64,000 nt of DNA from NCBI RefSeq assembly GCF_003952505.1, contig NZ_CP034450.1, positions 2,914,001 through 2,978,000 of the forward strand, in the 5' to 3' direction. The translations under genes were made by a program, and so were the position numbers. Position 1 is the stretch's first letter. Each line of letters opens with the position of its first letter. Below are positions 1-64,000 of the stretch, piece by piece. The notes under the pieces were generated by a model. The model was given only the letters and a program-made list of their open reading frames with translations. It was not told the DNA's origin and ran no database searches. The stretch is from Mesorhizobium sp. M4B.F.Ca.ET.058.02.1.1 (GTDB lineage Bacteria > Pseudomonadota > Alphaproteobacteria > Rhizobiales > Rhizobiaceae).

Positions 1-198
1 CCGGGCCGGCTGCAGCCTTCAACGATCCTGCCGCGCGCCTGATCCACCGCGAGCGCCAACAACCGTCGATAAAGGCCCAAGCCGATACGCGCGAAAAATG
101 ACGGTGGTGTTGGCGGGCGGCAGGTCGAGCCCGTCTCAATGATATTGGCCGCCCTCGCCATAGGCGAAGGCGACCATCGCGTCTTCATTTTCAGCAAA

Positions 199-224
199 GG
201 AAAAGCCCGCGTCGCCGCGGGCTT
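199..224 (-). terminator. Intrinsic terminator after csbD
   Basis: A perfect 9-bp stem (203-211 pairs with 216-224, 4-nt loop) lies 23 bases past the csbD stop and, read on the minus strand, runs into TTTTCC. It fits a Rho-independent terminator for csbD. I see no supportable gene in bases 1-198. Confidence 0.65.
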
Positions 225-247
225 ACTGATGGCTGCGTATCGGACAC

Positions 248-439
248 TCAGGCTTTGTCGACGAGGTTCTTCACCGCGTCTTTGACCTGACCCTTCGCAA
301 CCTGCCCCTTGCCCTTGGTTTCCTGGACTTTGCCCTTGGCCTGTTCTTCGTGGTTGTCCACGGCCTTGCCTACAGCCTGGCGAGCCTTTCCAGCGACTTC
401 GTTGGCCTTGCCTTTAACCTTGTCCGACGTGCTTCCCAT
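248..439 (-). CDS. csbD: CsbD family stress protein
   Basis: A 63-residue, Lys/Ala/Gly-rich hydrophilic protein with the repeated KGKANE/AGKARQ pattern typical of CsbD. CsbD proteins are small cytoplasmic general-stress proteins of unknown biochemical activity, induced with the general stress response in many bacteria. The length is normal for the family. The start is an ATG with an AAGGAG-like site a few bases upstream. A GGAAC hexamer-like element lies at 500-504 on the minus strand and recalls the -35 of EcfG-type general stress promoters, but I find no convincing -10 partner, so regulation is left open. It stands alone, with its own terminator. Confidence 0.9.
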   Translation of the reverse strand: MGSTSDKVKGKANEVAGKARQAVGKAVDNHEEQAKGKVQETKGKGQVAKGQVKDAVKNLVDKA

Positions 440-895
440 GACCAGCTCCTTCTTAATTCAGGCAATCACTCGGTTAAGGAATTTACGCCTCGACAATTGG
501 TTCCACAGCGACTAGCCGCAAGCTACCGGTCGGCTTGAGTGGGAGACCGGCGCTGAAGTTAGACCTCAGCATCGGACGCGCTGACCGAGACGGACGTTGG
601 ATGCGCACGGGTCGACCGCAAAGGAGAGAATGCGGCAACAGCCGCATGCCAGCCTTTCGCGGCCGGGCCAAAGCCGCCACTCACCGCTCCCCCTTACCGG
701 CCCTCAGCTACCTGGCTCTGGGACATCAAGTATATGGCGGATGCCCTCGCCCCTCCACTCCGAATCCGATGCCTGGTTATAGCCAGATCGAAATCAGAAC
801 GAGGGTCACGCTTTCTGTTCCGCCGCCAGCCGGAGCCAACGGAACCTAATTCACCCGGCCCTGTTTCGGAGTGAGCGGCCGAAGAGGACACACAT
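440..895. other. No recognisable gene
   Basis: These 456 bases hold the csbD promoter region at the left and nothing else I can support. Open frames on both strands are low-complexity, Arg/Pro/Ser-rich and look like non-coding high-GC sequence. Confidence 0.5.
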
Positions 896-973
896 ATGAA
901 ATCAAAATCATCGCGGGACATGCCAGGTCCGAAACCCCGTAAGGACAAAGAGCGGATACCCGAGAGGCGGTGA
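896..973 (+). CDS. Tiny basic peptide, 25 residues
   Basis: ATG with an AAGAGGA site about six bases upstream opens a 25-codon frame, rich in Lys and Arg (begins MKSKSS, ends IPERR). Its stop overlaps the GTG start of the next small frame, a layout typical of translational coupling. I do not recognise the peptide. The good ribosome-binding site and the coupling are the only evidence that it is made; it could instead be a leader that controls the second frame. Confidence 0.4.
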   Translation: MKSKSSRDMPGPKPRKDKERIPERR

Positions 974-1074
974 GCAAGACGCCCGACAAAACCAATGATT
1001 GGGATCGCGACCTCGTTCATGGCGATGGTGAAAGCGCCGGGATAAAATCCGAGCAGGGCACGAACTCAAAATAA
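970..1074 (+). CDS. Small acidic peptide, 34 residues
   Basis: GTG start overlapping the stop of the preceding 25-codon frame by four bases (GTGA). The product begins MSKTPDKTNDWDRD and ends GTNSK; it is hydrophilic with no membrane segment or signal. The Asp/Trp-rich stretch looks like a real small protein rather than noise, but I cannot name it. It lies 95 bases before ribonuclease Z on the same strand and may share its transcript. Confidence 0.45.
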   Translation: MSKTPDKTNDWDRDLVHGDGESAGIKSEQGTNSK

Positions 1075-1168
1075 TTCGGAGACGGGTACAGCAAGCTGGG
1101 TGGAAGTCCCCGCGCGACGCACTGTTTGCCCGCTTTGAGGCCTCGCTGCTCGGGGATAGACGAGCCCC

Positions 1169-2077
1169 ATGATTTTCAGACTTACCTTCCTCGGCACCTC
1201 GGCCAGCGTTCCCTCTGCGGATCGCAATCACCCTGCCCTACTTGTGGAGGCAGGCGGCCACCGAATTTTGGTCGACTGCGGAGAAGGCACGCAGCGCCAG
1301 TTGCTGCGCAGCGGCGCCGGCTTGCGGCGGCTTCATCGCTTGCTCCTCACGCACGCGCATTTCGACCATATACTTGGGATCCCCGGCCTGTTCTCTACGC
1401 TCCGGTTGGGGCAAAGCGAGGAGCTCCTCACCGTCCATGGAGGCCCGGACACCCTCGACGTCGTCGTGCGCATGCTGGCCGGCCTGTGGGGTGAAGGACG
1501 AGCGCCGATCCCACTAAGGCTTGAGCCGCTGACGCCCGGTCGGTTTTTCGACGCGGATGAATTCACGATCGACTGCTTTCAGGTTCGCCACCGCGACACG
1601 GATAGCTATGGCTTCGTGCTCGAAACGCCCCCGCGCCGCCACCTTCGCGCCGATTACCTGGCGTCTCTGGGCGTGCCAAATGGTCCAATCAGGAAGGAAC
1701 TGGTGGAAGGCCGGGCTATTACCCTGGCGGATGGCCGAACGGTTGCTTCCGAAGACGTGTTGGGTCCGCTGGAAGCAGGCAAGAAGCTCGTGATCATCGG
1801 CGACACAGAGTCCACCGATGGGCTGGCGGAACATGTCCGCGGCGCTGACCTTTTGGTGATCGAGGCCACCTTCCTGGACCGAGATGCGGCCATGGCGCGC
1901 GATTACGGACATCTCACGGCTGCGCAGGCGGCATCTCTGGCGACGACGAGCAATGTGAATCAGCTCGTTCTCACGCATATCTCCGGCCGATATGCCGACG
2001 AAGAAATCCTCGCGGAGGCCGTGCGGGCATTTCCGAACAGCCGGATTGCGGCTGATCTCGACGTGCTCACCATATAA
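1169..2077 (+). CDS. rnz: Ribonuclease Z (tRNA 3' endonuclease)
   Basis: A 302-residue metallo-beta-lactamase-fold protein. It opens with FLGTSASVPSADRN and carries the metal motif THAHFDH (His62, His64, Asp66, His67), a GDTES segment near residue 210 and a late VLTHISGRY segment, the order seen in RNase Z/ElaC. RNase Z cuts pre-tRNAs after the discriminator base to make the mature 3' end; in bacteria with CCA-encoded tRNAs it may be a secondary RNase. The length fits the short bacterial form (about 300 residues). The ATG follows a weak site, and no better start is seen. The phosphoesterase gene follows after 8 bases, so the two are probably co-transcribed. Confidence 0.92.
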   Translation: MIFRLTFLGTSASVPSADRNHPALLVEAGGHRILVDCGEGTQRQLLRSGAGLRRLHRLLLTHAHFDHILGIPGLFSTLRLGQSEELLTVHGGPDTLDVVVRMLAGLWGEGRAPIPLRLEPLTPGRFFDADEFTIDCFQVRHRDTDSYGFVLETPPRRHLRADYLASLGVPNGPIRKELVEGRAITLADGRTVASEDVLGPLEAGKKLVIIGDTESTDGLAEHVRGADLLVIEATFLDRDAAMARDYGHLTAAQAASLATTSNVNQLVLTHISGRYADEEILAEAVRAFPNSRIAADLDVLTI

Positions 2078-2085
2078 CCGCTACG

Positions 2086-2553
2086 ATGACATTCAGGATA
2101 GGCATCATCTCCGACACCCACGGCCTGCTGAGGCCGGAGGCGGAACGACACCTGGCCGGGGTCGACCACATCATCCATGGCGGGGACATTGGCAGTCCTG
2201 AAATCATTGCCGCGCTGCAGCAGATCGCACCAGTCACCGCGATAAGAGGAAACGTCGATACAGCTGGGTGGGCTGCGACCTACGCCGACACCGCGTTGGT
2301 GCGGCTGGCAGGCCGAACGCTCTACGTCCTCCATGATCTAAAGACGCTGCAGGTCTCACCAGCGGCACTCGGTATCGACATGGTCGTGTCGGGTCACTCC
2401 CATGTGCCGAAACTCAAAACCGTTGACGGCGTGCTCTATCTTAATCCGGGCAGCGCCGGTCGCCGTCGTTTCAAGTTGCCGATCACGCTTGCGACGGTTG
2501 ATATCACGCCTGACGGTCTACAGCCCGTCATTCAGGATCTCAGCAGCAGCTAA
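2086..2553 (+). CDS. YfcE/MJ0936-family metallophosphoesterase
   Basis: A 155-residue calcineurin-like phosphoesterase of the short YfcE/MJ0936 type. Motifs in order are GIISDTHG (Asp and His ligands near residues 10-12), HGGDIG (near 32), RGNVD (near 55) and VVSGHSHVP, with LNPGSAGRRR close to the C-terminus. These are the two-metal ligands of cytoplasmic phosphodiesterases; the physiological substrate is not known for this family. It starts 8 bases after rnz on the same strand and is likely in the same operon. Confidence 0.9.
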   Translation: MTFRIGIISDTHGLLRPEAERHLAGVDHIIHGGDIGSPEIIAALQQIAPVTAIRGNVDTAGWAATYADTALVRLAGRTLYVLHDLKTLQVSPAALGIDMVVSGHSHVPKLKTVDGVLYLNPGSAGRRRFKLPITLATVDITPDGLQPVIQDLSSS

Positions 2554-2927
2554 TGCGCCGGCTCAAGGCGATCGCATGCCAAGCGTGACGGCCTCCGCAA
2601 GCCACCATCACCTCAAATTGGCTTCGTGAACCGGCCGAAATGGAGAGTTCGACAATGCCTTTTATGCGACTGACATCGAGGCGCTGACGTAACGTTTGGC
2701 GCGAGCAAGTTTTGCGCTCGCAGCCAACGCAAATTGGGCGTATCGTGGCATATCGTCGGTTGCTAATAAATGAGCCGGCGACTGAGAGCGCAAGACTCCC
2801 GCATCGGACTGGGCGCGCTCGAACCACAACTACTCGTTGCGCTCACGAGACCATCTGCCTCCGCCGAACCTCTTTTGCCCGGTTCCGCCCAGAATTGTCG
2901 TTTGCAATTCGGAAGAGGAGCGTTCCG
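2554..2927. other. Intergenic, promoter region of the binding-protein cluster
   Basis: 374 bases between the phosphoesterase stop and the first binding-protein start. The frame of the downstream gene stays open upstream to 2712, but the strong GGAAGAGGAG ribosome site at 2911 and the Tat signal beginning at 2928 rule that extension out. I see no other gene and no convincing terminator. Confidence 0.5.
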
Positions 2928-3935
2928 ATGCGGATTATTCAAAATCGTCGCACCTTCCTGGCCGGCGCTACGGCGACCGGCGCCGCAAGTCTCATCGGTG
3001 CAACGACTGAGGCCTGGGCCGAGGCGCCCCCGGAAACGGCTAGCGTGCGCCTGGGCCGCTGGGTAGGTGGCGCTTATTGCTGGGGTTCGCTCTATCTCGC
3101 CGGAGAATTGCTGCGCGCAGACGGCATAACCGACGTCCGCTACGTCCAAGGAGACACCAAGGTCGACAACACGCTGTGGCTCGGCGGCGGAGTGACGGAT
3201 TTCGATTTCAACATGCCGACGATGCATATCCGGTCCATCGATGCAGGAGCACCTATCAAGATATTGACCGGCGTGCACATGGGTTGCTGGGAGTTGCGGG
3301 CCAGCGACAGAGTCAACGGCGTTGCTGACCTGAAGGGCAAGCGGGTGGGGATTTGGGCCCTGAACGACCACCCACACGTATTCCTTAGCCTGATCGTCAA
3401 CTACGTTGGGCTGGATCCCGGCCACGACATCGAATGGGTCGTGGGGCCCTCGCCGATGCAGGATTTCATCGACGGCAAGGTCGATGCCTTCCTCGCCGAC
3501 ACCAGCGCGTTCTCGAAGGTCCGTTCCGATAAGATAGGCCACACGATTGTCAGTAACTTGGTCGACCGTCCATGGTCGGAATATTACTGCTGCATGGTCG
3601 CAGGCAGGGCGGACTATGTAGAAAAATACCCGCTGGCGACCAAGCGTGTACTGCGAGCCATCCTCAAGGCTGCAGATTTCTGTGCGTCCGACCCGACCTC
3701 GGCGGCGCGTGCGCTGGTCGATCGCGGCTTTCTGCCGAGCTACGACCTTGCACTGACGACCCTGCAGAATACCGCGCACGACAAATGGCGGGCCTATGAT
3801 GCCGAGGATTCGGTCCGCTTCTATGCGCTCCGCATGAAGGAGACGGGCATGATCAAGTCGAGCCCGCAGACAATCCTGGCCGCCGGCACGGATTTCCGTT
3901 TCCTCAACGAGCTAAAGCGAGAGCTGAAGATGTGA
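2928..3935 (+). CDS. Tat-exported NMT1/THI5-like substrate-binding protein 1
   Basis: A 335-residue periplasmic binding protein. The start at 2928 follows GGAAGAGGAG and gives a twin-arginine signal (NRRTFLAG, then an Ala/Gly hydrophobic run ending TEAWAEA). The body has the NMT1/ThiY/SsuA-type fold: LAGELLRADG, DLKGKRVGIW and a late LRFLNEL-type end. Near residue 222 it carries YYCCM, a Cys-Cys-Met cluster kept in the two following paralogues and suggestive of a metal or sulfur ligand site. It is the first of three tandem copies followed by a Sco protein and a sensor kinase. No permease or ATPase gene is near, so it may deliver a ligand signal rather than feed an importer (inference). The ligand is unknown. 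Confidence 0.85.
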   Translation: MRIIQNRRTFLAGATATGAASLIGATTEAWAEAPPETASVRLGRWVGGAYCWGSLYLAGELLRADGITDVRYVQGDTKVDNTLWLGGGVTDFDFNMPTMHIRSIDAGAPIKILTGVHMGCWELRASDRVNGVADLKGKRVGIWALNDHPHVFLSLIVNYVGLDPGHDIEWVVGPSPMQDFIDGKVDAFLADTSAFSKVRSDKIGHTIVSNLVDRPWSEYYCCMVAGRADYVEKYPLATKRVLRAILKAADFCASDPTSAARALVDRGFLPSYDLALTTLQNTAHDKWRAYDAEDSVRFYALRMKETGMIKSSPQTILAAGTDFRFLNELKRELKM

Positions 3936-3997
3936 GCATCTGACACGGGTCAGCGTTCTCGGTGTCACACTGGCCAGTATTTGGAAGGGAGGTTCCC

Positions 3998-5016
3998 ATG
4001 CGTACCCAATGCGCCGGACGGTTCAGCCGACGGAGGCTCCTGCGTGGGATAACGCTGGCGGGGACAGCGGGGCTTCTGGGCTGGCACCCCAGACGAGCCG
4101 CTGCCGAGCCACCACCTGAGACGACGCGGATCCGGCTCATCCGGATTCCTAGCATCTGCCAGGCCCCCCAGTATGTAGCCGAAGAACTGCTGCGAAGCGA
4201 AGGGTTCACCGAGGTGCACTACCTCCAAAAGAGGGGGACCGCAGACATCGCGCCGGCTCTCGCCTCCGGTGAAGCCGACCTCAGTGCGCATTTCGCCGCC
4301 CCGCTCCTTCTCCACCTGGAGGCTGGGGATCCGATCGTCATCCTGGCTGGTCTCCACGTCGGCTGCTTTGAGCTGTTCGGGACCGATCGCGTCCAAGCAA
4401 TCCGCGACCTCAAGGGGAAGACCGTGGCTGTGCCGTCGCTGGATTCCAGCCGATACGTCTTCCTCGCCAGTATGACGGCTTATGTGGGCCTGGACCTCCA
4501 TACGGACATACACTTCGTCACGCATCCGGGCCCCGAGTCCATCCGGCTCCTAAGTGAGGGGAAGATCGACGCCTATCTGGGCTTTCCCCCGAACCGCAGG
4601 AGATGCGGGAGCAGCAGATCGGCCATGTAGTGATTAGCAGCACCGTGGACCGGCCCTGGTCGCAATACTTCTGCTGCATGCTGGCGGGGAACCGGGAGTT
4701 CGTCCGCACGAATCCGGTGGCCACCAAACGCGCCCTCCGCGCCATCTTGAAAGCGGCGGATTTCTGCACCAGCGAGCCCGAGCAGTCCGCCCAGTTCTTG
4801 GTGGAGCAGGGCTATACTAAGCGCTATGACCATGCCCTCCAGGTCATCAAGGCGATCCCCTACGGTTGGCGTGAGTATAGCGCTGAGGACACCCTGCGCT
4901 TCTACGCCTTGCGCCTCCGCGAGGTCGGGATGCTCAAGAGCACCCCCCAAAAGCTCTTGGCCCAAGGCACCGACTGGCGTTTCTTCAACGAACTGAAGCA
5001 CGAGCTGAAGACCTGA
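3998..5016 (+). pseudogene. NMT1-like substrate-binding protein 2, one-base frameshift
   Basis: Second paralogue of the tandem set. ATG at 3998 follows GGAAGGGAGG and gives a Tat signal (SRRRLLRG). The reading frame breaks at the C5 tract 4586-4590: adding one C restores DAYLGFPPEPQEMREQQIG and joins the two halves into a normal product of about 339 residues with the conserved YFCCM motif. Both halves are otherwise well conserved with their neighbours and have no other stop. It is therefore either a very recent pseudogene, a slippage-controlled gene, or a base-call error. It is the most diverged of the three in its signal peptide. Confidence 0.85.
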
Positions 5017-5061
5017 CTAGGCAGCGAGCCCCGTGCCATTTTCAACGCGAGGAAGAACCCC

Positions 5062-6069
5062 ATGCAAATCATCCAGAACCGTCGCCACTTCATGGCCGGT
5101 GCTGCGGCAGCAGGCGCTGCAGGTCTCATCGGCGCAACGACTGACGCTTGGGCCGAGGCACCCCCTGAAACGACCTCCGTTCGCTTGCCGCGGTGGATCG
5201 ATGGTGCCTATTGCTGGGCAGGGATGTACCTGGCCGGAGAGCTCCTCAAAGCGGAGGGCTTCACCGACGTCCGCTACGTGCAGGGGGATGAGAAAGTCGA
5301 TCAGGCGGTGTGGATTGCGCGCGGCGACACGGATTTCAGCATGAACTACGCGCCGGTCCATGTCGCGTCGATCGACGTCGGCGTGCCAATCAAGGTGCTT
5401 GGCGGTCTGCACTCCGGGTGTCTCGAGCTGATCGCCAACGACAACATCCAAGGCATCCCGGATCTCAAGGGCAAGCGGGTGGGCATGCATGACATCGATG
5501 CGCCGTCGCGCGTGCTGGTTGCCCTGATGGCCGCCTATATCGGACTGGATCCCGACAACGACTTCGAATGGGTCGAGGAAAGCAAGCCGGTGGAAGCCTT
5601 CGCCGACGGAAAGTTCGATGCATACCTCTTCACGCCGCCGGAGACGCAGCAACTGCGTGCCAAGAAAATCGGCCACACGATCCTCAACACAACCATCGAC
5701 CGCCCGTGGTCACAGCACTTCTGCTGCATGACCTCGGCCGCTGCGGACTACGTGAACAAGTACCCGGTGGCGACCAAGCGCGTGCTCAGGGCGATCGTCA
5801 AGGGCGCCGACCTCTGCGCGTCGGATCCCGCATGGAGTGCAGGGCAGATGGTCGAGCGAGGTTTCGTCGACAGCTACGAATACGCGCTGCAAACGCTGAG
5901 CGACACGCGGTACGACGTCTGGCGGGACTACGACGCCGAAGCCTCGATGCGCTTCTACGCGCTGCGCATGCAGGAGACGGGCATGATCAAATCGAGCCCA
6001 CAGCAGATCATCGCCAGCGGCACCGACTGGCGTTTCCTTAAGGAGCTCAAGCGCGAGATGAAGACATGA
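5062..6069 (+). CDS. Tat-exported NMT1/THI5-like substrate-binding protein 3
   Basis: A 335-residue paralogue very close to copy 1, including an almost identical signal peptide (QNRRHFMAG ... TDAWAEAPPET). It has LAGELLKAEGF, DLKGKRVGMH, a DAYLFTPPE segment and the HFCCM cluster. The stop overlaps the start of the Sco gene (ATGA, 6066-6069), so the two are translated together. The tandem triplication with conserved CCM and the coupling to a copper-chaperone-type protein suggest a shared periplasmic function, possibly involving copper or a thiol ligand (inference). No transporter partners are present nearby. Confidence 0.87.
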   Translation: MQIIQNRRHFMAGAAAAGAAGLIGATTDAWAEAPPETTSVRLPRWIDGAYCWAGMYLAGELLKAEGFTDVRYVQGDEKVDQAVWIARGDTDFSMNYAPVHVASIDVGVPIKVLGGLHSGCLELIANDNIQGIPDLKGKRVGMHDIDAPSRVLVALMAAYIGLDPDNDFEWVEESKPVEAFADGKFDAYLFTPPETQQLRAKKIGHTILNTTIDRPWSQHFCCMTSAAADYVNKYPVATKRVLRAIVKGADLCASDPAWSAGQMVERGFVDSYEYALQTLSDTRYDVWRDYDAEASMRFYALRMQETGMIKSSPQQIIASGTDWRFLKELKREMKT

Positions 6070-6671
6070 GCCGCTGGCCGACGCGCGCGTTGTTGCTCCT
6101 CGCCCTCGTCGCTGCGCCTGCGCATACCTCTGCGCACGACGCGTCAGCGCACGCGGGGGACAGCGAGCGCCTGCCCATGATGGGCACTGCACCGGATTTC
6201 ACGCTGATATCGCAGGACCACAAGCCGGTGTCGCTGCGCGACTTCCGCGGCAAGGTGGTCGCCATTGCATTCATCTATACGTACTGTACCGAGGTCTGCC
6301 CGATGCTGACCGCCCATATGGCCAGCGTGCAGGAGAAGCTGGGCTCTACGTTCGGATCGAAGATCGACTTCGTTTCGATCACTGTCGACCCGGAGCGCGA
6401 TACCCCCGATGTCTTGAAGGAATATGCGCACAATTTTGGCGCCGATCTGAAGGGCTGGTCGTTTCTTACCGGCGACCCGGCGATTGTCCATGAGGTTGGA
6501 CGGAAATATGGGGTCATCGCGAAGAAGGTGGCGAACGGAGATGTCGACCATACCTTGTTGACGTCGCTCGTAGACCCGAATGGCATCTTGCGAGTACAGT
6601 ATCTTGGCGTCCGGTTCGACTTGGAGGAGTTCCGGGATGACCTTGTCAGCCTCTTGGACGAATCCAAATAG
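6066..6671 (+). CDS. SCO1/SenC/PrrC family protein
   Basis: A 201-residue exported thioredoxin-fold protein: an N-terminal hydrophobic segment (residues 6-22), then APDFTLISQD and the copper-binding/redox motif CTEVCP (Cys74, Cys78) with the conserved partner His162 in VDHTLL. All three ligands of the Sco family are present. Sco proteins insert copper into the CuA site of cytochrome oxidase or act as thiol reductases at the membrane; some (SenC/PrrC) also take part in redox signalling to a histidine kinase. It overlaps the binding-protein gene upstream and the kinase start downstream, which ties it to this signalling cluster instead of to an oxidase operon. Confidence 0.9.
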   Translation: MSRWPTRALLLLALVAAPAHTSAHDASAHAGDSERLPMMGTAPDFTLISQDHKPVSLRDFRGKVVAIAFIYTYCTEVCPMLTAHMASVQEKLGSTFGSKIDFVSITVDPERDTPDVLKEYAHNFGADLKGWSFLTGDPAIVHEVGRKYGVIAKKVANGDVDHTLLTSLVDPNGILRVQYLGVRFDLEEFRDDLVSLLDESK

Positions 6672-9291
6672 CATAACGAACCGGCTCGTTGGCTGGGTTG
6701 CCCGGCTGCCGGCGCGCGTCCAGACCAAGCTCTTGATCGCATTCCTGTCGATCGTCGGCCTGCTGATCGTGCTCGGGGCCGTCGGGTTGCAGGTGCTGAG
6801 TGGGGTCAACGATCAGACCAACGAGCTGATCAAGCTGCAGCGCAGGATCGCAGCCTACCGCCAGGTACAGCACGATACGACCACCCAGCTCTATGGCATC
6901 TCCACCGCCCTGTTGCTTCAGGACGACCGGATGCTGGACGCGGCGCTGCGCCAGCTCAATCAGTTCGGCTACGACCTCGACCGCATGGAGTTCGTCGCCA
7001 AAGCCGAGGTGGAAGTGCTTGGCCAAGTCAGGCAAGAGTACGAACGAGTGACGGCCGGGGTGACGCACGTGGTAGAACTCGTCCGCGCCGGCCGTACTGA
7101 GGAGGCGCGCAAGGTTCAGCTTGATGAAATCATACCGTCGGCTGATCGCCTCGAGCGGCTGACAAACCAGCTGGTCAACATGGCCGAAGCCGACATGTTG
7201 GCGGCCATCGAAACGACCGAGAGTGCGTACGGCACGTCCAGACTGATCGTGGTTTCGTTTGCCGTGGGCAGTATCCTTTTGGCGTTGGGCCTCGGTTACA
7301 TCATCTCCTGGTCGTTGATCGAACCGGTCAAGAAAATCGAAGCGCGTCTCAGCCAGATAGCGGCCGGCGACTTCGCCCAACAGGTTGCCGTCGCCAATCG
7401 CGACGAACTTGGAGTGCTCGCCGCTAACCTCAACCAGACCTCCGACCAGCTGGGGCGCCTGTATCAGGAGATCGAGACGCGCACCCAGCAGCTCGACGAG
7501 GCGCTTCAGCAGCAGACGGCCACTGCAGACGTCCTGAAGGTCATCAGCCGCTCTACCTTCGATCTGCAGGTCGTGCTCGATACGTTGGTGGAATCGGCTG
7601 TCAGGCTCAGCCGTGCCGACAAGGGTGGTATCGTGCAGTTGCTTGATGGCGAGTTCCGCTATGTGTCGACCCATGGCTACCCGCCCAGCTTCCGTGCTTA
7701 TGTGGAGGCCAATCCAGTTCCGGCACTTGCCGCAGGCCGAGGCTCCGCCGTAGGGCGCGTAGTCGAAGAACGGCGGATCGTGCAAATCGAAGACGTGATC
7801 ACTGATCCGGAATACCGCGTTGCGTTGATCGCTGAGGCAGGCGGGTTTCGCACCGTCCTCGCTGCCCCGCTCATGCGGGAAGGTGATCTCGTTGGTGTAT
7901 TCGTCATGACGAGGGTTGAGCAGCATCCTTTCAATCCCAAGGAGATCGCGCTCGTCGAGACATTTGCCGACCAAGCCGTGATCGCCATCGAGAATGCGCG
8001 GCTCTTCGAGGCGGTGCAGTCACGCACGCGCGAGCTTGCCGCGTCTGTTGGTGAACTCGAGGCGCTTGGTGAGGTGAGCAAGGCGGTCAATTCGACGCTG
8101 GATCTCGACACGGTGCTGAAAACGATCGTCGCCAAAGCGGTCCAGTTGTCGGAGACGGATGCTGGCACGATCTACGTGTTCAGCAGCACGCGGCAGCAAT
8201 TCCGTCCGCGCGCAAACTTCGGTATGAGCGATGAGCTTATCGCCGCAGTCTCACACCAGACGATCGGGCTGGCCGATATGGGGATCGGCGACGCGCCCGG
8301 ACGGTGCATGCCGGTACAGTTTCCCGACCTCAGCAAGGAAACCTCCTCCTTCCTTGTGAGAAAGACGATCGTCGACGCCGGATATCGCGGTATCCTGATC
8401 GTTCCGCTGCTGAGGCCCAACAAGATCGTTGGTGCACTGGTCGTCAGGCGCCACAAGCCAGGTGCCTTCCATGAGCAAGTTGTCCACCTGATGGAGACCT
8501 TCGCAGCCCAATCGGTGCTCGCGATCCAGAATGCCAAGCTGTTCCGCGACATTGAGGAGAAAGGCCAGGAGCTGGAGGCAGCCAGCCGCCACAAGTCCCA
8601 ATTCCTGGCGAATATGAGCCACGAGCTCAGGACACCGCTCAATTCAGTTCTGGGCTTCACAGAACTGCTGGTCGACGGCATCTACGGAGAACTCCCCGAC
8701 AAGGCAAAGACGACCGTCGCGCGCGTGCAGGCAAACGGCCGTCACCTCCTCGGGCTCATCAACGACGTACTCGACCTTTCCAAGATCGAAGCCGGCCAGC
8801 TCACGCTGGCGATCGAGGACTACTCCGTCGCGCAGATTGTTCGCTCGACCGTTACGGCTGTCGAGCCGCTGGCACGAGCGAAGCGTCTTGAGCTTTCAAC
8901 GACTGTTGCCGAGAACCTTCCAATCGGCCGCGGGGACGAACGCCGTTTAACGCAGGTTCTGTTGAATCTTGCAGGCAATGCCGTGAAGTTCACCGAAACG
9001 GGTGCGGTCGACATTCTTGCCGATGTGGTCGACGGGCACTTCGAGATCACCGTCCGAGACACCGGTCCCGGCATCGCGTCCAAGGACCAGGCCCTCATCT
9101 TCGAAGAATTCCAGCAGGTCGACAACAGCAGCACCAGGCAGAAGGGTGGCACAGGTCTTGGCCTGGCGATCTCGAAGCGCATCGCCGAAATGCATGGCGG
9201 AACCATAGACGTCGAGTCCGTGATCGGGTCAGGGTCGACATTCCGTCTGAAAATACCGATCCGGATGAATGAGGACGCGAGGGCCGCATGA
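6637..9291 (+). CDS. Membrane histidine kinase, HAMP-GAF-GAF-HisKA-HATPase
   Basis: About 884 residues from the ATG at 6637, which overlaps the end of the Sco gene. Order: TM1 about 32-54, a periplasmic helical sensor of about 145 residues, TM2 about 202-226, HAMP 227-280, GAF1 about 309-455, GAF2 about 489-635, HisKA with phospho-His near 662 (SHELRTPLNS), and HATPase with N box (NLAGNAVKF), DTGPGIA and GGTGLGLAIS. All kinase motifs are intact. The C-terminus overlaps the next receiver gene by ATGA. The periplasmic sensor could read the upstream binding proteins or Sco (inference); the GAF domains allow cytoplasmic input as well. A start downstream of 6637 is possible. Confidence 0.9.
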   Translation: MTLSASWTNPNSITNRLVGWVARLPARVQTKLLIAFLSIVGLLIVLGAVGLQVLSGVNDQTNELIKLQRRIAAYRQVQHDTTTQLYGISTALLLQDDRMLDAALRQLNQFGYDLDRMEFVAKAEVEVLGQVRQEYERVTAGVTHVVELVRAGRTEEARKVQLDEIIPSADRLERLTNQLVNMAEADMLAAIETTESAYGTSRLIVVSFAVGSILLALGLGYIISWSLIEPVKKIEARLSQIAAGDFAQQVAVANRDELGVLAANLNQTSDQLGRLYQEIETRTQQLDEALQQQTATADVLKVISRSTFDLQVVLDTLVESAVRLSRADKGGIVQLLDGEFRYVSTHGYPPSFRAYVEANPVPALAAGRGSAVGRVVEERRIVQIEDVITDPEYRVALIAEAGGFRTVLAAPLMREGDLVGVFVMTRVEQHPFNPKEIALVETFADQAVIAIENARLFEAVQSRTRELAASVGELEALGEVSKAVNSTLDLDTVLKTIVAKAVQLSETDAGTIYVFSSTRQQFRPRANFGMSDELIAAVSHQTIGLADMGIGDAPGRCMPVQFPDLSKETSSFLVRKTIVDAGYRGILIVPLLRPNKIVGALVVRRHKPGAFHEQVVHLMETFAAQSVLAIQNAKLFRDIEEKGQELEAASRHKSQFLANMSHELRTPLNSVLGFTELLVDGIYGELPDKAKTTVARVQANGRHLLGLINDVLDLSKIEAGQLTLAIEDYSVAQIVRSTVTAVEPLARAKRLELSTTVAENLPIGRGDERRLTQVLLNLAGNAVKFTETGAVDILADVVDGHFEITVRDTGPGIASKDQALIFEEFQQVDNSSTRQKGGTGLGLAISKRIAEMHGGTIDVESVIGSGSTFRLKIPIRMNEDARAA

Positions 9292-9653
9292 GCAAACGAA
9301 TCCTGATGGTGGAAGACACCGAGGACAACCGCCAGATCATCCGCGATCTCATTGCCACCACCGAATACGAACTGATCGAGGCGACGGACGGCGCAGCCGG
9401 CATCGCTGCGGCGGGAGCGCACAGGCCAGACCTGATCCTTATGGACATCCAGCTCCCGGTGATCGACGGGTATGAAGCGACCCGCCGCATCAAGGCCGAC
9501 CCGGCGCTCCGGCACATTCCGATCATCGCCGTCACATCCTACGCGTTGTCGGGCGACGAGGCGAAAGCCCTTGCTGCTGGGTGCGATGGTTACATTGCCA
9601 AGCCATTCAGTCCGCGCCAGCTGCTTTCCGAGATTCGCGGGTTCCTTTCTTGA
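9288..9653 (+). CDS. Single-domain response regulator (CheY/DivK type)
   Basis: A 121-residue receiver with no output domain. The acidic pocket (Glu9, Asp10), phospho-acceptor Asp53 in LMDIQLP, the Thr/Ser switch (AVTSYA) and Lys105 (YIAKPF) are all present. It overlaps the kinase stop by four bases, so it is the obvious phosphorylation partner. Receivers of this DivK-like sort act by protein contact or as phosphate shuttles. The following gene carries a second receiver, so a branched relay is possible. Confidence 0.92.
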   Translation: MSKRILMVEDTEDNRQIIRDLIATTEYELIEATDGAAGIAAAGAHRPDLILMDIQLPVIDGYEATRRIKADPALRHIPIIAVTSYALSGDEAKALAAGCDGYIAKPFSPRQLLSEIRGFLS

Positions 9654-9666
9654 GGGAGGCAGCGCC

Positions 9667-10815
9667 TTGCACGATCCGCCTCGCATTCTCGCGGTCGACG
9701 ATACTCCGGAAAACCTTGAGATCCTGCGCATGCGCCTCGAGGCGAATGGTTACGAAGTTGCAACCGCCGCCGATGGTGAAGAGGGGCTTGCGAAAGCCCG
9801 CGAACTCACGCCTGATCTGATCCTGCTCGACATCATGATGCCGAAGCTCGACGGCATCAGTGTGGTCCGCATGCTCAAGCACGATCAATCGCTGCGATCG
9901 ATCCCCGTTGTTCTTGTCACCGCGAAGGCCGATACGCGCGACCTAGTCGAGGGGCTGGACGCTGGTGGCGACGACTATCTGACAAAGCCCTTCGAGCACA
10001 GGGCGCTGCTAGCGCGGGTGCGCTCGATGTTGCGCCAGAAGGCGCTTCACGACATTGTCGCGAGCCAGGCCAAACGCCTTGAGCACCAAGCCGCGCAACT
10101 TTCCGACTGGAACCGCTCGCTCGAGCAAACCGTGGCTGAGCAGGTGACGGAACTCGAGCGAATGGCGCGGCTCAGGCGGTTCCTGCCCGAACAGGTCGCC
10201 GACCTCATCGTTGCGGCGGGCAATGGAGATGCGCTCTTGCAGAGCCACCGCCGCGAGGTGACGGTTGTGTTTTGCGATTTGCGCGGCTTTACGGCCTTCG
10301 CAGAGACCGCCGAACCCGAAGAAGTAATGACAGTTCTGGCGGAGTATCATTCCTGTCTTGGCGAACAAATTGTCCGCCACGAGGGGACTCTTGAGCGGTT
10401 CGTGGGCGACGGTATCGTCGTGGTTTTCAACGATCCGCTGCCATGTGCCGACCACAGCGAGAGAGCTGTCTCAATGGCTGCCGCAATGCGCGACGCGATT
10501 GACGAGCATTCAGAGCGATGGCGCAAGCGGGACTATTTGCTTGGCTTTGGGATCGGCATTGCCAGAGGCCACGCAACCATCGGGCGCATCGGTTTTGATC
10601 AGCGCTCGGACTATGCCGTCATCGGCACTGTGTCGAACCATGCCGCCCGTTTATGCGAGGAGGCCAAATCGCGCCAGATTCTTGTTAGCCAACGGGTCGT
10701 CGGAGCTGTTGAGTCGCTGGTCGAATCCGTTCCTGTTGGCGAACTGACGCTGAAGGGCTTTCGCCGCCCGATGCCTGCCTATGAAATCGTGCGGTGGATC
10801 GGTCGGCCAAGCTAG
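9667..10815 (+). CDS. Receiver-class III adenylyl/guanylyl cyclase
   Basis: About 382 residues from a TTG at 9667, chosen because GAGGGAGG lies six bases upstream and the receiver starts at once (PPRILAVDDT). Receiver 1-120 with Asp55 and Lys107; a coiled linker about 130-170; class III cyclase 195-380 with VFCDLRGFT (metal Asp204), FVGDG (Asp248), and Asn324/Arg328 in VSNHAARL. The catalytic set is complete, so it should make a cyclic nucleotide when its receiver is phosphorylated. It starts 13 bases after the single receiver. A cyclase as kinase output is a less usual two-component design. Confidence 0.9.
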   Translation: MHDPPRILAVDDTPENLEILRMRLEANGYEVATAADGEEGLAKARELTPDLILLDIMMPKLDGISVVRMLKHDQSLRSIPVVLVTAKADTRDLVEGLDAGGDDYLTKPFEHRALLARVRSMLRQKALHDIVASQAKRLEHQAAQLSDWNRSLEQTVAEQVTELERMARLRRFLPEQVADLIVAAGNGDALLQSHRREVTVVFCDLRGFTAFAETAEPEEVMTVLAEYHSCLGEQIVRHEGTLERFVGDGIVVVFNDPLPCADHSERAVSMAAAMRDAIDEHSERWRKRDYLLGFGIGIARGHATIGRIGFDQRSDYAVIGTVSNHAARLCEEAKSRQILVSQRVVGAVESLVESVPVGELTLKGFRRPMPAYEIVRWIGRPS

Positions 10816-11172
10816 TAGGCGCCCTCCGCCTCTTTCGGACGATGCGTCGCGTCGAACCACCGGCACAAAAGCAGCCCAACCATTGACCGATCTCGAAATC
10901 GCCGCAACAGGCAGAAAGTGGTCGTTCCGCGAGTGGCAACCAATGGCAGCCTAAATTAGAGGCGCAAACGAGCCTCCTCACCTGTACACGCCGATGTCTG
11001 CTTTTGTGATGCGGTTACGACCTCTCAACACGACCGCGATGAGGCGCGCCGCTAGCGCCGGTGGCCGCCAGACGGAACCACACAAATGCGGTGTTTTCGA
11101 CCCCGCATTTGTAGTACTTTTTGCCCTCGCTAGATCTGGCTTCTCGCCGAAAGCGGTTCGAGGTTGAGGGCA
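10816..11172. other. Intergenic, no gene seen
   Basis: 357 bases between the cyclase stop and the LuxR-type gene. It is less GC-rich towards the right and must hold the promoter of the downstream gene, but I cannot assign -35/-10 boxes with confidence. Confidence 0.5.
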
Positions 11173-12615
11173 ATGCTTAGAGTCGTAGACAATCCCTTGA
11201 CCGTTCTGTCGAACCGGGAGCGGATGATAGCGGCAAAGTTCGCTCAGGGGATGACATATCGTGAAATCGGCGAGATGTTCTTCATAGCGCCGGCCACGGT
11301 TCGGACCCATCTGTCGGCGATCTATCGGAAACTCGACGTTCGCTGCAAAGTGGCGCTCGCTGCGTTGCTTGCGGATCGCCGCCTCCAAGGACTCGACCAG
11401 TCACCATTCGAACGCCCTTCGACAGACCGGTGGGGGCCGCCTGTCGTCGCAGTTCTCCCGTTTGACAACCTCGGTGGAGAAGAACGGTGGACGCGTATCG
11501 CGGAAGGGTTGTCGGCGGACATCATCGTTGATCTCGCCCGTTACCCCGACTTGGGCGTGATAGCCCGCCAGACAATGCTCTCATACAAGGAGCGGCGCGA
11601 TGATGTTCGATCCATCGGACGAGAGTTGAGTGCCGACTATGTGATGGAAGGAACCGTGCAAGCGGAGGGCCAGCGGGTACGCATCTGGGTGCAACTCGTC
11701 GACTCCCGCACAGGGGTCGATGTTTGGACAGCGCGTTATGATCGGTTTGCAGAAAACCTGTTTGCGATGCTGGACAGCGTGACCGAAAACGTCATCAATG
11801 TTCTTGCTACTTGCCACGGTCAACTCGCCAACCTGCGACGCGATGCAGTGCGTCGGAGGCCACCAACAAGTTTGCAAGCCTATGATTGCTACCTGCTTGG
11901 CCTTGAGCAGAAGCACCTTTTCACCCGAGCTTCGAACAAGGAAGGGATACGGCTACTGACGCGTGCAGTCGAGCTTGATCCGGGTCTTGCAAGAGCCTGG
12001 ACCGCGCTGGCTCTTGCGCATGCTGTGGACGCTTGCAACGGGTTTTCCGATGATGTTTCTGTCTCGATTGAGAGCTGGAGCGCATGTGTCAAGCAAGCTT
12101 TGGCCCTCGATCCGGCCGATATTTACGCAAGAATAATGCTCGCTGATCTTCGGGCTTTGCAGGGCGACATCGACGCTGCTGTCGAAGAACATGACCGAGT
12201 GTTGGCGTCGTCCCCAAATAACGCTGACATACTTGCCTTGCTTGCAGGAAGCTTGGCTCTGGTTGGGAGCGATGCCAAGCATGGCTACGAATTGGCCAAG
12301 CGAGCGATCCGGCTAAATCCTAATGTTCCGTGGTACTTTGGAATGTTGGGGCGCTGCTGCTTTGTCCTTGGCCTGTACCGGGAATCGTTGGTTGGGCTGC
12401 GTCGGTCCCCGTCCGACTCGCCTGCCACGCTTCTGTTCTTTGCAATGGCTCATGCGATGCTTGGTGAAACCATGCGGGCCACCAAGATGGCTGCGCGACT
12501 GAAGGACGAGTTCCCGAGCTTCACTCCCGAATTGTTCATCAACACGTACCCGGTCACCAATCCAGCGGCCATTGCCGCAATCAGAGAGGGCTCTCGGCGT
12601 GCGGGTCTATCGTAA
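11173..12615 (+). CDS. LuxR-type HTH, TolB-like and TPR regulator
   Basis: About 480 residues from ATG 11173 (a TTG three codons upstream is an alternative). Residues about 8-65 are a LuxR/FixJ helix-turn-helix (LSNRERMIAAKFAQGMTYRE, ATVRTHLSAIYRKL). Residues about 90-220 match the FlgO/TolB-like amino half (VAVLPFDNLG, GLSADIIVDLARY, YVMEGTVQ, IWVQLVD) often attached to CadC-like or cyclase proteins. The remainder is helical TPR-like repeats (LARAWTALALAHA, NNADILALLAG). No membrane segment is seen. It is probably a cytoplasmic DNA-binding regulator that senses through its TPR part, and may be the transcriptional output of the upstream kinase/cyclase cluster (inference). Confidence 0.85.
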   Translation: MLRVVDNPLTVLSNRERMIAAKFAQGMTYREIGEMFFIAPATVRTHLSAIYRKLDVRCKVALAALLADRRLQGLDQSPFERPSTDRWGPPVVAVLPFDNLGGEERWTRIAEGLSADIIVDLARYPDLGVIARQTMLSYKERRDDVRSIGRELSADYVMEGTVQAEGQRVRIWVQLVDSRTGVDVWTARYDRFAENLFAMLDSVTENVINVLATCHGQLANLRRDAVRRRPPTSLQAYDCYLLGLEQKHLFTRASNKEGIRLLTRAVELDPGLARAWTALALAHAVDACNGFSDDVSVSIESWSACVKQALALDPADIYARIMLADLRALQGDIDAAVEEHDRVLASSPNNADILALLAGSLALVGSDAKHGYELAKRAIRLNPNVPWYFGMLGRCCFVLGLYRESLVGLRRSPSDSPATLLFFAMAHAMLGETMRATKMAARLKDEFPSFTPELFINTYPVTNPAAIAAIREGSRRAGLS

Positions 12616-13026
12616 CTTCTTTCCGTTTCTGAGGCCGGCAGCTTTCCTGAGCCAGCAGCCTTAGCACAAGCGGCGAATGACCGCTCAAAGGCGCGAAGTT
12701 GCCCTCCACAATATGGGGCCGGAGCGTCGATGTCCGATGGTGGGGATGCCCGAGCACCACAATGCTGCGCAATGACGTTAGATCACGGCTCTCATCCACG
12801 CCAGGAAAGGGCTCCACCACCCCGTCGGACCGTGCTGCATCCAGACGACATAAAAGCTGTAGCCCGGCAGAGACATTGGATGCGCCTTGGTGAGGGAGCC
12901 GTTTTCCAGTTCGCGGCCGACCACGACACTTAAAATCGCAATGGCTAGCCCGGCGACAACCGCTTCGATCGCATGCAGTTCCTCGCAAAAGTTCAAATCC
13001 CAGGCTTGTCCGGGGATCGGCTAGCA
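12616..13026. other. Intergenic with one weak open frame
   Basis: About 410 bases between convergent genes. The only frame that resembles protein is the 72-codon minus-strand frame listed separately; the longer frame spanning 12581-13126 is Arg/His-rich noise. Confidence 0.45.
12778..12996 (-). CDS. Possible small membrane protein (72 residues)
   Basis: TTG-started frame whose product has one hydrophobic stretch (VVAGLAIAILSVVVG, residues about 13-28) and a Trp-rich tail. Sense-like codon use and composition are the only support; I see no good ribosome-binding site and I do not recognise it. It may be a remnant. Confidence 0.28.
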   Translation of the reverse strand: MNFCEELHAIEAVVAGLAIAILSVVVGRELENGSLTKAHPMSLPGYSFYVVWMQHGPTGWWSPFLAWMRAVI

Positions 13027-13269
13027 CTAGCTCGTTGAACGGGTAGCTTCTGGGCTCGGCATGGTGTCCGTAAGTTTGCGAGCGGCCAAAAACATTATCG
13101 TGTACGCGGTTTTCCGCCGGTCCCAACCCGCAGCCGCGGTTCTGTCCAACAAATCGTCTAGAACCGGGTCGAGCGCGACCTTCAGTTCCGCTTCGTAGTT
13201 CAGATCGGTGGCCGCGTGTGACGGCGGCGGAATCACGTTGAAGTTCGTCACGTTCATGGCTCTATCCAT
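13027..13269 (-). CDS. Small conserved-looking protein downstream of groEL
   Basis: 80 residues from the first ATG, or 76 from the ATG at 13257 (MNVTNF...). It is acidic and helical (NYEAELKVALDPVLDDLL, AAGWDRRKTAYTIMF) with no membrane segment. It lies 46 bases after the groEL stop on the same strand, so read-through from groESL could express it. A hairpin at 13277-13303 stands between them. I do not recognise a family. Its composition is protein-like, and its place in the heat-shock block suggests a stress role (inference). Confidence 0.6.
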   Translation of the reverse strand: MDRAMNVTNFNVIPPPSHAATDLNYEAELKVALDPVLDDLLDRTAAAGWDRRKTAYTIMFLAARKLTDTMPSPEATRSTS

Positions 13270-13276
13270 TTGTCAG

Positions 13277-13303
13277 GTGCCCGCGCCTCATGGGCGCGGA
13301 CAC
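13277..13303 (-). terminator. Hairpin downstream of groEL
   Basis: An 11-bp stem with one mismatch (13277-13287 with 13293-13303, 5-nt loop) directly after the groEL stop. There is no U tract on the minus strand, so it may be a partial terminator or an mRNA-stabilising 3' stem between groEL and the next small gene. Confidence 0.4.
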
Positions 13304-13315
13304 CGCCGTTTCTCG

Positions 13316-15321
<2,006 letters not shown>

Positions 15322-15429
15322 ATCGTTCTCCTTCTGGACAAACAGATTTTTGAGGTTCTTCCACACCGGACCGGCAATATCGGATCGGTGCGGGGTGCGG
15401 CGACCCCTCGCGGGCATCGCGCGCATATC

Positions 15430-15459
15430 GAGCTAGTTCTGCGACTTTTCGGTTTCAAG
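15430..15459 (-). promoter_or_regulatory. RpoH-like promoter of groESL
   Basis: On the minus strand CTTGAA (15459-15454) followed after 17 bases by CTAGCTC (15436-15430) resembles the alphaproteobacterial sigma-32 pattern CTTG...CCATAT-like. It lies about 110-140 bases before the groES start. Confidence 0.5.
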
Positions 15460-15476
15460 AGGTTCGGCAGAATTTT

Positions 15477-15503
15477 TTGGCACTCGCACCAATCGAGTGC
15501 TAG
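15477..15503. promoter_or_regulatory. CIRCE operator (HrcA site)
   Basis: TTGGCACTC, nine bases, GAGTGCTAG: near-perfect match to the CIRCE consensus (TTAGCACTC-N9-GAGTGCTAA), the binding site of the HrcA heat-shock repressor. It lies upstream of groES and between it and the divergent gene at 15657, so it may affect both. Confidence 0.93.
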
Positions 15504-15656
15504 TGCCATGAAAACATGTGGCTAATTTGGATTACAGCCGCGCATTCCCGCTTGAATTTTCCCGACGAAGGAACAAGATAATCCAAGCCTTCGCCGCCGG
15601 CGATGGCGTCAAACCGGAGTCTGACAAAGGAGCTTTTGGAAAGACGGAGGACCACG

Positions 15657-15998
15657 ATGGACCGACACAATCCCAAGCCGATCAACCTTTCTCTTGTTCC
15701 CGAAACATCCGACCTCGCGCTCGACCGTTTGTTGTCGCCGGCGCGCCATTTCACCCATCCAGACGACGTCCTTAAGGAGGATACGCTCGACATTCAGGAG
15801 AAGCGGGCGATCCTCTCGTCCTGGGCCTCGGATGCCTGCGCGGTGGAATCCGTTCCGACGCTGCGCCGACCGCCGGGAGCCGAGCAGACGATCTCCTTCG
15901 ATCAGATCATGGATGCCCTATGCCGGTTGGACAACGCAAACCGCCCGATCCCGGCTGAGAGTGGCCACAGGCACATGTCTGACCGCCTGGACGCCTGA
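15657..15998 (+). CDS. Small hypothetical protein divergent from groESL
   Basis: 113 residues from ATG 15657, which follows ACGGAGGA; an earlier in-frame ATG at 15603 lacks such a site. The product (MDRHNPKPINLSLVPE...) is hydrophilic, with no membrane segment. The middle part (DIQEKRAILSSWASDACAVE) is the most protein-like and resembles a short motif seen in small rhizobial stress-associated proteins. A CTTGAA at 15551 with an AT-rich GATAAT at 15577 could be its promoter. Its TGA touches the ATG of a longer version of usg, so the two are probably co-expressed. Confidence 0.7.
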   Translation: MDRHNPKPINLSLVPETSDLALDRLLSPARHFTHPDDVLKEDTLDIQEKRAILSSWASDACAVESVPTLRRPPGAEQTISFDQIMDALCRLDNANRPIPAESGHRHMSDRLDA

Positions 15999-16021
15999 TG
16001 TCGCAAGTCAAGGAGACGCAT

Positions 16022-16300
16022 ATGGTCACTGCGGTCAGCAGGGAATTCCGCCTGCAGATGGAAGGCTACGGCCTGACCACGGCCGAAATCCACTACCATT
16101 TTCCTGACCACCCGAGCCTGCTCCAGCTCTATGTCTGGCAGGAATACGATCTTGCGCCGAACTTCCCGGAGCTGAAAGGCTTTCTCGACTATTGGGAAAG
16201 CGAGCTGGACGGCGCGCTGCACTCCGTGCGCGTCGCCCACCACCGGCTGATCAAGCCGTCGGAATGGCGCGCCGTCGACGGGGTCATTGCCATCCAATGA
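16022..16300 (+). CDS. usg: Usg family protein
   Basis: 92 residues from ATG 16022, preceded by AAGGAG eight bases upstream; an ATG at 15998 overlaps the upstream stop but has no such site. Core motifs are EFRLQMEGYGLTTAEIHY, PDHPSLLQLYVWQEYDLAP and FLDYWESELDG, which match the Usg family, named for a gene upstream of trpF in Caulobacter. The function is unknown and no trp gene is near here. Its last 17 bases overlap, tail to tail, a frameshifted DUF982 gene on the other strand. Confidence 0.88.
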   Translation: MVTAVSREFRLQMEGYGLTTAEIHYHFPDHPSLLQLYVWQEYDLAPNFPELKGFLDYWESELDGALHSVRVAHHRLIKPSEWRAVDGVIAIQ

Positions 16301-16584
16301 AGCTCATCTCGGGCCGCAGGGCGCCGATCATCCGTGGTTGGCTTGACTTGCGAGGAGCGCGCGCTGCCGGCAGAACCAACCCAGCCCGCCTTGCCGCCCT
16401 GAGGAAGGCCTTGTGCGCATCGCGTGCGCTGCGCCATCCGTCCAGCGCGTCACGGCAGGCGCGCGCGGCAGCACGCCAACTCCCTCCGCGCGCCCAATGG
16501 GGCCACTGCTGGTCCAGGCATTCCAGTGCCTCGAAGCTGCTGGCGACCTTGCGCGAGGCGGGGGGGAAAACGAACGTCGTTCAT
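16284..16584 (-). pseudogene. DUF982 protein, frameshifted at a G7 tract
   Basis: Hidden by a frameshift. ATG 16584 follows GGAGGAAGTG and starts MNDVRFP; the frame breaks at the C7 tract (plus-strand G7, 16560-16566). Removing one base gives ASRKVASSFEALECLDQQWP, then a WRAAARACRDALDG and SARDAHKAFLRAARRAG pattern, closing at TGA 16284. This is the same architecture as the other three DUF982 proteins nearby (about 99 residues). There is no other stop. It is either a base-call error, a slippage site or a fresh pseudogene. DUF982 is a rhizobial family of unknown role. Confidence 0.7.
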
Positions 16585-16672
16585 CACTTCCTCCGTTTTT
16601 GATGTCTTTTGCCAGCAAGCAATCGCCCTGCTCGTAACGCCAAGACGTGGAGCTCTTGCCGCATCGGAGCGC

Positions 16673-16882
16673 TCAATCGTCCTCGTCGGCATCAAGGAGG
16701 TCGATCAGTTCGGCAACGCGCGTGCCCGGCAGCGGCCGTCCTTCGCCCATCAGCGCCTCGTCGCCGTTGAGCCAGCCCCAGGCCTCACGCAGTTCCTCGA
16801 ACGAGGCGCCGGTGGACAGGATATCGGCGATGAGCGTTTCGTCGATCGGCCCAAGGACCGAGACAACGTCCTTACGTGTCAT
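16673..16882 (-). CDS. Small conserved-looking acidic protein
   Basis: 69 residues from ATG 16882, preceded by GGAGGAAACG. The sequence (MTRKDVVSVLGPIDETLIAD ... LRE, ending LIDLLDADEDD) is helical and acidic, like short proteins that accompany DUF982 and Hsp20 genes in rhizobia. There is no membrane segment. It lies 88 bases upstream of the frameshifted DUF982 gene on the same strand and may head its operon. The function is unknown to me. Confidence 0.7.
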   Translation of the reverse strand: MTRKDVVSVLGPIDETLIADILSTGASFEELREAWGWLNGDEALMGEGRPLPGTRVAELIDLLDADEDD

Positions 16883-17217
16883 TACTCATCGTTTCCTCCG
16901 TCCATGCCCGGAAACGGACGCCACCACGGGCTTCTCAATGACGACCCCATCTGGGTCAAGGGCGTATGGCTAGCTGCTACAGGACATCGCATCCATGGGC
17001 TGGTCGCCCGGTCCCGATCCGCATCGGCAGGAAGCCTATCTGGCGGGGGCAATTTCTTCCTTGCCAACTCGCATCCCCAGCCAGCGCTCCAAGGACTGGC
17101 GCTTCGTCGTGGTTTCAGATGATCAGAGAGATCAGAGACCATGTCGCTCTCCGCTGTACTGATCCTTTTCGCGATCGACCGGATGCTGCGGCGGTACGGA
17201 GACCGTTGCTTCGAATT
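16883..17217. other. Intergenic, no gene seen
   Basis: 335 bases between two minus-strand genes. The left end holds the ribosome-binding site of the 69-residue gene; open frames here are Pro/Arg/Ser-rich shadows. Confidence 0.5.
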
Positions 17218-17529
17218 TCAGGCATCAGTTTCCAAAGAGTGGTCCGCGCCAATCTTCGGTCCTGTCATCCATGACGGTGCCACGGGGACATCCTCGATAA
17301 CCCCGACCCTGCGAGCCCAAGTCGTAAAGGTTTTGTGTGCCGCCTCGACAGACTTCCCGCCGTCGTAAGCGGAACAGCACGTTTCAGATGCCGCGGCGTG
17401 AAGAAGGCCACGTCTTTCGACCGCCCATTCCTCAAGGAACTCTATGGCATCCATAACACAGTCGATCCTTCGGAGAACGAAGCCGTCGTCCCTCACAAAA
17501 ATCGGCTGCTTGAACGTTCCACTTTCCAT
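17218..17529 (-). CDS. DUF982 domain protein
   Basis: 103 residues from ATG 17529 behind AAGGAGGTTGCT. Typical DUF982 features: an early hydrophobic strand (PIFVRDDGFVLRRI), a Trp-containing helix (AIEFLEEWAVERRG), ASETCCSAYDGGKSVEAAH and a C-terminal helix. The function is unknown; the family is expanded in rhizobia. A sigma-32-like promoter with a palindrome at its start region lies 79-134 bases upstream, so heat induction is plausible. It is one of four paralogues between 16.2 and 20 kb. Confidence 0.85.
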   Translation of the reverse strand: MESGTFKQPIFVRDDGFVLRRIDCVMDAIEFLEEWAVERRGLLHAAASETCCSAYDGGKSVEAAHKTFTTWARRVGVIEDVPVAPSWMTGPKIGADHSLETDA

Positions 17530-17906
17530 AGCAACCTCCTTCTGGCCGTGGAGCGCATACGAGACCCACTCAGCGGGAATAGCCGTGCAAGGACACGCAC
17601 AATTTCGCTGTGACGCGATGGGGTCACAGAAAAAATATTGGAAGTGCCTCTTGTGAGTTCAAGAGAGTGGCACACCGGGTTTCCACCCTTCCGCGGCGGT
17701 TTGACTGGCTTCCGATTCAAATGACCCTCCGTCCGAAGAAATCCGCAGTGCCGGCTAGCCGCGCCCAATTCATTTTCCTTTGGCTCGCGGCTTGCCGCCC
17801 TGAACCGAGGCGGAGGAATCTGGTCTGGGCTTCCTGTCACGAAGACAATGACCATGCCCTTGCCGCGCCACAGTTCCGATGCGATCTGAGTGGCGTTCTG
17901 CATCAT
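17493..17906 (-). CDS. Doubtful open frame after hsp20
   Basis: ATG 17906 has a good GGAGGG site and the first 45 residues (MMQNATQIASELWRGKGM, IVFVTGSPDQ) look like protein. Beyond that the sequence is Arg/Pro/Ser-rich and runs through a sigma-32-like promoter and into the start of the DUF982 gene. The true product may be much shorter, or the gene may be frameshifted. Confidence 0.3.
   Translation of the reverse strand: MMQNATQIASELWRGKGMVIVFVTGSPDQIPPPRFRAASREPKENELGAASRHCGFLRTEGHLNRKPVKPPRKGGNPVCHSLELTRGTSNIFSVTPSRHSEIVRVLARLFPLSGSRMRSTARRRLLWKVERSSSRFL
17608..17629. promoter_or_regulatory. Palindrome at the DUF982 promoter
   Basis: CTGTGAC, eight bases, GTCACAG: a perfect 7-bp inverted repeat just downstream of the -10 element at 17635-17641. 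This is where a repressor would block initiation. The ten-base gap between TGTGA and TCACA is too long for a standard Crp/Fnr site. Confidence 0.5.
17635..17663 (-). promoter_or_regulatory. RpoH-like promoter of the DUF982 gene
   Basis: Minus strand CTTGAA (17663-17658), 16 bases, CCAATAT (17641-17635): close to the alphaproteobacterial sigma-32 pattern. It lies about 106 bases before the ATG at 17529. Confidence 0.55.
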
Positions 17907-17933
17907 TGTATCCCTCCCCGATTGGCGAAGGAC

Positions 17934-17955
17934 GGCGGCGGCTCAAGCCGCCGCC
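17934..17955 (-). terminator. Hairpin after hsp20
   Basis: A perfect 9-bp GC stem (17934-17942 with 17947-17955, loop TCAA) 13 bases beyond the hsp20 stop. There is only a weak U tract, so termination is likely but not certain. Confidence 0.5.
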
Positions 17956-17967
17956 ACCACAACTGCC

Positions 17968-18477
17968 TCAGTGCTTGATTTCGATGCGCTTCGCCTGGGA
18001 CTGCGCTTTCGCGGTCTTCGGCAGCGTGACCGTCAGTACACCGTTCTTGAAGCGGGCGTCTATCTTGTCCTCCTCGACCTCGTAACCGAGGCGGATACGG
18101 CGCTCGAAGCGGCCGTAGTAGCGCTCCGAGAACTGCCTGTCCTTATCTTCCATCTCCGAGCGCTTCTCGCCCTTCAGCGTCAGCACGCCATCGTCGAGCA
18201 GGACCTCGATGTCCTTTTCCTCCAGACCGGGTACTTCGGCGGTCACCTTAACCGCCTTCTCGCCGTCGGAAATCTCGACGCTCGGCCAGCCGCCGCCGAA
18301 GGAAGAAGCCCTGCCCAAGGCCGGCAGGCTGGAATCAAAGCCACGGAACACGTCGTCGAACAATCGATTCACCTCGCGATGCAAGGACAGGAACGGATCG
18401 CGATCATTGTCTCGAAAGACGCTCGGAAGCTGGTCGCCATTGCCACGGCTCCACGGAATAAGATCACGGACACTCAT
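17968..18477 (-). CDS. Small heat-shock protein Hsp20
   Basis: 169 residues: an N-terminal arm (LIPWSRGNGDQLPSV), then the alpha-crystallin domain about 62-160 (WPSVEISDGEKAVKVTAEVP, LEEKDIEVLLDDGVLTLKGE, GVLTVTLPK) and a C-terminal IEIKH with the short I-x-I-type end. It is an ATP-independent holdase in the cytosol. It starts behind AGAAGGAGACGACAT and lies 94 bases downstream of the second hsp20 on the same strand, so both probably form one heat-shock transcript ending at the hairpin 17934-17955. Confidence 0.95.
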   Translation of the reverse strand: MSVRDLIPWSRGNGDQLPSVFRDNDRDPFLSLHREVNRLFDDVFRGFDSSLPALGRASSFGGGWPSVEISDGEKAVKVTAEVPGLEEKDIEVLLDDGVLTLKGEKRSEMEDKDRQFSERYYGRFERRIRLGYEVEEDKIDARFKNGVLTVTLPKTAKAQSQAKRIEIKH

Positions 18478-18571
18478 ATGTCGTCTCCTTCTGTTCGGTC
18501 ATGGATTACAATACTTTCCGGCGCGCCGGGCCTATCGTCCGGCGCCTTGTCCAGTCGGTCACCGGACAGCG

Positions 18572-19047
18572 TCAGGCAGCCCGGGTGTCGGCCTCGATCT
18601 GCCTCGCCTCGGCTTTCGGCTTTGCCTTGACGCTCCCGATTTCGATGCGGCGCGGCTTCATCTCTTCAGGAATCTCGCGCTTGAGATCGATCGTCAGCAG
18701 ACCGTTCACGAGGCTGGCGTTCACGACCTTGACATGGTCAGCCAGTTCGAACCGTCTACGGAAGGCCCTTTCGGCAATGCCGTGGTGCAGGTATTCGGCA
18801 TTGTCTTCCGCGGGCTTCTGGCCGGACACCATGAGCATGTTGTGCTCCTGGGTGATGTCCAGCTCATCCTGCGAGAAGCCGGCCACCGCCATGGTGATGC
18901 GGTAGTCGTCCTCCCCTTTTTTGGCGATATCGTAGGGAGGCCAGTTGTCGACTGTCTCCACACGGCTCGCGGATTCGAGCGCGTTCAACATTCGGTCGAA
19001 GCCGATGCCCGACCGGAACAGGGGGTGAAGTCGAAAGTGTTTCTCAT
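18572..19047 (-). pseudogene. IbpA-type Hsp20, frameshifted at a G5 tract
   Basis: The conserved Hsp20 body (VDNWPPYDIAKKGEDDYRIT, VAGFSQDELDI, VNGLLTIDLKREIP, MKPRRIEI) is intact. The natural start, ATG 19047, sits behind AAAGGAGGATGTGGCT and encodes MRNTFDFTP, the usual IbpA opening. That opening is in a different frame from the rest. One extra C at the tract 19021-19025 (G5 on the plus strand) would join them as DFTPLFRSGIGFDRML. The open frame that reads through from 19072 uses no ribosome site and has an aberrant N-terminus. It is either a sequencing indel or a real one-base deletion. Confidence 0.85.
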
Positions 19048-19150
19048 AGCCACATCCTCCTTTGAGCAACATGGGTACAAGCTTGCTGTCGGACGCTTTC
19101 TTGCATCCGTCCGACAGGCCGGTCCCCTAAATGGGCCTCCGGCATTTTAC

Positions 19151-19179
19151 GATTTAGTTAGGCGATTTCGCCATTCAAG
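19151..19179 (-). promoter_or_regulatory. RpoH-like promoter of the hsp20 operon
   Basis: Minus strand CTTGAA (19179-19174), 16 bases, CTAAATC (19157-19151). It lies about 104 bases before the hsp20 ATG at 19047. The spacer itself contains the palindrome GGCGAAATCGCC. Confidence 0.55.
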
Positions 19180-19350
19180 GCCTGAAAAGGCAGTTTGCCA
19201 GCTCAGTCCGGTCGGGAAGGTCCTGGCTGGAATGCCAAGGCGGAGAGGTATCGATCTTCAAGACTATGCCGCGCCACGGGATTGCGGCGCATTGCGGCTG
19301 GCGATGCGGGGCGGCGGCCGAATGGCCGTCGCCCCGAGGTCGATTGCTTA

Positions 19351-19635
19351 TCAGACGTGCAACGGTCTCCCCGTGGTTTTGACTGGCATCATCGTTCCGT
19401 CTTCCACCAGGATGTCCTTCTTCCTAGCGAACCGCACAAGAATGCCGCGCGCGGTCTCTGCGTCGATGTCGCCGGCCAGCGCGGCTTTGCAGGCGCGGAT
19501 CGCCGCCTTTTGCTCCGGACTGTTGCCACACCAATCCGTGACGAACTGGTAGGCATCGACAACGGAGTTCAACTGCCGCGGAAAACCAAGCCCGACCCAG
19601 ACGCGAACGGGCTTTTCGAAAGGCTGGGAAAGCAT
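19351..19635 (-). CDS. DUF982 domain protein
   Basis: 94 residues from the second of two adjacent ATGs (19635), which is best spaced from GGAGGGAGG. It has the DUF982 pattern: PVRVWVGLGFPRQLNSV, AYQFVTDWCGN, KAAIRACKAALAGDIDAET and ARGILVRFARKK. It lies 21 bases after the next DUF982 gene, so the two are co-transcribed from the promoter at 20039-20067. The function is unknown. Confidence 0.85.
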   Translation of the reverse strand: MLSQPFEKPVRVWVGLGFPRQLNSVVDAYQFVTDWCGNSPEQKAAIRACKAALAGDIDAETARGILVRFARKKDILVEDGTMMPVKTTGRPLHV

Positions 19636-19656
19636 CATTTCCTCCCTCCGAAACAG

Positions 19657-19962
19657 TCAGGCGGCAATGCCGCCGGTCTGGCCCATCTTCGCGCCGGCCA
19701 TCCAGGGCATCGCCGTGACGCCATCCTCGAGGATTTTCACCGACCGGGCAAAGCCGGCGAACGCGTCGCGGGCGACTTGCAAAGGCACGCTGCCGTCGAA
19801 GGCGCGGCAGCATGCCCGCTTCGCGGTCTCATAGATCACTCCGCGCCGGTGCGAAGGCCATTCATCGAGGAAATCGAAGGCTTCCTCAAGGCAGGCTATT
19901 TCCTGAATGAGACCTTCCGCGGCTCTCACGAACAAAGGGCTTTCGAATGTTCTCTCGCTCAT
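19657..19962 (-). CDS. DUF982 domain protein
   Basis: 101 residues from ATG 19962 (MSERTFESPLFVR) behind TTGGAGGTTTCT; a TTG four codons upstream overlaps that site and is rejected. It shows the family pattern with AFDFLDEWPSHRRG, AKRACCRAFDGSVPL and AFAGFARSVKIL, close to the 17218 copy. It is first gene of a two-gene DUF982 operon behind a CTTGAC-N16-CACATAT promoter. The function is unknown. Confidence 0.87.
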   Translation of the reverse strand: MSERTFESPLFVRAAEGLIQEIACLEEAFDFLDEWPSHRRGVIYETAKRACCRAFDGSVPLQVARDAFAGFARSVKILEDGVTAMPWMAGAKMGQTGGIAA

Positions 19963-20038
19963 AGAAACCTCCAATTCTTTGAACGATTTCGGGTTGTTGA
20001 CGATGGTCGCCCCAACGAACGGCGGCGACCTGCGAAAA

Positions 20039-20067
20039 ATATGTGAAGGTCGATTTCCAGCGTCAAG
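20039..20067 (-). promoter_or_regulatory. Promoter of the two-gene DUF982 operon
   Basis: Minus strand CTTGAC (20067-20062), 16 bases, CACATAT (20045-20039). It matches the sigma-32 pattern of the other heat-shock promoters here, and also reads as sigma-70 (TTGACG-N17-CATATT). About 77 bases before the ATG at 19962. Confidence 0.55.
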
Positions 20068-20102
20068 ACCGGATGATCACAGTCGCAAAAATTTCTGGGA
20101 AC

Positions 20103-20285
20103 CTAGCTCTCGATAATGTCGCAAGCGAGTTCACGGGGGTCTTCGTCGAGCGTGCCGATGAGCGCCGACGACTCGCCAAGCGTATCTGCCAGTAGGTAGT
20201 CCATTCCATTAACGAAAGAGCCAAGAACAAATGCCTGGCCTCCAGCCCGCGTTTCACACTGCCCTTTATGCGATTTTCGAAGCAC
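20103..20285 (-). CDS. Possible small protein (60 residues)
   Basis: GTG-started frame with a protein-like acidic second half (DYLLADTLGESSALIG, DEDPRELACDI); an internal ATG would give only that half. There is no clear ribosome-binding site and no known family. The following 249 bases (20286-20534) hold nothing I recognise. Confidence 0.33.
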   Translation of the reverse strand: MLRKSHKGQCETRAGGQAFVLGSFVNGMDYLLADTLGESSALIGTLDEDPRELACDIIES

Positions 20286-20534
20286 ACAAATCGGACACGG
20301 ATAGGTAGGTTCCCGTGTTTTCGACGCGGTTGACGTCGATAGCCCTCACCCCCTTCAGCGGCTCCGGCCGAGCATTATTAAAGGCTGCGAGGGGCCGCAA
20401 CGGAACGTCCGTTTTTCCAGTAAGCGACCTTGCATCCGCCCTATGCGCCCGGCTTGTCCGAGACTGTAAAGGTGCGCTAGCGTCGGCTAGGAAAGCGAGA
20501 CTACGCGACTAGCCGCTGCAGCACCGCCGCATGG

Positions 20535-21095
20535 CTACTCGGCTGCTATTCTGACTCCGGACTTATTAACGAGCAGAACCGCGATTTCATCAACAGCCTG
20601 CGCCGCCCGTTTCAGGATCAGTTCGGAGCGCAGCACGCCATCTGTGAAGTCCTTATCGGTCGCGTAGACGGCTGTGGGCAGCGCGAAAGCCTCGAAGAAA
20701 CCGAAAAGCGGCCTGAGCTGATGCTCGACGATCAAGGAATGGCGCTCGCCGCCTCCGGTGGCGGTGAGAACCACCGGCTTGCCTCTCAGCGCCGACGGAT
20801 CGATCAGGTCGAAGAAATGCTTGAACAGCCCGGTATAGCTGCCCTTGTAGGTCGGCGAGCCTACGACGAGCACGTCCGCGGCAATGACGTCTGAAAGTAT
20901 CGCCTGCGCCCGCGCGTCGAGGTCACGCGCCCATTTGGCGGTGCCCAACGACGGACCGACATCATCGATGTCATAGGTTCTGGAAGAGAGGCGGTGGCGG
21001 GTTGCGATGTCCTGCACGATGAGGTCGACGAAGGCGCGCGTCTTCGACGGGCGGGTGATATTGCCGGAAAAACCGACGATTGCTGGATTTGACAT
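20535..21095 (-). CDS. msuE: NADPH-dependent FMN reductase, MsuE type
   Basis: 186 residues from ATG 21095 (MSNPAIVGFSGN); upstream open frame is Arg/Ser-rich and not coding. It has the flavodoxin-like NADPH:FMN reductase fold: GFSGNITRPSKTR (FMN phosphate loop), VVGSPTYKGSYTGLFKHFFD and LTATGGGERHSL. MsuE-type enzymes supply FMNH2 to flavin monooxygenases of sulfonate and sulfone desulfurisation. It is the last gene of the eight-gene sfnG-liv-sfnB operon and would serve SfnG, SfnB and perhaps SsuD and the DszA-like enzyme in this window. Confidence 0.85.
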   Translation of the reverse strand: MSNPAIVGFSGNITRPSKTRAFVDLIVQDIATRHRLSSRTYDIDDVGPSLGTAKWARDLDARAQAILSDVIAADVLVVGSPTYKGSYTGLFKHFFDLIDPSALRGKPVVLTATGGGERHSLIVEHQLRPLFGFFEAFALPTAVYATDKDFTDGVLRSELILKRAAQAVDEIAVLLVNKSGVRIAAE

Positions 21096-21201
21096 AGGGG
21101 CGGACTCCGGGGTGGCTCCTGGATTGATCTGTAGGCGGCTCGGCCGGGCCGCCGCTTGGGGAAACTTGGTCGACGCCGACGGGCTCGACGGAACGGCGCG
21201 A

Positions 21202-22449
21202 TCAGCTCCAGGCGTGCAGCGGCGGCTTCTCGCCGTTGAGGAAATACTTGCCGAGGATCGAATATTTCCAGCGCACCGGATCATGCAGCGTGTGGGTGCG
21301 GGCATTGCGCCAGTGCCGGTCGAGATTGTGCTCGGCAAGCGTCGAGCGCGTTCCGGCAAGCTCGAACAGCTTGTTCGTCGCCGCAATCGCGATCTCGGTC
21401 GACAGGATCTTCGCCTCCGCCGTGACGACCTGGGCGTGCGCCACCGTCTCGGCGGTCGGCTCGGCGACGGCTGTGTCGATGGCGTGGCCGGCCTTTTCCA
21501 GCAGCGCCTGCGCGGCGTGCAGGCGAAGCGTCAGATCACCGATGGCCTGGATGGTGTAGGGATCGTCCCAGGCATTGTCGACGCCACTGTCGATCCAGGC
21601 ACGGCTCTTGGTCCGGACGAACTGGACCGTCTCGTCGATCGCCGCCTGCGCGATGCCGGTGTCGACCGCGACCTGGATGATCTGGAAGATGGCGCCGTCG
21701 GCGGTCGGCTTGTCATAGCCCTTGTAGCCGGGCACGAGATGCGTCTTCGGCACCTTGACGTTGTCGATGATGACCGTGCCCGACAGCGTCGTGCGCTGTC
21801 CGAAGCTCGACCAGTCGTCGATCACCGTCAGGCCCGGCGCGCCGCGGTCGGCGATCGCGTACCAGGCGCGGCCCTCATCGTCGAGCGCCACGATCGGCAC
21901 CAGATGCGCCAGAAGCGCCCCGGACGAATAGAACTTCTGGCCATTGACGACGACGTGGTCGCCGGCGTCGGTGAAGCGTGTCTCGAAATCGGCGGCGCGC
22001 TTGGAGCCGAATTCCGAGAAGGCGTTGCCGAACCGCGTGCCTTTCAGCACTTCGGGAAAGAGCACTGCCTGCTGGTCCTTGTCGGAGACGGTGCGGATGG
22101 CGGCGACGACGCCGAGATGGTTCTGCGCGATCTGTCCGATCGAGGAGTCGGCCGCCGAGATGATCTCGATCACCTTGGCTAGCGTCGCGTAGGACACTTC
22201 GGGGCCGCCGAACGCCTTCGGCACGTTGATCGACCACAGGCCGCTCTGCGAGAACTGATCGAGCTCGGCCACGGGCCAGACCCGGTCGCGGTCGCGCCGG
22301 GAGGAGTCCTTGACGAATTCGGCGGCGAGCCTCTGGGCGACCGCGATAGCCTCGGCGTCGTCCTTGATGATGTGCGCCGGCTCGGCTGGCCGCGCGACGG
22401 GTGGCACGGCGGCAGCAGCCCTGTCGGTCTTCACGTTGGACACAGTCAT
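21202..22449 (-). CDS. sfnB: SfnB family sulfur-acquisition flavin oxidoreductase
   Basis: 415 residues, acyl-CoA dehydrogenase superfamily, closest in pattern to SfnB and DszC. Features: N-terminal helical domain with SRRDRDRVWPVAELDQFSQS, then SGLWSINVPKAFGGPEVSY, the NAFSEFGSKRA and GQKFYSSGA strands, and a C-terminal HNLDRHWRNARTHTLHDP motif typical of DszC-like monooxygenases. It probably oxidises an organosulfur compound using reduced flavin from MsuE. It lies 23 bases after the livF-like ATPase gene and ahead of msuE on the same transcript. Confidence 0.88.
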   Translation of the reverse strand: MTVSNVKTDRAAAAVPPVARPAEPAHIIKDDAEAIAVAQRLAAEFVKDSSRRDRDRVWPVAELDQFSQSGLWSINVPKAFGGPEVSYATLAKVIEIISAADSSIGQIAQNHLGVVAAIRTVSDKDQQAVLFPEVLKGTRFGNAFSEFGSKRAADFETRFTDAGDHVVVNGQKFYSSGALLAHLVPIVALDDEGRAWYAIADRGAPGLTVIDDWSSFGQRTTLSGTVIIDNVKVPKTHLVPGYKGYDKPTADGAIFQIIQVAVDTGIAQAAIDETVQFVRTKSRAWIDSGVDNAWDDPYTIQAIGDLTLRLHAAQALLEKAGHAIDTAVAEPTAETVAHAQVVTAEAKILSTEIAIAATNKLFELAGTRSTLAEHNLDRHWRNARTHTLHDPVRWKYSILGKYFLNGEKPPLHAWS

Positions 22450-22472
22450 TTCATTCTCCTTCGGATTTCGGT

Positions 22473-23264
22473 TCAGGCGACGGCATGAAGATGGACGGCG
22501 GGCGCGGCGGGCGAAGCCTGCTGGCCGAGATAGAAGGCGCGCACGTCCTCGCGCTGGCGCAGCTCCGCCGCCGGTCCGGACAGGACGGAAACCCCGTTCT
22601 CGAGCACGGTGGCGTGGTCGGCATATCTGAGTGCGACGGCCGAGTTCTGCTCGGCGACCAGGATCGACAGGCCGGCCTCCCGGTTGAGCTTCCTCAGCGC
22701 CAGGAAGATGTCCTGGACGACCAGCGGCGCGAGCCCCATGGACGGCTCGTCGAGGACCAGCAGGCGGGGGCGTGACATCAGCGCCCGGCCGATGGCCGTC
22801 ATCTGCTGCTCGCCGCCCGAGGTCAGCCCGGCAAGCGTGCGGCGCTTCTCGGCCAGCCGCGGAAAGAAGCCGTAGATCCGTTCGAGGTCCGGGTTGATCT
22901 CGGCGCGCCGGCCGCTGCGGCCGATGCCGCCGGAGACCAAATTCTCCTCGACGGTCAGGCTCTTGAAGCAGTGGCGCCCCTCCAGCACCTGGACGAGCCC
23001 GGCGCGCACGAGGTCGCCAGGCTTGCGGCGGGTGACGTCGCTTCCTTCGAAGCGGATCGCGCCGGCGTTGATCTGGCCGCGCTCGGCGGGCAGGAGGTTG
23101 GAGACCGCCTTCAGCGTCGTGCTCTTGCCGGCGCCGTTGGCACCGAGCAGCGCCAGGATCTCGCCGCGCCTGAGCTCGAAGCTGACGCCGTGCAGCGCGG
23201 TGATGGCGTGGTTGTAGGTGGCGTGGATTGTGTCCACGACAAGGATGACGTCATTGCCTGGCAT
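22473..23264 (-). CDS. LIV-type ABC transporter ATPase (LivF-like)
   Basis: 263 residues from ATG 23264 (MPGNDVILVV). Walker A GANGAGKST, signature LTSGGEQQM, Walker B LLVLDEPSMGLAP, His-switch region VAEQN: the LivF layout. It energises import by the LIV-type permeases encoded two genes upstream. The unusual context, between a binding protein and sfnB, indicates an organosulfur substrate instead of a branched-chain amino acid (inference). The C-terminus is an Ala/Pro-rich extension. Confidence 0.88.
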   Translation of the reverse strand: MPGNDVILVVDTIHATYNHAITALHGVSFELRRGEILALLGANGAGKSTTLKAVSNLLPAERGQINAGAIRFEGSDVTRRKPGDLVRAGLVQVLEGRHCFKSLTVEENLVSGGIGRSGRRAEINPDLERIYGFFPRLAEKRRTLAGLTSGGEQQMTAIGRALMSRPRLLVLDEPSMGLAPLVVQDIFLALRKLNREAGLSILVAEQNSAVALRYADHATVLENGVSVLSGPAAELRQREDVRAFYLGQQASPAAPAVHLHAVA

Positions 23265-23335
23265 CGCGTCTTTCCCGGTTGTTGCAAATGAGGTGACCGG
23301 GCGCCGGAACCTGGTCCGGCGCCCGCTCGAGTGGA

Positions 23336-24676
23336 TCAGTTGGTAGCGGCTACCGCGTCGGCATCGGCGGCTGTGCGCAGCTTGATGCCCTTCTCCGCCG
23401 CGTAAGCCTCGGCCGACTTCTCGATGATCGGCCGCAGCAGCGCCCAGTCGGGGGCGATCCAGTCGGAGACGACGTTCCACTTCTTGCCGTCCCACTGCTG
23501 GAAGGTCACGTAGCCTTCGCCTTCGTGATTATCCCAGCTGACATTGATGGAGTGGAACAGGTCCTTGGCGCCGAGCGCCTCGACCTTGGCCGGATCGAGT
23601 TTGAGATGCTCGAAGCCCCAACGGACCTCGTCGCCGGTCAGCGTGCGATGGCCGAACTTCTCCTGCGCGATGCGGATGGCTTCGACATTGAGGATGCCGT
23701 TGACGATGCCGAGGTTGTGATAGACCGAGCCGATGCGCGACTTGTCCTCGAGGTTGCCCTTGCCGGCGTCGTAGACGGTCTTCACGATCTCCTTGACCAC
23801 CGGATAGCTGTTGCCCGAGGCCTGCGTGGTGATGGCGGTGTAGCCCTTGGCGGCGTCGCCGGCGGGGATGACGTCTTCTTCCGAGTTCGACCAGACGTTG
23901 CCGATGATGTGGTCGACGGGATAGCCGACCTTCACGGCCGTCTTCAGCGCCACCGGGTTCATCACGCCCCAGCCGCGCAGGACGACGAAGTCCGGCTTGG
24001 CGCGGCGGATCGTCAGCCATTGCGATTGCTGCTCGTTGCCGGGATGCGGCACCTCGATCTGCTGCACGGTGAAGCCGTATTTCTGCGCCAGCAATTCATA
24101 AATCGGGATCGTCTCCTTGCCATAGGGCGAGCCGTGATAGAGCACGACGATCTTCTTGCCCTTCAGCTTGTCGATGCCGCCTTCCTTGGAGGCGATGTAG
24201 TTCACGATGCCGGACGTCTCGCTGTAGGGATTGAGCAGCAGCGGGAAGACGTAAGGGAACACACGCCCGTCGGTGGAGTCGGTGCGGCCGTGGTTGACCG
24301 TGATCAGCGGCACCTTGTCCGAAGTGATGCGGTCGATCATGGCGTAGGCGATGCCGACCGAGAGAGGGTTCCAGGCGGCGGCGCCGGCGTGGCTCTTCTG
24401 CCGCTCGTAGCACTCGACGCCGCGCTCGACCTCATACTGGGTCTCGCACTCGTCCCACGTCAGCTTGACGCCGTTGACGCCACCGTCGCGGGTGTTGATG
24501 AGGTTGAGATAGTCGATGAAGCCGCCGAAGAAGCCGGTGCCGCCGGCCGCATAGGGTCCGACGCGATAGCTCTGCAGCGGGAAATACTGCTCGTCGGCGT
24601 GGGCGGCCGGCAAGGCCACCGACACGGCCAGTGCCGCCGACAGCGCGACTGCCTTTACTGTGGTTAGGAAGGTCAT
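23336..24676 (-). CDS. LIV-type periplasmic binding protein of the sulfone operon
   Basis: 446 residues: Sec signal (residues about 1-27, ending ALPAAHA), then a Peripla_BP_6 type I fold (GVNGVKLTWDECETQYEVER, VPLITVNHGRTD, KLKGKKIVVLYHGSPYGKE). It is somewhat longer than LivJ. Two Cys residues in DECETQYEVERGVECYE may pair. It lies between the livM-like and livF-like genes of the same operon as sfnG, sfnB and msuE, so its ligand is probably dimethyl sulfone, methanesulfonate or a related organosulfur compound (inference). Confidence 0.85.
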   Translation of the reverse strand: MTFLTTVKAVALSAALAVSVALPAAHADEQYFPLQSYRVGPYAAGGTGFFGGFIDYLNLINTRDGGVNGVKLTWDECETQYEVERGVECYERQKSHAGAAAWNPLSVGIAYAMIDRITSDKVPLITVNHGRTDSTDGRVFPYVFPLLLNPYSETSGIVNYIASKEGGIDKLKGKKIVVLYHGSPYGKETIPIYELLAQKYGFTVQQIEVPHPGNEQQSQWLTIRRAKPDFVVLRGWGVMNPVALKTAVKVGYPVDHIIGNVWSNSEEDVIPAGDAAKGYTAITTQASGNSYPVVKEIVKTVYDAGKGNLEDKSRIGSVYHNLGIVNGILNVEAIRIAQEKFGHRTLTGDEVRWGFEHLKLDPAKVEALGAKDLFHSINVSWDNHEGEGYVTFQQWDGKKWNVVSDWIAPDWALLRPIIEKSAEAYAAEKGIKLRTAADADAVAATN

Positions 24677-24760
24677 GGTTGAGGTACTCCCGGTTTGGCC
24701 TTGTTCGGCCTTGGTTCATTTTCCGATGTCTGGTTGGTCGGGGCCGCTGCCCCGAGCCGG

Positions 24761-25816
24761 CTAGCTCGATTGCCAGGCGAGCAGGAGCCGTCTTCGGACC
24801 CTGTCCCACAGGGCGACCAGCCCATCGGGTTCCAGGATCAGAAAGAGGATGATCAGGGCGCCGAGCACGATGCGCTGGCTCATGTCGAGCACGCCTGAAT
24901 CGAACACGTCGCCGAGCAGGAAATTGCCGAGGCGCGACAGCGCCAGCGGAAAGACCACGATGAGCGCCGCTCCGAGGAACGCGCCGCGTATCGAAGCGAG
25001 GCCGCCGATGATGATGATGAACAGGATCTGGAACGAGCGGTCGAGATTGAAGCCGGCCGGCTCGACGGTCCTGAGATACGCGAAGGCCCAGATGACGCCG
25101 GCGACGCCGATAATGAAGGACGAGATGGCGAAGGCGAGCAGCTTCGTCTTCAGCACCGGTATGCCGATGATGCGTGCCGCCGTCTCGTTGTCGCGGATGG
25201 CGATGAAGTTGCGCCCCGTCTGCGACTCGACCAGCCGGTAGGCGAGGAAGGTCAGGATGACGACGACGGTGAGCGCGAAGAGATAACGGCCGACCGCACC
25301 CTCGAACTCGAAGCCGGCGATAACAAGCCTGGGCGCGTCGATGACGCCCGAGGCCGAGTCGTTGGAGAACCAGCTGAACTTGGTCAGCGCCCATTGCACG
25401 AAGAACTGCGCGGCGAGCGTCGAGACAGCCAGGTAGAAGCCCCTGAGCCTCAGGCTTGGCAAGCCGAAGACGATGCCGATGGCGGCGGCGACGAGGCCGG
25501 AGAGGATGATGCTGGCGACGAGCGGCAGGCCTTCGATGCGCAGGTTGAAATTATAGGCCGCGAAAGCGCCTGCCGCCATGAAAGCAGCGCTGCCGAGCGA
25601 CATCTGGCCGGCATAGCCGGTGAGGAGGTTCAGCCCGACGCCCGCCAGGCTGAGCGCCAGGAACGGCAGCAGGATCGCCTCGAACAGATAGGAGCCGCCG
25701 ATGAGCGGCACGACCGTGTAGGCGAAGGCGACGAGGATCAACGGCGCCAGCCATTTCGGCAGGCCTGCGCCCGTGGACAATTCGGCTGCGGGCAATTCGG
25801 TTGCGATCGCGCTCAT
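24761..25816 (-). CDS. LIV-type ABC permease (LivM-like)
   Basis: 351 residues from ATG 25816 (MSAIATELPA), after ignoring a long unrelated upstream open frame. It has 8-10 hydrophobic segments and the LivM signatures GLNLLTGYAGQMSLGSAAF, LRGFYLAVSTLAAQFF and the EAA-like RNFIAIRDNETAARIIGIP. It is one half of the membrane channel with the LivH-like protein encoded two bases upstream. It belongs to the sulfone-uptake operon. Confidence 0.9.
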   Translation of the reverse strand: MSAIATELPAAELSTGAGLPKWLAPLILVAFAYTVVPLIGGSYLFEAILLPFLALSLAGVGLNLLTGYAGQMSLGSAAFMAAGAFAAYNFNLRIEGLPLVASIILSGLVAAAIGIVFGLPSLRLRGFYLAVSTLAAQFFVQWALTKFSWFSNDSASGVIDAPRLVIAGFEFEGAVGRYLFALTVVVILTFLAYRLVESQTGRNFIAIRDNETAARIIGIPVLKTKLLAFAISSFIIGVAGVIWAFAYLRTVEPAGFNLDRSFQILFIIIIGGLASIRGAFLGAALIVVFPLALSRLGNFLLGDVFDSGVLDMSQRIVLGALIILFLILEPDGLVALWDRVRRRLLLAWQSS

Positions 25817-25818
25817 GG

Positions 25819-26718
25819 TCAGACCCTTTCGACAAGCTTCTGGCCGAACAGGCCGGAGGGACGGATCAGCAGGAAGACGAGCGCGACGACATAGGCGAAC
25901 CAGCTTTCGATACCGCCGCCGAAATAGTCGCCGATGTAGACCTCTGCGAGCTTCTCGCTGGCGCCGATCAAGAGCCCGCCGACGATGGCGCCGAGGATGG
26001 AATCGAAGCCGCCGAGCACGAGCACGGGAAGCGCCTTCAGCACCACCAGCGACAGCGAGAACTGGACACCGAGACGCGCGCCCCACAGCAGCCCGGCCAC
26101 CAGGGCGACAAGGCCGGCCGCGGCCCACACACTCGCCCAGATCAGCGGCAGCCTGAGGCCGACGGCAAGTGCCGCGAACTGGTCGTCGGCGACGGCGCGG
26201 AAGCTTAGGCCGATGCGGGTGTAGCGGAAGAACAGCGACAAGAGCAGCACCATGGCGGCGGCCACGGCGGCGGCGAAGATGTCGAACTGGCTGATCAGCA
26301 CGCCGCCGACTTCCAGCGGCACGTCCTCGATGCCGAGCTCGAGGCCGTGCACCTGCGTGCCCCAGATGAGCTGGGCGGCGCCCTCGATGATGTAGGAGAG
26401 GCCGAGCGTGGCCATGAACAGCGTGATCGGCGGTTTGTTGGTCAGCGGCCGCAGCACCGCGCGCTCGATGCCGATGCCGAGCGCCACCATGATGGCGAAG
26501 GTGACAGCCAGCGCCAGCGCGAACGGAACGCCGCGCTCGACGAGGCTGACGAAGGTCAGAGCCGCGAAGAGCAGCAGCGCCCCTTGCGCGAAGTTCAGCA
26601 CGCCGGAAGTCTTGTAGATCAGCACGAAGCCGATCGCGACCAGCGAGTACATGACACCTGAGAGCAGCCCCCCTGTCAGCACCTCGAGGAAGAACTGGTA
26701 GTCGAAATCGCCGATCAT
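25819..26718 (-). CDS. LIV-type ABC permease (LivH-like)
   Basis: 299 residues, about eight membrane segments. LivH features: GGLLSGVMYSLVAIGFVLIY near the N-terminus, LNFAQGALL, ADDQFAALAVGL (the coupling loop), and a LGGFDSILGAIVGG stretch. It partners LivM. It starts inside the end of the LivG-like gene (ATGA overlap at 26715-26718) and ends two bases before the livM-like start, so translation is tightly coupled. Confidence 0.9.
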   Translation of the reverse strand: MIGDFDYQFFLEVLTGGLLSGVMYSLVAIGFVLIYKTSGVLNFAQGALLLFAALTFVSLVERGVPFALALAVTFAIMVALGIGIERAVLRPLTNKPPITLFMATLGLSYIIEGAAQLIWGTQVHGLELGIEDVPLEVGGVLISQFDIFAAAVAAAMVLLLSLFFRYTRIGLSFRAVADDQFAALAVGLRLPLIWASVWAAAGLVALVAGLLWGARLGVQFSLSLVVLKALPVLVLGGFDSILGAIVGGLLIGASEKLAEVYIGDYFGGGIESWFAYVVALVFLLIRPSGLFGQKLVERV

Positions 26719-27629
26719 ATGCCTGCCCCATCCTCATTGTCGGAGGCGACGCCGAGATAGGCATCGATTACGCGCTGATCGTTCCTGATCTCGTCGGGTG
26801 TGCCGTCGGCGATCTTGCGCCCGTAGTCGAGCACGGCGATGCGGTCCGAAAGGCCCATGACGACGCCGACATCGTGCTCGATCAGCACGACGGTTGTGGC
26901 GAAGCGGTCGCGGGCGGCGCGCACATAGGCCGCCATCTCGATCTTTTCGCCGGCGGTCATGCCGGCCATCGGCTCGTCGAGCAAAAGCAGGCGCGGCTCG
27001 GCGACCAGCGCGCGGGCAAGCTCGACCCGCTTCTGCAGGCCGTAGGGCAAGGTGCCGGCAAGCCGGTCGCGCACCGCGGTCAGATGCAGGAATTCGAGGA
27101 TCTGGTCGGCGCGGCCGCGCTGCTCGGCCTGCTCGCGGCGCGAGCGGCCAAGCCCGAGGATCTGGCCGGCGAAGTTGGACCGCGTCTTGTAGGCAAGACC
27201 CGACGCGACATTGTCGAGGACGTTGAGACCCTTGAACAAAGCGAGGTTCTGAAATGTCCTGGCGACCCCCAAGCGCGCCAGACGCTGCGTCAGAACCTGA
27301 GCATAGCGCACGCCGTGCAGCGCGACATGGCCGCGATCGGCCCGGTAGACGCCGCTGATGACATTGATCAGCGAGCTCTTGCCGGCGCCGTTCGGCCCGA
27401 TGATGGCGCGTATCTCGCCCGGTTCTACGGAAAGATCGACATCGGCCAGCGCCACCACGCCGCCGAAAGACAGACCGATGCCTTCCATCGCAAGCAGCGC
27501 CGGTGAAGCGTCGGCCGAAACCGGCTCGTCCTTGTGCGATGGCTGCCCATCCGACAGGCCTCGCGCCAGGATCTCCGGCGCATAGACCGAAGCCTCGGCC
27601 ACTCCAAAGGCGTAGTTGGCGGTCGGCAT
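26715..27629 (-). CDS. LIV-type ABC transporter ATPase (LivG-like)
   Basis: 304 residues. The ATPase core starts near residue 47 after an N-terminal extension of about 45 residues not usual in LivG. Walker A GPNGAGKSS, Walker B LLLLDEPMAGMT, LIEHDVGVVMGLSDRIAVLD and the typical LivG end (QRVIDAYLG). The signature region LPYGLQKRVELARAL is LivG-like. It pairs with the LivF-like ATPase. It follows sfnG after 90 bases. Confidence 0.9.
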   Translation of the reverse strand: MPTANYAFGVAEASVYAPEILARGLSDGQPSHKDEPVSADASPALLAMEGIGLSFGGVVALADVDLSVEPGEIRAIIGPNGAGKSSLINVISGVYRADRGHVALHGVRYAQVLTQRLARLGVARTFQNLALFKGLNVLDNVASGLAYKTRSNFAGQILGLGRSRREQAEQRGRADQILEFLHLTAVRDRLAGTLPYGLQKRVELARALVAEPRLLLLDEPMAGMTAGEKIEMAAYVRAARDRFATTVVLIEHDVGVVMGLSDRIAVLDYGRKIADGTPDEIRNDQRVIDAYLGVASDNEDGAGI

Positions 27630-27719
27630 CTGCGGGCGTCCTCGGCGTTTCGTGGCGAAGCCCGTTGCCGCCCGAAGGCTCGGGCGTGCAGGGCAATCGC
27701 GATTTCCAATGACGGTTGA

Positions 27720-28823
27720 TTATTCGGCGGCGAGAACCGTTTCGGCCTGCCTTGCTTCCAGCTCGCGCACAAGCGGGATGACGTGCTTGCCGAAATACTC
27801 GACCTCTTCCTGGAAATGCAGGAAGCCGAGCAGGATAAGATCGGCGCCGGCGCGCTTCAGCTCGACGATGCGCTCGGCCACCTGCCTCGGCGTGCCGATC
27901 AGGTTCGAGCGGAAGCCGTCATTGTACTGCACTAGGTCGTCGAAGGACGATTTCGCCCAGTTGCCCTCGCCTTCCGGCGAGGCTTTGCCGGCGTTCTTGA
28001 CCTCGTGGCCGAAGGCGTTGACCGCTTCCGGATTGGCCTTGGCGATGATCTCGGCCAGCACGGCCTTCGCCTCTTCCTCGGTCTTGCGCACGATGGCGAA
28101 GGCGTTAACGCCGACCTTGACCGAATGGTCGTTGGCCTTGGCCTTGGCCTGGATGTCGTCGACCTGCCTGGCGATCCCCTCCGGCGTATTGCCGTTGGTG
28201 AAATACCAGTCGGACACGCGGGAGGCCATGTCGCGGGCCGCGCGCGACGAGCCGCCCTGGAAGATTTCCGGCAGCGGCTGCGGCGGCTTCGGCTTCAGCG
28301 AGTACTGGTTGAAGCGGTAGAAGTCGCCGCGGAAGGTGAAACTGTCCTCGGTCCAGATTCCGCGCAGCGCGCGGATGAACTCTTCCGAGCGCCGATAGCG
28401 TTCGTCATGGTCGAGCCAGTGCTCGCCGATGGCGTGGAACTCGCCGCGGAACCAGCCGGAGACGAGATTGATGGCGACACGGCCATTGGTCAGGTAGCTG
28501 ATGGTGGCGAGCTGCTTGGCGGCCAGCGCCGGATTCCACGGACCGGGCAGGATCGCTGCGATCACCTTCAGGCTTGTGGTGGCGGCAAGCAGGTCATGGC
28601 TGAACGACACCGATTCATGCTGCTCGTCGGCGCCGTAGCCGGCGGTGAAGCGTATCTGGCTCAACGCATAATCGAAGCCGGCCTTCTCGGCGATCTGGGC
28701 CAGCTTGCGGTTGTACTCCGCCGAATGATTGGTCCTCTGCTCGATGTTCGAGATGACGAGCCCGCCCGAGACGTTCGGTACCCAATAGGCGAATTTGACT
28801 GCGTCGCGATCGTTCTGTGGCAT
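27720..28823 (-). CDS. sfnG: FMNH2-dependent dimethylsulfone monooxygenase
   Basis: 367 residues from ATG 28823 (MPQNDRDAVKFAYWVPNVSG). It is a luciferase-like (LLM) TIM barrel of the SfnG/SsuD group: AGFDYALSQIRFTAGYGADE, AAILPGPWNPALAAKQLATI, NGRVAINLVSGWFRGEFHAI, PEIFQGGSSRAARDMASRVS. SfnG converts dimethyl sulfone with O2 and FMNH2 to methanesulfinate. As first gene of an operon that continues with a LIV-type transporter, sfnB and msuE it defines the operon as organosulfur uptake and oxidation. The 10-bp motif at 28887-28896 lies upstream. Confidence 0.93.
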   Translation of the reverse strand: MPQNDRDAVKFAYWVPNVSGGLVISNIEQRTNHSAEYNRKLAQIAEKAGFDYALSQIRFTAGYGADEQHESVSFSHDLLAATTSLKVIAAILPGPWNPALAAKQLATISYLTNGRVAINLVSGWFRGEFHAIGEHWLDHDERYRRSEEFIRALRGIWTEDSFTFRGDFYRFNQYSLKPKPPQPLPEIFQGGSSRAARDMASRVSDWYFTNGNTPEGIARQVDDIQAKAKANDHSVKVGVNAFAIVRKTEEEAKAVLAEIIAKANPEAVNAFGHEVKNAGKASPEGEGNWAKSSFDDLVQYNDGFRSNLIGTPRQVAERIVELKRAGADLILLGFLHFQEEVEYFGKHVIPLVRELEARQAETVLAAE

Positions 28824-28886
28824 GAAAATCTCCCGGCTTGGCCTGTCCCAACAATTGGTCCGGCGGTGGCCGAACGTGCGGACAAT

Positions 28887-28896
28887 TATTAGTCTA
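28887..28896 (-). promoter_or_regulatory. Shared sulfur-operon motif upstream of sfnG
   Basis: Minus strand TAGACTAATA, 64-73 bases before sfnG, in an AT-rich stretch. Near copies precede ssuD, tauA and the DszA-like gene. Candidate site for a sulfur-starvation regulator (CysB/Cbl type); inference. Confidence 0.4.
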
Positions 28897-28986
28897 TTGA
28901 GTATATATACAAAGTAGGATTTTCCGTTTTCACGGCCACGCCCGGACGGAAATACCAATTCGCACAGCCGCATCCGTTGCGGATTT

Positions 28987-30408
28987 TCAGCCCGCGGCCG
29001 GGATCGAAGGCAGGGCGCCGAGCCGGCCTTCGATTTCCGAGGCGACCGCCTGCGCATGGCGAGCGACTTCCGGCAGCCCCATCAACTCGCCAAAAGTGCC
29101 GCGCGCCAGCGGACCGGCGACGAACAGCCCCGCAAGCGGCGCGCCCTTAGGGCCGACGGCACGGCTATCGAGGCCTGTTTCTATGCCGAGCCCATGACGA
29201 TCGGCCCTGATCAGGCCGGCCTCGGCAAGCGAACGCAACGCGGGGTTGAGGTGGAGCGCCTTGCCATGCGCCGGTCCCGTGGTGTTCACCACGGTGTCGA
29301 ATTGCAGCGTCTCGATCTGCTTTTGGCCGCGCCGCCGCAGGCTAACCGCCAGGCGATCCCCGTCCTGCTTCGAGGCCACCAGACTGGCCGCGATGTTGTC
29401 GAACGTGCCCTCGGCACGGCGGCGCTCGAGCACGCTGGCGACCTGCGGCGCGATCCTGAAGCGATGCACGTCCCAGAAGACGCGCAGCCGGCGCACCAGC
29501 CGCATGCGTTCTTCAGTGCCGAGCGCAGACCACACCAGCGGTCCCTGCAAGCGAAGCTGATCGAAGACCGACTGCCAGTTGACGCCGGCGGCCTCGGCTG
29601 CCGCCAATGTCGAACGAACGCGCTCGAGCAATGCAAGCGCGGTGCTGGCCGGCGCCGAGACGAAATCGCCGAACGGTTCGCCGCGAACATCCGGATGCCC
29701 GCGCGAGCGCAGCCCATGCCGCGACACGGCCAGGATGCGGCCGCGATGGCCGCGGCGGTCGAGCTCGGCGACGGTGTCGGCCGAGGTCAGGCCGGAGCCG
29801 ACGATCAACACCGACGCCCCGGGAGCGATCGAACCGAGCGCATCCCGGGCATACACATCGGCAACGAAGCCGCGCGTGGCGGCGACCGGCTTCAGGAAGG
29901 CAGGAACATCGGGCGACGGGTGCGTCATGGCAAGAACGACCACGTCGGCCGAGATCGGCTGATCCGAGGTGAAAACAGTCCAGCCGCCGTCGCTGCTGCG
30001 CCTCACCTTCCGCACGTCGTCACGCAGGTGGCGGACCGCTCCAGTCTCGACAAAAGGCGCCAGCTGTTCGGCGACATAGCGGCCGAAGACCCGCCGCCTC
30101 GGAAAGACGTCGCCGTTGCGCCAGACCGAGTCCGGATCGCGCCCGACTTCACCGTCGTGGGCGAGCCAGCGCAAGAAATGCTCGGGCTCGTCCGGGACCA
30201 GGCTCATCCTGGCCGCGGGAACGTTGACGCGATGCGACGGCTCCTCGCTGGAATAGGCTAGCCCGCCACCCAGGAACGGGCGCGGCTCGATCACCGTGAC
30301 GGATGCATGCGGACGCTGCCTGGCCAGGTGCCAGGCAACGGCCGCGCCCGAGAAACCGCCACCGAGGATGGCGATATGGCTTCGCGGCCGGGGCGGCAGC
30401 GCGTTCAC
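28987..30408 (-). CDS. FAD/NAD(P)-binding protein of sulfur cluster, paralogue 1
   Basis: 473 residues. Rossmann FAD motif [18 protein letters not shown] at the N-terminus, [33 protein letters not shown], a second dinucleotide motif [18 protein letters not shown] near residue 195, and a late [20 protein letters not shown]. It is of the FAD_NAD-binding family that rhizobial genomes often carry beside sulfonate genes; its reaction is not established. The start overlaps the ssuD stop by four bases, so the two are translationally coupled. A paralogue is at 35522. It may supply reduced flavin or oxidise a desulfurisation intermediate (inference). Confidence 0.82.
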
Positions 30409-31577
30409 GATGCGCTGGCGAGCGATTTCGGCCGATGGTCGCCGGCGATGGTCTCGCCGAACGGACCCGTATTGACGGAGGAACCTGCGACCTTGACCAG
30501 GTGGTCGGTCGGCAAATGCGGCAGCACCAGCTCGCCGAAGCGATAGGCTTCCTCGAGATGCGGATAGCCCGACAGGATGAAGGTGTCGATGCCAAGCCGG
30601 CGGTACTCGTCGATGCGCTGGGCGATCGTGGCGGGATCGCCGACAAGTGCCGTGCCGGCGCCGCCCCGCACCAGCCCGACGCCGGCCCAGAGGTTCGGCG
30701 CGATCTCAAGCTTCGACCGGTCGCCGCCATGCAGCGCGCTCATTCGCGCCTGGCCGACAGAGTCCATGCGGGCAAACACCTTCTGCGCCGAGGCGATGGT
30801 CGCATCGTCGAGCCGGCTGATCAGCCGGTCGGCGGCCGCCCAGGCTTCCGCCGTCGTCTCGCGGGCGATGACATGCAGGCGGATGCCGAAGGAGAGCTTG
30901 CGGCCCGCCTTGTCGGCGAGCTTGCGCACGCCGTCGAGCTTACGCTCGACATCGGCCGGCGGCTCGCCCCAGGTCAGGTACTTGTCGATTTCCTCGGCAG
31001 CCACGACGGACCCGGCGTCGGACGAGCCGCCGAAATAGAGCGGCGGATAGGGCGCCTGGACCGGCGGGAACAGCAGCCGGCCATCCTCGATGTGGAAATG
31101 CCGGCCCTCGTGCTCGACCGTCTCGCCACGCAGCAGCCGCTTGTAGACCTGCAAGAACTCCTGCGTCACCTCGTAGCGCTCGGCATGCGACAGGAAGATG
31201 CCGTCGCCCTTGTTTTCAAGCGGATCGCCGCCGGTGACCACGTTGATCAGCAGCCGGCCGTTGGAGATGCGGTCGAGCGTCGCCGTCATGCGCGCGGCAA
31301 GCGTCGGCGATTGCAGGCCCGGCCGCACCGCGACCAGGAAGCGCAGCCGTTTCGTCAGCGGCGCCAGCGCTGAGGCGACGACCCAGGAATCCTCGCATGA
31401 TCTACCGGTCGGCAAAAGCACACCATAGTAGCCAAGCGTGTCGGCCGCTTGCGCCACCTGGGTCAGATAGTCGAGATCGACCGCCCTGCCACCTTCGGAT
31501 GTTCCGAGATATCGGCTATCGCCATGCGTCGGCAGGAACCACAGCACCTTGATGCGATCGGGAATTTCGGCACTCAT
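30405..31577 (-). CDS. ssuD: FMNH2-dependent alkanesulfonate monooxygenase
   Basis: 390 residues from ATG 31577 ([20 protein letters not shown]); a TTG five codons earlier is an alternative. LLM barrel with SsuD hallmarks: [52 protein letters not shown] and [13 protein letters not shown]. The length is close to the 381-residue E. coli enzyme. It cleaves C-S bonds of alkanesulfonates to aldehyde and sulfite using FMNH2. It overlaps the FAD-protein gene downstream; tauABC lie upstream on the same strand but are separated by 341 bases and a 64-residue frame, so ssuD may have its own promoter. Confidence 0.94.
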
Positions 31578-31638
31578 GTCTATTGTTCTCAAGAGACTAA
31601 CTCCAGTTCGTGACAGCGGCTAACTGCTATCATCAAGC

Positions 31639-31648
31639 ATAAAGTCTA
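31639..31648 (-). promoter_or_regulatory. Shared sulfur-operon motif upstream of ssuD
   Basis: Minus strand TAGACTTTAT, 62-71 bases before the ssuD ATG; same motif as upstream of sfnG, tauA and the DszA-like gene. Confidence 0.4.
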
Positions 31649-31889
31649 GGATTGTTGAGATTGTACCTTCTATTTCGGGGCTGGATCCTGGAATTCTTTA
31701 TCAAACACCTGATTTTCCTGCGGAATGGCAGCGAGCGCTAACCAACGAGTTGAGCGTCATCGCGTTAACGTCTTCGGCGCCGGGGTATCTCCCCGCCGGT
31801 TGGAAGACGGTTCTAGGCGACGGTTATGATTTGGTAGACGAACAACCTTGCGAGTTGGACTCGCAAGCCGGAATTGTTTTCTGCGCATC

Positions 31890-31900
31890 GGGGGGGGGGG
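31890..31900. repeat. Poly-G tract (11 bases)
   Basis: Eleven consecutive G on the plus strand in the ssuD/tau intergenic region, a candidate for length variation by slippage or for assembly error. Confidence 0.8.
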
Positions 31901-31918
31901 CGGATCCGGTCGACGAGG

Positions 31919-32113
31919 TCACTGCGACCAGTACTGCCAGGCCCAGTAAAAACTTTCGTCGCGTGGCGGCAGGCGATCGCGCCCGGGGTCCAGCCGCACC
32001 GGCGCCGGCGATTTCGGTTCGTTCAGCGGCGTCTCCGACGCCACGGCTTCCTTTGTGCTGGCAAGCAGCCAGTCGCCGACCTGGGCGAAAAGCACGGCGG
32101 TGGAATGGTTCAT
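31919..32113 (-). CDS. Small protein at the end of the tau operon
   Basis: 64 residues if the third of three consecutive ATG codons (32113) is used, which is best placed behind AAGGAGA. The product starts MNHSTAVLFAQVGDWLLAST, has a short amphipathic N-terminal segment, a Pro/Arg-rich middle and ends SFYWAWQYWSQ. I do not recognise it. It lies 20 bases after the tauC-like stop on the same strand, so it belongs to that operon. The strong ribosome site is the main evidence. Confidence 0.6.
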   Translation of the reverse strand: MNHSTAVLFAQVGDWLLASTKEAVASETPLNEPKSPAPVRLDPGRDRLPPRDESFYWAWQYWSQ

Positions 32114-32133
32114 CATCATTCTCCTTGTTTCGC

Positions 32134-32994
32134 TCAGTCCTTGCCCGCCCAGGGAACCAGCGCGCGCTCGACCCTGCGGATGACGAACTCCAGCGCGAAG
32201 GCGATGGTCGCGATCACCAGGATGCCCATCACCACCACGTCGGTCACCAGGAACTGCGCCGCCGACTGGATCATGAAGCCTAGCCCGCGTGTGGCCGCCA
32301 CCAGTTCGGCGGCCACCAGCGTCGACCAGCCGGCGCCGAGCGCGATGCGCAGGCCGGTGAGGATCGAGGGCAAGGCGCTGGGCAGCATGACATGGCGAAC
32401 GACCTGCCTCCGCGTCGCGCCGAGCGAACGCGCTGCGTCGATGCGCTCGCGCGAGACGCCGCGCACCCCGGCGGCGGTCGACAGCGCCACCGGCGCCAGC
32501 ATGGCGATCGCGATCACCAGGATCTTCGACGATTCTCCAATGCCGAACCAGATGACGATCAGCGGCAGATAAGCGAGCGGCGGGATCGGGCGCAGGAATT
32601 CGAGCAGCGGATCGAAGACGCCGCGCCCGATCTGGCTGATGCCGATGGCGAGCCCGACCGGAACGCCGATGACGATGGCCGCGATCAGCGCCGCGAACAC
32701 GCGCCAGAGGCTGGCGGCGACATGCTGGAGCAGCGTCGCATCGACGAAACCCTCGCGGGCGACTGTGACGAACTTTGCCCAGACGGCGGCGGGCGACGGG
32801 AGGAAGACCGGTGACACCAGCTGCAGCTCGGCCGATGCAGCCCATGCCGCCAACAGCGCAAGAAGGGTGATCGCGCTGATCAGGCGCGCTGAAACGCCCC
32901 TGCGGTTCCGCCGCGGCCGCGACCATGGCACCGACAGGGCGTCATTCTCGCCGGCCCTTGCTGCCGGCCGCTCCGTGTAGCTGCCAACGCTCAT
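32134..32994 (-). CDS. tauC: Taurine/sulfonate ABC permease
   Basis: 286 residues, six predicted membrane segments. It follows E. coli TauC along its length: LQLVSPVFLPSPAAVWAKF, LEFLRPIPPLAYLPLIVIWF, the EAA loop ERIDAARSLGATRRQVVRHV, GLRIALGAGWSTLVAAEL and RGLGFMIQSAAQFL. It forms the inner-membrane channel for taurine or short alkanesulfonates. The start overlaps the tauB stop by ATGA. An N-terminal extension of about 35 polar residues precedes the first membrane segment. Confidence 0.92.
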   Translation of the reverse strand: MSVGSYTERPAARAGENDALSVPWSRPRRNRRGVSARLISAITLLALLAAWAASAELQLVSPVFLPSPAAVWAKFVTVAREGFVDATLLQHVAASLWRVFAALIAAIVIGVPVGLAIGISQIGRGVFDPLLEFLRPIPPLAYLPLIVIWFGIGESSKILVIAIAMLAPVALSTAAGVRGVSRERIDAARSLGATRRQVVRHVMLPSALPSILTGLRIALGAGWSTLVAAELVAATRGLGFMIQSAAQFLVTDVVVMGILVIATIAFALEFVIRRVERALVPWAGKD

Positions 32995-33779
32995 GCCGGC
33001 TCTCCTTCGAAAATCGTGTCAGTCAACTCGGCGCGGGCTGCGGCGAAAGCCGGATCCGCCTTGATCGCGCGGATCGGCTCGCCGCCGGCATAACGCCGGC
33101 CGAATTCGGTCTCGAAGCTGCGCACGACATGGCCGGGTCCCGGCGCCAGCACGACGATACGGGTGGCAAGCACCAGCGCTTCCTCGATGCCGTGTGTGAC
33201 CATCAGCACGCCGACTTCGGCAGCCGCCCACAGATCGAGCAGCGTCGTCTGCATGCGCTCGCGCGTCAGCGCGTCGAGCGCGCCGAGCGGCTCATCGAGG
33301 AGAAGAAATTCCGGCTCGGCAGCAAGCGCGCGCGCCAAGCCGACGCGCTGGCGCATGCCGCCGGAAAGTTCCCAAATTCGCTTGTCGCCGGCACTGTCGA
33401 GCTTGACGAGCTTGAGCAATTCGTCGGCGTGCCGCGCCCGCTTCTCGGCGCTCACGCCGCGCAGCTTGAGCGCGAAGGCGACGTTTTCGCGCGCGGTCAG
33501 CCAAGGAAACAGCGCATCATTCTGGAACACCACGGCGCGGTCTGGCCCGGGCGCGGTGATCGGCTGGCCGGCGATCGTGGCCCGGCCACGCGCCGGCTCC
33601 ACCAGTCCGGCGGCGACGTTGAGCAGCGAGGTCTTGCCGCAGCCTGAGCGGCCGACCAGCACGACGAAGTCGCCCCTGCCGGATTCGCTTTTGCCGATGT
33701 CGATCGAGACACGCTCGACCGCGGGGGCCGGCTGGCCGTCATAATGCACGGTGACGTTATCGAGCGTCAGATGCGGCAT
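32991..33779 (-). CDS. tauB: Taurine/sulfonate ABC transporter ATPase
   Basis: 262 residues from ATG 33779 (MPHLTLDNVTVHYDGQPAPA); a longer open frame upstream is not coding. Walker A GRSGCGKTS, FQNDALFPWLTARENV, signature LSGGMRQRVGLARAL, Walker B FLLLDEPLGALDALT and switch VTHGIEEAL, as in TauB/SsuB. It powers TauC. It is separated by 120 bases from tauA and overlaps tauC. Confidence 0.92.
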   Translation of the reverse strand: MPHLTLDNVTVHYDGQPAPAVERVSIDIGKSESGRGDFVVLVGRSGCGKTSLLNVAAGLVEPARGRATIAGQPITAPGPDRAVVFQNDALFPWLTARENVAFALKLRGVSAEKRARHADELLKLVKLDSAGDKRIWELSGGMRQRVGLARALAAEPEFLLLDEPLGALDALTRERMQTTLLDLWAAAEVGVLMVTHGIEEALVLATRIVVLAPGPGHVVRSFETEFGRRYAGGEPIRAIKADPAFAAARAELTDTIFEGEPA

Positions 33780-33899
33780 TGGACTCAACACTCTTCTGCT
33801 GGATCGAACGAGGGGCGCCTGTCCCGAACCTGCTCCTCGTAAGCGGTCCGGGACAGGCAGACGCACGGCCAGCGAAGAGGGCCGTGCGAGCTCGCTGCA

Positions 33900-34913
33900 T
33901 CAGTTCGAGGCGAGCGCCTCGATGGCATATTTGGCCGTCGCGTATTTCGAGTAGTCGGGAAGCACCGCGTCGATCTTGCCCTGCTCCTTGAGGAAGGCGG
34001 ACGTCGCCGCGATCGCCTTGACCGTGGCGCCGCCAAGGAACTTGTCGGAGGCCTGCTCGTCGAGCGTCGGGAAGACATAGCCTTTGAGCAGTTCCGGAAC
34101 CTCTTCGAGCTTGGCGCCGGTGAGCTTGGCGATCTTGCCAGCTTCGGGCGAAGAGACCGACCAGGCCTCGGGGTTGGCCAAGTATCGGGCATAGGCCTCA
34201 CCGGTGACCTTGACGAAACCGCGCACCACATCTGGATGTTTTTCCGCGAAGTCGGTGCGCACGATCCAGGCGTCGAAGGTCGGCGCGCCCCAGGCGGCGA
34301 CCTGCGAGGAATCCAGTACCACCTTGCCGGTCGTCTTGATCTGGCCGAGCGCCGGGTCCCAGACATAAGCCCCGTCGATGTCGCCGCGTGCGAAGGCGGC
34401 GGCGATCTCAGGCGGCCTGAGGTTGAGGATCTCGACCGACTTCGGATCGACGTTCTCATGCTTGAGCGCGGCGAGCAGGCTGTAATGCGTCGTCGAGACG
34501 AACGGCACCGCCACCTTCTTGCCGGCGAGGTCGGCGATCTTCTCGATGCCGGCGCCGTTGCGGGCGACCAGCGCTTCCGATTCGCCGATGAGGCCGACGA
34601 CGAAGATGGTCTGGATCGGCAGCTCGCGGCTGGCGGCGGCGGCCAGCGGGCTCGACCCGACATAGCCGATGTCGACCGAGCCGGAGGCGACGGCGGCGAT
34701 CACGTCGGCGCCGGAATCGAATTTCCGCCAGTCGATCGCGGCCTTGGTCGCTTTCTCGTAATCGCCGTCGGCCTGCGGCACCTTTGAAGGCTCAACCACC
34801 GTCTGGTAGCCGATGGTGATTTTTAGGTCTTCCGCCGCGGCCGGGCCGAGCAGGGCGGCGCCCGCGAGCGCGGCGGACGACAGAAGCAGAATGCGTCGTG
34901 AAAGGATTGACAT
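33900..34913 (-). CDS. tauA: Taurine/sulfonate periplasmic binding protein
   Basis: 337 residues: Sec signal 1-27 (RRILLLSSAALAGAALLG, cut after AAA), then a TauA/SsuA-type fold (ITIGYQTVVEPSKVPQADGD, WRKFDSGADVIAAVASGSVD, GYVGSSPLAAAASRELPIQT). The early WRKFDSG and YVGSSP patterns are those of taurine binders. It is the first gene of tauABC; the sulfur motif TAGACTTAAG lies 48-57 bases before its ATG. It provides the substrate for uptake that an enzyme such as SsuD can desulfurise. Confidence 0.93.
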   Translation of the reverse strand: MSILSRRILLLSSAALAGAALLGPAAAEDLKITIGYQTVVEPSKVPQADGDYEKATKAAIDWRKFDSGADVIAAVASGSVDIGYVGSSPLAAAASRELPIQTIFVVGLIGESEALVARNGAGIEKIADLAGKKVAVPFVSTTHYSLLAALKHENVDPKSVEILNLRPPEIAAAFARGDIDGAYVWDPALGQIKTTGKVVLDSSQVAAWGAPTFDAWIVRTDFAEKHPDVVRGFVKVTGEAYARYLANPEAWSVSSPEAGKIAKLTGAKLEEVPELLKGYVFPTLDEQASDKFLGGATVKAIAATSAFLKEQGKIDAVLPDYSKYATAKYAIEALASN

Positions 34914-35411
34914 TGAAAGGCTCCATAACCCCGAGAAGGTGAATTGCCGTTCTATCGTCGCTTAAGTCTATAAGGTTTGTAGAGTTAGATAATTCCAACG
35001 TAGGAGCCTTTATTGGAAAAGTGTCGCCCGCACGGGCGGTTCGGAAGCGCAAAAGGACAGTTGCGAATGCTCGGCTAGATCTCGTCGCAGGTGTTCGAGA
35101 TTGGCTGAAAGGCCCACCGCCTCGCCGTCCTCGGCCTTGACCCGAGGATCCATGCCGTGACCGTTACTTTAGGGTGCAACGGTGCAGAATTCTGAAATGT
35201 GCAGCGCCCCGATGTATCGGAATGGAGACGCTTCGCGACGCATCGACGCTAGCGCTGATGCGGCCCTCCCACGAGCGATCCATGAACGAAAATTCTCGCA
35301 GCCCTTCATCTGGGCAAATCCATGCCTCAAAGGTAGCGGCAATTGGAAAGCTGCCTTCGTGTTTAGCTCGATTAGTATAGTAATCTTATCAACATTGGGA
35401 GTGAGAGAACG
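34914..35411. other. Divergent intergenic region, tauA and FAD gene promoters
   Basis: About 500 bases. The left 100 bases are AT-rich and carry the motif at 34961-34970; the right end (TTAGTATAGTAATC near 35370) is AT-rich again and probably holds the promoter for the plus-strand genes. The middle shows no supportable gene. Confidence 0.5.
34961..34970 (-). promoter_or_regulatory. Shared sulfur-operon motif upstream of tauA
   Basis: Minus strand TAGACTTAAG, preceded by TA to give TATAGACTTAAG. Matches elements before sfnG, ssuD and the DszA-like gene. Confidence 0.42.
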
Positions 35412-35501
35412 ATGCGCGATCTTCTGAACACCGTCCCGGCGATCGTTCGCGGCCTCCAGCCGAGGCCGCCAGCGGCGACGGCTGCAGGCCGATCGAGTTA
35501 A
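35412..35501 (+). CDS. Short leader-like peptide (29 residues)
   Basis: ATG 35412 behind GGGAGTGAGAG opens a 29-codon frame (MRDLLNTVPAIVRGLQPRPP...), ending 20 bases before the FAD-protein start. It is too short to recognise. It could be a leader peptide or chance. Confidence 0.33.
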   Translation: MRDLLNTVPAIVRGLQPRPPAATAAGRSS

Positions 35502-35521
35502 GTCACGTTCGGCCAGCAGCC

Positions 35522-36862
35522 ATGGTTGGACGCGGCAACTCCATCGTCATTGTCGGCGGCGGCGCCAGCGGCGTCGTGCTGGCCGCGCATCTTTTGAAAT
35601 CGCCGAATCCCGATCTGCGCGTCGCGCTGATCGAGAGGCGTCCGCATTTCGGGCAGGGCATGGCCTATTCGACGCTGCTTTCCGCGCATGTGCTCAATGT
35701 CAACGCCTCCGGCATGAGCGCCTATGCCGACGATCCGACCAATTTCGCGCGCTGGGTGCTGGACCGCGGTCTCGCCCAGCCGGATCAGGGCCCGTTCTAC
35801 GCGCCGCGCAGCCTTTATGCCCGCTATCTGAAGGACTTGCTCGACGAACTCGAGGCCCGCGAGCGCGACAGCGGCCGCTTGCGGCTGATCCGCGAGGAGA
35901 GCCTGTCGATCTCGCCGACCCCGTCGGGCGTCGAGGTGGCCTTGGTCAACGGCATCAGCGTCGTCGGTCATCTTGCCGTTTTGGCCACCGGCCATGACGA
36001 GCAGCCGGGCGCTTTCCAGGGTCGCGCCATCCGCATGGGTTCGGAGGCGGACACCGCGCTCGACCCAGAGGCTACTGTCCTGGTGCTCGGCACGGGCTTG
36101 AGCATGGTCGACGCTTTCCTGTCGCTCGAGCAGCGAGGCCATCGCGGCGAGATCATAGCTGTGTCGCGGCGCGGCCTGCTGCCCTCGCCGCATCGCAAGG
36201 GCAATCCGATCAAGCTCGACGTCGCCGACATTCCGCTCGGCACCCAGCTTTCTTATTTCGTCGGCTGGTTCCGCAACCTGATCCGCGAGAACCAGAAGGC
36301 CGGCGGCGATTGGCGCGACGTCGTCGATGGCCTGAGGCCTTTCAACCAGAAGATCTGGCAGAACTGGCCGTCTTCGGCCAAGCGCCGCTTTGTCGAGCAC
36401 ACCAAAGCCTGGTGGGACATTCACCGCCACCGCATAGCGCCAGAGGTCTATGCGCGCGTCACCGAAGCGGTCCGCTCGGGCCGCATCCGCCTCGTCGCCG
36501 GCCGGGTCGTGGAGATCGAGCTGGAGTTCACCGTTCGGATCCAACAGCGCGGCACGCAGGCGCTCGAAACGCTCGAAGTCGCCCGTATCTATGACTGCAT
36601 GGGCATCGCCCGCGATATTTCGAAGACGTCGAACGGCGTCGTGCGCTCGCTGGTCGAGCGCGGCCTGGCGCGGCCCGACCCGCTTCACCTCGGCCTCGAC
36701 GTCACCGCCAATTGCGAGTTGGTCGCGGCCGACGGCACGGTGTCATCCAAGATCCTCGCGATTGGACCGCTGACGCGCGGCACTTTCTTCGAAATCGACG
36801 CCATCCCCGACATTCGCGTCCAGTGCGCAAAGCTCAGCAAGCAATTGCTGGGTTCGGATTGA
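35522..36862 (+). CDS. FAD/NAD(P)-binding protein of sulfur cluster, paralogue 2
   Basis: 446 residues, same family as the gene at 28987: IVIVGGGASGVVLAAHLLKS at the N-terminus, HFGQGMAYSTLLSAHVLNVN, LAVLATGHDEQPG, second dinucleotide motif VLVLGTGLSMVDAFLSLEQ, and LAIGPLTRGTFFEIDAIPDI near the end. There is no membrane segment. It stands divergent from tauA, so it probably responds to the same sulfur signal. The reaction is not known; membership of two sulfur clusters suggests a redox role in organosulfur use (inference). Confidence 0.83.
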   Translation: MVGRGNSIVIVGGGASGVVLAAHLLKSPNPDLRVALIERRPHFGQGMAYSTLLSAHVLNVNASGMSAYADDPTNFARWVLDRGLAQPDQGPFYAPRSLYARYLKDLLDELEARERDSGRLRLIREESLSISPTPSGVEVALVNGISVVGHLAVLATGHDEQPGAFQGRAIRMGSEADTALDPEATVLVLGTGLSMVDAFLSLEQRGHRGEIIAVSRRGLLPSPHRKGNPIKLDVADIPLGTQLSYFVGWFRNLIRENQKAGGDWRDVVDGLRPFNQKIWQNWPSSAKRRFVEHTKAWWDIHRHRIAPEVYARVTEAVRSGRIRLVAGRVVEIELEFTVRIQQRGTQALETLEVARIYDCMGIARDISKTSNGVVRSLVERGLARPDPLHLGLDVTANCELVAADGTVSSKILAIGPLTRGTFFEIDAIPDIRVQCAKLSKQLLGSD

Positions 36863-36914
36863 ACCCGATGGCCGGCAGGCCAGAGCGACTGCCTTGAAAG
36901 ACAAGCGCCCTGCC

Positions 36915-37040
36915 ATGGTTTTTGATCCCGGGTGATGGCGTTGAGGATGGTCAGCAGCTTTCTGGCTGTGCAATGACGCCGACGATTTTGGCTTGCCCTT
37001 GGCGACAAGCTTGTATGAAGCATTCGGTAGGCAGGGTCGT
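36915..37040 (-). mobile_element. IS110-family transposase remnant (C-terminal piece)
   Basis: Between two convergent genes the minus strand encodes LVAKGKPK (37010-36987 region) and, in another frame, RKLLTILNAITRDQKPW, the usual end of IS110-type transposases. The two pieces are split by a frameshift and nothing of the rest of the element is left. This 236-base gap holds no other gene. Confidence 0.55.
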
Positions 37041-37098
37041 GTCCTAGGCATATTGCAGTCTGGGCACGACTCCGCGCCGATCGACCGGCGCAGCAACG

Positions 37099-37986
37099 CT
37101 AACGCCGATTGTTCTCGAAGGCACCTACCCCTTGCGCGATCAGGTTGGTGGCCATCACCAGCGAGACGATCGCGCCCGAGTTGAAGACCACCACCCACCA
37201 TTTGCCGCCGGTGAGGAAGCCATAGCCATCGGCGATCGCAAGGCCCCAATCCGCCGAGGGCGGCTGGATGCCGAGGCCGAGAAAGCTCAACGTCGCGATC
37301 GAAAAGAAAGCGTACCCCAGCCGGGTGACGAGTTCGATCAGGGTCGTCTCGCGGATGTTGGGCAGGATCTCCAGCGCCATGATGGCGAACGCGTTCTCGC
37401 CGCCCAGGCGAGCGGCGCTGACATATTCGCGTTCGCGCTGCTCGCGCACCGCGGCGCGCACGGTTCTTGCCACCAGCGGCGCATAGGCGATGGCGATCAC
37501 CAAAATGACCGTGAGGTTCGAGGGTCCGAGCGCAACCAGTGTCATGGTGACGAGCACGATGAAGGGAAAGGCCATCAGCGTGTCGAGCAGCCTGGCGCCT
37601 ATGGCATCGACCAGGCCATCGAAATAGCCGAGCACCAGACCGATGATCGTGCCCGCGGCGACGCCGCCCAATGTCGCCAACGGCGCCACCAGCAGGATGT
37701 CGCGCGATCCGACGATGATGCGGGAAAAGACGTCGCGGCCGAGCTGGTCGGTGCCGAACCAGTGCGTCACGTCCGGCGGCGTCAACGTCGCGAGGAAATC
37801 CTCGGCGTAGGGATCGAACGGCACGAGCCGGTCGCCGAACAGGGCGCAGGCGATCCAGAACAGCAGGATCAGCGATCCGACAACGACGGACGGCGGCAGG
37901 CCGCGAACGGCACGGCTTAACCGGCTGACGACCCGCGGGAAAAAAGATGCGCGCGCCGGCGCCGGAAACTCCAGCAGGTCCATCAT
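37099..37986 (-). CDS. Dipeptide-type ABC permease (DppC-like)
   Basis: 295 residues, six membrane segments. DppC signatures: HWFGTDQLGRDVFSRIIVGS, the EAA loop REYVSAARLGGENAFAIMAL, and FLGLGIQPPSADWG. It is a membrane half of a family-5 (peptide/nickel-type) importer with the next gene. It overlaps the upstream permease gene by four bases. The neighbouring monooxygenase and sulfur motif suggest a sulfur-containing solute such as a glutathione-like or thioether compound (inference). Confidence 0.9.
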   Translation of the reverse strand: MMDLLEFPAPARASFFPRVVSRLSRAVRGLPPSVVVGSLILLFWIACALFGDRLVPFDPYAEDFLATLTPPDVTHWFGTDQLGRDVFSRIIVGSRDILLVAPLATLGGVAAGTIIGLVLGYFDGLVDAIGARLLDTLMAFPFIVLVTMTLVALGPSNLTVILVIAIAYAPLVARTVRAAVREQREREYVSAARLGGENAFAIMALEILPNIRETTLIELVTRLGYAFFSIATLSFLGLGIQPPSADWGLAIADGYGFLTGGKWWVVVFNSGAIVSLVMATNLIAQGVGAFENNRR

Positions 37987-38942
37987 AGCGACGCCCGCCG
38001 CCGCTGCCGCGGATCGAGCAGCGCCTGAACGAGATCGCCTGCCGCGGCCGACAGGACGAAGATCGTCGCCATGACCAGCACGCCGGCCTCAAGCATGGGA
38101 AAGTCGCGTGACTTGGCAGCGTTGAGCACGAGATTGCCGAGGCCCTGGATGCCGAACAGGGCTTCGATCACCACGAGACCGCCGAGCATATAGCCGCTCT
38201 GGGTCGCGAGCACCGCGATGGTCGGCGTCAGCGCATTGGGCAAGACGTGGCGGACAATGACCTGCGAACGGTCAAGGCCTTTCAGCGTCGCCGTGCGCGT
38301 GTAGTCGGCGGCCAGGGCCTCGACCACGCCGGCCCGCGTCATGCGCGCCAGATAGCCGGTGAGGTTCAGCACCAACGGCAAAGCCGGCAGGATGAGATAG
38401 TAGCCGCTTGTCCAGAAGCCGGCGCCGTCCGGCGCGGCGCCGGTGATCGGGAACCAGCTCAGCCACAGGCCGAAGACCATGAGCAGCAACAGGCCGGATA
38501 CGAAATCGGGAACGATGCCGAAGGAGACGCCGGCAAGCACGATCAGCCGGTCGATCAGGCGGCCCTGGTTTAGACCCGCAATGATGCCCGCGCCTACGCC
38601 CACCGGTACAAGCAACAGCAGGATGATGCCGGCAAGTGCTGCCGAGCGGCCGAGGCTTGCCAGCACGAAAGGCGCGACCGGCGCCCGCATCGACAGTGAC
38701 GTGCCGAAATCGCCTGTCAGCGCCCGGCTGAACCAGTGCCAGTATTGCACCAGCACCGGCTGATCGGCGCCAAGCTGCCTGTTCAGCGCCGCGACGGCTT
38801 GAGCATCCGCGAACGGGCCAAGCATGATGCGGCCGACATCGCCGGGCAGGACCTGCCCGGCGAGGAAGACCAGCACGCTGACCAGCCACAAGGTGAACAG
38901 GAGCGATGCCGTCCGCGTAGACAAGGTACGGCCGGTCAGCAT
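37983..38942 (-). CDS. Dipeptide-type ABC permease (DppB-like)
   Basis: 319 residues with six membrane segments. DppB pattern: a first helix at LLFTLWLVSVLVFLAGQVLPG, LNRQLGADQPVLVQYWHWFS, YLARMTRAGVVEALAADYTR (EAA loop) and LVVIEALFGIQGLGNLVLNA. It partners the DppC-like protein and lies 37 bases after the binding-protein gene. Same minus-strand operon as the DUF427 and LLM genes. Confidence 0.9.
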   Translation of the reverse strand: MLTGRTLSTRTASLLFTLWLVSVLVFLAGQVLPGDVGRIMLGPFADAQAVAALNRQLGADQPVLVQYWHWFSRALTGDFGTSLSMRAPVAPFVLASLGRSAALAGIILLLLVPVGVGAGIIAGLNQGRLIDRLIVLAGVSFGIVPDFVSGLLLLMVFGLWLSWFPITGAAPDGAGFWTSGYYLILPALPLVLNLTGYLARMTRAGVVEALAADYTRTATLKGLDRSQVIVRHVLPNALTPTIAVLATQSGYMLGGLVVIEALFGIQGLGNLVLNAAKSRDFPMLEAGVLVMATIFVLSAAAGDLVQALLDPRQRRRASL

Positions 38943-38979
38943 CGGGTTCCGGGACCCCGGCCGGCTTGGCGTTTGCGCA

Positions 38980-40623
38980 TCATGCCTGAACGAAGGTCAC
39001 GCGATCGAGCAGCAGATGCGAGATCGCCGTGAAGCGCACGCCCTCGACCTTGTTGCTGGTGATGCGGCTGTATTGTGAGAAGTAGGAGATGATCTCCGGC
39101 GTCTCGTCGAGCAGCAGGGTCTGGATCCTGCCGGCGGCGATGCGCTGCGCCTGAAGGTCGCGCGCCTTGCCGTAGTCGACCAGCAACGCGTCATAGTCCG
39201 CATTCTTGAAATGCGCGGCGTTCCAGGCGCCGTCGCTCTTCAGCGTCGCGTTGAGGAAGATGTCGGGCGTGCCGCGATGGCCGAAATCGGTGATGCCGAG
39301 ATTTGAGTCCAGCCAGGGCGAGCTGCCGAAGGTCGCGGAGCCGTAATAGGCATCCTGCGGCAGGACGTTGAGCTTGACGTCGATGCCGGCCTTTTTGGCG
39401 AAGTTCTGGATGATCACGGCATAGTCGGGAATGTCATAGGCGCGTTCGGTGGTCAGCGTCACCTCGAAGCCATTGGGAATGCCGGCTTCGGCGAGCAGAC
39501 GCTTGGCCTCGGCGATATCCTGCTTGCGCTGCGGCACCGACGGATCGGCCGAAGGGAAGATCGGCGCGAAGGGCGTGTCGTTGCCGGCGATGGCGCGGCC
39601 TTTCAGCAGGCCTTTCACGATCGCCTCGCGGTCGAGGGTCAGCGCCAGCGCGCGGCGGACCCGCTTGTCGGTGAACGGCGCCTGGTCGGTTCTGAGATGC
39701 ACGGCGTCATGCGAACTCGCCTGGACGCTGAGCAGCCTGAAATTGGCATTGCCCTCGATCGCGAGTTCGAGACGCGTGGTGCTGGGGATGACGTCGAGCT
39801 GACCGGCCTGCAGCGCCACGACCTGCGCCTGCTCGTCGTCGAAGAATTTTATCTCGACACGGTCGGGCAGCGCCTTGTCGCCCCAATAATCGGGGTTGCG
39901 CACGAAGCTGGCACCCTGCTTGGGGCGGAAGGATTCGAGCTTGAACGGGCCGGTCGCGTTGAAATTCTTCTCGAAGTCGCCGGCATAGTCGGCCGGCAGG
40001 ATGACGGCGTTGTAGACGTCGGAGGAAACATAGAAGGGGAAATTCGAGTTCGGCTGGTCGAGATCGAAGGCGACAGTCTGCTCGTCGACGATCTTGGCGC
40101 CGCCCTTGGACAGGATGCCCTTATAGACCGACAAGGCCGCAGAACCCCTGTTCGGGTCAACCAGGCGCTCGAAGCTCGCCACCACATCCTTGGCGGTGAC
40201 GGCGCGGCCGTCGTGGAATTTCACGCCTGGGCGCAGCTTGAACGTCCAGCGCTTGGCGGTTTCGTCGGCTTCCCACGATACGGCGAGCTTCGGCTGCAAA
40301 CCATCCTTCGGGTCGTCGAGGATCAGATATTCGCCGACCTGGCTGATGACGCCGATGCTGGCCGGATCGGTCAGCGTGACCGGATCGATCGCCTTGGTCG
40401 GCTGGCCAAGCCCGACCCGGACCGTGCCGCCCGCGGCAGCCGCGCGCGCCTGGCCGGCGAAGCCAAGACCTTGCGAGGCGGCGAAGCCGGTCAGGCCGAT
40501 CAGGGCAGCATATTTCAGGAGATCGCGGCGCTTGAGGAAACCTTGAGCATATTCGTCCACGGCGACGTTCCAGATGTCGCCGGACAGATTGCGAAGCGAG
40601 TCGATGTCGTTGCGTTTGGTCAT
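38980..40623 (-). CDS. Family-5 ABC substrate-binding protein, Tat-like signal
   Basis: 547 residues. The N-terminus has about 30 polar residues and then a Tat-like signal (LKRRDLLKYAALIG ... GQARAAAAG). The body is SBP_bac_5: WTFKLRPGVKFHDGRAVTAK, NATGPFKLESFRPKQGASFV, TDKRVRRALALTLDREAIV. Such proteins bind peptides, opines, glutathione or nickel; the binding site cannot be read by eye. It lies 54 bases after the DUF427 gene and ahead of dppB/dppC-like genes. The ATPase is encoded divergently at 43018. Confidence 0.9.
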   Translation of the reverse strand: MTKRNDIDSLRNLSGDIWNVAVDEYAQGFLKRRDLLKYAALIGLTGFAASQGLGFAGQARAAAAGGTVRVGLGQPTKAIDPVTLTDPASIGVISQVGEYLILDDPKDGLQPKLAVSWEADETAKRWTFKLRPGVKFHDGRAVTAKDVVASFERLVDPNRGSAALSVYKGILSKGGAKIVDEQTVAFDLDQPNSNFPFYVSSDVYNAVILPADYAGDFEKNFNATGPFKLESFRPKQGASFVRNPDYWGDKALPDRVEIKFFDDEQAQVVALQAGQLDVIPSTTRLELAIEGNANFRLLSVQASSHDAVHLRTDQAPFTDKRVRRALALTLDREAIVKGLLKGRAIAGNDTPFAPIFPSADPSVPQRKQDIAEAKRLLAEAGIPNGFEVTLTTERAYDIPDYAVIIQNFAKKAGIDVKLNVLPQDAYYGSATFGSSPWLDSNLGITDFGHRGTPDIFLNATLKSDGAWNAAHFKNADYDALLVDYGKARDLQAQRIAAGRIQTLLLDETPEIISYFSQYSRITSNKVEGVRFTAISHLLLDRVTFVQA

Positions 40624-40677
40624 TTTGTCCCTCTTTGAAATTGGATTGGAATGAAACTGGAATGGATGCAGCCGCCG

Positions 40678-41451
40678 TCAGACCGGCTGGCCGTCGAGTT
40701 CGATGCGGTCGACCGCTTGCGGGTAGAAGGCGATCAGTCCCTTGATCTTCGGCATCTCCGCGATCGGGTCGCGGTAGGCCCAGGCGACGTCCTCGCGCAG
40801 CGAACCGTCCTTGAGCACGCCGGACCAATAGGAGGCGATGCCCTTGTAGGGACATCGGGTCCTGGTCAGCGAAGCCCTCAACCGATCGAGGCGGACATCC
40901 TCCGGCGGAAGATAGAAACGCGTCGGCAGGTGGGTTTCGAACAGGAGCACCGGACGGCGGCTGTCAGCAACCACCTCGCCGTCGAACCAGATCTTCACAT
41001 GGCTGGAGCTCTGCAGCACGTCGATGCGGGCATAGGGGTCGCGGGCATGGACGAAGACTTCTTCCTCCTCCTCGAACCACTGGTCGACCAGGTTCCAGGT
41101 GAAGGCGATGCGGCCGGCGAGCGGGGCGAGGTTTTCGTCGGGCGGCGCCGTGAACGACCAGGCGGCATCGGCGGCACGTTTGTCGCCGGCCTCGATGTCC
41201 CAATATTTCGTCTCGCCGCCGACGGCATGCTGTTGGCCCTGCTTCGACGGCTTCAACACCGACTGATCGACCGCCGCCAGTGGGAAGAAATAGATCGGCA
41301 AAAAATGGTTGGAGCGCAGCACCAGCACATTGCGGCTGTCGGCGATCACGCGGCCGCCGAATTTGACGCGGATGCGCTTGGGGCTGTGCAGGACGTTGAT
41401 CAGTTGCGGCGCGGTCGCTTCGCGCGGCTGCAGCCTCGGTGCGGCGGTCAT
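40678..41451 (-). CDS. Two-domain DUF427 protein
   Basis: 257 residues with two DUF427 (beta-barrel) units: residues about 17-125 (LHSPKRIRVKFGGRVIADSR) and about 140-245 (SSHVKIWFDGEVVADSRRPV), each followed by a Tyr-Trp or Pro-Tyr turn (GETKYWDIE, RCPYKGIASYW). DUF427 is of unknown biochemical role. It lies 12 bases after the LLM monooxygenase gene on the same strand, so the two are coupled and may act on the same substrate (inference). Confidence 0.85.
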   Translation of the reverse strand: MTAAPRLQPREATAPQLINVLHSPKRIRVKFGGRVIADSRNVLVLRSNHFLPIYFFPLAAVDQSVLKPSKQGQQHAVGGETKYWDIEAGDKRAADAAWSFTAPPDENLAPLAGRIAFTWNLVDQWFEEEEEVFVHARDPYARIDVLQSSSHVKIWFDGEVVADSRRPVLLFETHLPTRFYLPPEDVRLDRLRASLTRTRCPYKGIASYWSGVLKDGSLREDVAWAYRDPIAEMPKIKGLIAFYPQAVDRIELDGQPV

Positions 41452-41463
41452 GGTGGCTCTCCT

Positions 41464-42822
41464 TCAGGATACGGCGCGCTGGTTGGTGCGCTGCTCGGCG
41501 AAGCGGTTCGCGGGACGGGCGAGGCCGAAGCGGTCGCGCAGCGTCCCGGGCGCGTATTCGGTCGGGAAGACGCCGCGGCGCTGCAGTTCGGGCACAACCT
41601 GGGCGGCGAAGTTGATCCAGTCCTCCGGCAGCAGCGGGAACATCAGGTTGAAGCCGTCGGCAGCACCCGCCTCGAACCAGTCCTGCAATTGGTCGGCGAT
41701 CTGCTTCGGCGTGCCGGCGACGGTCGGCACCGAGCCGCTGTTGGCGAGTTTTCGCGCGATCTCGCGCAGCGTCAGGTTCTGCGAGGCCCAGTGCTTGACG
41801 CGGTTGAGCGAGGTGCGCCCGCCATTGAAGGTGCTTTCGTCGGGGAGCTGCGGCAGCGGGCCGTCCGGCGGATAGGCCGAGAGGTCGATGCCGCTCCAGC
41901 TCGACAGGAGATCGATGCCGACGCGATCGGGGAGCAGCGTCTGCAGGTAATCCTGCCTGTCGCGCGCCTCGGCCTCGGAAGCCGCGACGATCGGCAAAAT
42001 GCCCGGCAGGATCTTGAAGCTCTCCGGCCGCCTGCCGTGACGGGCGAGACGGTCGTTGATGTCCTGGCGGTATCTGATGCCGTCTTCCCTGGTGCTGAAG
42101 ATGGCGAAGTGGGCGTCGGCGTGCGCGGTGGCGAAATTCTTGCCGTCCTCGGACGAACCGGCCTGGACGATCAGCGGATGACCCTGCGGCGGGCGCGAGA
42201 CGTTGAGCGGCCCGCGCACCTTGAAATGGGCGCCGCGATGGTCGAGCACATGGACCTTGTCCGGATCGGCGAAATAGCCGGTGTCCTTGTCGAAGAGCAG
42301 GGCTTCGTCTTCCCAGCTGTCCCACAACCCCTTGACGATATCGAGGAATTCGGCGGCGCGCTGGTAGCGGGAGGCGTGCTCGATATTGCCGTCGCGGCCG
42401 AAATTGCGCGCCTCCTCGTCCATGGCCGAGGTGACGACGTTCCACGACGCCCTGCCCCCGCTGATATGGTCGAGCGAGGCGAACAGGCGCGCCACATTGT
42501 AAGGTTCGCTGTAGGAGCTCGACGCGGTGGTGATGAGGCCGATGTGCCTGGTCACGCCGGCAAGCGCCGACAAGAGCGTCAGCGGCTCGAGGCGGGCGTT
42601 GGCGTAATGCGCGACACCGCTCTTCACCGAATCCCAGATCGACACGTGGTCGGCGACGAAGATGGTGTCGATCCTGGCGCGCTCGGCAGCCTGGACCAGC
42701 TTGCGATAGTAATCGAAGCCGAGCACTTCGCGGCCCGGCGCGCGCGGGTGCCGCCAGGACATACGATGGTCACCCTGCGGGTTGAAGAAGAACGCGCTGA
42801 GGATCAAGTGGTCTCGCGCCAT
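41464..42822 (-). CDS. NtaA/SnaA/DszA-type LLM flavin monooxygenase
   Basis: 452 residues from ATG 42822 (MARDHLILSAFFFNPQGDHR), preceded by GGAGG; earlier ATGs lack a site. Family marks: SWRHPRAPG, YYRKLVQAAERARIDTIFVA, VTSAMDEEARNFGRD, HPLIVQAGSSEDGKNFAT and GTPKQIADQLQDWFEAGAAD. DszA/NtaA enzymes use FMNH2 to oxidise sulfones, aminopolycarboxylates or similar compounds. It heads the operon with DUF427 and the dipeptide-type importer. MsuE at 20535 or another reductase must supply FMNH2. The sulfur motif is at 42923-42932. Confidence 0.9.
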   Translation of the reverse strand: MARDHLILSAFFFNPQGDHRMSWRHPRAPGREVLGFDYYRKLVQAAERARIDTIFVADHVSIWDSVKSGVAHYANARLEPLTLLSALAGVTRHIGLITTASSSYSEPYNVARLFASLDHISGGRASWNVVTSAMDEEARNFGRDGNIEHASRYQRAAEFLDIVKGLWDSWEDEALLFDKDTGYFADPDKVHVLDHRGAHFKVRGPLNVSRPPQGHPLIVQAGSSEDGKNFATAHADAHFAIFSTREDGIRYRQDINDRLARHGRRPESFKILPGILPIVAASEAEARDRQDYLQTLLPDRVGIDLLSSWSGIDLSAYPPDGPLPQLPDESTFNGGRTSLNRVKHWASQNLTLREIARKLANSGSVPTVAGTPKQIADQLQDWFEAGAADGFNLMFPLLPEDWINFAAQVVPELQRRGVFPTEYAPGTLRDRFGLARPANRFAEQRTNQRAVS

Positions 42823-42922
42823 GCCGGCCTCCATGCACATCCGCTTGGAGAGACACGGGGTTCCCGTGTCGATCGGTGCGACCCGCAATCTCCAATTTGC
42901 AACAGGCTAGATTGCGCTCGGC

Positions 42923-42932
42923 TTTAAGTCGA
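42923..42932 (-). promoter_or_regulatory. Shared sulfur-operon motif in the divergent promoter
   Basis: Minus strand TCGACTTAAA, about 101-110 bases before the LLM gene and 86 before the divergent ATPase. It differs from the other three copies at one core base. Confidence 0.38.
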
Positions 42933-43017
42933 GTAATTTTATAGAGATTATGTACTAAATAAGCGGAAGCGATTGCCCTTGATTAGGGCTTCGGCAGAAA
43001 GCGATTTCGAGGTCTTG

Positions 43018-44823
43018 ATGTCTTCTTCAGTGCTCAATGTGGAAAAACTTTCCATCGCCTATGATGGGAAAAGAGGATGGCAATCCGCTGTTGACGGCGT
43101 TTCGCTGACTGTCGCAGAGGGTGAGGCGCTCGGCCTGGTCGGCGAATCCGGCTCGGGTAAAAGCTCGGTGGCCATGGCCATCCTTCGCTATCTGCCCGGC
43201 AACGCCCGTATCGCTGCCTCGGCGCTGGAGTTCCAGGGCCGGGAAATACGCAACCTTTCCGGCGACGAGCTGCGTGGCCTGAGAGGCGATCGCATCGCGG
43301 CCGTCTACCAGCATCCAGGCGCCGCGCTCAGCCCGGCGATGACGATCGGCCGCCAGATCGGCGAGACGATCATGCGCCATCGGCCAGTTCGCCATGAGGA
43401 GGCCCGCTGGCGCTCGGCCGAGCTGCTGAAACGTGTGCGGGTCGCCAATCCCGAGCGCGTGCTCGACCTTTATCCGCACGAATTGTCCGGCGGCATGCAG
43501 CAGCGCGCCAACATCGCGATTGCGATTGCGCTCGACCCGGCGCTGCTGGTGATGGACGAGCCGACGACGGCGCTCGATGCCAGCGTGCAGGCCGAGATCA
43601 TCGCCATCCTGGACGATCTGCGTCGGGAACACAAAACCAGCATTCTGCTGATCAGCCATGACATCAATTTGATCCGCCGCTCCTGCGATCGCGTAGCGGT
43701 GATGCAGGCGGGCGCGGTGGTCGAGAGCGGCGATGCCAAGGGTGTTTTCGAAAACCCCTCGCATGCCTATACTAAGGCCCTCATCGCCTCGATCCCGGCG
43801 CTCAATTTCACCAAGCGGGACGGCCGCCTGGCCGAGACCGGCACGACCGTCCGCGATCGCCCCGACGCGACCGCGGCCGCCGCCGATCAAAGAGATTCCT
43901 ATCGAAGAAACGGGCAGGTCGCCATCGCCTGCAAGGGGATCAGCCATTCCTTCGGCGACCAGGCGGTGCTGCACAATGTCGACCTCGAGATCGGCCAAGG
44001 CGAGACCTTCGGCCTGATCGGCGAATCCGGCTCCGGCAAATCGACGCTGGCCAGGATCGTCACCGGGCTGCAGACACCGAGCCAGGGATCGGTCGCGCTG
44101 TTCGGCAGGACCGTCGCCGCGCGCGCGGAACGGCGCGCGCAGAGCGAGCGGCGTGACGTCCAGATGGTCTTCCAGTCGCCCGACCGCACGCTCAATCCGC
44201 GCCACCGGATAGGTCGGATCATCAGCCGGCCATTGCGGCGGCTTGCCGGCCTTGGCCGGAGCGATGCAAGGAACCGCGTCGCCGACCTGCTCCGCTCGGT
44301 CAGGCTGGCCGACACGGCCGCGGAACAAAAACCACGCTCGCTCTCCGGCGGCCAGCGGCAGAGGGCGGCGATCGCGCGCGCCTTCGCCGGCGCGCCGAAA
44401 GTGGTGGTGCTGGACGAGCCGACCTCGGCGCTCGACGTCTCGGTGCAGGCCACGGTGCTGAACCTGCTCAACGACCTGCAGCACGACAGGGATACGACCT
44501 ATCTGTTCATCAGCCACGACCTTCGGGTCGTGCGCTACATGGCCGACAGGATCGGCGTGCTCTATCGCGGTCGGCTCGTAGAGACCGGCTCATCCGACCA
44601 AGTCTTTCGTGGACCCAACCACCCTTATACAAAGCTGCTTCTGGAAGCGTCTTCCGACAACTCTCCAACAATCTCCGCGCAAGCTGGGGCTGCGGCCGAT
44701 GCACCATGCAGCGGGTGCGCGTTTGCAGACCGCTGCCCAATCGCCGATCAAGCGTGCCGTAAAACCGAACCGGCGATCAAAGAACTTGAACCGGGTCACT
44801 GGGTCGCTTGTTACAAGTGGTAA
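43018..44823 (+). CDS. Double ABC ATPase (DppD-DppF fusion)
   Basis: 601 residues from ATG 43018 (MSSSVLNVEKLSIAYDGKRG). Two complete ATPase units: first Walker A GESGSGKSS, signature LSGGMQQR, Walker B LLVMDEPTTALDA; second Walker A GESGSGKST, signature LSGGQRQR, Walker B VVVLDEPTSALDV. The C-terminus has the oligopeptide-transporter cysteine cluster (CSGCAFADRCPIADQACR). GsiA-like fusions of this kind energise DppBC-type channels, so it serves the permeases at 37099-38942. It is transcribed divergently from that operon through a shared promoter region of about 200 bases. Confidence 0.92.
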   Translation: MSSSVLNVEKLSIAYDGKRGWQSAVDGVSLTVAEGEALGLVGESGSGKSSVAMAILRYLPGNARIAASALEFQGREIRNLSGDELRGLRGDRIAAVYQHPGAALSPAMTIGRQIGETIMRHRPVRHEEARWRSAELLKRVRVANPERVLDLYPHELSGGMQQRANIAIAIALDPALLVMDEPTTALDASVQAEIIAILDDLRREHKTSILLISHDINLIRRSCDRVAVMQAGAVVESGDAKGVFENPSHAYTKALIASIPALNFTKRDGRLAETGTTVRDRPDATAAAADQRDSYRRNGQVAIACKGISHSFGDQAVLHNVDLEIGQGETFGLIGESGSGKSTLARIVTGLQTPSQGSVALFGRTVAARAERRAQSERRDVQMVFQSPDRTLNPRHRIGRIISRPLRRLAGLGRSDARNRVADLLRSVRLADTAAEQKPRSLSGGQRQRAAIARAFAGAPKVVVLDEPTSALDVSVQATVLNLLNDLQHDRDTTYLFISHDLRVVRYMADRIGVLYRGRLVETGSSDQVFRGPNHPYTKLLLEASSDNSPTISAQAGAAADAPCSGCAFADRCPIADQACRKTEPAIKELEPGHWVACYKW

Positions 44824-45006
44824 GCAGATCACGTCGCGGAAGGAAAGGCGCTAAGTGGCGCCCCGGCGCGGCGGTAGCATTCATGTTCGGACAGAATGAG
44901 CTTGCGGAGACAATTATTACCCAGTCAAGCGCTCGCTTCGAAATTCGCGCCTTCTGGCAAAGCCACCGGCAAGGATAGGCTTCGGTGAAAATGAAACCTG
45001 TTCGAA

Positions 45007-45381
45007 GTGGAAGTTCCGTTGACCTCAGCCAATCCAGACAAAGCCGCGCTTTTCCTGCTTGCCCCCGATTTCGAGGACGCCAAATTTCCGGGTCAGCACT
45101 TCTTCTGCCGGCACTCGGCGCTGGTCGAAGGCGTGCTGACCTCGTTTCCGGCACTTCTCGATGCGATCGAAGTCCGCCGCATCGCCTTTCCGCGACCACG
45201 CGCCGAAGTGGTCGAGCTTATCGGCGAAGCCAACCAGGCGCTCCCGGTGCTGGTGCTGCCAGCCGGCCAGTCCTCGGCCTGTGCCAGCGGTGAAGCCAAT
45301 GGCCGCCAGTTCGTCTCCGGAGCGGAGCGCATCATCGACGCTCTAGTCGAAGACAGGTTGATCCCGCCGCCGCACCCATGA
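45007..45381 (+). CDS. DUF3088 protein
   Basis: About 124 residues from GTG 45007; TTG at 45019 is an alternative. The pattern LFLLAPDFEDAKFPGQHFFC, HSALVEGVLTSFPALLDAIE, PRPRAEVVELIGEANQALP and LIPPPHP is that of DUF3088, a thioredoxin-like family of unknown role. Two Cys residues (FFCR and SACAS) are present. Its stop overlaps the start of the LLM remnant, which suggests that it once headed an operon with an LLM monooxygenase and cysteine synthase, both now broken. Confidence 0.8.
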   Translation: MEVPLTSANPDKAALFLLAPDFEDAKFPGQHFFCRHSALVEGVLTSFPALLDAIEVRRIAFPRPRAEVVELIGEANQALPVLVLPAGQSSACASGEANGRQFVSGAERIIDALVEDRLIPPPHP

Positions 45382-45685
45382 TGCCGGCGCTTCGACCAGG
45401 AAGCGCTACGCCGATTACGCCGCCGCACGTCACGATCGCACCTTGCGGGCTCATGGCGAGCGCCGCACGCTTTTCGCCAGCGACATCGTCGGCACCTCGG
45501 AGCAGATCCTGGAGCAATTGGCCAGGGACCCGATCCTGGCCGGCATACCGGAGCTGCGGCTGGAACTGCCTTACGACTTCGAGCAGCACGAATACGAGCA
45601 GATCATCACTGACTTCATCGACCTCATCGCGCCTGCGCTCGGCTGGCGGCGGTACCCAAAGCGGGCTGCGTCCGCGGCAGAATGA
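45377..45685 (+). pseudogene. C-terminal remnant of an LLM flavin monooxygenase
   Basis: The frame from 45377 encodes RYADYAAARHDRTLRAHGER, then FASDIVGTSEQILEQL and DPILAGIPELRLELPYDFEQ ... IAPALGW, the last 90-100 residues of a luciferase-like monooxygenase. There is no barrel core upstream; the preceding 370 bases encode DUF3088 instead. A second, altered copy of this segment is at 52829, in the same orientation. Confidence 0.75.
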
Positions 45686-45736
45686 CGGGGCGGAACAATC
45701 GGGCGCCGTCGGCGCTTCAACGCGACGGGTAACGGA

Positions 45737-46077
45737 ATGCCCAGGATTCACGACAGCACCACGGATCTCATCGGCAACACGCCGCTCCTCTAGCTGCACA
45801 ACTATCGGCGCAAGCGCAATCTCGCCAGCAGGATCGTTGCCAAGATCGAGTATTTCAACCCGGCCGGCAGCATCAAGGACAGGATTGCCTGGGCGATCCT
45901 CAGGGATGCCGAGGAGAACGGCCTCATGTGGATGTGACGAGCGGGAACACGGGCATCGGGCTTGCCGCGGTCGCCGCCTCGCGCGGCTATCGCGCCAAGT
46001 TCTATCTCAGCGACAACATCAGTCCGGACGAATAAGATCCTGCGGCTCTACGGTGCGGAGATCGTCACGGTGGAGAA
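45737..46077 (+). pseudogene. cysK: Cysteine synthase (cysK) remnant
   Basis: ATG 45737 opens PRIHDSTTDLIGNTPLL, then an in-frame TAG (45791). The same frame goes on with LHNYRRKRNLASRIVAKIEY, FNPAGSIKDRIAWAILRDAE (PLP-lysine region, SIKDR), a deletion, then DVTSGNTGIGLAAVAASRGY and RAKFYLSDNISPDE before another stop; KILRLYGAEIVTVEN follows in a shifted frame. Homology ends near 46077. The rest of CysK is missing. The next 299 bases to the cyclase stop hold no recognisable gene. Confidence 0.82.
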
Positions 46078-46376
46078 CGACAAAGCCGTTCGCACCGGCA
46101 GACTTGCGGCGCAAACCGTTGCACTCCTTTGAAAACTTCGGAGCCATGTTTCAAAATGACCGCTATGGGCCGGAAGCAGTAGGTCCGCTTGTGGTGCAGG
46201 AAAAACGACAGCGAAACTTAATATCTCAGCATCCGATGTCCTGAGTTGACCCAGGGCAGACCTTTGGTGTCGCTCGGTGGTCGACTGCTTCGCGCATCGC
46301 TGCTGACATTCGAAACGACGATGTTTGACTACTTGAGGTGCAATGCGCTCCAGGGTCGGCATTGCCAAGCGGCAAA

Positions 46377-47447
46377 TCAGGCAAGGAGCCGCCACATTCG
46401 CACAAGACCTGTGCCACGCAATTCCGTTTCCCCGAGCGGCTCGCAAGCAAAATCCGGTCCGAGCAATTGGTGGGTTGCATCAGAAATACGGATTTCATCG
46501 GGCTCTGCGGCCTTTTGAATGCGCGCGGCGAGATTAACGGTGTCGCCCCACAGGTCATAGACAAACCGCCTTTTGCCTATGACGCCCGCCACGATCGGCC
46601 CGGAGTGAATTCCAATTCTGAGACGTAGCGCTTCGCCCGCGAAGCGCTCTCGCCTGGCCGCCTCCCGCAGCTCAAGCGCATAGTTCGCAATGGCTTGCGC
46701 ATGATCGGATCGCGCGACGGGCAGGCCAGCGACCGCCATGACACAATCGCCGATGGTTTTGATCTTTTCGCAGCCGTATTGTTCCGAGAGCAGATCGGCC
46801 GCCCTGAAGAAATAATTCAGGATAGCGATCGTCGTCGCGGCTCCGACGCTCCGCGCTCTTTCGGTAAAACCGACGATGTCGGCAAAAAGCACACTGACCT
46901 CCGCGTGGTTGTCTGCAATTTGCTCGTCCGCTTTCAGCCGCTCCGCGATCGACGCCGGAAGAATGTTGAGGAGCAGGGATTCGGCGCGCCGGTATTCGCG
47001 CGACAGACCCTCCTGGCTCTCCCTTAACGCCTCGTTCGTCGATTGCAGCTTCGCATTGAGTTCACGCTCCCTCTCCTGCAGGAGCGTCATTTCATAAGCC
47101 TTTTGCTGAAGCCGCTGCTGATGGTCGCGTTCTGGCGTGGCGTCGAGAAAGAGCAGCCACACCGAGCCGCTGTCGTCAAAGAAATGAAGGTCCGCGACAC
47201 GCCCGCCGGGCAGTTCCATCATGGGCAAATGGAATGGAAGCTCCGGGCAAGGCAGCAGCCCTTCCATGATTTCGAGTTGATCGGCAACGGGCTCGCCAGT
47301 GCGAAGCGCCGAAAGCCCGTAATATCCAAGGTTGCCGCCCTTCGCTTCTATGCATTGCCGGGCGTCGATTTTTAGATATGCGGCAGAGCGCTCTTTAGAG
47401 AAGAAATCGTATATCCAGCTTCTGACTTCTTTCGGCAACCTGGCCAT
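46377..47447 (-). CDS. Adenylyl cyclase with PAS-like N-terminus
   Basis: 356 residues. Residues about 1-105 look like a PAS-type sensor (YLKIDARQCIEAKGGNLGYY ... VWLLFLDATPERD); 108-155 is coiled coil; 183-340 is a class III cyclase: VLFADIVGFTER (Asp190), KIKTIGDCVM (Lys229, Asp234), FVYDLWGDTVNLAARI (Asp298, Asn305, Arg309). The Lys/Asp pair at 229/298 is the adenine-specifying pair, so ATP is the likely substrate and cAMP the product. There is no membrane segment. It starts three bases after the GTPase stop: last gene of a four-gene operon. Confidence 0.92.
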   Translation of the reverse strand: MARLPKEVRSWIYDFFSKERSAAYLKIDARQCIEAKGGNLGYYGLSALRTGEPVADQLEIMEGLLPCPELPFHLPMMELPGGRVADLHFFDDSGSVWLLFLDATPERDHQQRLQQKAYEMTLLQERERELNAKLQSTNEALRESQEGLSREYRRAESLLLNILPASIAERLKADEQIADNHAEVSVLFADIVGFTERARSVGAATTIAILNYFFRAADLLSEQYGCEKIKTIGDCVMAVAGLPVARSDHAQAIANYALELREAARRERFAGEALRLRIGIHSGPIVAGVIGKRRFVYDLWGDTVNLAARIQKAAEPDEIRISDATHQLLGPDFACEPLGETELRGTGLVRMWRLLA

Positions 47448-47450
47448 GAT

Positions 47451-47945
47451 CTACTTGGCGACCATCGAGGCAAGCTGACGAAACGCATCGTCGACATGTT
47501 CGCCCGAAAGCGCGCTTGTCAGATAGATTTGCCATCCGCGTTGCTTCAGTTCGTCAATCTCACCATCCGGTATTGCCCAGCGATCGGTCAGATCGGATTT
47601 GTTGAACAGCAATACAAACGGCATGGCACCGAATTCGGCCTCGACGCGCTCGCGCAGCGTAAGCGCCACGGCAAGAGTAGCGGGCCGGGTTCCGTCGACG
47701 ACAAGTACGAGCCCGGTCGCACCTCGCACATAGCTGACGCGGAACGAGCCGATATCGTCTTCGCCTGCCAAATCCCACAAAATCAGATCCACGGTCTTGT
47801 CAGGAAACGCGACGCTTTTCTTGTCGATCTTCACGCCCACCGTGGTCAGGTAGTTTTCCGAGAAGATGCTTTGCACGAACCTGCGCACCAGGCTCGTTTT
47901 GCCGACAGCGAACCCGCCCAACATGCAGATCTTTTTTTGCAGCAT
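47451..47945 (-). CDS. Rab/Ras-like small GTPase
   Basis: 164 residues from ATG 47945 (MLQKKICMLGGFAVGKTSLV). G1 GGFAVGKTS (10-18), G2 Thr34/35, G3 WDLAGED (57-63; Glu62 where Ras has Gln61), G4 NKSD (115-118), G5 TSA (143-145). It is a stand-alone Ras-superfamily GTPase of the bacterial group that includes MglA and Rup proteins. No membrane anchor or lipidation site is seen, so it is cytosolic. It lies 13 bases after the OmpA-like gene and 3 before the adenylyl cyclase. Probable partners are the cytoplasmic domain of the OmpA-like protein and the coiled-coil protein (inference). Confidence 0.92.
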   Translation of the reverse strand: MLQKKICMLGGFAVGKTSLVRRFVQSIFSENYLTTVGVKIDKKSVAFPDKTVDLILWDLAGEDDIGSFRVSYVRGATGLVLVVDGTRPATLAVALTLRERVEAEFGAMPFVLLFNKSDLTDRWAIPDGEIDELKQRGWQIYLTSALSGEHVDDAFRQLASMVAK

Positions 47946-47958
47946 CCTGGGCCCCGCA

Positions 47959-50900
47959 CTACTCCAGGCTGACCGTAACCGAAACCCGGCGATTGGTGGA
48001 GTTCCCAGTTCGACTATTTTCATTTTCGGGCACCGCCGGCTCAAACGTGCCCGCGCCCCGCACCTGCAGCAGTTCCGGAGCGACGCCGCGCTTGTTGAGA
48101 AGCGCGCGAACCGTCTCGGCGCGGGCGGCGCTGATCGACGCGTTGGCCGTCTCACGGCCCGTTGTGTCCGAATGGCCGGTCAACATGAACCGCGCTGTCA
48201 CGCCTGCCTTGCGGGCATTTTCGGCGAATTCCTTCAACTGATCAGCCAATCTGTCAAGCACCGGCGCCTGCTCCGGTCCCGGCACAACCTTGCCGGAAGA
48301 AAAGAAAATATCGGTCGTCTGGATGGCCTCTCTCAAATGATTAAGTTCGGCAAGGTTCAGCTCGCGCAACTGCGAGACATCCAGAATTACTCCGTCCGCC
48401 GAAAGTTGGTCGGCGGCGGCCTGCGCCCGGCCGATCCAGCCGGCAGGAGCCTCGCCCACGACAACGATGCGACCCTGGATGATCGAAAGCTGAACCGATT
48501 TCGGCGGGGACAGCGACGCCGTCAGCCGCTTCACCACGAACTTCGGATCAAGACTCTGATAGAATTGCCACTGTGAATGAACGCGGGCAGGATCAACCCC
48601 CGTTCCGGACAGCAGAGCTTGCGGGTCGGCGGCAAGCGGGTCTCTCAGACCGGAAATGTAGAAATGTCCGCCCCTCTCCGTTTGTTGGGCGACGATGATT
48701 CCCGGTTGAGCCTCAAGTCGCGACACATAATACTGCCAATGCTCCGCCGCGCGTGCATCGGGGCTCACATCATGAACCTTGGAAATGTCGAACTCCGGTC
48801 CGCCTACCGAAAGCTGTCGTGCCGCTGCGCGCGCCCGATCTATCCAGGTGTCGGGAGCCTCACCCTCGGCAACGATGCGGTCATTGACGATCGAAAGGCG
48901 CACGGTATCCGGCGGATACAGCGACGCCGTCAGCCGCTTCAACACGAACACCGGCTCAAGGCTCTGATAGAATTGCCAGCTTGCATGAACGCGAGCGGGA
49001 TCGACCTGCGTCCCGGCCAGCAGCAACTGCGGGTCGACGGCAAGCGGGTCTCTCAGGCCGGTAATATAGAATTGGCCATCGCGCACATTCTGTTGGGCGA
49101 CGATGATGCCGGGCTGCTTCTCCAGTCGCGACACGTAGGCCTGCCAGCGCTCCTCGGGGCTCACATCACGGACACCGGAGATGTCGAAGACCGGGCCGCC
49201 GGCTGAAAGCTGCTGGGCGGCGGTCCGCGCCCGGTTGATCCACGCGGTGGTGGCCTCACCCGCCGCAACGATGCGATCATCGACTACAGAAAGCCGCACC
49301 GAATCCGGCGGCGCCAGCGACGCCGTCAGCCGCTTCAGCACGAACTGCGGCTCAAGACTCTGGTAGAATTGCCAGCTTGCATGAACGCGCGCGGGATCGA
49401 CCTGCGTCTCGGCCAACAGCGAATGCGGGTCGGTGGCAAGCGGGTCTCTCAGACCGGCAATATAGAATTGGCCGTCGCGCACAGTCTGATCGGCGACGAT
49501 GATGCCGGGCTGGGTCGTCAGTCGCGACACATAGGCCTGCCAGCGCTCCTCGGCGCTCACATCGCGGACACCGGAGATGTCGAAGACCGGGCCGCCTGCC
49601 GAAAGCTGCTGGGCGGCGGCCCGCGCGCGGTTGATCCACGTGGTGGTAGCCTCACCCTCGGCGACGATGCGACCGTCGACGACCGAAAGCCGTACCGAAT
49701 CCGGCGGCGCCAGCGACGCCGTCAGCCGCTTCAGCACGAATTCCGGCTCAAGGCTTTGATAGAACTGCCAGTTTGAATGAACGCGGGCGGGATCGACCTC
49801 CGTTCCCGGCAACAGCGACTGCGGGTCAACGGCGAGCGGGTCTCTCAGTCCGGCAATATAGAACTGGCCGCCACGAATTTTCTGCTCGGAAACGACGATC
49901 CCCGGCTGGGTCGCCAGTCGCGACAGATAGGTCTGCCAGCGCTGCCCCGCTTGCCAGGAAAGAAAGAACCAGGCGCCTGCCGCAGTCACAATCAGCAGGG
50001 CTGCCGTCACCACCAGCCACGGGAATCCCTCTTTCGAATCCGAATGCTGCAGCTCGACGCAGGTCTGCAACTGCGTCTCCACGCCGGGCAACTGCGACGT
50101 GTCGCCGTCAAACTCCTCTAAAGCCTGCGAGGATTCATCGTGGATGCGGAGCAATGCATCGCGAATTACGTCATGCAATTCCTCCGGCGGGTTTCCCCGG
50201 ATCACCGCAACCAGCGTCGCAAACGGTCCGACTTCCGACCAGAGACGAAGCTCGCCGAACCGGATGGTGTCCAGGCCGCTGTTCTCTTTCTCGTTGAACG
50301 AGTCCTTCACGAAATCCTGGATTGCGCTGAGCATCGAGGAAATCAGTTGAGGGTCTTCGCTGGTGGCGTTTTCGGCGGTTACATGCGCGATCAAAAGCCC
50401 GGATCTGCGGCTGATCAGAAAGACATGCTCCACGCGATAGACGAGAGAATGCTTGAGAACGACTTCGGAGAAGCTTGTTCCGGTTCTCCAAGCCTCAAAT
50501 CTCCACTTGAGGCCATGCCAGGTAAATATATGCCTTAAAGATTCATTCAGCGACTGGAAGGTCTGGTCGATCTTTTCGCCGATCGACTTGCGAATGGCCG
50601 GCAGAAACACCGGATACAATATATCCGTTAGTGTTTGCGGGTTCTTCTGGATGGACCGCTGCGCGGCCCTTTCTACGGCCGGTGCGAGGGCCTCGCCGAG
50701 TTGCATATGAGACGCGCGCGCGGTTGCGTCGGGGAGAACGTTCCCTACAGCGGCTGCAAGCTGCTCAGGCTCGTCGAGCAGGTGCGTTACGCGTGAAAGC
50801 TCCGAGATTTCGCCGCCGACGAGCAGCTGGCGAAGCCTTTCCAGCCGATGATCGGCGGCTGGAACTCCTTCGTAAAGCGCATGGTTGTCCGGATCGACGT

Positions 50901-51057
50901 TCCGGGCAATTTCCACCAAAAGGCGGGCCAGAGCCTCGCGATCAATCCCGGTATCGTTCGAAGCTGGTCTTTGGGGAAGGCTGATTGGGTCGACGCTCGA
51001 CGTCAAGTTCCGATCAACTCGCTTTCCAGCTACGCTCCGAGTTGCTCTTGCTGCCAA
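47959..51057 (-). CDS. Inner-membrane OmpA-like protein with four tandem repeats
   Basis: 1032 residues from TTG 51057, behind AGGA at 5 bases and overlapping the upstream gene; TTG 51006 is an alternative. Residues 1-345 are cytoplasmic; within them about 205-310 (VEHVFLISRRSGLLIAHV, ISSMLSAIQDFVKDSF, FATLVAVIRGNPP) looks like a longin/roadblock-type alpha-beta fold (inference). TM about 346-367. Four repeats of 132-136 residues start at 373, 505, 637 and 773, each with PGIIV..Q, GLRDPLA, DPARVH, WQFYQSL and a BON-like end (DRIVAEGEA). Residues 905-1032 are an OmpA/MotB domain (FMLTGHSDTTGRETANASIS, STNRRVSV). It would anchor in the inner membrane, bind peptidoglycan outside and face the GTPase inside. 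Confidence 0.9.
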   Translation of the reverse strand: MAARATRSVAGKRVDRNLTSSVDPISLPQRPASNDTGIDREALARLLVEIARNVDPDNHALYEGVPAADHRLERLRQLLVGGEISELSRVTHLLDEPEQLAAAVGNVLPDATARASHMQLGEALAPAVERAAQRSIQKNPQTLTDILYPVFLPAIRKSIGEKIDQTFQSLNESLRHIFTWHGLKWRFEAWRTGTSFSEVVLKHSLVYRVEHVFLISRRSGLLIAHVTAENATSEDPQLISSMLSAIQDFVKDSFNEKENSGLDTIRFGELRLWSEVGPFATLVAVIRGNPPEELHDVIRDALLRIHDESSQALEEFDGDTSQLPGVETQLQTCVELQHSDSKEGFPWLVVTAALLIVTAAGAWFFLSWQAGQRWQTYLSRLATQPGIVVSEQKIRGGQFYIAGLRDPLAVDPQSLLPGTEVDPARVHSNWQFYQSLEPEFVLKRLTASLAPPDSVRLSVVDGRIVAEGEATTTWINRARAAAQQLSAGGPVFDISGVRDVSAEERWQAYVSRLTTQPGIIVADQTVRDGQFYIAGLRDPLATDPHSLLAETQVDPARVHASWQFYQSLEPQFVLKRLTASLAPPDSVRLSVVDDRIVAAGEATTAWINRARTAAQQLSAGGPVFDISGVRDVSPEERWQAYVSRLEKQPGIIVAQQNVRDGQFYITGLRDPLAVDPQLLLAGTQVDPARVHASWQFYQSLEPVFVLKRLTASLYPPDTVRLSIVNDRIVAEGEAPDTWIDRARAAARQLSVGGPEFDISKVHDVSPDARAAEHWQYYVSRLEAQPGIIVAQQTERGGHFYISGLRDPLAADPQALLSGTGVDPARVHSQWQFYQSLDPKFVVKRLTASLSPPKSVQLSIIQGRIVVVGEAPAGWIGRAQAAADQLSADGVILDVSQLRELNLAELNHLREAIQTTDIFFSSGKVVPGPEQAPVLDRLADQLKEFAENARKAGVTARFMLTGHSDTTGRETANASISAARAETVRALLNKRGVAPELLQVRGAGTFEPAVPENENSRTGNSTNRRVSVTVSLE
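48345..49941 (-). repeat. Four tandem coding repeats (about 396 bp)
   Basis: Units start near 49941, 49545, 49149 and 48741 on the minus strand, periods 396, 396 and 408 bases. Units 1 and 2 are most alike, unit 4 most diverged. High nucleotide similarity makes unit gain or loss by recombination likely. Confidence 0.9.
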
Positions 51058-51679
51058 CGGGATCCTGATTTAGACATTTTGCGACCTCGACAAACAGGCC
51101 GGCCAAAAGATTTCGGTCGGTCTTGACGTTGCTGAGATCGGAAAAGATCTTCTCCATCAGCATTTGAGCGCTTTCATTCTTTTGCTTGATTTCCTCGCGC
51201 AGCAAATGGTCGCTTCTGTTCATGCGATCCGCTATTTCGCGCTCGAGCTCGCTCAATTGATCTGACAACGCGCGCACCTGCTTTTCAAGCGCCTGATTCT
51301 GATCGCGAAGATTGCGGTCGATCTCCTTGTCGGCCTCGGCTCGCGCATCTTTTTCGTTCCGCAACTGCGTCGCCAGCGAGTCAACCTGCTTCTTCGCATT
51401 TGACTCGTAGGTTTCAAGATTGCGCTTGGCTTCGGATTCGACATCCTTGAAGCGCTGCAGGAACCGCTCTTCAAGCTTGGAGAAGCGGCGGTCATAGTCC
51501 TGCATCTGGTTGCCGAACAAAAGATCGCGTATCTTGTCGACACCTGGAGCGTCACCGCCGGCCCCGCCCTCGCGAGCCTGGGCCGCCATGAAGTTCAGCC
51601 CGTTACCCTCTGCGTTTCCTATCAGATTTGCCTCCGCTTTACTTGCTGAAGAAGCGGCATTCGCAGAGTCCTTTGCCAT
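51014..51679 (-). CDS. Coiled-coil protein of the GTPase-OmpA operon
   Basis: 221 residues from ATG 51679. The N-terminal 50 residues are Ala/Gly-rich and flexible; about 60-175 is heptad-rich coiled coil (KLEERFLQRFKDVESEAKRN, QALEKQVRALSDQLSELERE); the end (LAGLFVEVAKCLNQD) is a short helix. There is no signal or membrane segment. It is first gene of the operon and its last 44 bases overlap the start of the OmpA-like gene. It may be an effector or scaffold for the GTPase (inference). I do not recognise a named family. Confidence 0.8.
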   Translation of the reverse strand: MAKDSANAASSASKAEANLIGNAEGNGLNFMAAQAREGGAGGDAPGVDKIRDLLFGNQMQDYDRRFSKLEERFLQRFKDVESEAKRNLETYESNAKKQVDSLATQLRNEKDARAEADKEIDRNLRDQNQALEKQVRALSDQLSELEREIADRMNRSDHLLREEIKQKNESAQMLMEKIFSDLSNVKTDRNLLAGLFVEVAKCLNQDPVGSKSNSERSWKAS

Positions 51680-51932
51680 CCTTACACCCCATCGCCCAAT
51701 GAGAAATTCGGAAACGAGAATTTATGTCAGACAAATACCCGGGCCGCAAGCCGGAATCCTCTTGGCTTAGGCCGATTCGCGCGTGTCTTCCGATGCGGGG
51801 CCCAACGCCAGAAGGAAGGTCTTCTTTCGAATGGAGAATGGCTGTTCGAGAATGCAGGGACAACGACTGTGGTCAAATCGCCGGTTCCCTGGGACGGCAC
51901 CGACGGCTACAACCTTCCCAACCTCAATGCCG

Positions 51933-52187
51933 GCCTTGCTTTGGGACGCCATCGGAACCGAATTCGGCGGACGCCACGAACTGTATGAACGAAACTATGC
52001 CGGCAACTACGAGAACCTGAGGATCGAAACCCTGAACGCCGCCACCGCGACCGGAGATCTGGCCTCGATGCAATCGATCGTGAAGGACTGCATGAGCGAA
52101 TATGATCTTTCCGGCTGGACGAGTTCAGACCTCATCAATCCGGACGACATCAGCCTCGTCGGCCGAGGCACCGTTCAGGCGGCATAG
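51933..52187 (+). pseudogene. C-terminal remnant of an HpaB-type flavin hydroxylase
   Basis: The frame ending at 52187 encodes [40 protein letters not shown] and [20 protein letters not shown], the usual C-terminus of 4-hydroxyphenylacetate 3-hydroxylase (HpaB) family enzymes. The large N-terminal part is absent; upstream bases to 51740 hold open frames in shifted phases that I cannot place. It lies beside the promoter side of the GTPase operon. Confidence 0.65.
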
Positions 52188-52508
52188 AATGGTGGGACCG
52201 TTCCCTCGTGCAGGAGCGGTCCAACTCCTCCCTCTCCGAGGCCGTATGCCAAGGCTGCGAAACGGGGAAAAATGCTTGCCGTGGACCTACCTGCGACCTA
52301 GGGCGAGCGAACCTAAACCAACTCCACTTCCACCAGGCCCGCCACCTTCGCCAAGCTCAAGGCAGATCTTCGCGCAAAAGCCATCAGAACTATCGCCTGA
52401 CTGATAGGATGTCCGCTTTTCGGATGCGCCCGTAGTCGGCTCAATAACCGATATGGGGCGTTCGCGGCTCCACCGAGACAGTAGAGCCGCTTCCAGTCAG
52501 TCAGATAG
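52188..52508. other. Intergenic, nothing recognised
   Basis: 321 bases between the HpaB remnant and the integrase remnant. Frames on both strands are short and Arg/Gln/Pro-rich. Confidence 0.45.
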
Positions 52509-52828
52509 TCAGACCTGCGTCCCTTCGGCTAGCTCGAGGGCATCTTCTACGTCGACCCCGAGATATCTCGATCTTGGTATGGCCCAGCAAAATCTGGACC
52601 GCGCGCAGGTTACCGGTCGCCTTGTAGATAAGCGATGCTTTGGTACGCCTCAGCGAATGCGTGCCGTATTCCTGCGGCCGAAGTCCGATTGCCACAACCC
52701 ATTCATGGACGAGGCGGGCATACTGTCTCGTGCTCATGTGACCCTTTGGGTCCACCCTGCTCGGAAATGCATAGTCATCGACCGTACCGCCGCGCGCTTC
52801 CAGCCACGCGAGAAGACTGGATCGCGCG
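52509..52828 (-). pseudogene. Tyrosine recombinase remnant (catalytic half)
   Basis: The minus strand from 52828 encodes RSSLLAWLEARGG, FPSRVDPKGHMSTRQYARLV, then HSLRRTKASLIY and LRAVQILLGHTKIE: the HxxR and GHT boxes of phage-type integrases. After KIE the frame slips and YLGVDVEDALELAEGTQV follows in another phase, so the catalytic Tyr is separated by a small deletion. The N-terminal half is gone, cut exactly where the LLM-cysK repeat begins (52829). Confidence 0.8.
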
Positions 52829-53290
52829 TCGCCAGCGACATCGTCGGCACCTCGGAGCAGATCCTGGAGCAATTGGTCAAGGACCCGATCCTGGCCGGCA
52901 TACGGGAGCTTCGGCTGGAGCTGCCCAACGACTTCGAGCAGCACGAATACGAGCAGATCATCACGGACCTCATCGGCAACACGCCGCTGCTCGAACTGCA
53001 CAGCTACCGGCGCAAGGGCAATCTCGCTGGCCGCATCGTCGCCAAGATCATTTCAACCCGGCCGGCAGCATCAAGGACAGGATTGCCTGGGCGATCCTCA
53101 GGGACGCCGAGGAGAACGGCAACATCCAGCCAGGTGGGCCATCGTGGATGTGACCAGCGGAAACACCGGCATCGGCTTCGCTGCCGTTGCGGCCTCGCGG
53201 GACTATCGCGCGAAATTCTGTCTCAGCGACAACATCAGCCCGGACAAGGTCATGATCCTGCGGCTCTGCGGTGCGGAGGTTGTTACACAT
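52829..53290 (+). pseudogene. LLM-cysK chimeric remnant (second copy)
   Basis: It starts with ASDIVGTSEQILEQLVKDPI and runs in frame through EYEQIITD straight into LIGNTPLLELHSYRRKGNLA of cysteine synthase. Compared with the copy at 45474-46077 it lacks 144 bases between GACCTCATCG and GATCTCATCG, a deletion between short direct repeats that keeps frame. A 4-base deletion then breaks the frame after AKI; FNPAGSIKDR, SGNTGIGFAAVAASRDY and KVMILRLCGAEVVT continue in other phases. No functional CysK can be made. Confidence 0.82.
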
Positions 53291-53412
53291 CAACGGGATG
53301 CTCGCCAGCGCGATCTGGTTCTGGCTGCGATGCGATTCATCCGCTTGGCCGGGTGCCTAACATCGCCAGCTTGGCGCTCTATCTGCTGTTGGGCTAACCT
53401 GGAAGCTAATCG

Positions 53413-53586
53413 ATGATAGACGAACGCAAGAAGCTGGCGGTGGTGGTATTGTGGGTGATCGGCGGGATCGCGGTGAGCCGTTTCTGGGGTGACGCGATCT
53501 TCGCTTTTGGTGGCGAGCAGCTGACTGTCGGCGCGGGCCTCGCTTATTTCGGATTGTTAGTGCTCTTCATCGAAGATTCCGCCTAG
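53413..53586 (+). CDS. Small membrane protein (57 residues)
   Basis: ATG 53413 opens MIDERKKLAVVVLWVIGGIA, with two hydrophobic segments (about 8-21 and 41-53) joined by a polar loop and ending FIEDSA. Composition and topology look real. There is no strong ribosome site. The family is unknown; it could be phage-derived. Confidence 0.45.
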   Translation: MIDERKKLAVVVLWVIGGIAVSRFWGDAIFAFGGEQLTVGAGLAYFGLLVLFIEDSA

Positions 53587-53710
53587 CTTGCTAAAGCGCG
53601 TCGCGCCGAAACGGATTCAGGCGACGCGCTTAAGCCCTTTGTTTTTATGACCTGTCGTTGCCCCAGAAAACGCCCACACTTCTGGGCGACATGCATTAGG
53701 AGGCTGAGGC

Positions 53711-53854
53711 ATGATCGATGCGCTAAAGTGGATCGGTTCCTTGCTCTGCGCTGCCGCGCTGGCGTTTTTGATTTATATTCACAGCGACGAGCAGCGACTG
53801 CGTGACTTCGAAAATTGGATCAACTATTTCGCCGACGTGGCGAGCAATGAATAG
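53711..53854 (+). CDS. Small membrane-anchored protein (47 residues)
   Basis: ATG 53711 behind TAGGAGGCTGAGGC, a strong ribosome-binding site. The product has one N-terminal membrane segment (LKWIGSLLCAAALAFLIYI) and a charged C-terminal tail (EQRLRDFENWINYF). The family is unknown. It lies 125 bases before the sulfate-binding protein gene on the same strand. Confidence 0.55.
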   Translation: MIDALKWIGSLLCAAALAFLIYIHSDEQRLRDFENWINYFADVASNE

Positions 53855-53978
53855 GCGCGCCGGTCTCCCGTCACCCCGCCTCGTAGCGGGCAAATCTGTG
53901 AATCGCTACCGCTCGACCCCTTGCCGTGACGCCAGTCCTCATTAGGATAGAGTTCGGCCGTCATCAACGGAGGCGGAA

Positions 53979-55007
53979 ATGACCAAACCTCATTTCAAGA
54001 AACTGCTTGGCGCGCTGGTCGCCTCATCTGTCCAGTTCGGCACGCTCGGTTTGGCGTTCGCCGATACGACCCTTCTCAACGTGTCCTACGACCCGACGCG
54101 TGAGCTCTACAAGGCCTATGACGAGGCTTTCGCCGCGCACTGGAAGGCCGAGACCGGCGAGACCGTGACCATCCAGCAGTCGCATGGCGGATCGGGCGCG
54201 CAGGCCCGCGCCGTGATCGATGGCCTCGACGCCGACGTGGTGACGCTGGCGCTCGAAGGGGACATCAACGCCATCGTCTCGAAGGCGAAGAAGATCAATC
54301 CGGACTGGCGCAAAAAGTTCGAGAACAATTCGGCCCCTTACACCTCGACCATCATCTTCCTGGTTCGCAAGGGCAACCCGAAGGGCATCCATGACTGGAA
54401 CGACCTGATCAAGGACGGCGTCCAGGTGATCACGCCCAACCCGAAGACCTCCGGCGGCGCGCGCTGGAACTATCTCGCCGCCTGGGCCTATGCCAACGCC
54501 AATGACGGCGGCGACGAGGCCAAGACCAAGGAATTCATCGCCAAGCTCTACTCCCAAGTGCCGGTCCTCGACACCGGCGCGCGCGGCTCGACCGTGACCT
54601 TCGCGCAAAAGGGCCTGGGCGACGTGCTGCTGGCCTGGGAAAACGAGGCCTATCTCGCGCTCGACGAATTCGGCGCCGACAATTTCGACATCGTCTATCC
54701 GCCGACCTCGATCCTGGCCGAGCCGCCTGTCGCGGTAGTCGACGCCAATGTCGACGCCAAGGGCACGCGCAAGGTCGCCGAGGCCTATCTCGGCTACCTC
54801 TACTCCAAGGAGGGCCAGACGCTGATCGCCAAGAACCACTATCGTCCGGCAAAGCCCGATCTGGTTCCCGCCGAGGACCTCGCCAAACTGCCCGAGATCA
54901 AGCTGATCACCATCGACGATCCGCTTTTCGGCGGCTGGAAGAAGGCACAGCCTTATCATTTCGGCGATGGTGGTATATTCGACCAGATCTACAAGCCCGC
55001 CCAGTGA
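53979..55007 (+). CDS. sbp: Sulfate-binding periplasmic protein
   Basis: 342 residues: Sec signal about 1-28, then the Sbp core: LLNVSYDPTRELYKAYDEAF, QQSHGGSGAQARAV, NSAPYTSTIIFLVRKGNPKG, ITPNPKTSGGARWNYLAAWA and DTGARGSTVTFAQKGLGDVL. These match E. coli Sbp closely and include the sulfate-binding segments. It delivers sulfate or thiosulfate to a CysTWA channel, but no cysTWA genes follow; the next bases are an ssuD remnant and IS110 debris. It is an orphan binding protein that may use a channel encoded elsewhere. Confidence 0.94.
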   Translation: MTKPHFKKLLGALVASSVQFGTLGLAFADTTLLNVSYDPTRELYKAYDEAFAAHWKAETGETVTIQQSHGGSGAQARAVIDGLDADVVTLALEGDINAIVSKAKKINPDWRKKFENNSAPYTSTIIFLVRKGNPKGIHDWNDLIKDGVQVITPNPKTSGGARWNYLAAWAYANANDGGDEAKTKEFIAKLYSQVPVLDTGARGSTVTFAQKGLGDVLLAWENEAYLALDEFGADNFDIVYPPTSILAEPPVAVVDANVDAKGTRKVAEAYLGYLYSKEGQTLIAKNHYRPAKPDLVPAEDLAKLPEIKLITIDDPLFGGWKKAQPYHFGDGGIFDQIYKPAQ

Positions 55008-55167
55008 GGCGCGACGGCCTGACAGTCACGCCGGCCCAACCGGCAAAGGACAGCCACTCTTACTATGCTAAGTCGCCAAACAGAATGGGCCATATGAACC
55101 GGACTTCCATCGCTGGCGCTTTTCGGACACCCACACCTCCGCCGCGCCCAAATTCTAGATCCCAGCC

Positions 55168-55285
55168 GCGTTCCTTGAGGGGGTAGCTCGCCCTGTAGTC
55201 CGAGCCGCGGAAACAGCAGTTCAGCAACATTGAAAGCTTCCTCCAGATGCGGATAAGCGGAGGCGATAATCGTCTCCACACTGGA
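55168..55285 (-). pseudogene. ssuD-like remnant (C-terminal piece)
   Basis: The minus strand encodes VETIIASAYPHLEEAFNVAE, LLFPRLGLQGELPPQG, which matches the end of SsuD-type monooxygenases (compare [18 protein letters not shown] of the intact ssuD here). The rest of the gene is absent. Confidence 0.65.
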
Positions 55286-55764
55286 GTGCAAGCCGACGGC
55301 GTTTCGGGATCAACGTTTGTATTACTCATCAACGATGCCAAGTCCTGACCAAATACAGCGGCCGTCTTAGTCGATTGTTATTTTCGAGACTTTGTCGACA
55401 TCGTATTTCTTCGTCTAGGCTGCGATAATACACGAATCTCTCTGCGCCACGATCCAGCGTTCTCGCGTCGAGTTCCGATGCGCCGTTCCAGTCTCCCGGG
55501 CTCTGCGACGGGGTGTTTGGGCTGCACTTAGGCAGCGCTCGAGCCGTCGTGGCGCACTTTGCCATCGGTCTGACGGAGCATCGTCACAGGCAATCGAGCG
55601 CGGTCCGGCCGTCTTTCGATCGGCGCGGCCGTAGGCAGGATAACGTGAGTTCCGTCGTTCTGGTCTGCATCGGTCCTCATCCGCCGCACCGGGTCTCCTT
55701 GTCTCAGGCGGCGTCCGTCAGCGTGCGGGCGCCATGCGTTTGAACTGCGTTCGCACCGCTCATT

Positions 55765-56200
55765 GTTACGCTCCCAGCAGCTTGCGGGCCTTGTCGTGCG
55801 CATGCCGGCCGGCGTCCGCCTAGCTTGCGGCTGGATCGCCGACATAGAACGTGCCGTCGCTCCAGATCGCGTGCCTGATCACGCCAGCTTGCGCGCCACC
55901 GCGACGCAGGCCTTGCGGTGGCAGGAGCGATTGGCGATCGCTGGCCCCAGCTCTTGACCTTGTCATTGAAGCGCGTCATCAGGTCCTACGCCGCCCCGTA
56001 GAGCGCGCGCCGCACGTCCATGTCGCCAGCCCTCGAGATGCGCCCCCTAGTCAGGCCGAAGTAGGCCGCGACGTCGCGCAAGCGGCGGAAGCGCGACGGA
56101 TCGTCGATCGCGGTCATGAAGCCCACCGCGCTGGCCCAGGGCCGACGCCGGGGATCGCCATAAAGCGACCGATTGACCGCCCGGCTTGGTGGCGGCGCCG
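55765..56200 (-). mobile_element. IS110-family transposase remnant
   Basis: In the minus-strand frame: FMTAIDDPSRFRRLRDVAAY, FGLTRGRISRAGDMDVRRAL, a TAG stop, DLMTRFNDKVKSWGQ, then in a shifted frame SCHRKACVAVARKLA and IWSDGTFYVGD. This is the C-terminal (IS116/IS110/IS902) domain with stops and frameshifts. No intact transposase or ends are visible. Confidence 0.75.
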
Positions 56201-56233
56201 GGCGAGGCTGCGGGGCCATGAATGAGCGCAATG

Positions 56234-56656
56234 CTATGGACGTCCGCCCCGTCTATATTCGCCGGGATCGATAAAGCTCCCCGCCCAAAAGTTACGTTTG
56301 GCAATGCGGGCTTCGCGCTCTTCGGCGTGTTTCACCAGATCGCGTCCGAGATCGATGCCTCCCACGAAGCAGACGCCGACATCGTCGTCATAACGGTCCT
56401 TGCCTTCGATGATGCAGGTTACATCCCCTGCAGCAATAAGATGTTGAATGTGGTCGCGCGCATACTTGCCGCAGGGCCAGATTTTGTCAGCGGCATCGAA
56501 ACACGGCTGCGAAAGTTCGGGGGCATCGATACCAAGCAACTGAACTCGTTTCTTGTCATGCCACAGTGTGTCGCCGTCATGAGCAAACCAATGCTCTGCT
56601 GCGGAAACAGGCCCACAGGTGACCACGAAGGTAAGGGCGAGGATCAACCTGCACAT
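56234..56656 (-). pseudogene. Thermonuclease-family protein, probably inactive
   Basis: 140 residues from ATG 56656 with a signal peptide (LILALTFVVTCGPVSA), then the SNase fold: HDGDTL, VQLLGIDAPELSQPC (Arg and Glu of the active site present), WPCGKYARDHI and WAGSFIDPGEYRRG. The third catalytic residue, Arg in the usual DRYGR, is replaced (DRYDDD), and about 14 residues are missing between LVKHA and the EEREARIAK helix. Exported nucleases of this type are common in rhizobia; this copy looks decayed, though the frame is open. Confidence 0.65.
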
Positions 56657-57139
56657 GGCCGAGCAAAATCTAATATGATCCCGGCAAGGATCGTCCTGCC
56701 ATCGCTCTGGATGCCTACGGCCCGCAGGCAAAGGCCAATCGGCGGGAGTTCTGAAGCTCCGCCCGGCACGATGTTCTCATCCACTGAACTGGTCAAGCAC
56801 CTCTTATTGCGGGGGAACGCCTTACTGCCAAAGCAGATGTTGCTCAGTCAGCCTGTCCGGAAGGGCGCGTCCGGTCTTTATCGCTTAGTTGCCCGCCGAG
56901 TGTCAGCAAGCCCTAACTTCCGCGATCACGCCATACTCCCGCGGACAGCCTTACCCTACCTCAATGTCGCGGCGGACCTGATCCGCCTTGGCCGGCGCCT
57001 GTTACCCCAAGCCCCCCGCCCAATAGGCGTCGGCCATCTCTTCACAGAGAAGCCTAGGACGCGCATTTCCCGTTTCCGCTGTCAGCGCAGAGCCCGGGCC
57101 TCCCGGCGCCCGCCTGGTCCTTTCGGCCCGCACTAGCAG
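56657..57139. other. Intergenic, nothing recognised
   Basis: About 480 bases. A minus-strand segment near 56960-57040 has protein-like patches broken by stops; I cannot identify it. No repeat or RNA gene is seen. Confidence 0.4.
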
Positions 57140-57352
57140 CTAAGCCATGAGGCGCTTCGAAATCGCCCGCAATAGCTCCGTTTCGTCGGCAATCCCGTTC
57201 CGGAAAGCGCTGACGATTTCAGCAGCGAGGTCTTCCCTCTGCTCTTTGTCTTTTTGGGCTAGACGGCGCTCATCGCAAAGCCGATCGAACACCCGCTGGA
57301 GCAACTCCAGATCGCTTGGCACAAGTATCCCGTCGAGGCACGACAGAGGCAT
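57140..57352 (-). CDS. Small hypothetical protein
   Basis: 70 residues, helical and charged (PSDLELLQRVFDRLCDERRL, EQREDLAAEIVSAFRNGI, ETELLRAISKRLM). There is no signal or membrane part. Composition is strongly protein-like and resembles short proteins common on rhizobial plasmids and islands; function unknown. It is part of a run of five small minus-strand genes. Confidence 0.65.
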   Translation of the reverse strand: MPLSCLDGILVPSDLELLQRVFDRLCDERRLAQKDKEQREDLAAEIVSAFRNGIADETELLRAISKRLMA

Positions 57353-57516
57353 TACGCAACCCTCAATTGGCTAAGACCCTGCCTGTTATTTTGTGAGCGG
57401 TTTGCCGATTTCAAGCTACCTCTTGCGCCGCTTCTCCGGCGTCCTGGCAATGCTGGTGAACTGCAGTTTCCGATCTTTACGCCGACACGCAGGAAGCCGC
57501 TGCGCGACATGGTCGA

Positions 57517-57798
57517 TTAGCTGCCCTTGGCCCTGCCGTAGGCGTTGGGGCTGGTGTCGGGCGTGTAGATCAGGCCGACATCCGTGCCGCCGCACCTGTT
57601 GCATTTCAACTTGGGAATGAGGTCATCGGCCTTTGCCGGCGCGTCAGGGCCGTAGCGGTCCCGGAGCTGGGCAAGGTCGAGCTTTTGGCTATGGTTGCAG
57701 GGAGACCAATGACAGAACGCCGTCACGGCCATCTTGGCGTCGATCAAGCTTTGGAATGTCCAGCCCTTGCCCATGCACCCGATATAGTGCGGCTCCAA
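57517..57798 (-). CDS. Small Cys/His protein
   Basis: 93 residues with a possible metal-binding pattern: CHWSPCNHS in the middle and CNRCGGTD near the end, separated by about 45 residues (LAQLRDRYGPDAPAKADDLI). It looks like a small zinc-ribbon-like protein found in rhizobia. The ATG at 57798 abuts the stop of the DUF768 gene, so the two are one transcript. Function unknown. Confidence 0.7.
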   Translation of the reverse strand: MEPHYIGCMGKGWTFQSLIDAKMAVTAFCHWSPCNHSQKLDLAQLRDRYGPDAPAKADDLIPKLKCNRCGGTDVGLIYTPDTSPNAYGRAKGS

Positions 57799-58020
57799 TC
57801 AATCCGCCACGCCGGCCTCCCGATGAACGGTGGCGTCAAAGATCACCTCATAGACGCTCCCAATTTCTTCCTCGATCTCCGTGCTGTCGATCCCGAGTAC
57901 CTTGGCGTCAGCAAAAAGCTGTTGGGCCAATTCAGCCACGGAGATGACGTCGGCGCCGACCGTCTCCGGGATGTTGTTGGAAATCCATTTGTGGAGAAAG
58001 TTGATGCCGCGCGTGCTCAT
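57799..58020 (-). CDS. DUF768 protein
   Basis: 73 residues: MSTRGINFLHKWISNNIPET, ADVISVAELAQQLFADAKVL, EIEEEIGSVYEVIFDA. This is the DUF768 pattern, a family largely confined to Mesorhizobium and relatives and the strongest genus hint in the window. The function is unknown. It ends where the Cys/His protein starts. Confidence 0.85.
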   Translation of the reverse strand: MSTRGINFLHKWISNNIPETVGADVISVAELAQQLFADAKVLGIDSTEIEEEIGSVYEVIFDATVHREAGVAD

Positions 58021-58068
58021 CTCGGCGACAAGCGCCGGCGGGGCATTAGGTTCCTTCCGTCGGAGACG

Positions 58069-58293
58069 TTAGGTCGACATCTCTTTGATGACCGCATCGA
58101 GCGAGGCGATATCTTCCAGCGCGGCTATTTCGAGCGGATCAGCCGCCTGTGCTGGCGTGCGTATCTCAGGAACGCCACCAGGCCCTATTGGCGCGTAGCT
58201 CATTACAAGGGTGTCGCGATACTGCCTGAGCAGGACGAGCGCTCTATCAATGGTTCGTTGGTCCATCGGTGAGATTTTAGCATATAGGTCCAA
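58069..58293 (-). CDS. Small hypothetical protein
   Basis: 74 residues, or 65 from the internal ATG (MDQRTIDRALVLLRQYRDTL). Helical, acidic, with a Pro/Gly turn in the middle (YAPIGPGGVPEIRT). No known family. It lies 48 bases upstream of the DUF768 gene on the same strand. Confidence 0.55.
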   Translation of the reverse strand: MDLYAKISPMDQRTIDRALVLLRQYRDTLVMSYAPIGPGGVPEIRTPAQAADPLEIAALEDIASLDAVIKEMST

Positions 58294-58368
58294 CTCTGCG
58301 CACTACGCTAATTCTTCCCGAAATCCTGCCCGTTTCGGCGTCAAAGGTCACCTTGTCGATGAAGCGTC

Positions 58369-58599
58369 CTAATTGGCATCCCCCTGTCCGTTTCCGCTAC
58401 CGACAATGCCAAAATCCTGAGATTTGATATTTCCATCCGCCAAGAGAAAGCCCTCAGCAGCCAGGCCCCGCCTCAACAACTCACGCACCGCTGACGCTCG
58501 GCTTGGCATTCGTCTTTCAAAGCGCCAGTCCTCCAGCGCATCAATTTCCCTTTGCGACAACATTATTTGAAGACGTACAGGTCTCTCGATTTGTGGCAT
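58369..58599 (-). CDS. Ribbon-helix-helix (CopG-like) protein
   Basis: 76 residues. IERPVRLQIMLSQREIDALE forms the strand and first helix and RMPSRASAVRELLRRGL the second, a classical RHH DNA-binding fold. It is followed by a polar tail. There is no toxin gene beside it, so it is likely a small regulator or an orphan antitoxin (inference). Confidence 0.72.
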   Translation of the reverse strand: MPQIERPVRLQIMLSQREIDALEDWRFERRMPSRASAVRELLRRGLAAEGFLLADGNIKSQDFGIVGSGNGQGDAN

Positions 58600-58847
58600 T
58601 TTGCGACCTCACCCATAAAGCGTCGAATGAGTAGTTAGCGTATAATGAGCATAACACTCCAAAGGTTGCATGACCATCGTCTTGGGTCTGTACGCCTGAT
58701 GAGGCGAATGCATTAAGGGCTGCGTCTACCGTAAGTACTAACTTCTTGAAAATATTAGCTTATTTAATGCTTTGTGACTTGTGCTCCCCTTCGCGAGCGC
58801 GCATGGTGAAGGTGAGGGTAACCCGGTCCGGAGGACAAGAGGTCACC

Positions 58848-59159
58848 ATGCGCTACCATTATTCACAGACCCTACTGGACGACGTTACGGCGAGTGTCAC
58901 TGAGGCGTTCCAGAGGCTTCGCATTGTCAACGTTCCGGTCGTGGCGGAACAAGTCAGGCGTCGTCATCTCTCGGAGAATATCGCCCTTGAGGACATTGAG
59001 GAGATAGTCCTGGACACCGCTCAAATGTTTCACATCCCGATGGAATTCGACGGTACGCGCGGCATTTTTGCTGGGCACGAAGCGGAAACCAGGCTGGCCG
59101 GGCGATTTGCGACCTCCCTCCACGGCCAACCACCACGCCTTTTGGCGAGCGAGAACTAA
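58848..59159 (+). CDS. Small hypothetical protein
   Basis: 103 residues from ATG 58848 (MRYHYSQTLLDDVTASVTEA), with AGAGG seven bases upstream; the frame is open further but has no good site there. It has helical segments (FQRLRIVNVPVVAEQVRRRH, ALEDIEEIVLDTAQMFHIPM) and no membrane part. I do not recognise it. It is followed immediately by the GGDEF remnant. Confidence 0.6.
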   Translation: MRYHYSQTLLDDVTASVTEAFQRLRIVNVPVVAEQVRRRHLSENIALEDIEEIVLDTAQMFHIPMEFDGTRGIFAGHEAETRLAGRFATSLHGQPPRLLASEN

Positions 59160-59162
59160 CGC

Positions 59163-59578
59163 TTGGCCAGCGCGAAACGGTCGATGGCCCCGAAATATCT
59201 CGATCATCGGTTGCAATGCCCCGGTGCCGCAATGCTTATGTGCGATATCGACCACTTCAAGAAGCTCAACGATCACCTCGGACCATGCCGAAGGCGACCG
59301 ATGCCTAGTGGAGGTCGCACCGATCATTCGAGACAACATCCGGCGCGGTGATCTTGTGGCCCGCTACGGAGGCGAAGAGTTCCTCGTTGTTCTGCCCGGC
59401 ATAAAGGACGAGGCGTCCTCTGTCGCGGAACGCATCCGGGAAAGCGTAGAAGCCGCCGCCATTCACAACCCGGGATCGCGGCTGTCTCCTCGCGTAACAC
59501 TCAGCATCGGAGTGGCAATTCAAACTTCGGACGAGGTGATCTCGCCGGAGAAACTGCAACGCCAAGCGGATGAAGCAC
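59163..59578 (+). pseudogene. GGDEF domain remnant
   Basis: LMCDIDHFKKLNDHLG in the first frame and, after a one-base insertion near 59281, HAEGDRCLVEVAPIIRDNIR, DLVARYGGEEFLVVLPG and LSIGVAIQTS in another. GGEEF is the active-site form of diguanylate cyclases. Sensor domains are missing and the C-terminus runs into a TRAP-transporter fragment, so no enzyme is expected. Confidence 0.75.
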
Positions 59579-59892
59579 TCCTGGTGCTCGGAACCATCTT
59601 TCTCGGTTTCGCCACGCCGACCGAAGGCGGCGCCATGGGCTCGGTCGGCGCCCTCATCATGGCGGCGGCCAAGCGCCGGCTTTCGCTCGACCTGATCCGG
59701 CAGGCGCTGACCTCGACGACGCGGTTGTCGTCCTTCGTTCTCTCCATTCTGATCGGCTCGCGCGTCTTCTATTTGACTTTCTGTGGTGTGAACGGCCATC
59801 TGTGGGTGGAGCATCTCTTGGTGTCACTGCCCGGCGGCGAGGTCGGCTTCCTGATCGTCACCAACCTGATCGTCTTCTTCCTCGCCTTTTAG
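59579..59892 (+). pseudogene. TRAP transporter large permease (DctM) fragment
   Basis: In the same frame as the GGDEF end, the protein becomes LVLGTIFLGFATPTEGGAMG, VGALIMAAAKRRLS and VTNLIVFFLAF, an inner part of DctM-type permeases, then stops at TAG 59890. Both ends of the permease are absent. The switch from GGDEF to DctM sequence falls at about 59577-59583. Confidence 0.75.
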
Positions 59893-60579
59893 GCGAACCT
59901 AAGGACCAGGAGGAGGACTAGAATTCCATGTGCATGTGGTGTCTCTTTCATCCACAAAAGGGTAGATGAACCCATCACGAGCGCGGCTGGTTTGAGGCCG
60001 GAAGCGCTCTGGCTGCTTTGGAGCTAATGTCGGCGATTTCGGTCGGTAGGCCATCTGTTAAGACGGTCCGTGTGGTCATTCGAACCACTGTCGCGATCGC
60101 GATCTATTTTATCCCATTTTTTGATGCTTTCCTCGTCCCGCCCGGCCGCGCACCCATGCTCGAGCGCGCGCGGCTACTCTGGAGCATGGCGGCCACGAAT
60201 CGCAGATAGCGCACGAATTCGAGCCAGAATCATCCCATCCGGCATCGGTGAAGAACCTATGCCCGAACAGGCGTAGGATTGGACCTCGGCCGGTAGCGAT
60301 GTCGATCAATGCCAGAGCAAGCGCCGACCAGCGCTACTCCCCCGCTCACATCGTTCTGGACCATGCAGCGAAGACATGGGCTACCTTGACCGCACTCGCC
60401 TGCGGGGCTTGCGCAACCCATTCCAGCAAGGTTTCGAAACGGGCCTCGGGATCAAGCATGTCGTCATCATCTTGGTCCGTGGATGCGACGCCGCTTCGCG
60501 TTCACCCGACCCTTGTTCCCCTAGCAGATGGCCTGGAACCCTGTCGGGTGCAGCATTGCGGCAGTTTGCTTGCCGACAA
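59893..60579. other. Long intergenic stretch without a recognised gene
   Basis: About 690 bases. Several open frames of 60-160 codons exist on both strands but all are Arg/Ser/Pro-rich without motifs. I see no repeat ends or RNA gene. It is probably decayed DNA like its surroundings. Confidence 0.45.
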
Positions 60580-61296
60580 CTATTCCTGCTGGAATTGACA
60601 TGGCCAATCTTCAGGCCTGGTCAAGCCAGACGGCAACTCGGTCCGGGTGTCTCCGCAAGCCATGTTGAGCTGCCATTGGGACAGACCCGCCGATTTGGAA
60701 AGATCGAGGCCCTCGATACGGGTCAGAAAGAAAAAAGCGCGGTCAAAGTCTATCGGCTCGGTGAACGTCGCTCCTCGGAAGTCCGCCCGCGCGAGATTGG
60801 CAAACGAAAAGCGGCTGCCACTGATATCGGCGTCATGGAACTGCGCTCGCCCTAATTCCGCCTTTGTGAAATCAACATCGGTCAGATTGGCGTCCTGGAA
60901 ATTCGAGCGCTGCACTTCCGCGCTCGTAAACACAGCGCCCTGCGCGTCCATATGGCTGAAGTCGGTCCTGTAGGCCTCGATTTTGTCGAACCGGGCTCCT
61001 TTGGCGGTCGAGCCGGCTAGGGAAGCACGCACAAGCGTTGCCTTCTCAAAATTTGCCGCAAGGAGATTGCTGTTCCTGAGGTCGGTCGAAGTGAAATCAA
61101 CACCGATCAGGTTCGCGCCGCTCAGGTCCTGTCCTTTAAGGATGAGAAGCTTTTTGTCACAGTCCTGCCAATTGACGCCGGGCGTCGCGGCTGCGTCGCA
61201 ATTTTGAGCGGCAGTGGCGTTCTGCCAAGCAAATACAATGCAAACCGCTAGAACCAAGCCGGATGTGACGTAAGCTCTAGTTCGTCTCAAAGTCAT
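60580..61296 (-). CDS. Exported pentapeptide-repeat protein
   Basis: 238 residues from ATG 61296 (MTLRRTRAYV). Signal peptide about 8-29 (SGLVLAVCIVFAWQNATA), then about 25 consecutive pentapeptides of the A(D/N)LXX sort (DLSGANLIGVDFTSTDLRNS, NFQDANLTDVDFTKAELGRA) forming a quadrilateral beta-helix, and a C-terminal region with two Cys. Periplasmic or outer-face location is likely. Functions of such proteins vary; nothing in the context decides. The gene is intact in a decayed neighbourhood. Confidence 0.85.
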   Translation of the reverse strand: MTLRRTRAYVTSGLVLAVCIVFAWQNATAAQNCDAAATPGVNWQDCDKKLLILKGQDLSGANLIGVDFTSTDLRNSNLLAANFEKATLVRASLAGSTAKGARFDKIEAYRTDFSHMDAQGAVFTSAEVQRSNFQDANLTDVDFTKAELGRAQFHDADISGSRFSFANLARADFRGATFTEPIDFDRAFFFLTRIEGLDLSKSAGLSQWQLNMACGDTRTELPSGLTRPEDWPCQFQQE

Positions 61297-61651
61297 TGTT
61301 TCTGGACCTCTCCTACTCGCCGACAATCAAGCTTACCACATCTGCTGGCAATCGACCCACGGTAACGACCGCCGTCACATTTGGCGCATTTCTGCACAAT
61401 TGCGGCTCGGAATTGCAGCCGATACTAGGCGTCGCTCATCTACCTCTCCAAAGCGGTGGCGTGGACTACGCTCACCCCGCGCGAGCTTGAAGGCGACCCG
61501 CTGCCTTCTCCGAGCTGGTTTCTTCACTACTGTAGCGCGCACCAGGTGATTTCCGGAAGCGGAACAGCCCTGGAGCAGCAGCGTTCGCCCTGATGGCTCT
61601 CGTCACTGGGTTTGCGTCTGCAATAAACGTCCTATCTGATGGTTCTGCTCT
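61297..61651. other. Intergenic, nothing recognised
   Basis: 355 bases upstream of the pentapeptide gene and downstream of the XRE gene. It holds the pentapeptide gene promoter presumably; no motif stands out. Confidence 0.45.
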
Positions 61652-62089
61652 TCACCCGATTGCGGCAATAAGCGCAGAAATGCGGGCTCGCACCCTCGGA
61701 GGTAGTTGAACAAGTTGCTCGATCAGGCGCCGACCTTCTGCGCTGGCAATGAAGCCAATGCGCTCATCGGTTCGTAGACGTGAAGCCTCATTGCCGCTCT
61801 CACCATTCTCCGGAAGGCCTTCGAAAAACCGACTGACGGCGACGCCTAGCGACCTGCCAATCTCGTAGAGCATGGACGCGCTCACTCGGTTCCTTGCGTT
61901 CTCGTATTTTTGGAGTTGTTGAAAGGTTATGCCTATCGATCGGGCAAGCTGAACCTGCGATACGTCTGACTGCACGCGAACCGCTGCGATCTGCCTGCCG
62001 ACATGCACATCGACGGGGTGAGGCTCACGCCCGATCTTTGGTTGTGGCGCCGCCAGGGACGGGCTGGAGCGGTGCGTTCGATGCCCCAA
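61652..62089 (-). CDS. XRE-family transcriptional regulator
   Basis: 145 residues. HTH about 28-85: VDVHVGRQIAAVRVQSDVSQ, VQLARSIGITFQQLQKYENA, RVSASMLYEIGRSLGVAVSR; then FFEGLPE and a C-terminal helical tail (GRRLIEQLVQLPPRVRARIS). It belongs to the rhizobial Cro/CI group with FFEG after the HTH. The N-terminal 25 residues may be non-native. It is preceded by the truncated capA on the same strand and may be unrelated to it. Confidence 0.85.
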   Translation of the reverse strand: MGHRTHRSSPSLAAPQPKIGREPHPVDVHVGRQIAAVRVQSDVSQVQLARSIGITFQQLQKYENARNRVSASMLYEIGRSLGVAVSRFFEGLPENGESGNEASRLRTDERIGFIASAEGRRLIEQLVQLPPRVRARISALIAAIG

Positions 62090-62142
62090 CAGATCTTTGG
62101 GTGAAAATCAGTCGCGGTCGGTTCTGGTTTTTGTGTCGATTG

Positions 62143-63225
62143 TCAGCCGAATTTTCGCGCAGGCGGCACAACTATCCTGCCGGAGTATCCGGATATTTCG
62201 ATCCCGGTACCGAAGGCACGCGAGCGGCTTACGAAGCCCTCGAGACCATCTCGCGCCACGTGCCCGGTGGCGGGGACCGGGACCAATCTGCCCCTTTCGG
62301 ATCCTATGCGATCATTTAGATCGCCGATCACTACCGGCAGAAGGTCTATGCCTTCGAGGGTTCCACTCTCATCGTAGCGGCAAGCCGCGACAATGCTCTG
62401 CCAGACTTCCGGAGGATCCCATTCGCCCTCGTCCGGATGGACGTGAAACAGGAAATTTCCGAGACCGTAGAAGATGGGCAAGCCGTTATAGATTTCCACC
62501 GCCTGAAGAACCGGGGCACCGTGGCTGACGAAGACGTCTGCGCCGGCGTCGATGCATGTGCGGGCAAAGGTCTGCACCCAGCGCGGCACATCCTGCCAGC
62601 CCGGTTCCCAATGATGGTGGTGCAGATAGGCGATGACGAAATCGCCCCGCGCAGACGCCTGACCGATGGCAGACAGATGGATGCTGGCGCTCGCTTGATC
62701 GACTTCGACCATGCGGCCGAAATTGGCTGCTTGGGTGAACACGGTGCCGTAGAAATTGAGCTCCCCGTCGCTCGCTATCTCCGGCGGATCTTCCGGCTGC
62801 GCATAATTGGTCAGTTCGAAGGGAGAACTTTGCAAATGGCCTCCAAGCCGTGCCAACCGTCGGAAATGCCCGTCCGGCACTCCAATTTTTCGAACGGTCT
62901 TAAGCCGGTTGACGCCAGGGCGAGACGGGCGAAAGGCCGTGTGGTTCTCGGCATACATGCTGGACGGGCCGGGACCCGCATCGATCGCAAGAAGAGCGAC
63001 GTCGCGTGTACCTAGCCGGCGGCGGCCCAGTTCCCGGGCATCGGTCGCGTCGACCCCGATGCCCGCATGCAGGAAGCCCCGTTCTTGAACTTCCTCTAGC
63101 GTCGAGAGGACGCCGCCAGCACCGAGATCGAACGCGTGGTTGTTCGCTAAGGCGAGCGCGTTGAAACCAATGTCCTGCAATGCATCCAGAACTTCGGCCC
63201 TGGAATAGCCGAAGTACCTGCCCTT
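62143..63225 (-). pseudogene. CapA-family phosphoesterase, 5' truncated
   Basis: About 360 residues of a CapA/PgsA-type metallophosphoesterase: GYSRAEVLDALQDIGFNALA, LANNHAFDLGAGGVLSTLEE, FVIAYLHHHHWEPGW, VFVSHGAPVLQAVEIYNGLP and FYGLGNFLF. The usual N-terminal 70-80 residues with the first metal motif (GD) are missing; upstream of about 63225 the sequence becomes the integrase of the next entry. Without that part it should be inactive. Confidence 0.8.
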
Positions 63226-63898
63226 GGTCGGGCAGTGTTGCGACCTTCTCCAGTATCTTGAGCATGACGCGGATTTCAGTTGGGGAGAGCGAGCGATCTC
63301 TCGGGACAAAGTGAGCAATCGATGCCGGCCCTACGTCGTCGGCCGGATTGGACACCTTCTCGCCATGGAGAATGGCGAAGCCGTAAATTTGCTTGAGGAT
63401 ATCACGGACGTGGATCGCCGTTGCCGGCGCTCCACGCTCGACGATCTTGGCACATTGGGCGCGAAGATCGTCCGGTGTGATTTCGGTCAGCAGCCTATTG
63501 CGCCAAACCGGCAGGAGTTCGCGTTCGTAAATTGACCGGCGCATTGAGCGAGTGCTATCCGCCATTGATGCCATGGTCAGCCACTTCTCTCCAAACTGAC
63601 CAAAGCTCTTTGCTTCTTTCAGTCGCCGTTTGTCGCGCTGCTTCTCGATGGCTGGAGAGCGACCTTCTCTAACCGCTCGACGTGCATCGAGGCATTTTTC
63701 CCGGGCTTGGAGCAGGGAGATCCCATCGCGCCCGTACTTGCCGAGATAGACGGTCTCCCTCCGGCCATTGAGCCTGTAATCCAGACGAAACGAGATCGTG
63801 CCGCTAGGCATGACGCGGACATACATCCCGTCACGATCCGCCACCTTGTACATTTTCTGCTTTATTTTCAATGCCTTGATTGCGGCGTCCGTCAGCAT
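63226..63898 (-). pseudogene. Tyrosine integrase (P4/DUF4102 type), 3' truncated
   Basis: It begins MLTDAAIKALKIKQKMYKVA with the DUF4102 arm-binding domain (DRDGMYVRVMPSGTISFRLD, YLGKYGRDGISLLQAREKCL), then the core-binding SAM-like domain (FGQFGEKWLTMASMADSTRS, ITPDDLRAQCAKIVERGAP, GEKVSNPADDVGP) and ends after SLSPTEIRVMLKILEKVATL, where sequence passes into capA. The whole catalytic domain is gone, so it cannot recombine DNA. Such integrases mark genomic islands. Confidence 0.85.
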
Positions 63899-63913
63899 CC
63901 CGACTGCCTTTCC

Positions 63914-63998
63914 AAAAGTACCGTCACGGGTTTTTTGAGGGCTTTTGGCGGAACTTCTTCTTAATTTTCATAGCCTTAGCCTGAAAAAAGTACCGTCA
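63914..63998. repeat. Direct repeats upstream of the integrase
   Basis: AAAAGTACCGTCA occurs at 63914-63926 and 63986-63998, 72 bases apart, just upstream of the integrase start. They could be arm-type sites of the recombinase or part of an attachment site. Confidence 0.5.
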
Positions 63999-64000
63999 TC

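What the first reader, a model, noticed from the sequence alone, without database searches (positions are those of the whole stretch)
46377..51679. Four-gene envelope switch: coiled coil, OmpA-like repeat protein, Rab-like GTPase, adenylyl cyclase
Seen: four minus-strand genes with a 44-base overlap and gaps of 13 and 3 bases. The 1032-residue protein has a 345-residue cytoplasmic part, one membrane segment, four 132-136-residue periplasmic repeats and an OmpA-like peptidoglycan-binding end. The GTPase has all five G motifs and the cyclase has a complete, adenine-specific active site. Known: MglA-type GTPases and class III cyclases are signalling modules, and OmpA/MotB domains bind peptidoglycan. 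Inference: the set couples cell-wall state or tension to a GTPase and to cAMP across the inner membrane. I know of no named system with this exact set.
Basis: partly seen in the sequence, partly recalled or inferred. Interest (0 to 1): 0.92.

Follow-up and report, generated by a model that had tools for sequence, protein, structure and literature searches.

The report
Wall-tethered bacterial Rab–longin signalling cassette
A four-gene set in a Mesorhizobium-like bacterium joins a cell-wall-anchored membrane protein, a small GTPase like those that steer membrane traffic in our own cells, and an enzyme that probably makes cAMP; the set was described in outline in 2014, but its membrane protein now appears to carry a longin fold, the fold that controls such GTPases in eukaryotes.

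The parts
51680..51784 (-). leader upstream of the operon; homology to the 98%-identical relative L002 ends at 51784
51014..51679 (-). coiled-coil cytoplasmic protein (221 aa), first gene of the set
   Evidence: ORF; only weak, coiled-coil-type profile matches; relatives at the same place in 59 of 67 near loci and in the 47 of 54 further loci that have CC+OmpA+GTPase
50038..50442 (-). longin domain (residues 206-340 in the 1032-aa numbering; model residues 188-322)
50299..50352 (-). longin helix alpha1 (model residues 218-235), conserved, candidate GTPase/dimer face
   Evidence: conservation; role of alpha1 in Mon1-Ccz1 and TRAPP from passages of PMC5216073; the helix itself is modelled at pLDDT about 53-63
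49954..50028 (-). single transmembrane segment
   Evidence: hydropathy
48346..49941 (-). four tandem periplasmic repeats of about 132 aa; 3 or 4 copies in 52 of 59 near-relative ORFs
48013..48276 (-). OmpA-type peptidoglycan-binding domain, Asp964 and Arg979 present
   Evidence: Pfam PF00691; role of the two residues recalled
47451..47945 (-). Rup (Rab-like) small GTPase, 164 aa, G3 WDLAGED without catalytic Gln
46377..47447 (-). output protein: PAS adapter, signalling helix, class III adenylyl-cyclase-type catalytic domain, 356 aa
47139..47447 (-). PAS-fold adapter domain (residues 1-103)
47103..47105 (-). Gln115, Q in 39 of 42 chosen adapters, inside the helix 104-162 that follows the PAS fold; probably the invariant Gln of Wuichet
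46386..46913 (-). cyclase catalytic domain (residues 179-354)
   Evidence: Pfam PF00211 7.4e-49; aligned to adenylyl cyclases 9 and 5; motifs LFADIVGFT, EKIKTIGD, DLWGDTVNLAAR

Best explanation
It is a Group 1 Rup GTPase system with an adenylyl cyclase as output. SHOWN by sequence: an operon-like unit of four genes, inherited and moved together; GTPase without its own catalytic Gln; output protein = swappable enzyme on an adapter with a conserved Gln; one TM segment, periplasmic repeats and an OmpA domain. SHOWN by modelling only: the cytoplasmic part of the OmpA protein ends in a longin domain, and the adapter is a PAS domain followed by a long helix that carries the Gln. INFERRED: the OmpA end grips peptidoglycan and the repeats act as a spacer; on the inner face the longin domain, probably as a dimer and with the coiled-coil protein as helper, holds the Rup GTPase on its alpha1 face, as longin dimers hold Rabs in TRAPP and Mon1-Ccz1, and controls its loading with GTP according to what the wall-tethered part feels or where it sits. 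Rup-GTP docks at the PAS/helix junction of the output protein and shifts the helix, switching the cyclase; the adapter Gln may complete the GTPase active site, so that the effector also times its own release (Wuichet's speculation, placed here on a defined helix).
For: Identity: PMC4316618 section 18 lists the same four parts; the window has each. Linkage: 59 of 67 near loci, the rest cut; CC+OmpA+GTPase in 47 of 54 mostly distant loci, an adapter hit in 35 of these 47; GTPase (E<=1e-30) in 44 and longin-OmpA (E<=1e-15) in 50 of the same 398 genomes, both in 42, and 6 of the 8 OmpA-only genomes have a divergent GTPase directly downstream. Pairwise distances of the four proteins correlate 0.82-0.92 over 35 loci, label-shuffle maximum 0.25 (shared ancestry alone would also give this). 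Longin; strand 1 3.29 and helix alpha1 3.18 bits against 1.6-2.3 for the other strands and helices of the domain; alpha1 is the main Ypt7 site in Mon1-Ccz1 and the Ypt1 site in TRAPP (passages of PMC5216073). Adapter: Q115 in 39 of 42, PAS fold. Output swapping: Guanylate_cyc, SpoIIE, histidine kinase, GGDEF-EAL and GGDEF among 10 chosen proteins. GTPase relatives in PDB: Rab23 5.2e-35 best.
Against: No interaction, GTPase activity or cyclase activity was tested, and complexes were not modelled. The longin model rests on 18 sequences, mean pLDDT 57.7 and pTM 0.41 for the whole piece, no residue at 90 or more; helix alpha1 itself lies in a stretch with means of 53-63. Sequence methods do not see a longin domain: no PDB sequence match of that kind, and one of 26 members touches Pfam Fuz_longin_1 at only E 0.093. 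Three of 54 loci (L117, L154, L158) have a GTPase without the coiled-coil or OmpA gene although about 8 kb upstream were read, so the partner is not strictly obligatory. Twelve of the 47 core loci have no adapter hit by the profile; the ten of these that I aligned were placed by MAFFT only. L155 has GTPase+adapter and longin protein+coiled coil on opposite strands. The Gln is not invariant (L156, L157, L158 differ), and a Gln on a signalling helix may be structural. L173 has coiled coil and longin protein without a detected GTPase.
Confidence: 0.6

Rival explanations
1. The longin domain is only a dimerisation and localisation platform (or a downstream target), not a nucleotide-exchange factor; exchange is spontaneous and the adapter Gln makes the output protein the GAP. 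The set then marks a place on the envelope rather than sensing the wall.
For: Roadblock/longin dimers are described as platforms with varied interfaces, mainly GEFs and occasionally GAPs (passages of PMC10933270 and PMC5216073). The periplasmic part is repeats plus OmpA; Pfam shows no ligand-binding domain there above cut-off.
Against: Conservation is concentrated on strand 1 and helix alpha1, where longin exchange-factor dimers contact Rabs; but alpha1 also lies in the dimer face, so this does not decide.
Confidence: 0.25
2. An anti-phage or envelope-breach defence module: a mobile cassette with a peptidoglycan-bound sensor and a nucleotide-signal output, like Zorya or Pycsar in spirit.
For: In this genome the unit sits as a block between unrelated flanks and beside an integrase fragment; PADLOC hits are PycC for the cyclase (6.1e-15) and weak ZorB/ZorA hits (0.0005 to 0.0095).
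Against: The PycC hit covers the shared cyclase domain; none of the four proteins matches an effector; outputs in relatives include regulatory enzymes (kinase, GGDEF-EAL, SpoIIE); the ZorA-type hits cover only coiled coil; GTPase has no PADLOC hit.
Confidence: 0.07
3. The cytoplasmic fold is a Roadblock/MglB-type domain, so the set is an MglA/MglB-like pair in disguise.
For: Foldseek lists Thermus MglB at ranks 27, 35, 39, 41 and 42 (E 2.8e-3 and above); longin and Roadblock are related by circular permutation (passages of PMC3521125).
Against: Element order b-b-a-b-b-a-a from residue 190 is the longin order (recalled), and the 50 VIA rows shown are longin SNAREs, longin exchange-factor subunits and adaptin/coatomer subunits (absence of a Roadblock row there proves nothing); the GTPase is not MglA-type.
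Confidence: 0.06

Closest known systems
Group 1 Rup GTPase neighbourhoods (Wuichet & Søgaard-Andersen 2014, PMC4316618; abstract, section 18 and passages read)
   Same: Rab-like GTPase lacking the G3 Gln; coiled-coil gene; unknown domain-TM-OmpA gene; output gene with N-terminal Gln; a Mesorhizobium loti member is named
   Different: Paper lists the output as typically GGDEF/EAL or histidine kinase; here an adenylyl-cyclase-type enzyme (SpoIIE phosphatase in some relatives). The unknown domain is modelled here as longin and the N-terminal region as PAS.
Actinobacterial conservons (CvnA-D), as described in PMC4316618
   Same: Four-gene GTPase operon with a membrane signal protein
   Different: MglA-type GTPase, Roadblock CvnB and a histidine kinase CvnA; none of these in the window's set
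MglA/MglB polarity switch
   Same: Small GTPase with a longin/Roadblock-class partner (if the model holds)
   Different: Different GTPase family (G3 DLAGED), no Robl_LC7 match in this genome, partner is membrane- and wall-anchored
Eukaryotic Rab with longin-type exchange factors (TRAPP, Mon1-Ccz1, Fuzzy-Inturned)
   Same: Rab-like GTPase paired with a longin domain; best PDB relative of the GTPase is Rab23, and a chain of the Rab23-Fuzzy-Inturned complex is among the best longin matches
   Different: Bacterial, longin inside a peptidoglycan-binding protein, output is an enzyme of second messengers; no significant sequence match of the longin part
Asgard archaeal Rab, Roadblock and longin proteins (PMC10933270, passages read)
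   Same: Prokaryotic Rab-like GTPases in genomes with longin domains
   Different: Archaeal; no OmpA/adapter/output cassette is described in the passages seen

Membership tests
Group 1 Rup system | Rab/Ras-like GTPase without the G3 catalytic Gln | tested here: met
   WDLAGED in the window; Gly61 Glu62 Asp63 invariant in 12 of 12; Ras Pfam 2.8e-27
Group 1 Rup system | coiled-coil cytoplasmic gene beside it | tested here: met
   coiled coil judged from weak profile matches and by eye
Group 1 Rup system | unknown domain, often TM, C-terminal OmpA | tested here: met
Group 1 Rup system | signal-output gene whose N-terminal region has an invariant Gln | tested here: met
   Q115, Q in 39 of 42; that this is the Gln of their figure 4 is inferred, figures are not held
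Group 1 Rup system | output typically GGDEF/EAL or histidine kinase | tested here: not met
   class III cyclase; the paper says 'typically', so not defining
MglA family | G3 TVPGQ or GTPGQ | tested here: not met
   motif from PMC4316618
MglA family | Roadblock (MglB) partner | tested here: not met
   no Robl_LC7 match at E<=0.001 in the own genome; the same search rings in 3 of 14 controls
Longin domain | longin topology and superposition | tested here: met
Longin domain | sequence-profile match | tested here: inconclusive
   1 of 26 members hits Fuz_longin_1 at E 0.093; no longin among PDB sequence hits
Longin-type Rab exchange factor | binds the GTPase and speeds GDP release | not testable with these tools
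Class III adenylyl cyclase | catalytic domain with metal and purine motifs | tested here: met
   residue roles recalled
Class III adenylyl cyclase | makes cAMP | not tested
   -
OmpA/Pal peptidoglycan-binding domain | family match plus Asp/Arg pair | tested here: met
   PF00691 2.9e-11; Asp964 and Arg979; binding itself not tested
PAS domain | PAS fold | tested here: met
Pycsar defence | cyclase with a cognate effector gene in the unit | tested here: not met
   only the four proteins of the unit were scanned; no effector match

The most novel reading that the evidence does not exclude
Bacteria of at least three phyla (Pseudomonadota, Cyanobacteria, Desulfobacterota) carry a working Rab-longin pair: a Rab-like GTPase whose exchange factor is a longin domain built into a peptidoglycan-tethered membrane protein. 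The pairing taken as a eukaryote/Asgard hallmark of membrane identity would also exist as a bacterial cell-envelope switch with interchangeable second-messenger outputs, either as an independent recruitment of the longin fold or as a relative of the ancestor of Rab-longin control.
Probability: 0.35. Interest if true: 0.9.

Novelty: new variant of a known kind. Interest (0 to 1): 0.72.

Why it matters
No Rup GTPase had been characterised experimentally when the family was described (PMC4316618), and full-text searches of the held library listed no later work on Rup GTPases. Giving the two unknown domains a fold (longin and PAS) turns 'four genes of unknown function' into a testable pathway: wall anchor, longin, Rup, adapter helix, enzyme. 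[quoted passage not shown] PMC10933270 places homologues in Loki and Odin). A bacterial longin next to a Rab-like GTPase bears on where Rab-longin control came from. The swappable outputs make it a natural plug-in sensor head for cAMP, c-di-GMP, kinase and phosphatase pathways.

Tried and rejected
MglA/MglB assignment: rejected. The 44-base overlap: rejected in favour of the conserved TTG at 51006. Defence system: kept only as a low rival. Transposon with terminal inverted repeats: no inverted repeat longer than 9 bases between the two end stretches compared. Promoter/terminator scan: 2 promoter-like sites against 1.4 expected and 9 terminator-like against 7.7, uninformative. Sequence-profile proof of the longin domain: failed. 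A paper with OmpA and small GTPase (PMC7159879) concerns other systems (passages). No Roadblock row stands among the 50 VIA rows shown; that is not evidence against Roadblock. Protein database search (search for homologous proteins) could not be made: switched off. Paper supplements: the cap is 0, so Wuichet's supplementary table S2 was not asked for; whether an adenylyl cyclase neighbour is listed there is unknown.
Full report
WHAT IS THERE. Pfam gives Guanylate_cyc (7.4e-49), Ras (2.8e-27) and OmpA (2.9e-11); the first gene has no family above cut-off and looks like a coiled coil. The GTPase starts at 47945, 13 bases after the OmpA stop, and the cyclase 3 bases after the GTPase stop. The start of the OmpA-type gene needs correcting: in most near relatives the frame opens only at window residue 14, and a TTG at residue 18 (window 51006) is shared by 60 of 61 matches, so the gene probably starts 7 bases after the coiled-coil gene and encodes 1015 residues. 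The periplasmic part has four repeats, 64-83% identical to each other. Of 59 ORFs with the longin-region match in L001-L068, 26 have four copies, 26 three, 3 two, 3 one and 1 five; some of these ORFs are cut, so low numbers may be partial.

IT IS A KNOWN KIND. Wuichet & Søgaard-Andersen 2014 (PMC4316618; abstract, section 18 whole, other passages) describe 'Group 1 Rup' GTPases in neighbourhoods with these parts: a coiled-coil gene, a gene for an unknown domain often followed by a TM helix and an OmpA domain, and an output gene, typically GGDEF/EAL or histidine kinase, whose N-terminal region holds an invariant Gln. They note that these GTPases lack the G3 Gln, speculate that it is supplied in trans, and name a Mesorhizobium loti member. 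The window fits these points except the type of enzyme. The word 'cyclase' occurs once in the main text, for diguanylate cyclase, so an adenylyl cyclase output is not mentioned there.

LINKAGE. A scan of genome contigs gave 343 relatives of the GTPase, of which the best 80 loci were kept. In the near loci L002-L068 the order coiled coil, OmpA-type, GTPase, cyclase holds in 59 of 67; the other 8 are cut by a contig end inside the OmpA gene. In 398 Pseudomonadota genomes the GTPase profile hits 44 at E<=1e-30, in 12 of 212 genera, 30 of the 44 from one family, f38; the longin-OmpA profile hits 50 of the same 398 at E<=1e-15; 42 genomes have both (not in every case on one contig). The two GTPase-only genomes are G172, whose hit lies 729 bases from a contig start, and G266, which I did not fetch. 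Of the eight OmpA-only genomes, six (L167-L172) have a divergent GTPase directly downstream (E 1.3e-21 to 3.1e-27 in five, a piece at 1.8e-08 in L168 at a contig end; in L167 and L172, whose sequences I saw, G3 reads WDTDG[DN]FG); L174 ends inside the OmpA frame; L173 shows no GTPase. In 397 genomes of the own order only 6 hit at E<=1e-30, all of the own genus; this threshold misses the divergent type. Elsewhere 19 of 146 genomes of the phylum of L080 (Scytonema) and 6 of 198 of the phylum of L079 (Desulfobacterales) hit; 15 of the 19 are weak (1e-34 to 1e-40). In a set of 54 mostly distant loci, 47 have coiled coil, longin-OmpA and GTPase, and 35 of those also an adapter hit. Of the 7 others, L118, L130, L152 and L159 are cut by contig ends; L117, L154 and L158 look like real exceptions. 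L155 has the halves on opposite strands. Distance matrices of the four proteins correlate at 0.82-0.92 over 35 loci (label-shuffle maximum 0.25); this shows common history, not contact.

A DISCRETE UNIT THAT MOVES. The relative L002 matches the window at 98.2% from 46365 to 51784 and at neither side beyond, within the 16.5 kb held for it. In other near loci the match ends between about 46160 and 46380 on one side and mostly between 51660 and 51880 on the other. None of 67 near loci shares more than 300 bases with the window's flanks (38300-46376 and 51680-60000) except 386 bases of an integrase region in L010. Among the near loci 56 upstream flanks fall into 21 groups and 64 downstream flanks into 32; the largest groups hold 29 and 20, so there is also a common site in the genus, which the window does not share. 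These four genes plus a leader of about 100 bases thus travel as one block; I saw no fifth gene that is a fixed part.

HOW IT PROBABLY WORKS. Wall anchor, repeat spacer, TM, longin platform, Rup GTPase, PAS-helix adapter, enzyme. The longin domain is the best candidate for the GTPase regulator, since the genome has no match to the Roadblock family. The adapter is the best candidate for the effector, with the Gln as a possible catalytic donor. The coiled-coil protein's role is open; a helper of the longin platform is a guess. I rate the overall mechanism at 0.6 and the identification as a Group 1 Rup system above 0.9.

NOVELTY. The kind is known; the cyclase and SpoIIE outputs, the PAS and longin assignments, and the block mobility are additions. 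In the held library I found no paper that gives the Rup-neighbourhood protein a longin domain or follows up Rup GTPases (searches; listings only unless named here). Most subscription papers and all bioRxiv preprints outside PMC are not in that library. PMC3521125, PMC10933270, PMC4915359, PMC4917890, PMC5216073 and PMC7159879 were seen in passages.

Noticed in passing
window 45474-46029 and 52829-53245: Direct repeats (147, 91, 76 and 102 nt; 94, 86, 96 and 84% identical) on both sides of the cassette, about 7.2-7.4 kb apart: two degraded copies of the same stretch, one at each flank.
   Followed up: partly
window 52501-53001 (-): Fragment of a tyrosine recombinase (Pfam Phage_integrase 6.7e-10) beside the cassette; a 386-base, 94% identical stretch lies about 3.4 kb beyond the cassette in L010 as well.
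   Followed up: partly
L167-L172: A second, divergent subfamily in genomes of the own order, including one of the own genus (G055): short gene with a weak coiled-coil-profile match, longin-OmpA protein, GTPase with G3 WDTDG[DN]FG where seen (L167, L172), and in L172 a kinase-like output by eye.
   Followed up: partly
G-handle family f38: One family of small-genome Pseudomonadota supplies 30 of the 44 GTPase hits; the outputs that I read there look like short class III cyclases (by eye; Pfam only for L113).
   Followed up: partly
L174:147-2834: Three tandem, nearly identical ORFs of about 290-306 aa upstream of the coiled-coil gene; identity not searched.
   Followed up: no
window 41464-42888 (-), 42973-44823 (+), 53979-55007 (+): Neighbours are a luciferase-like monooxygenase and a solute-binding protein and an ORF that looks like an ABC transporter ATPase (by eye): they look like ordinary metabolic genes.
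   Followed up: partly
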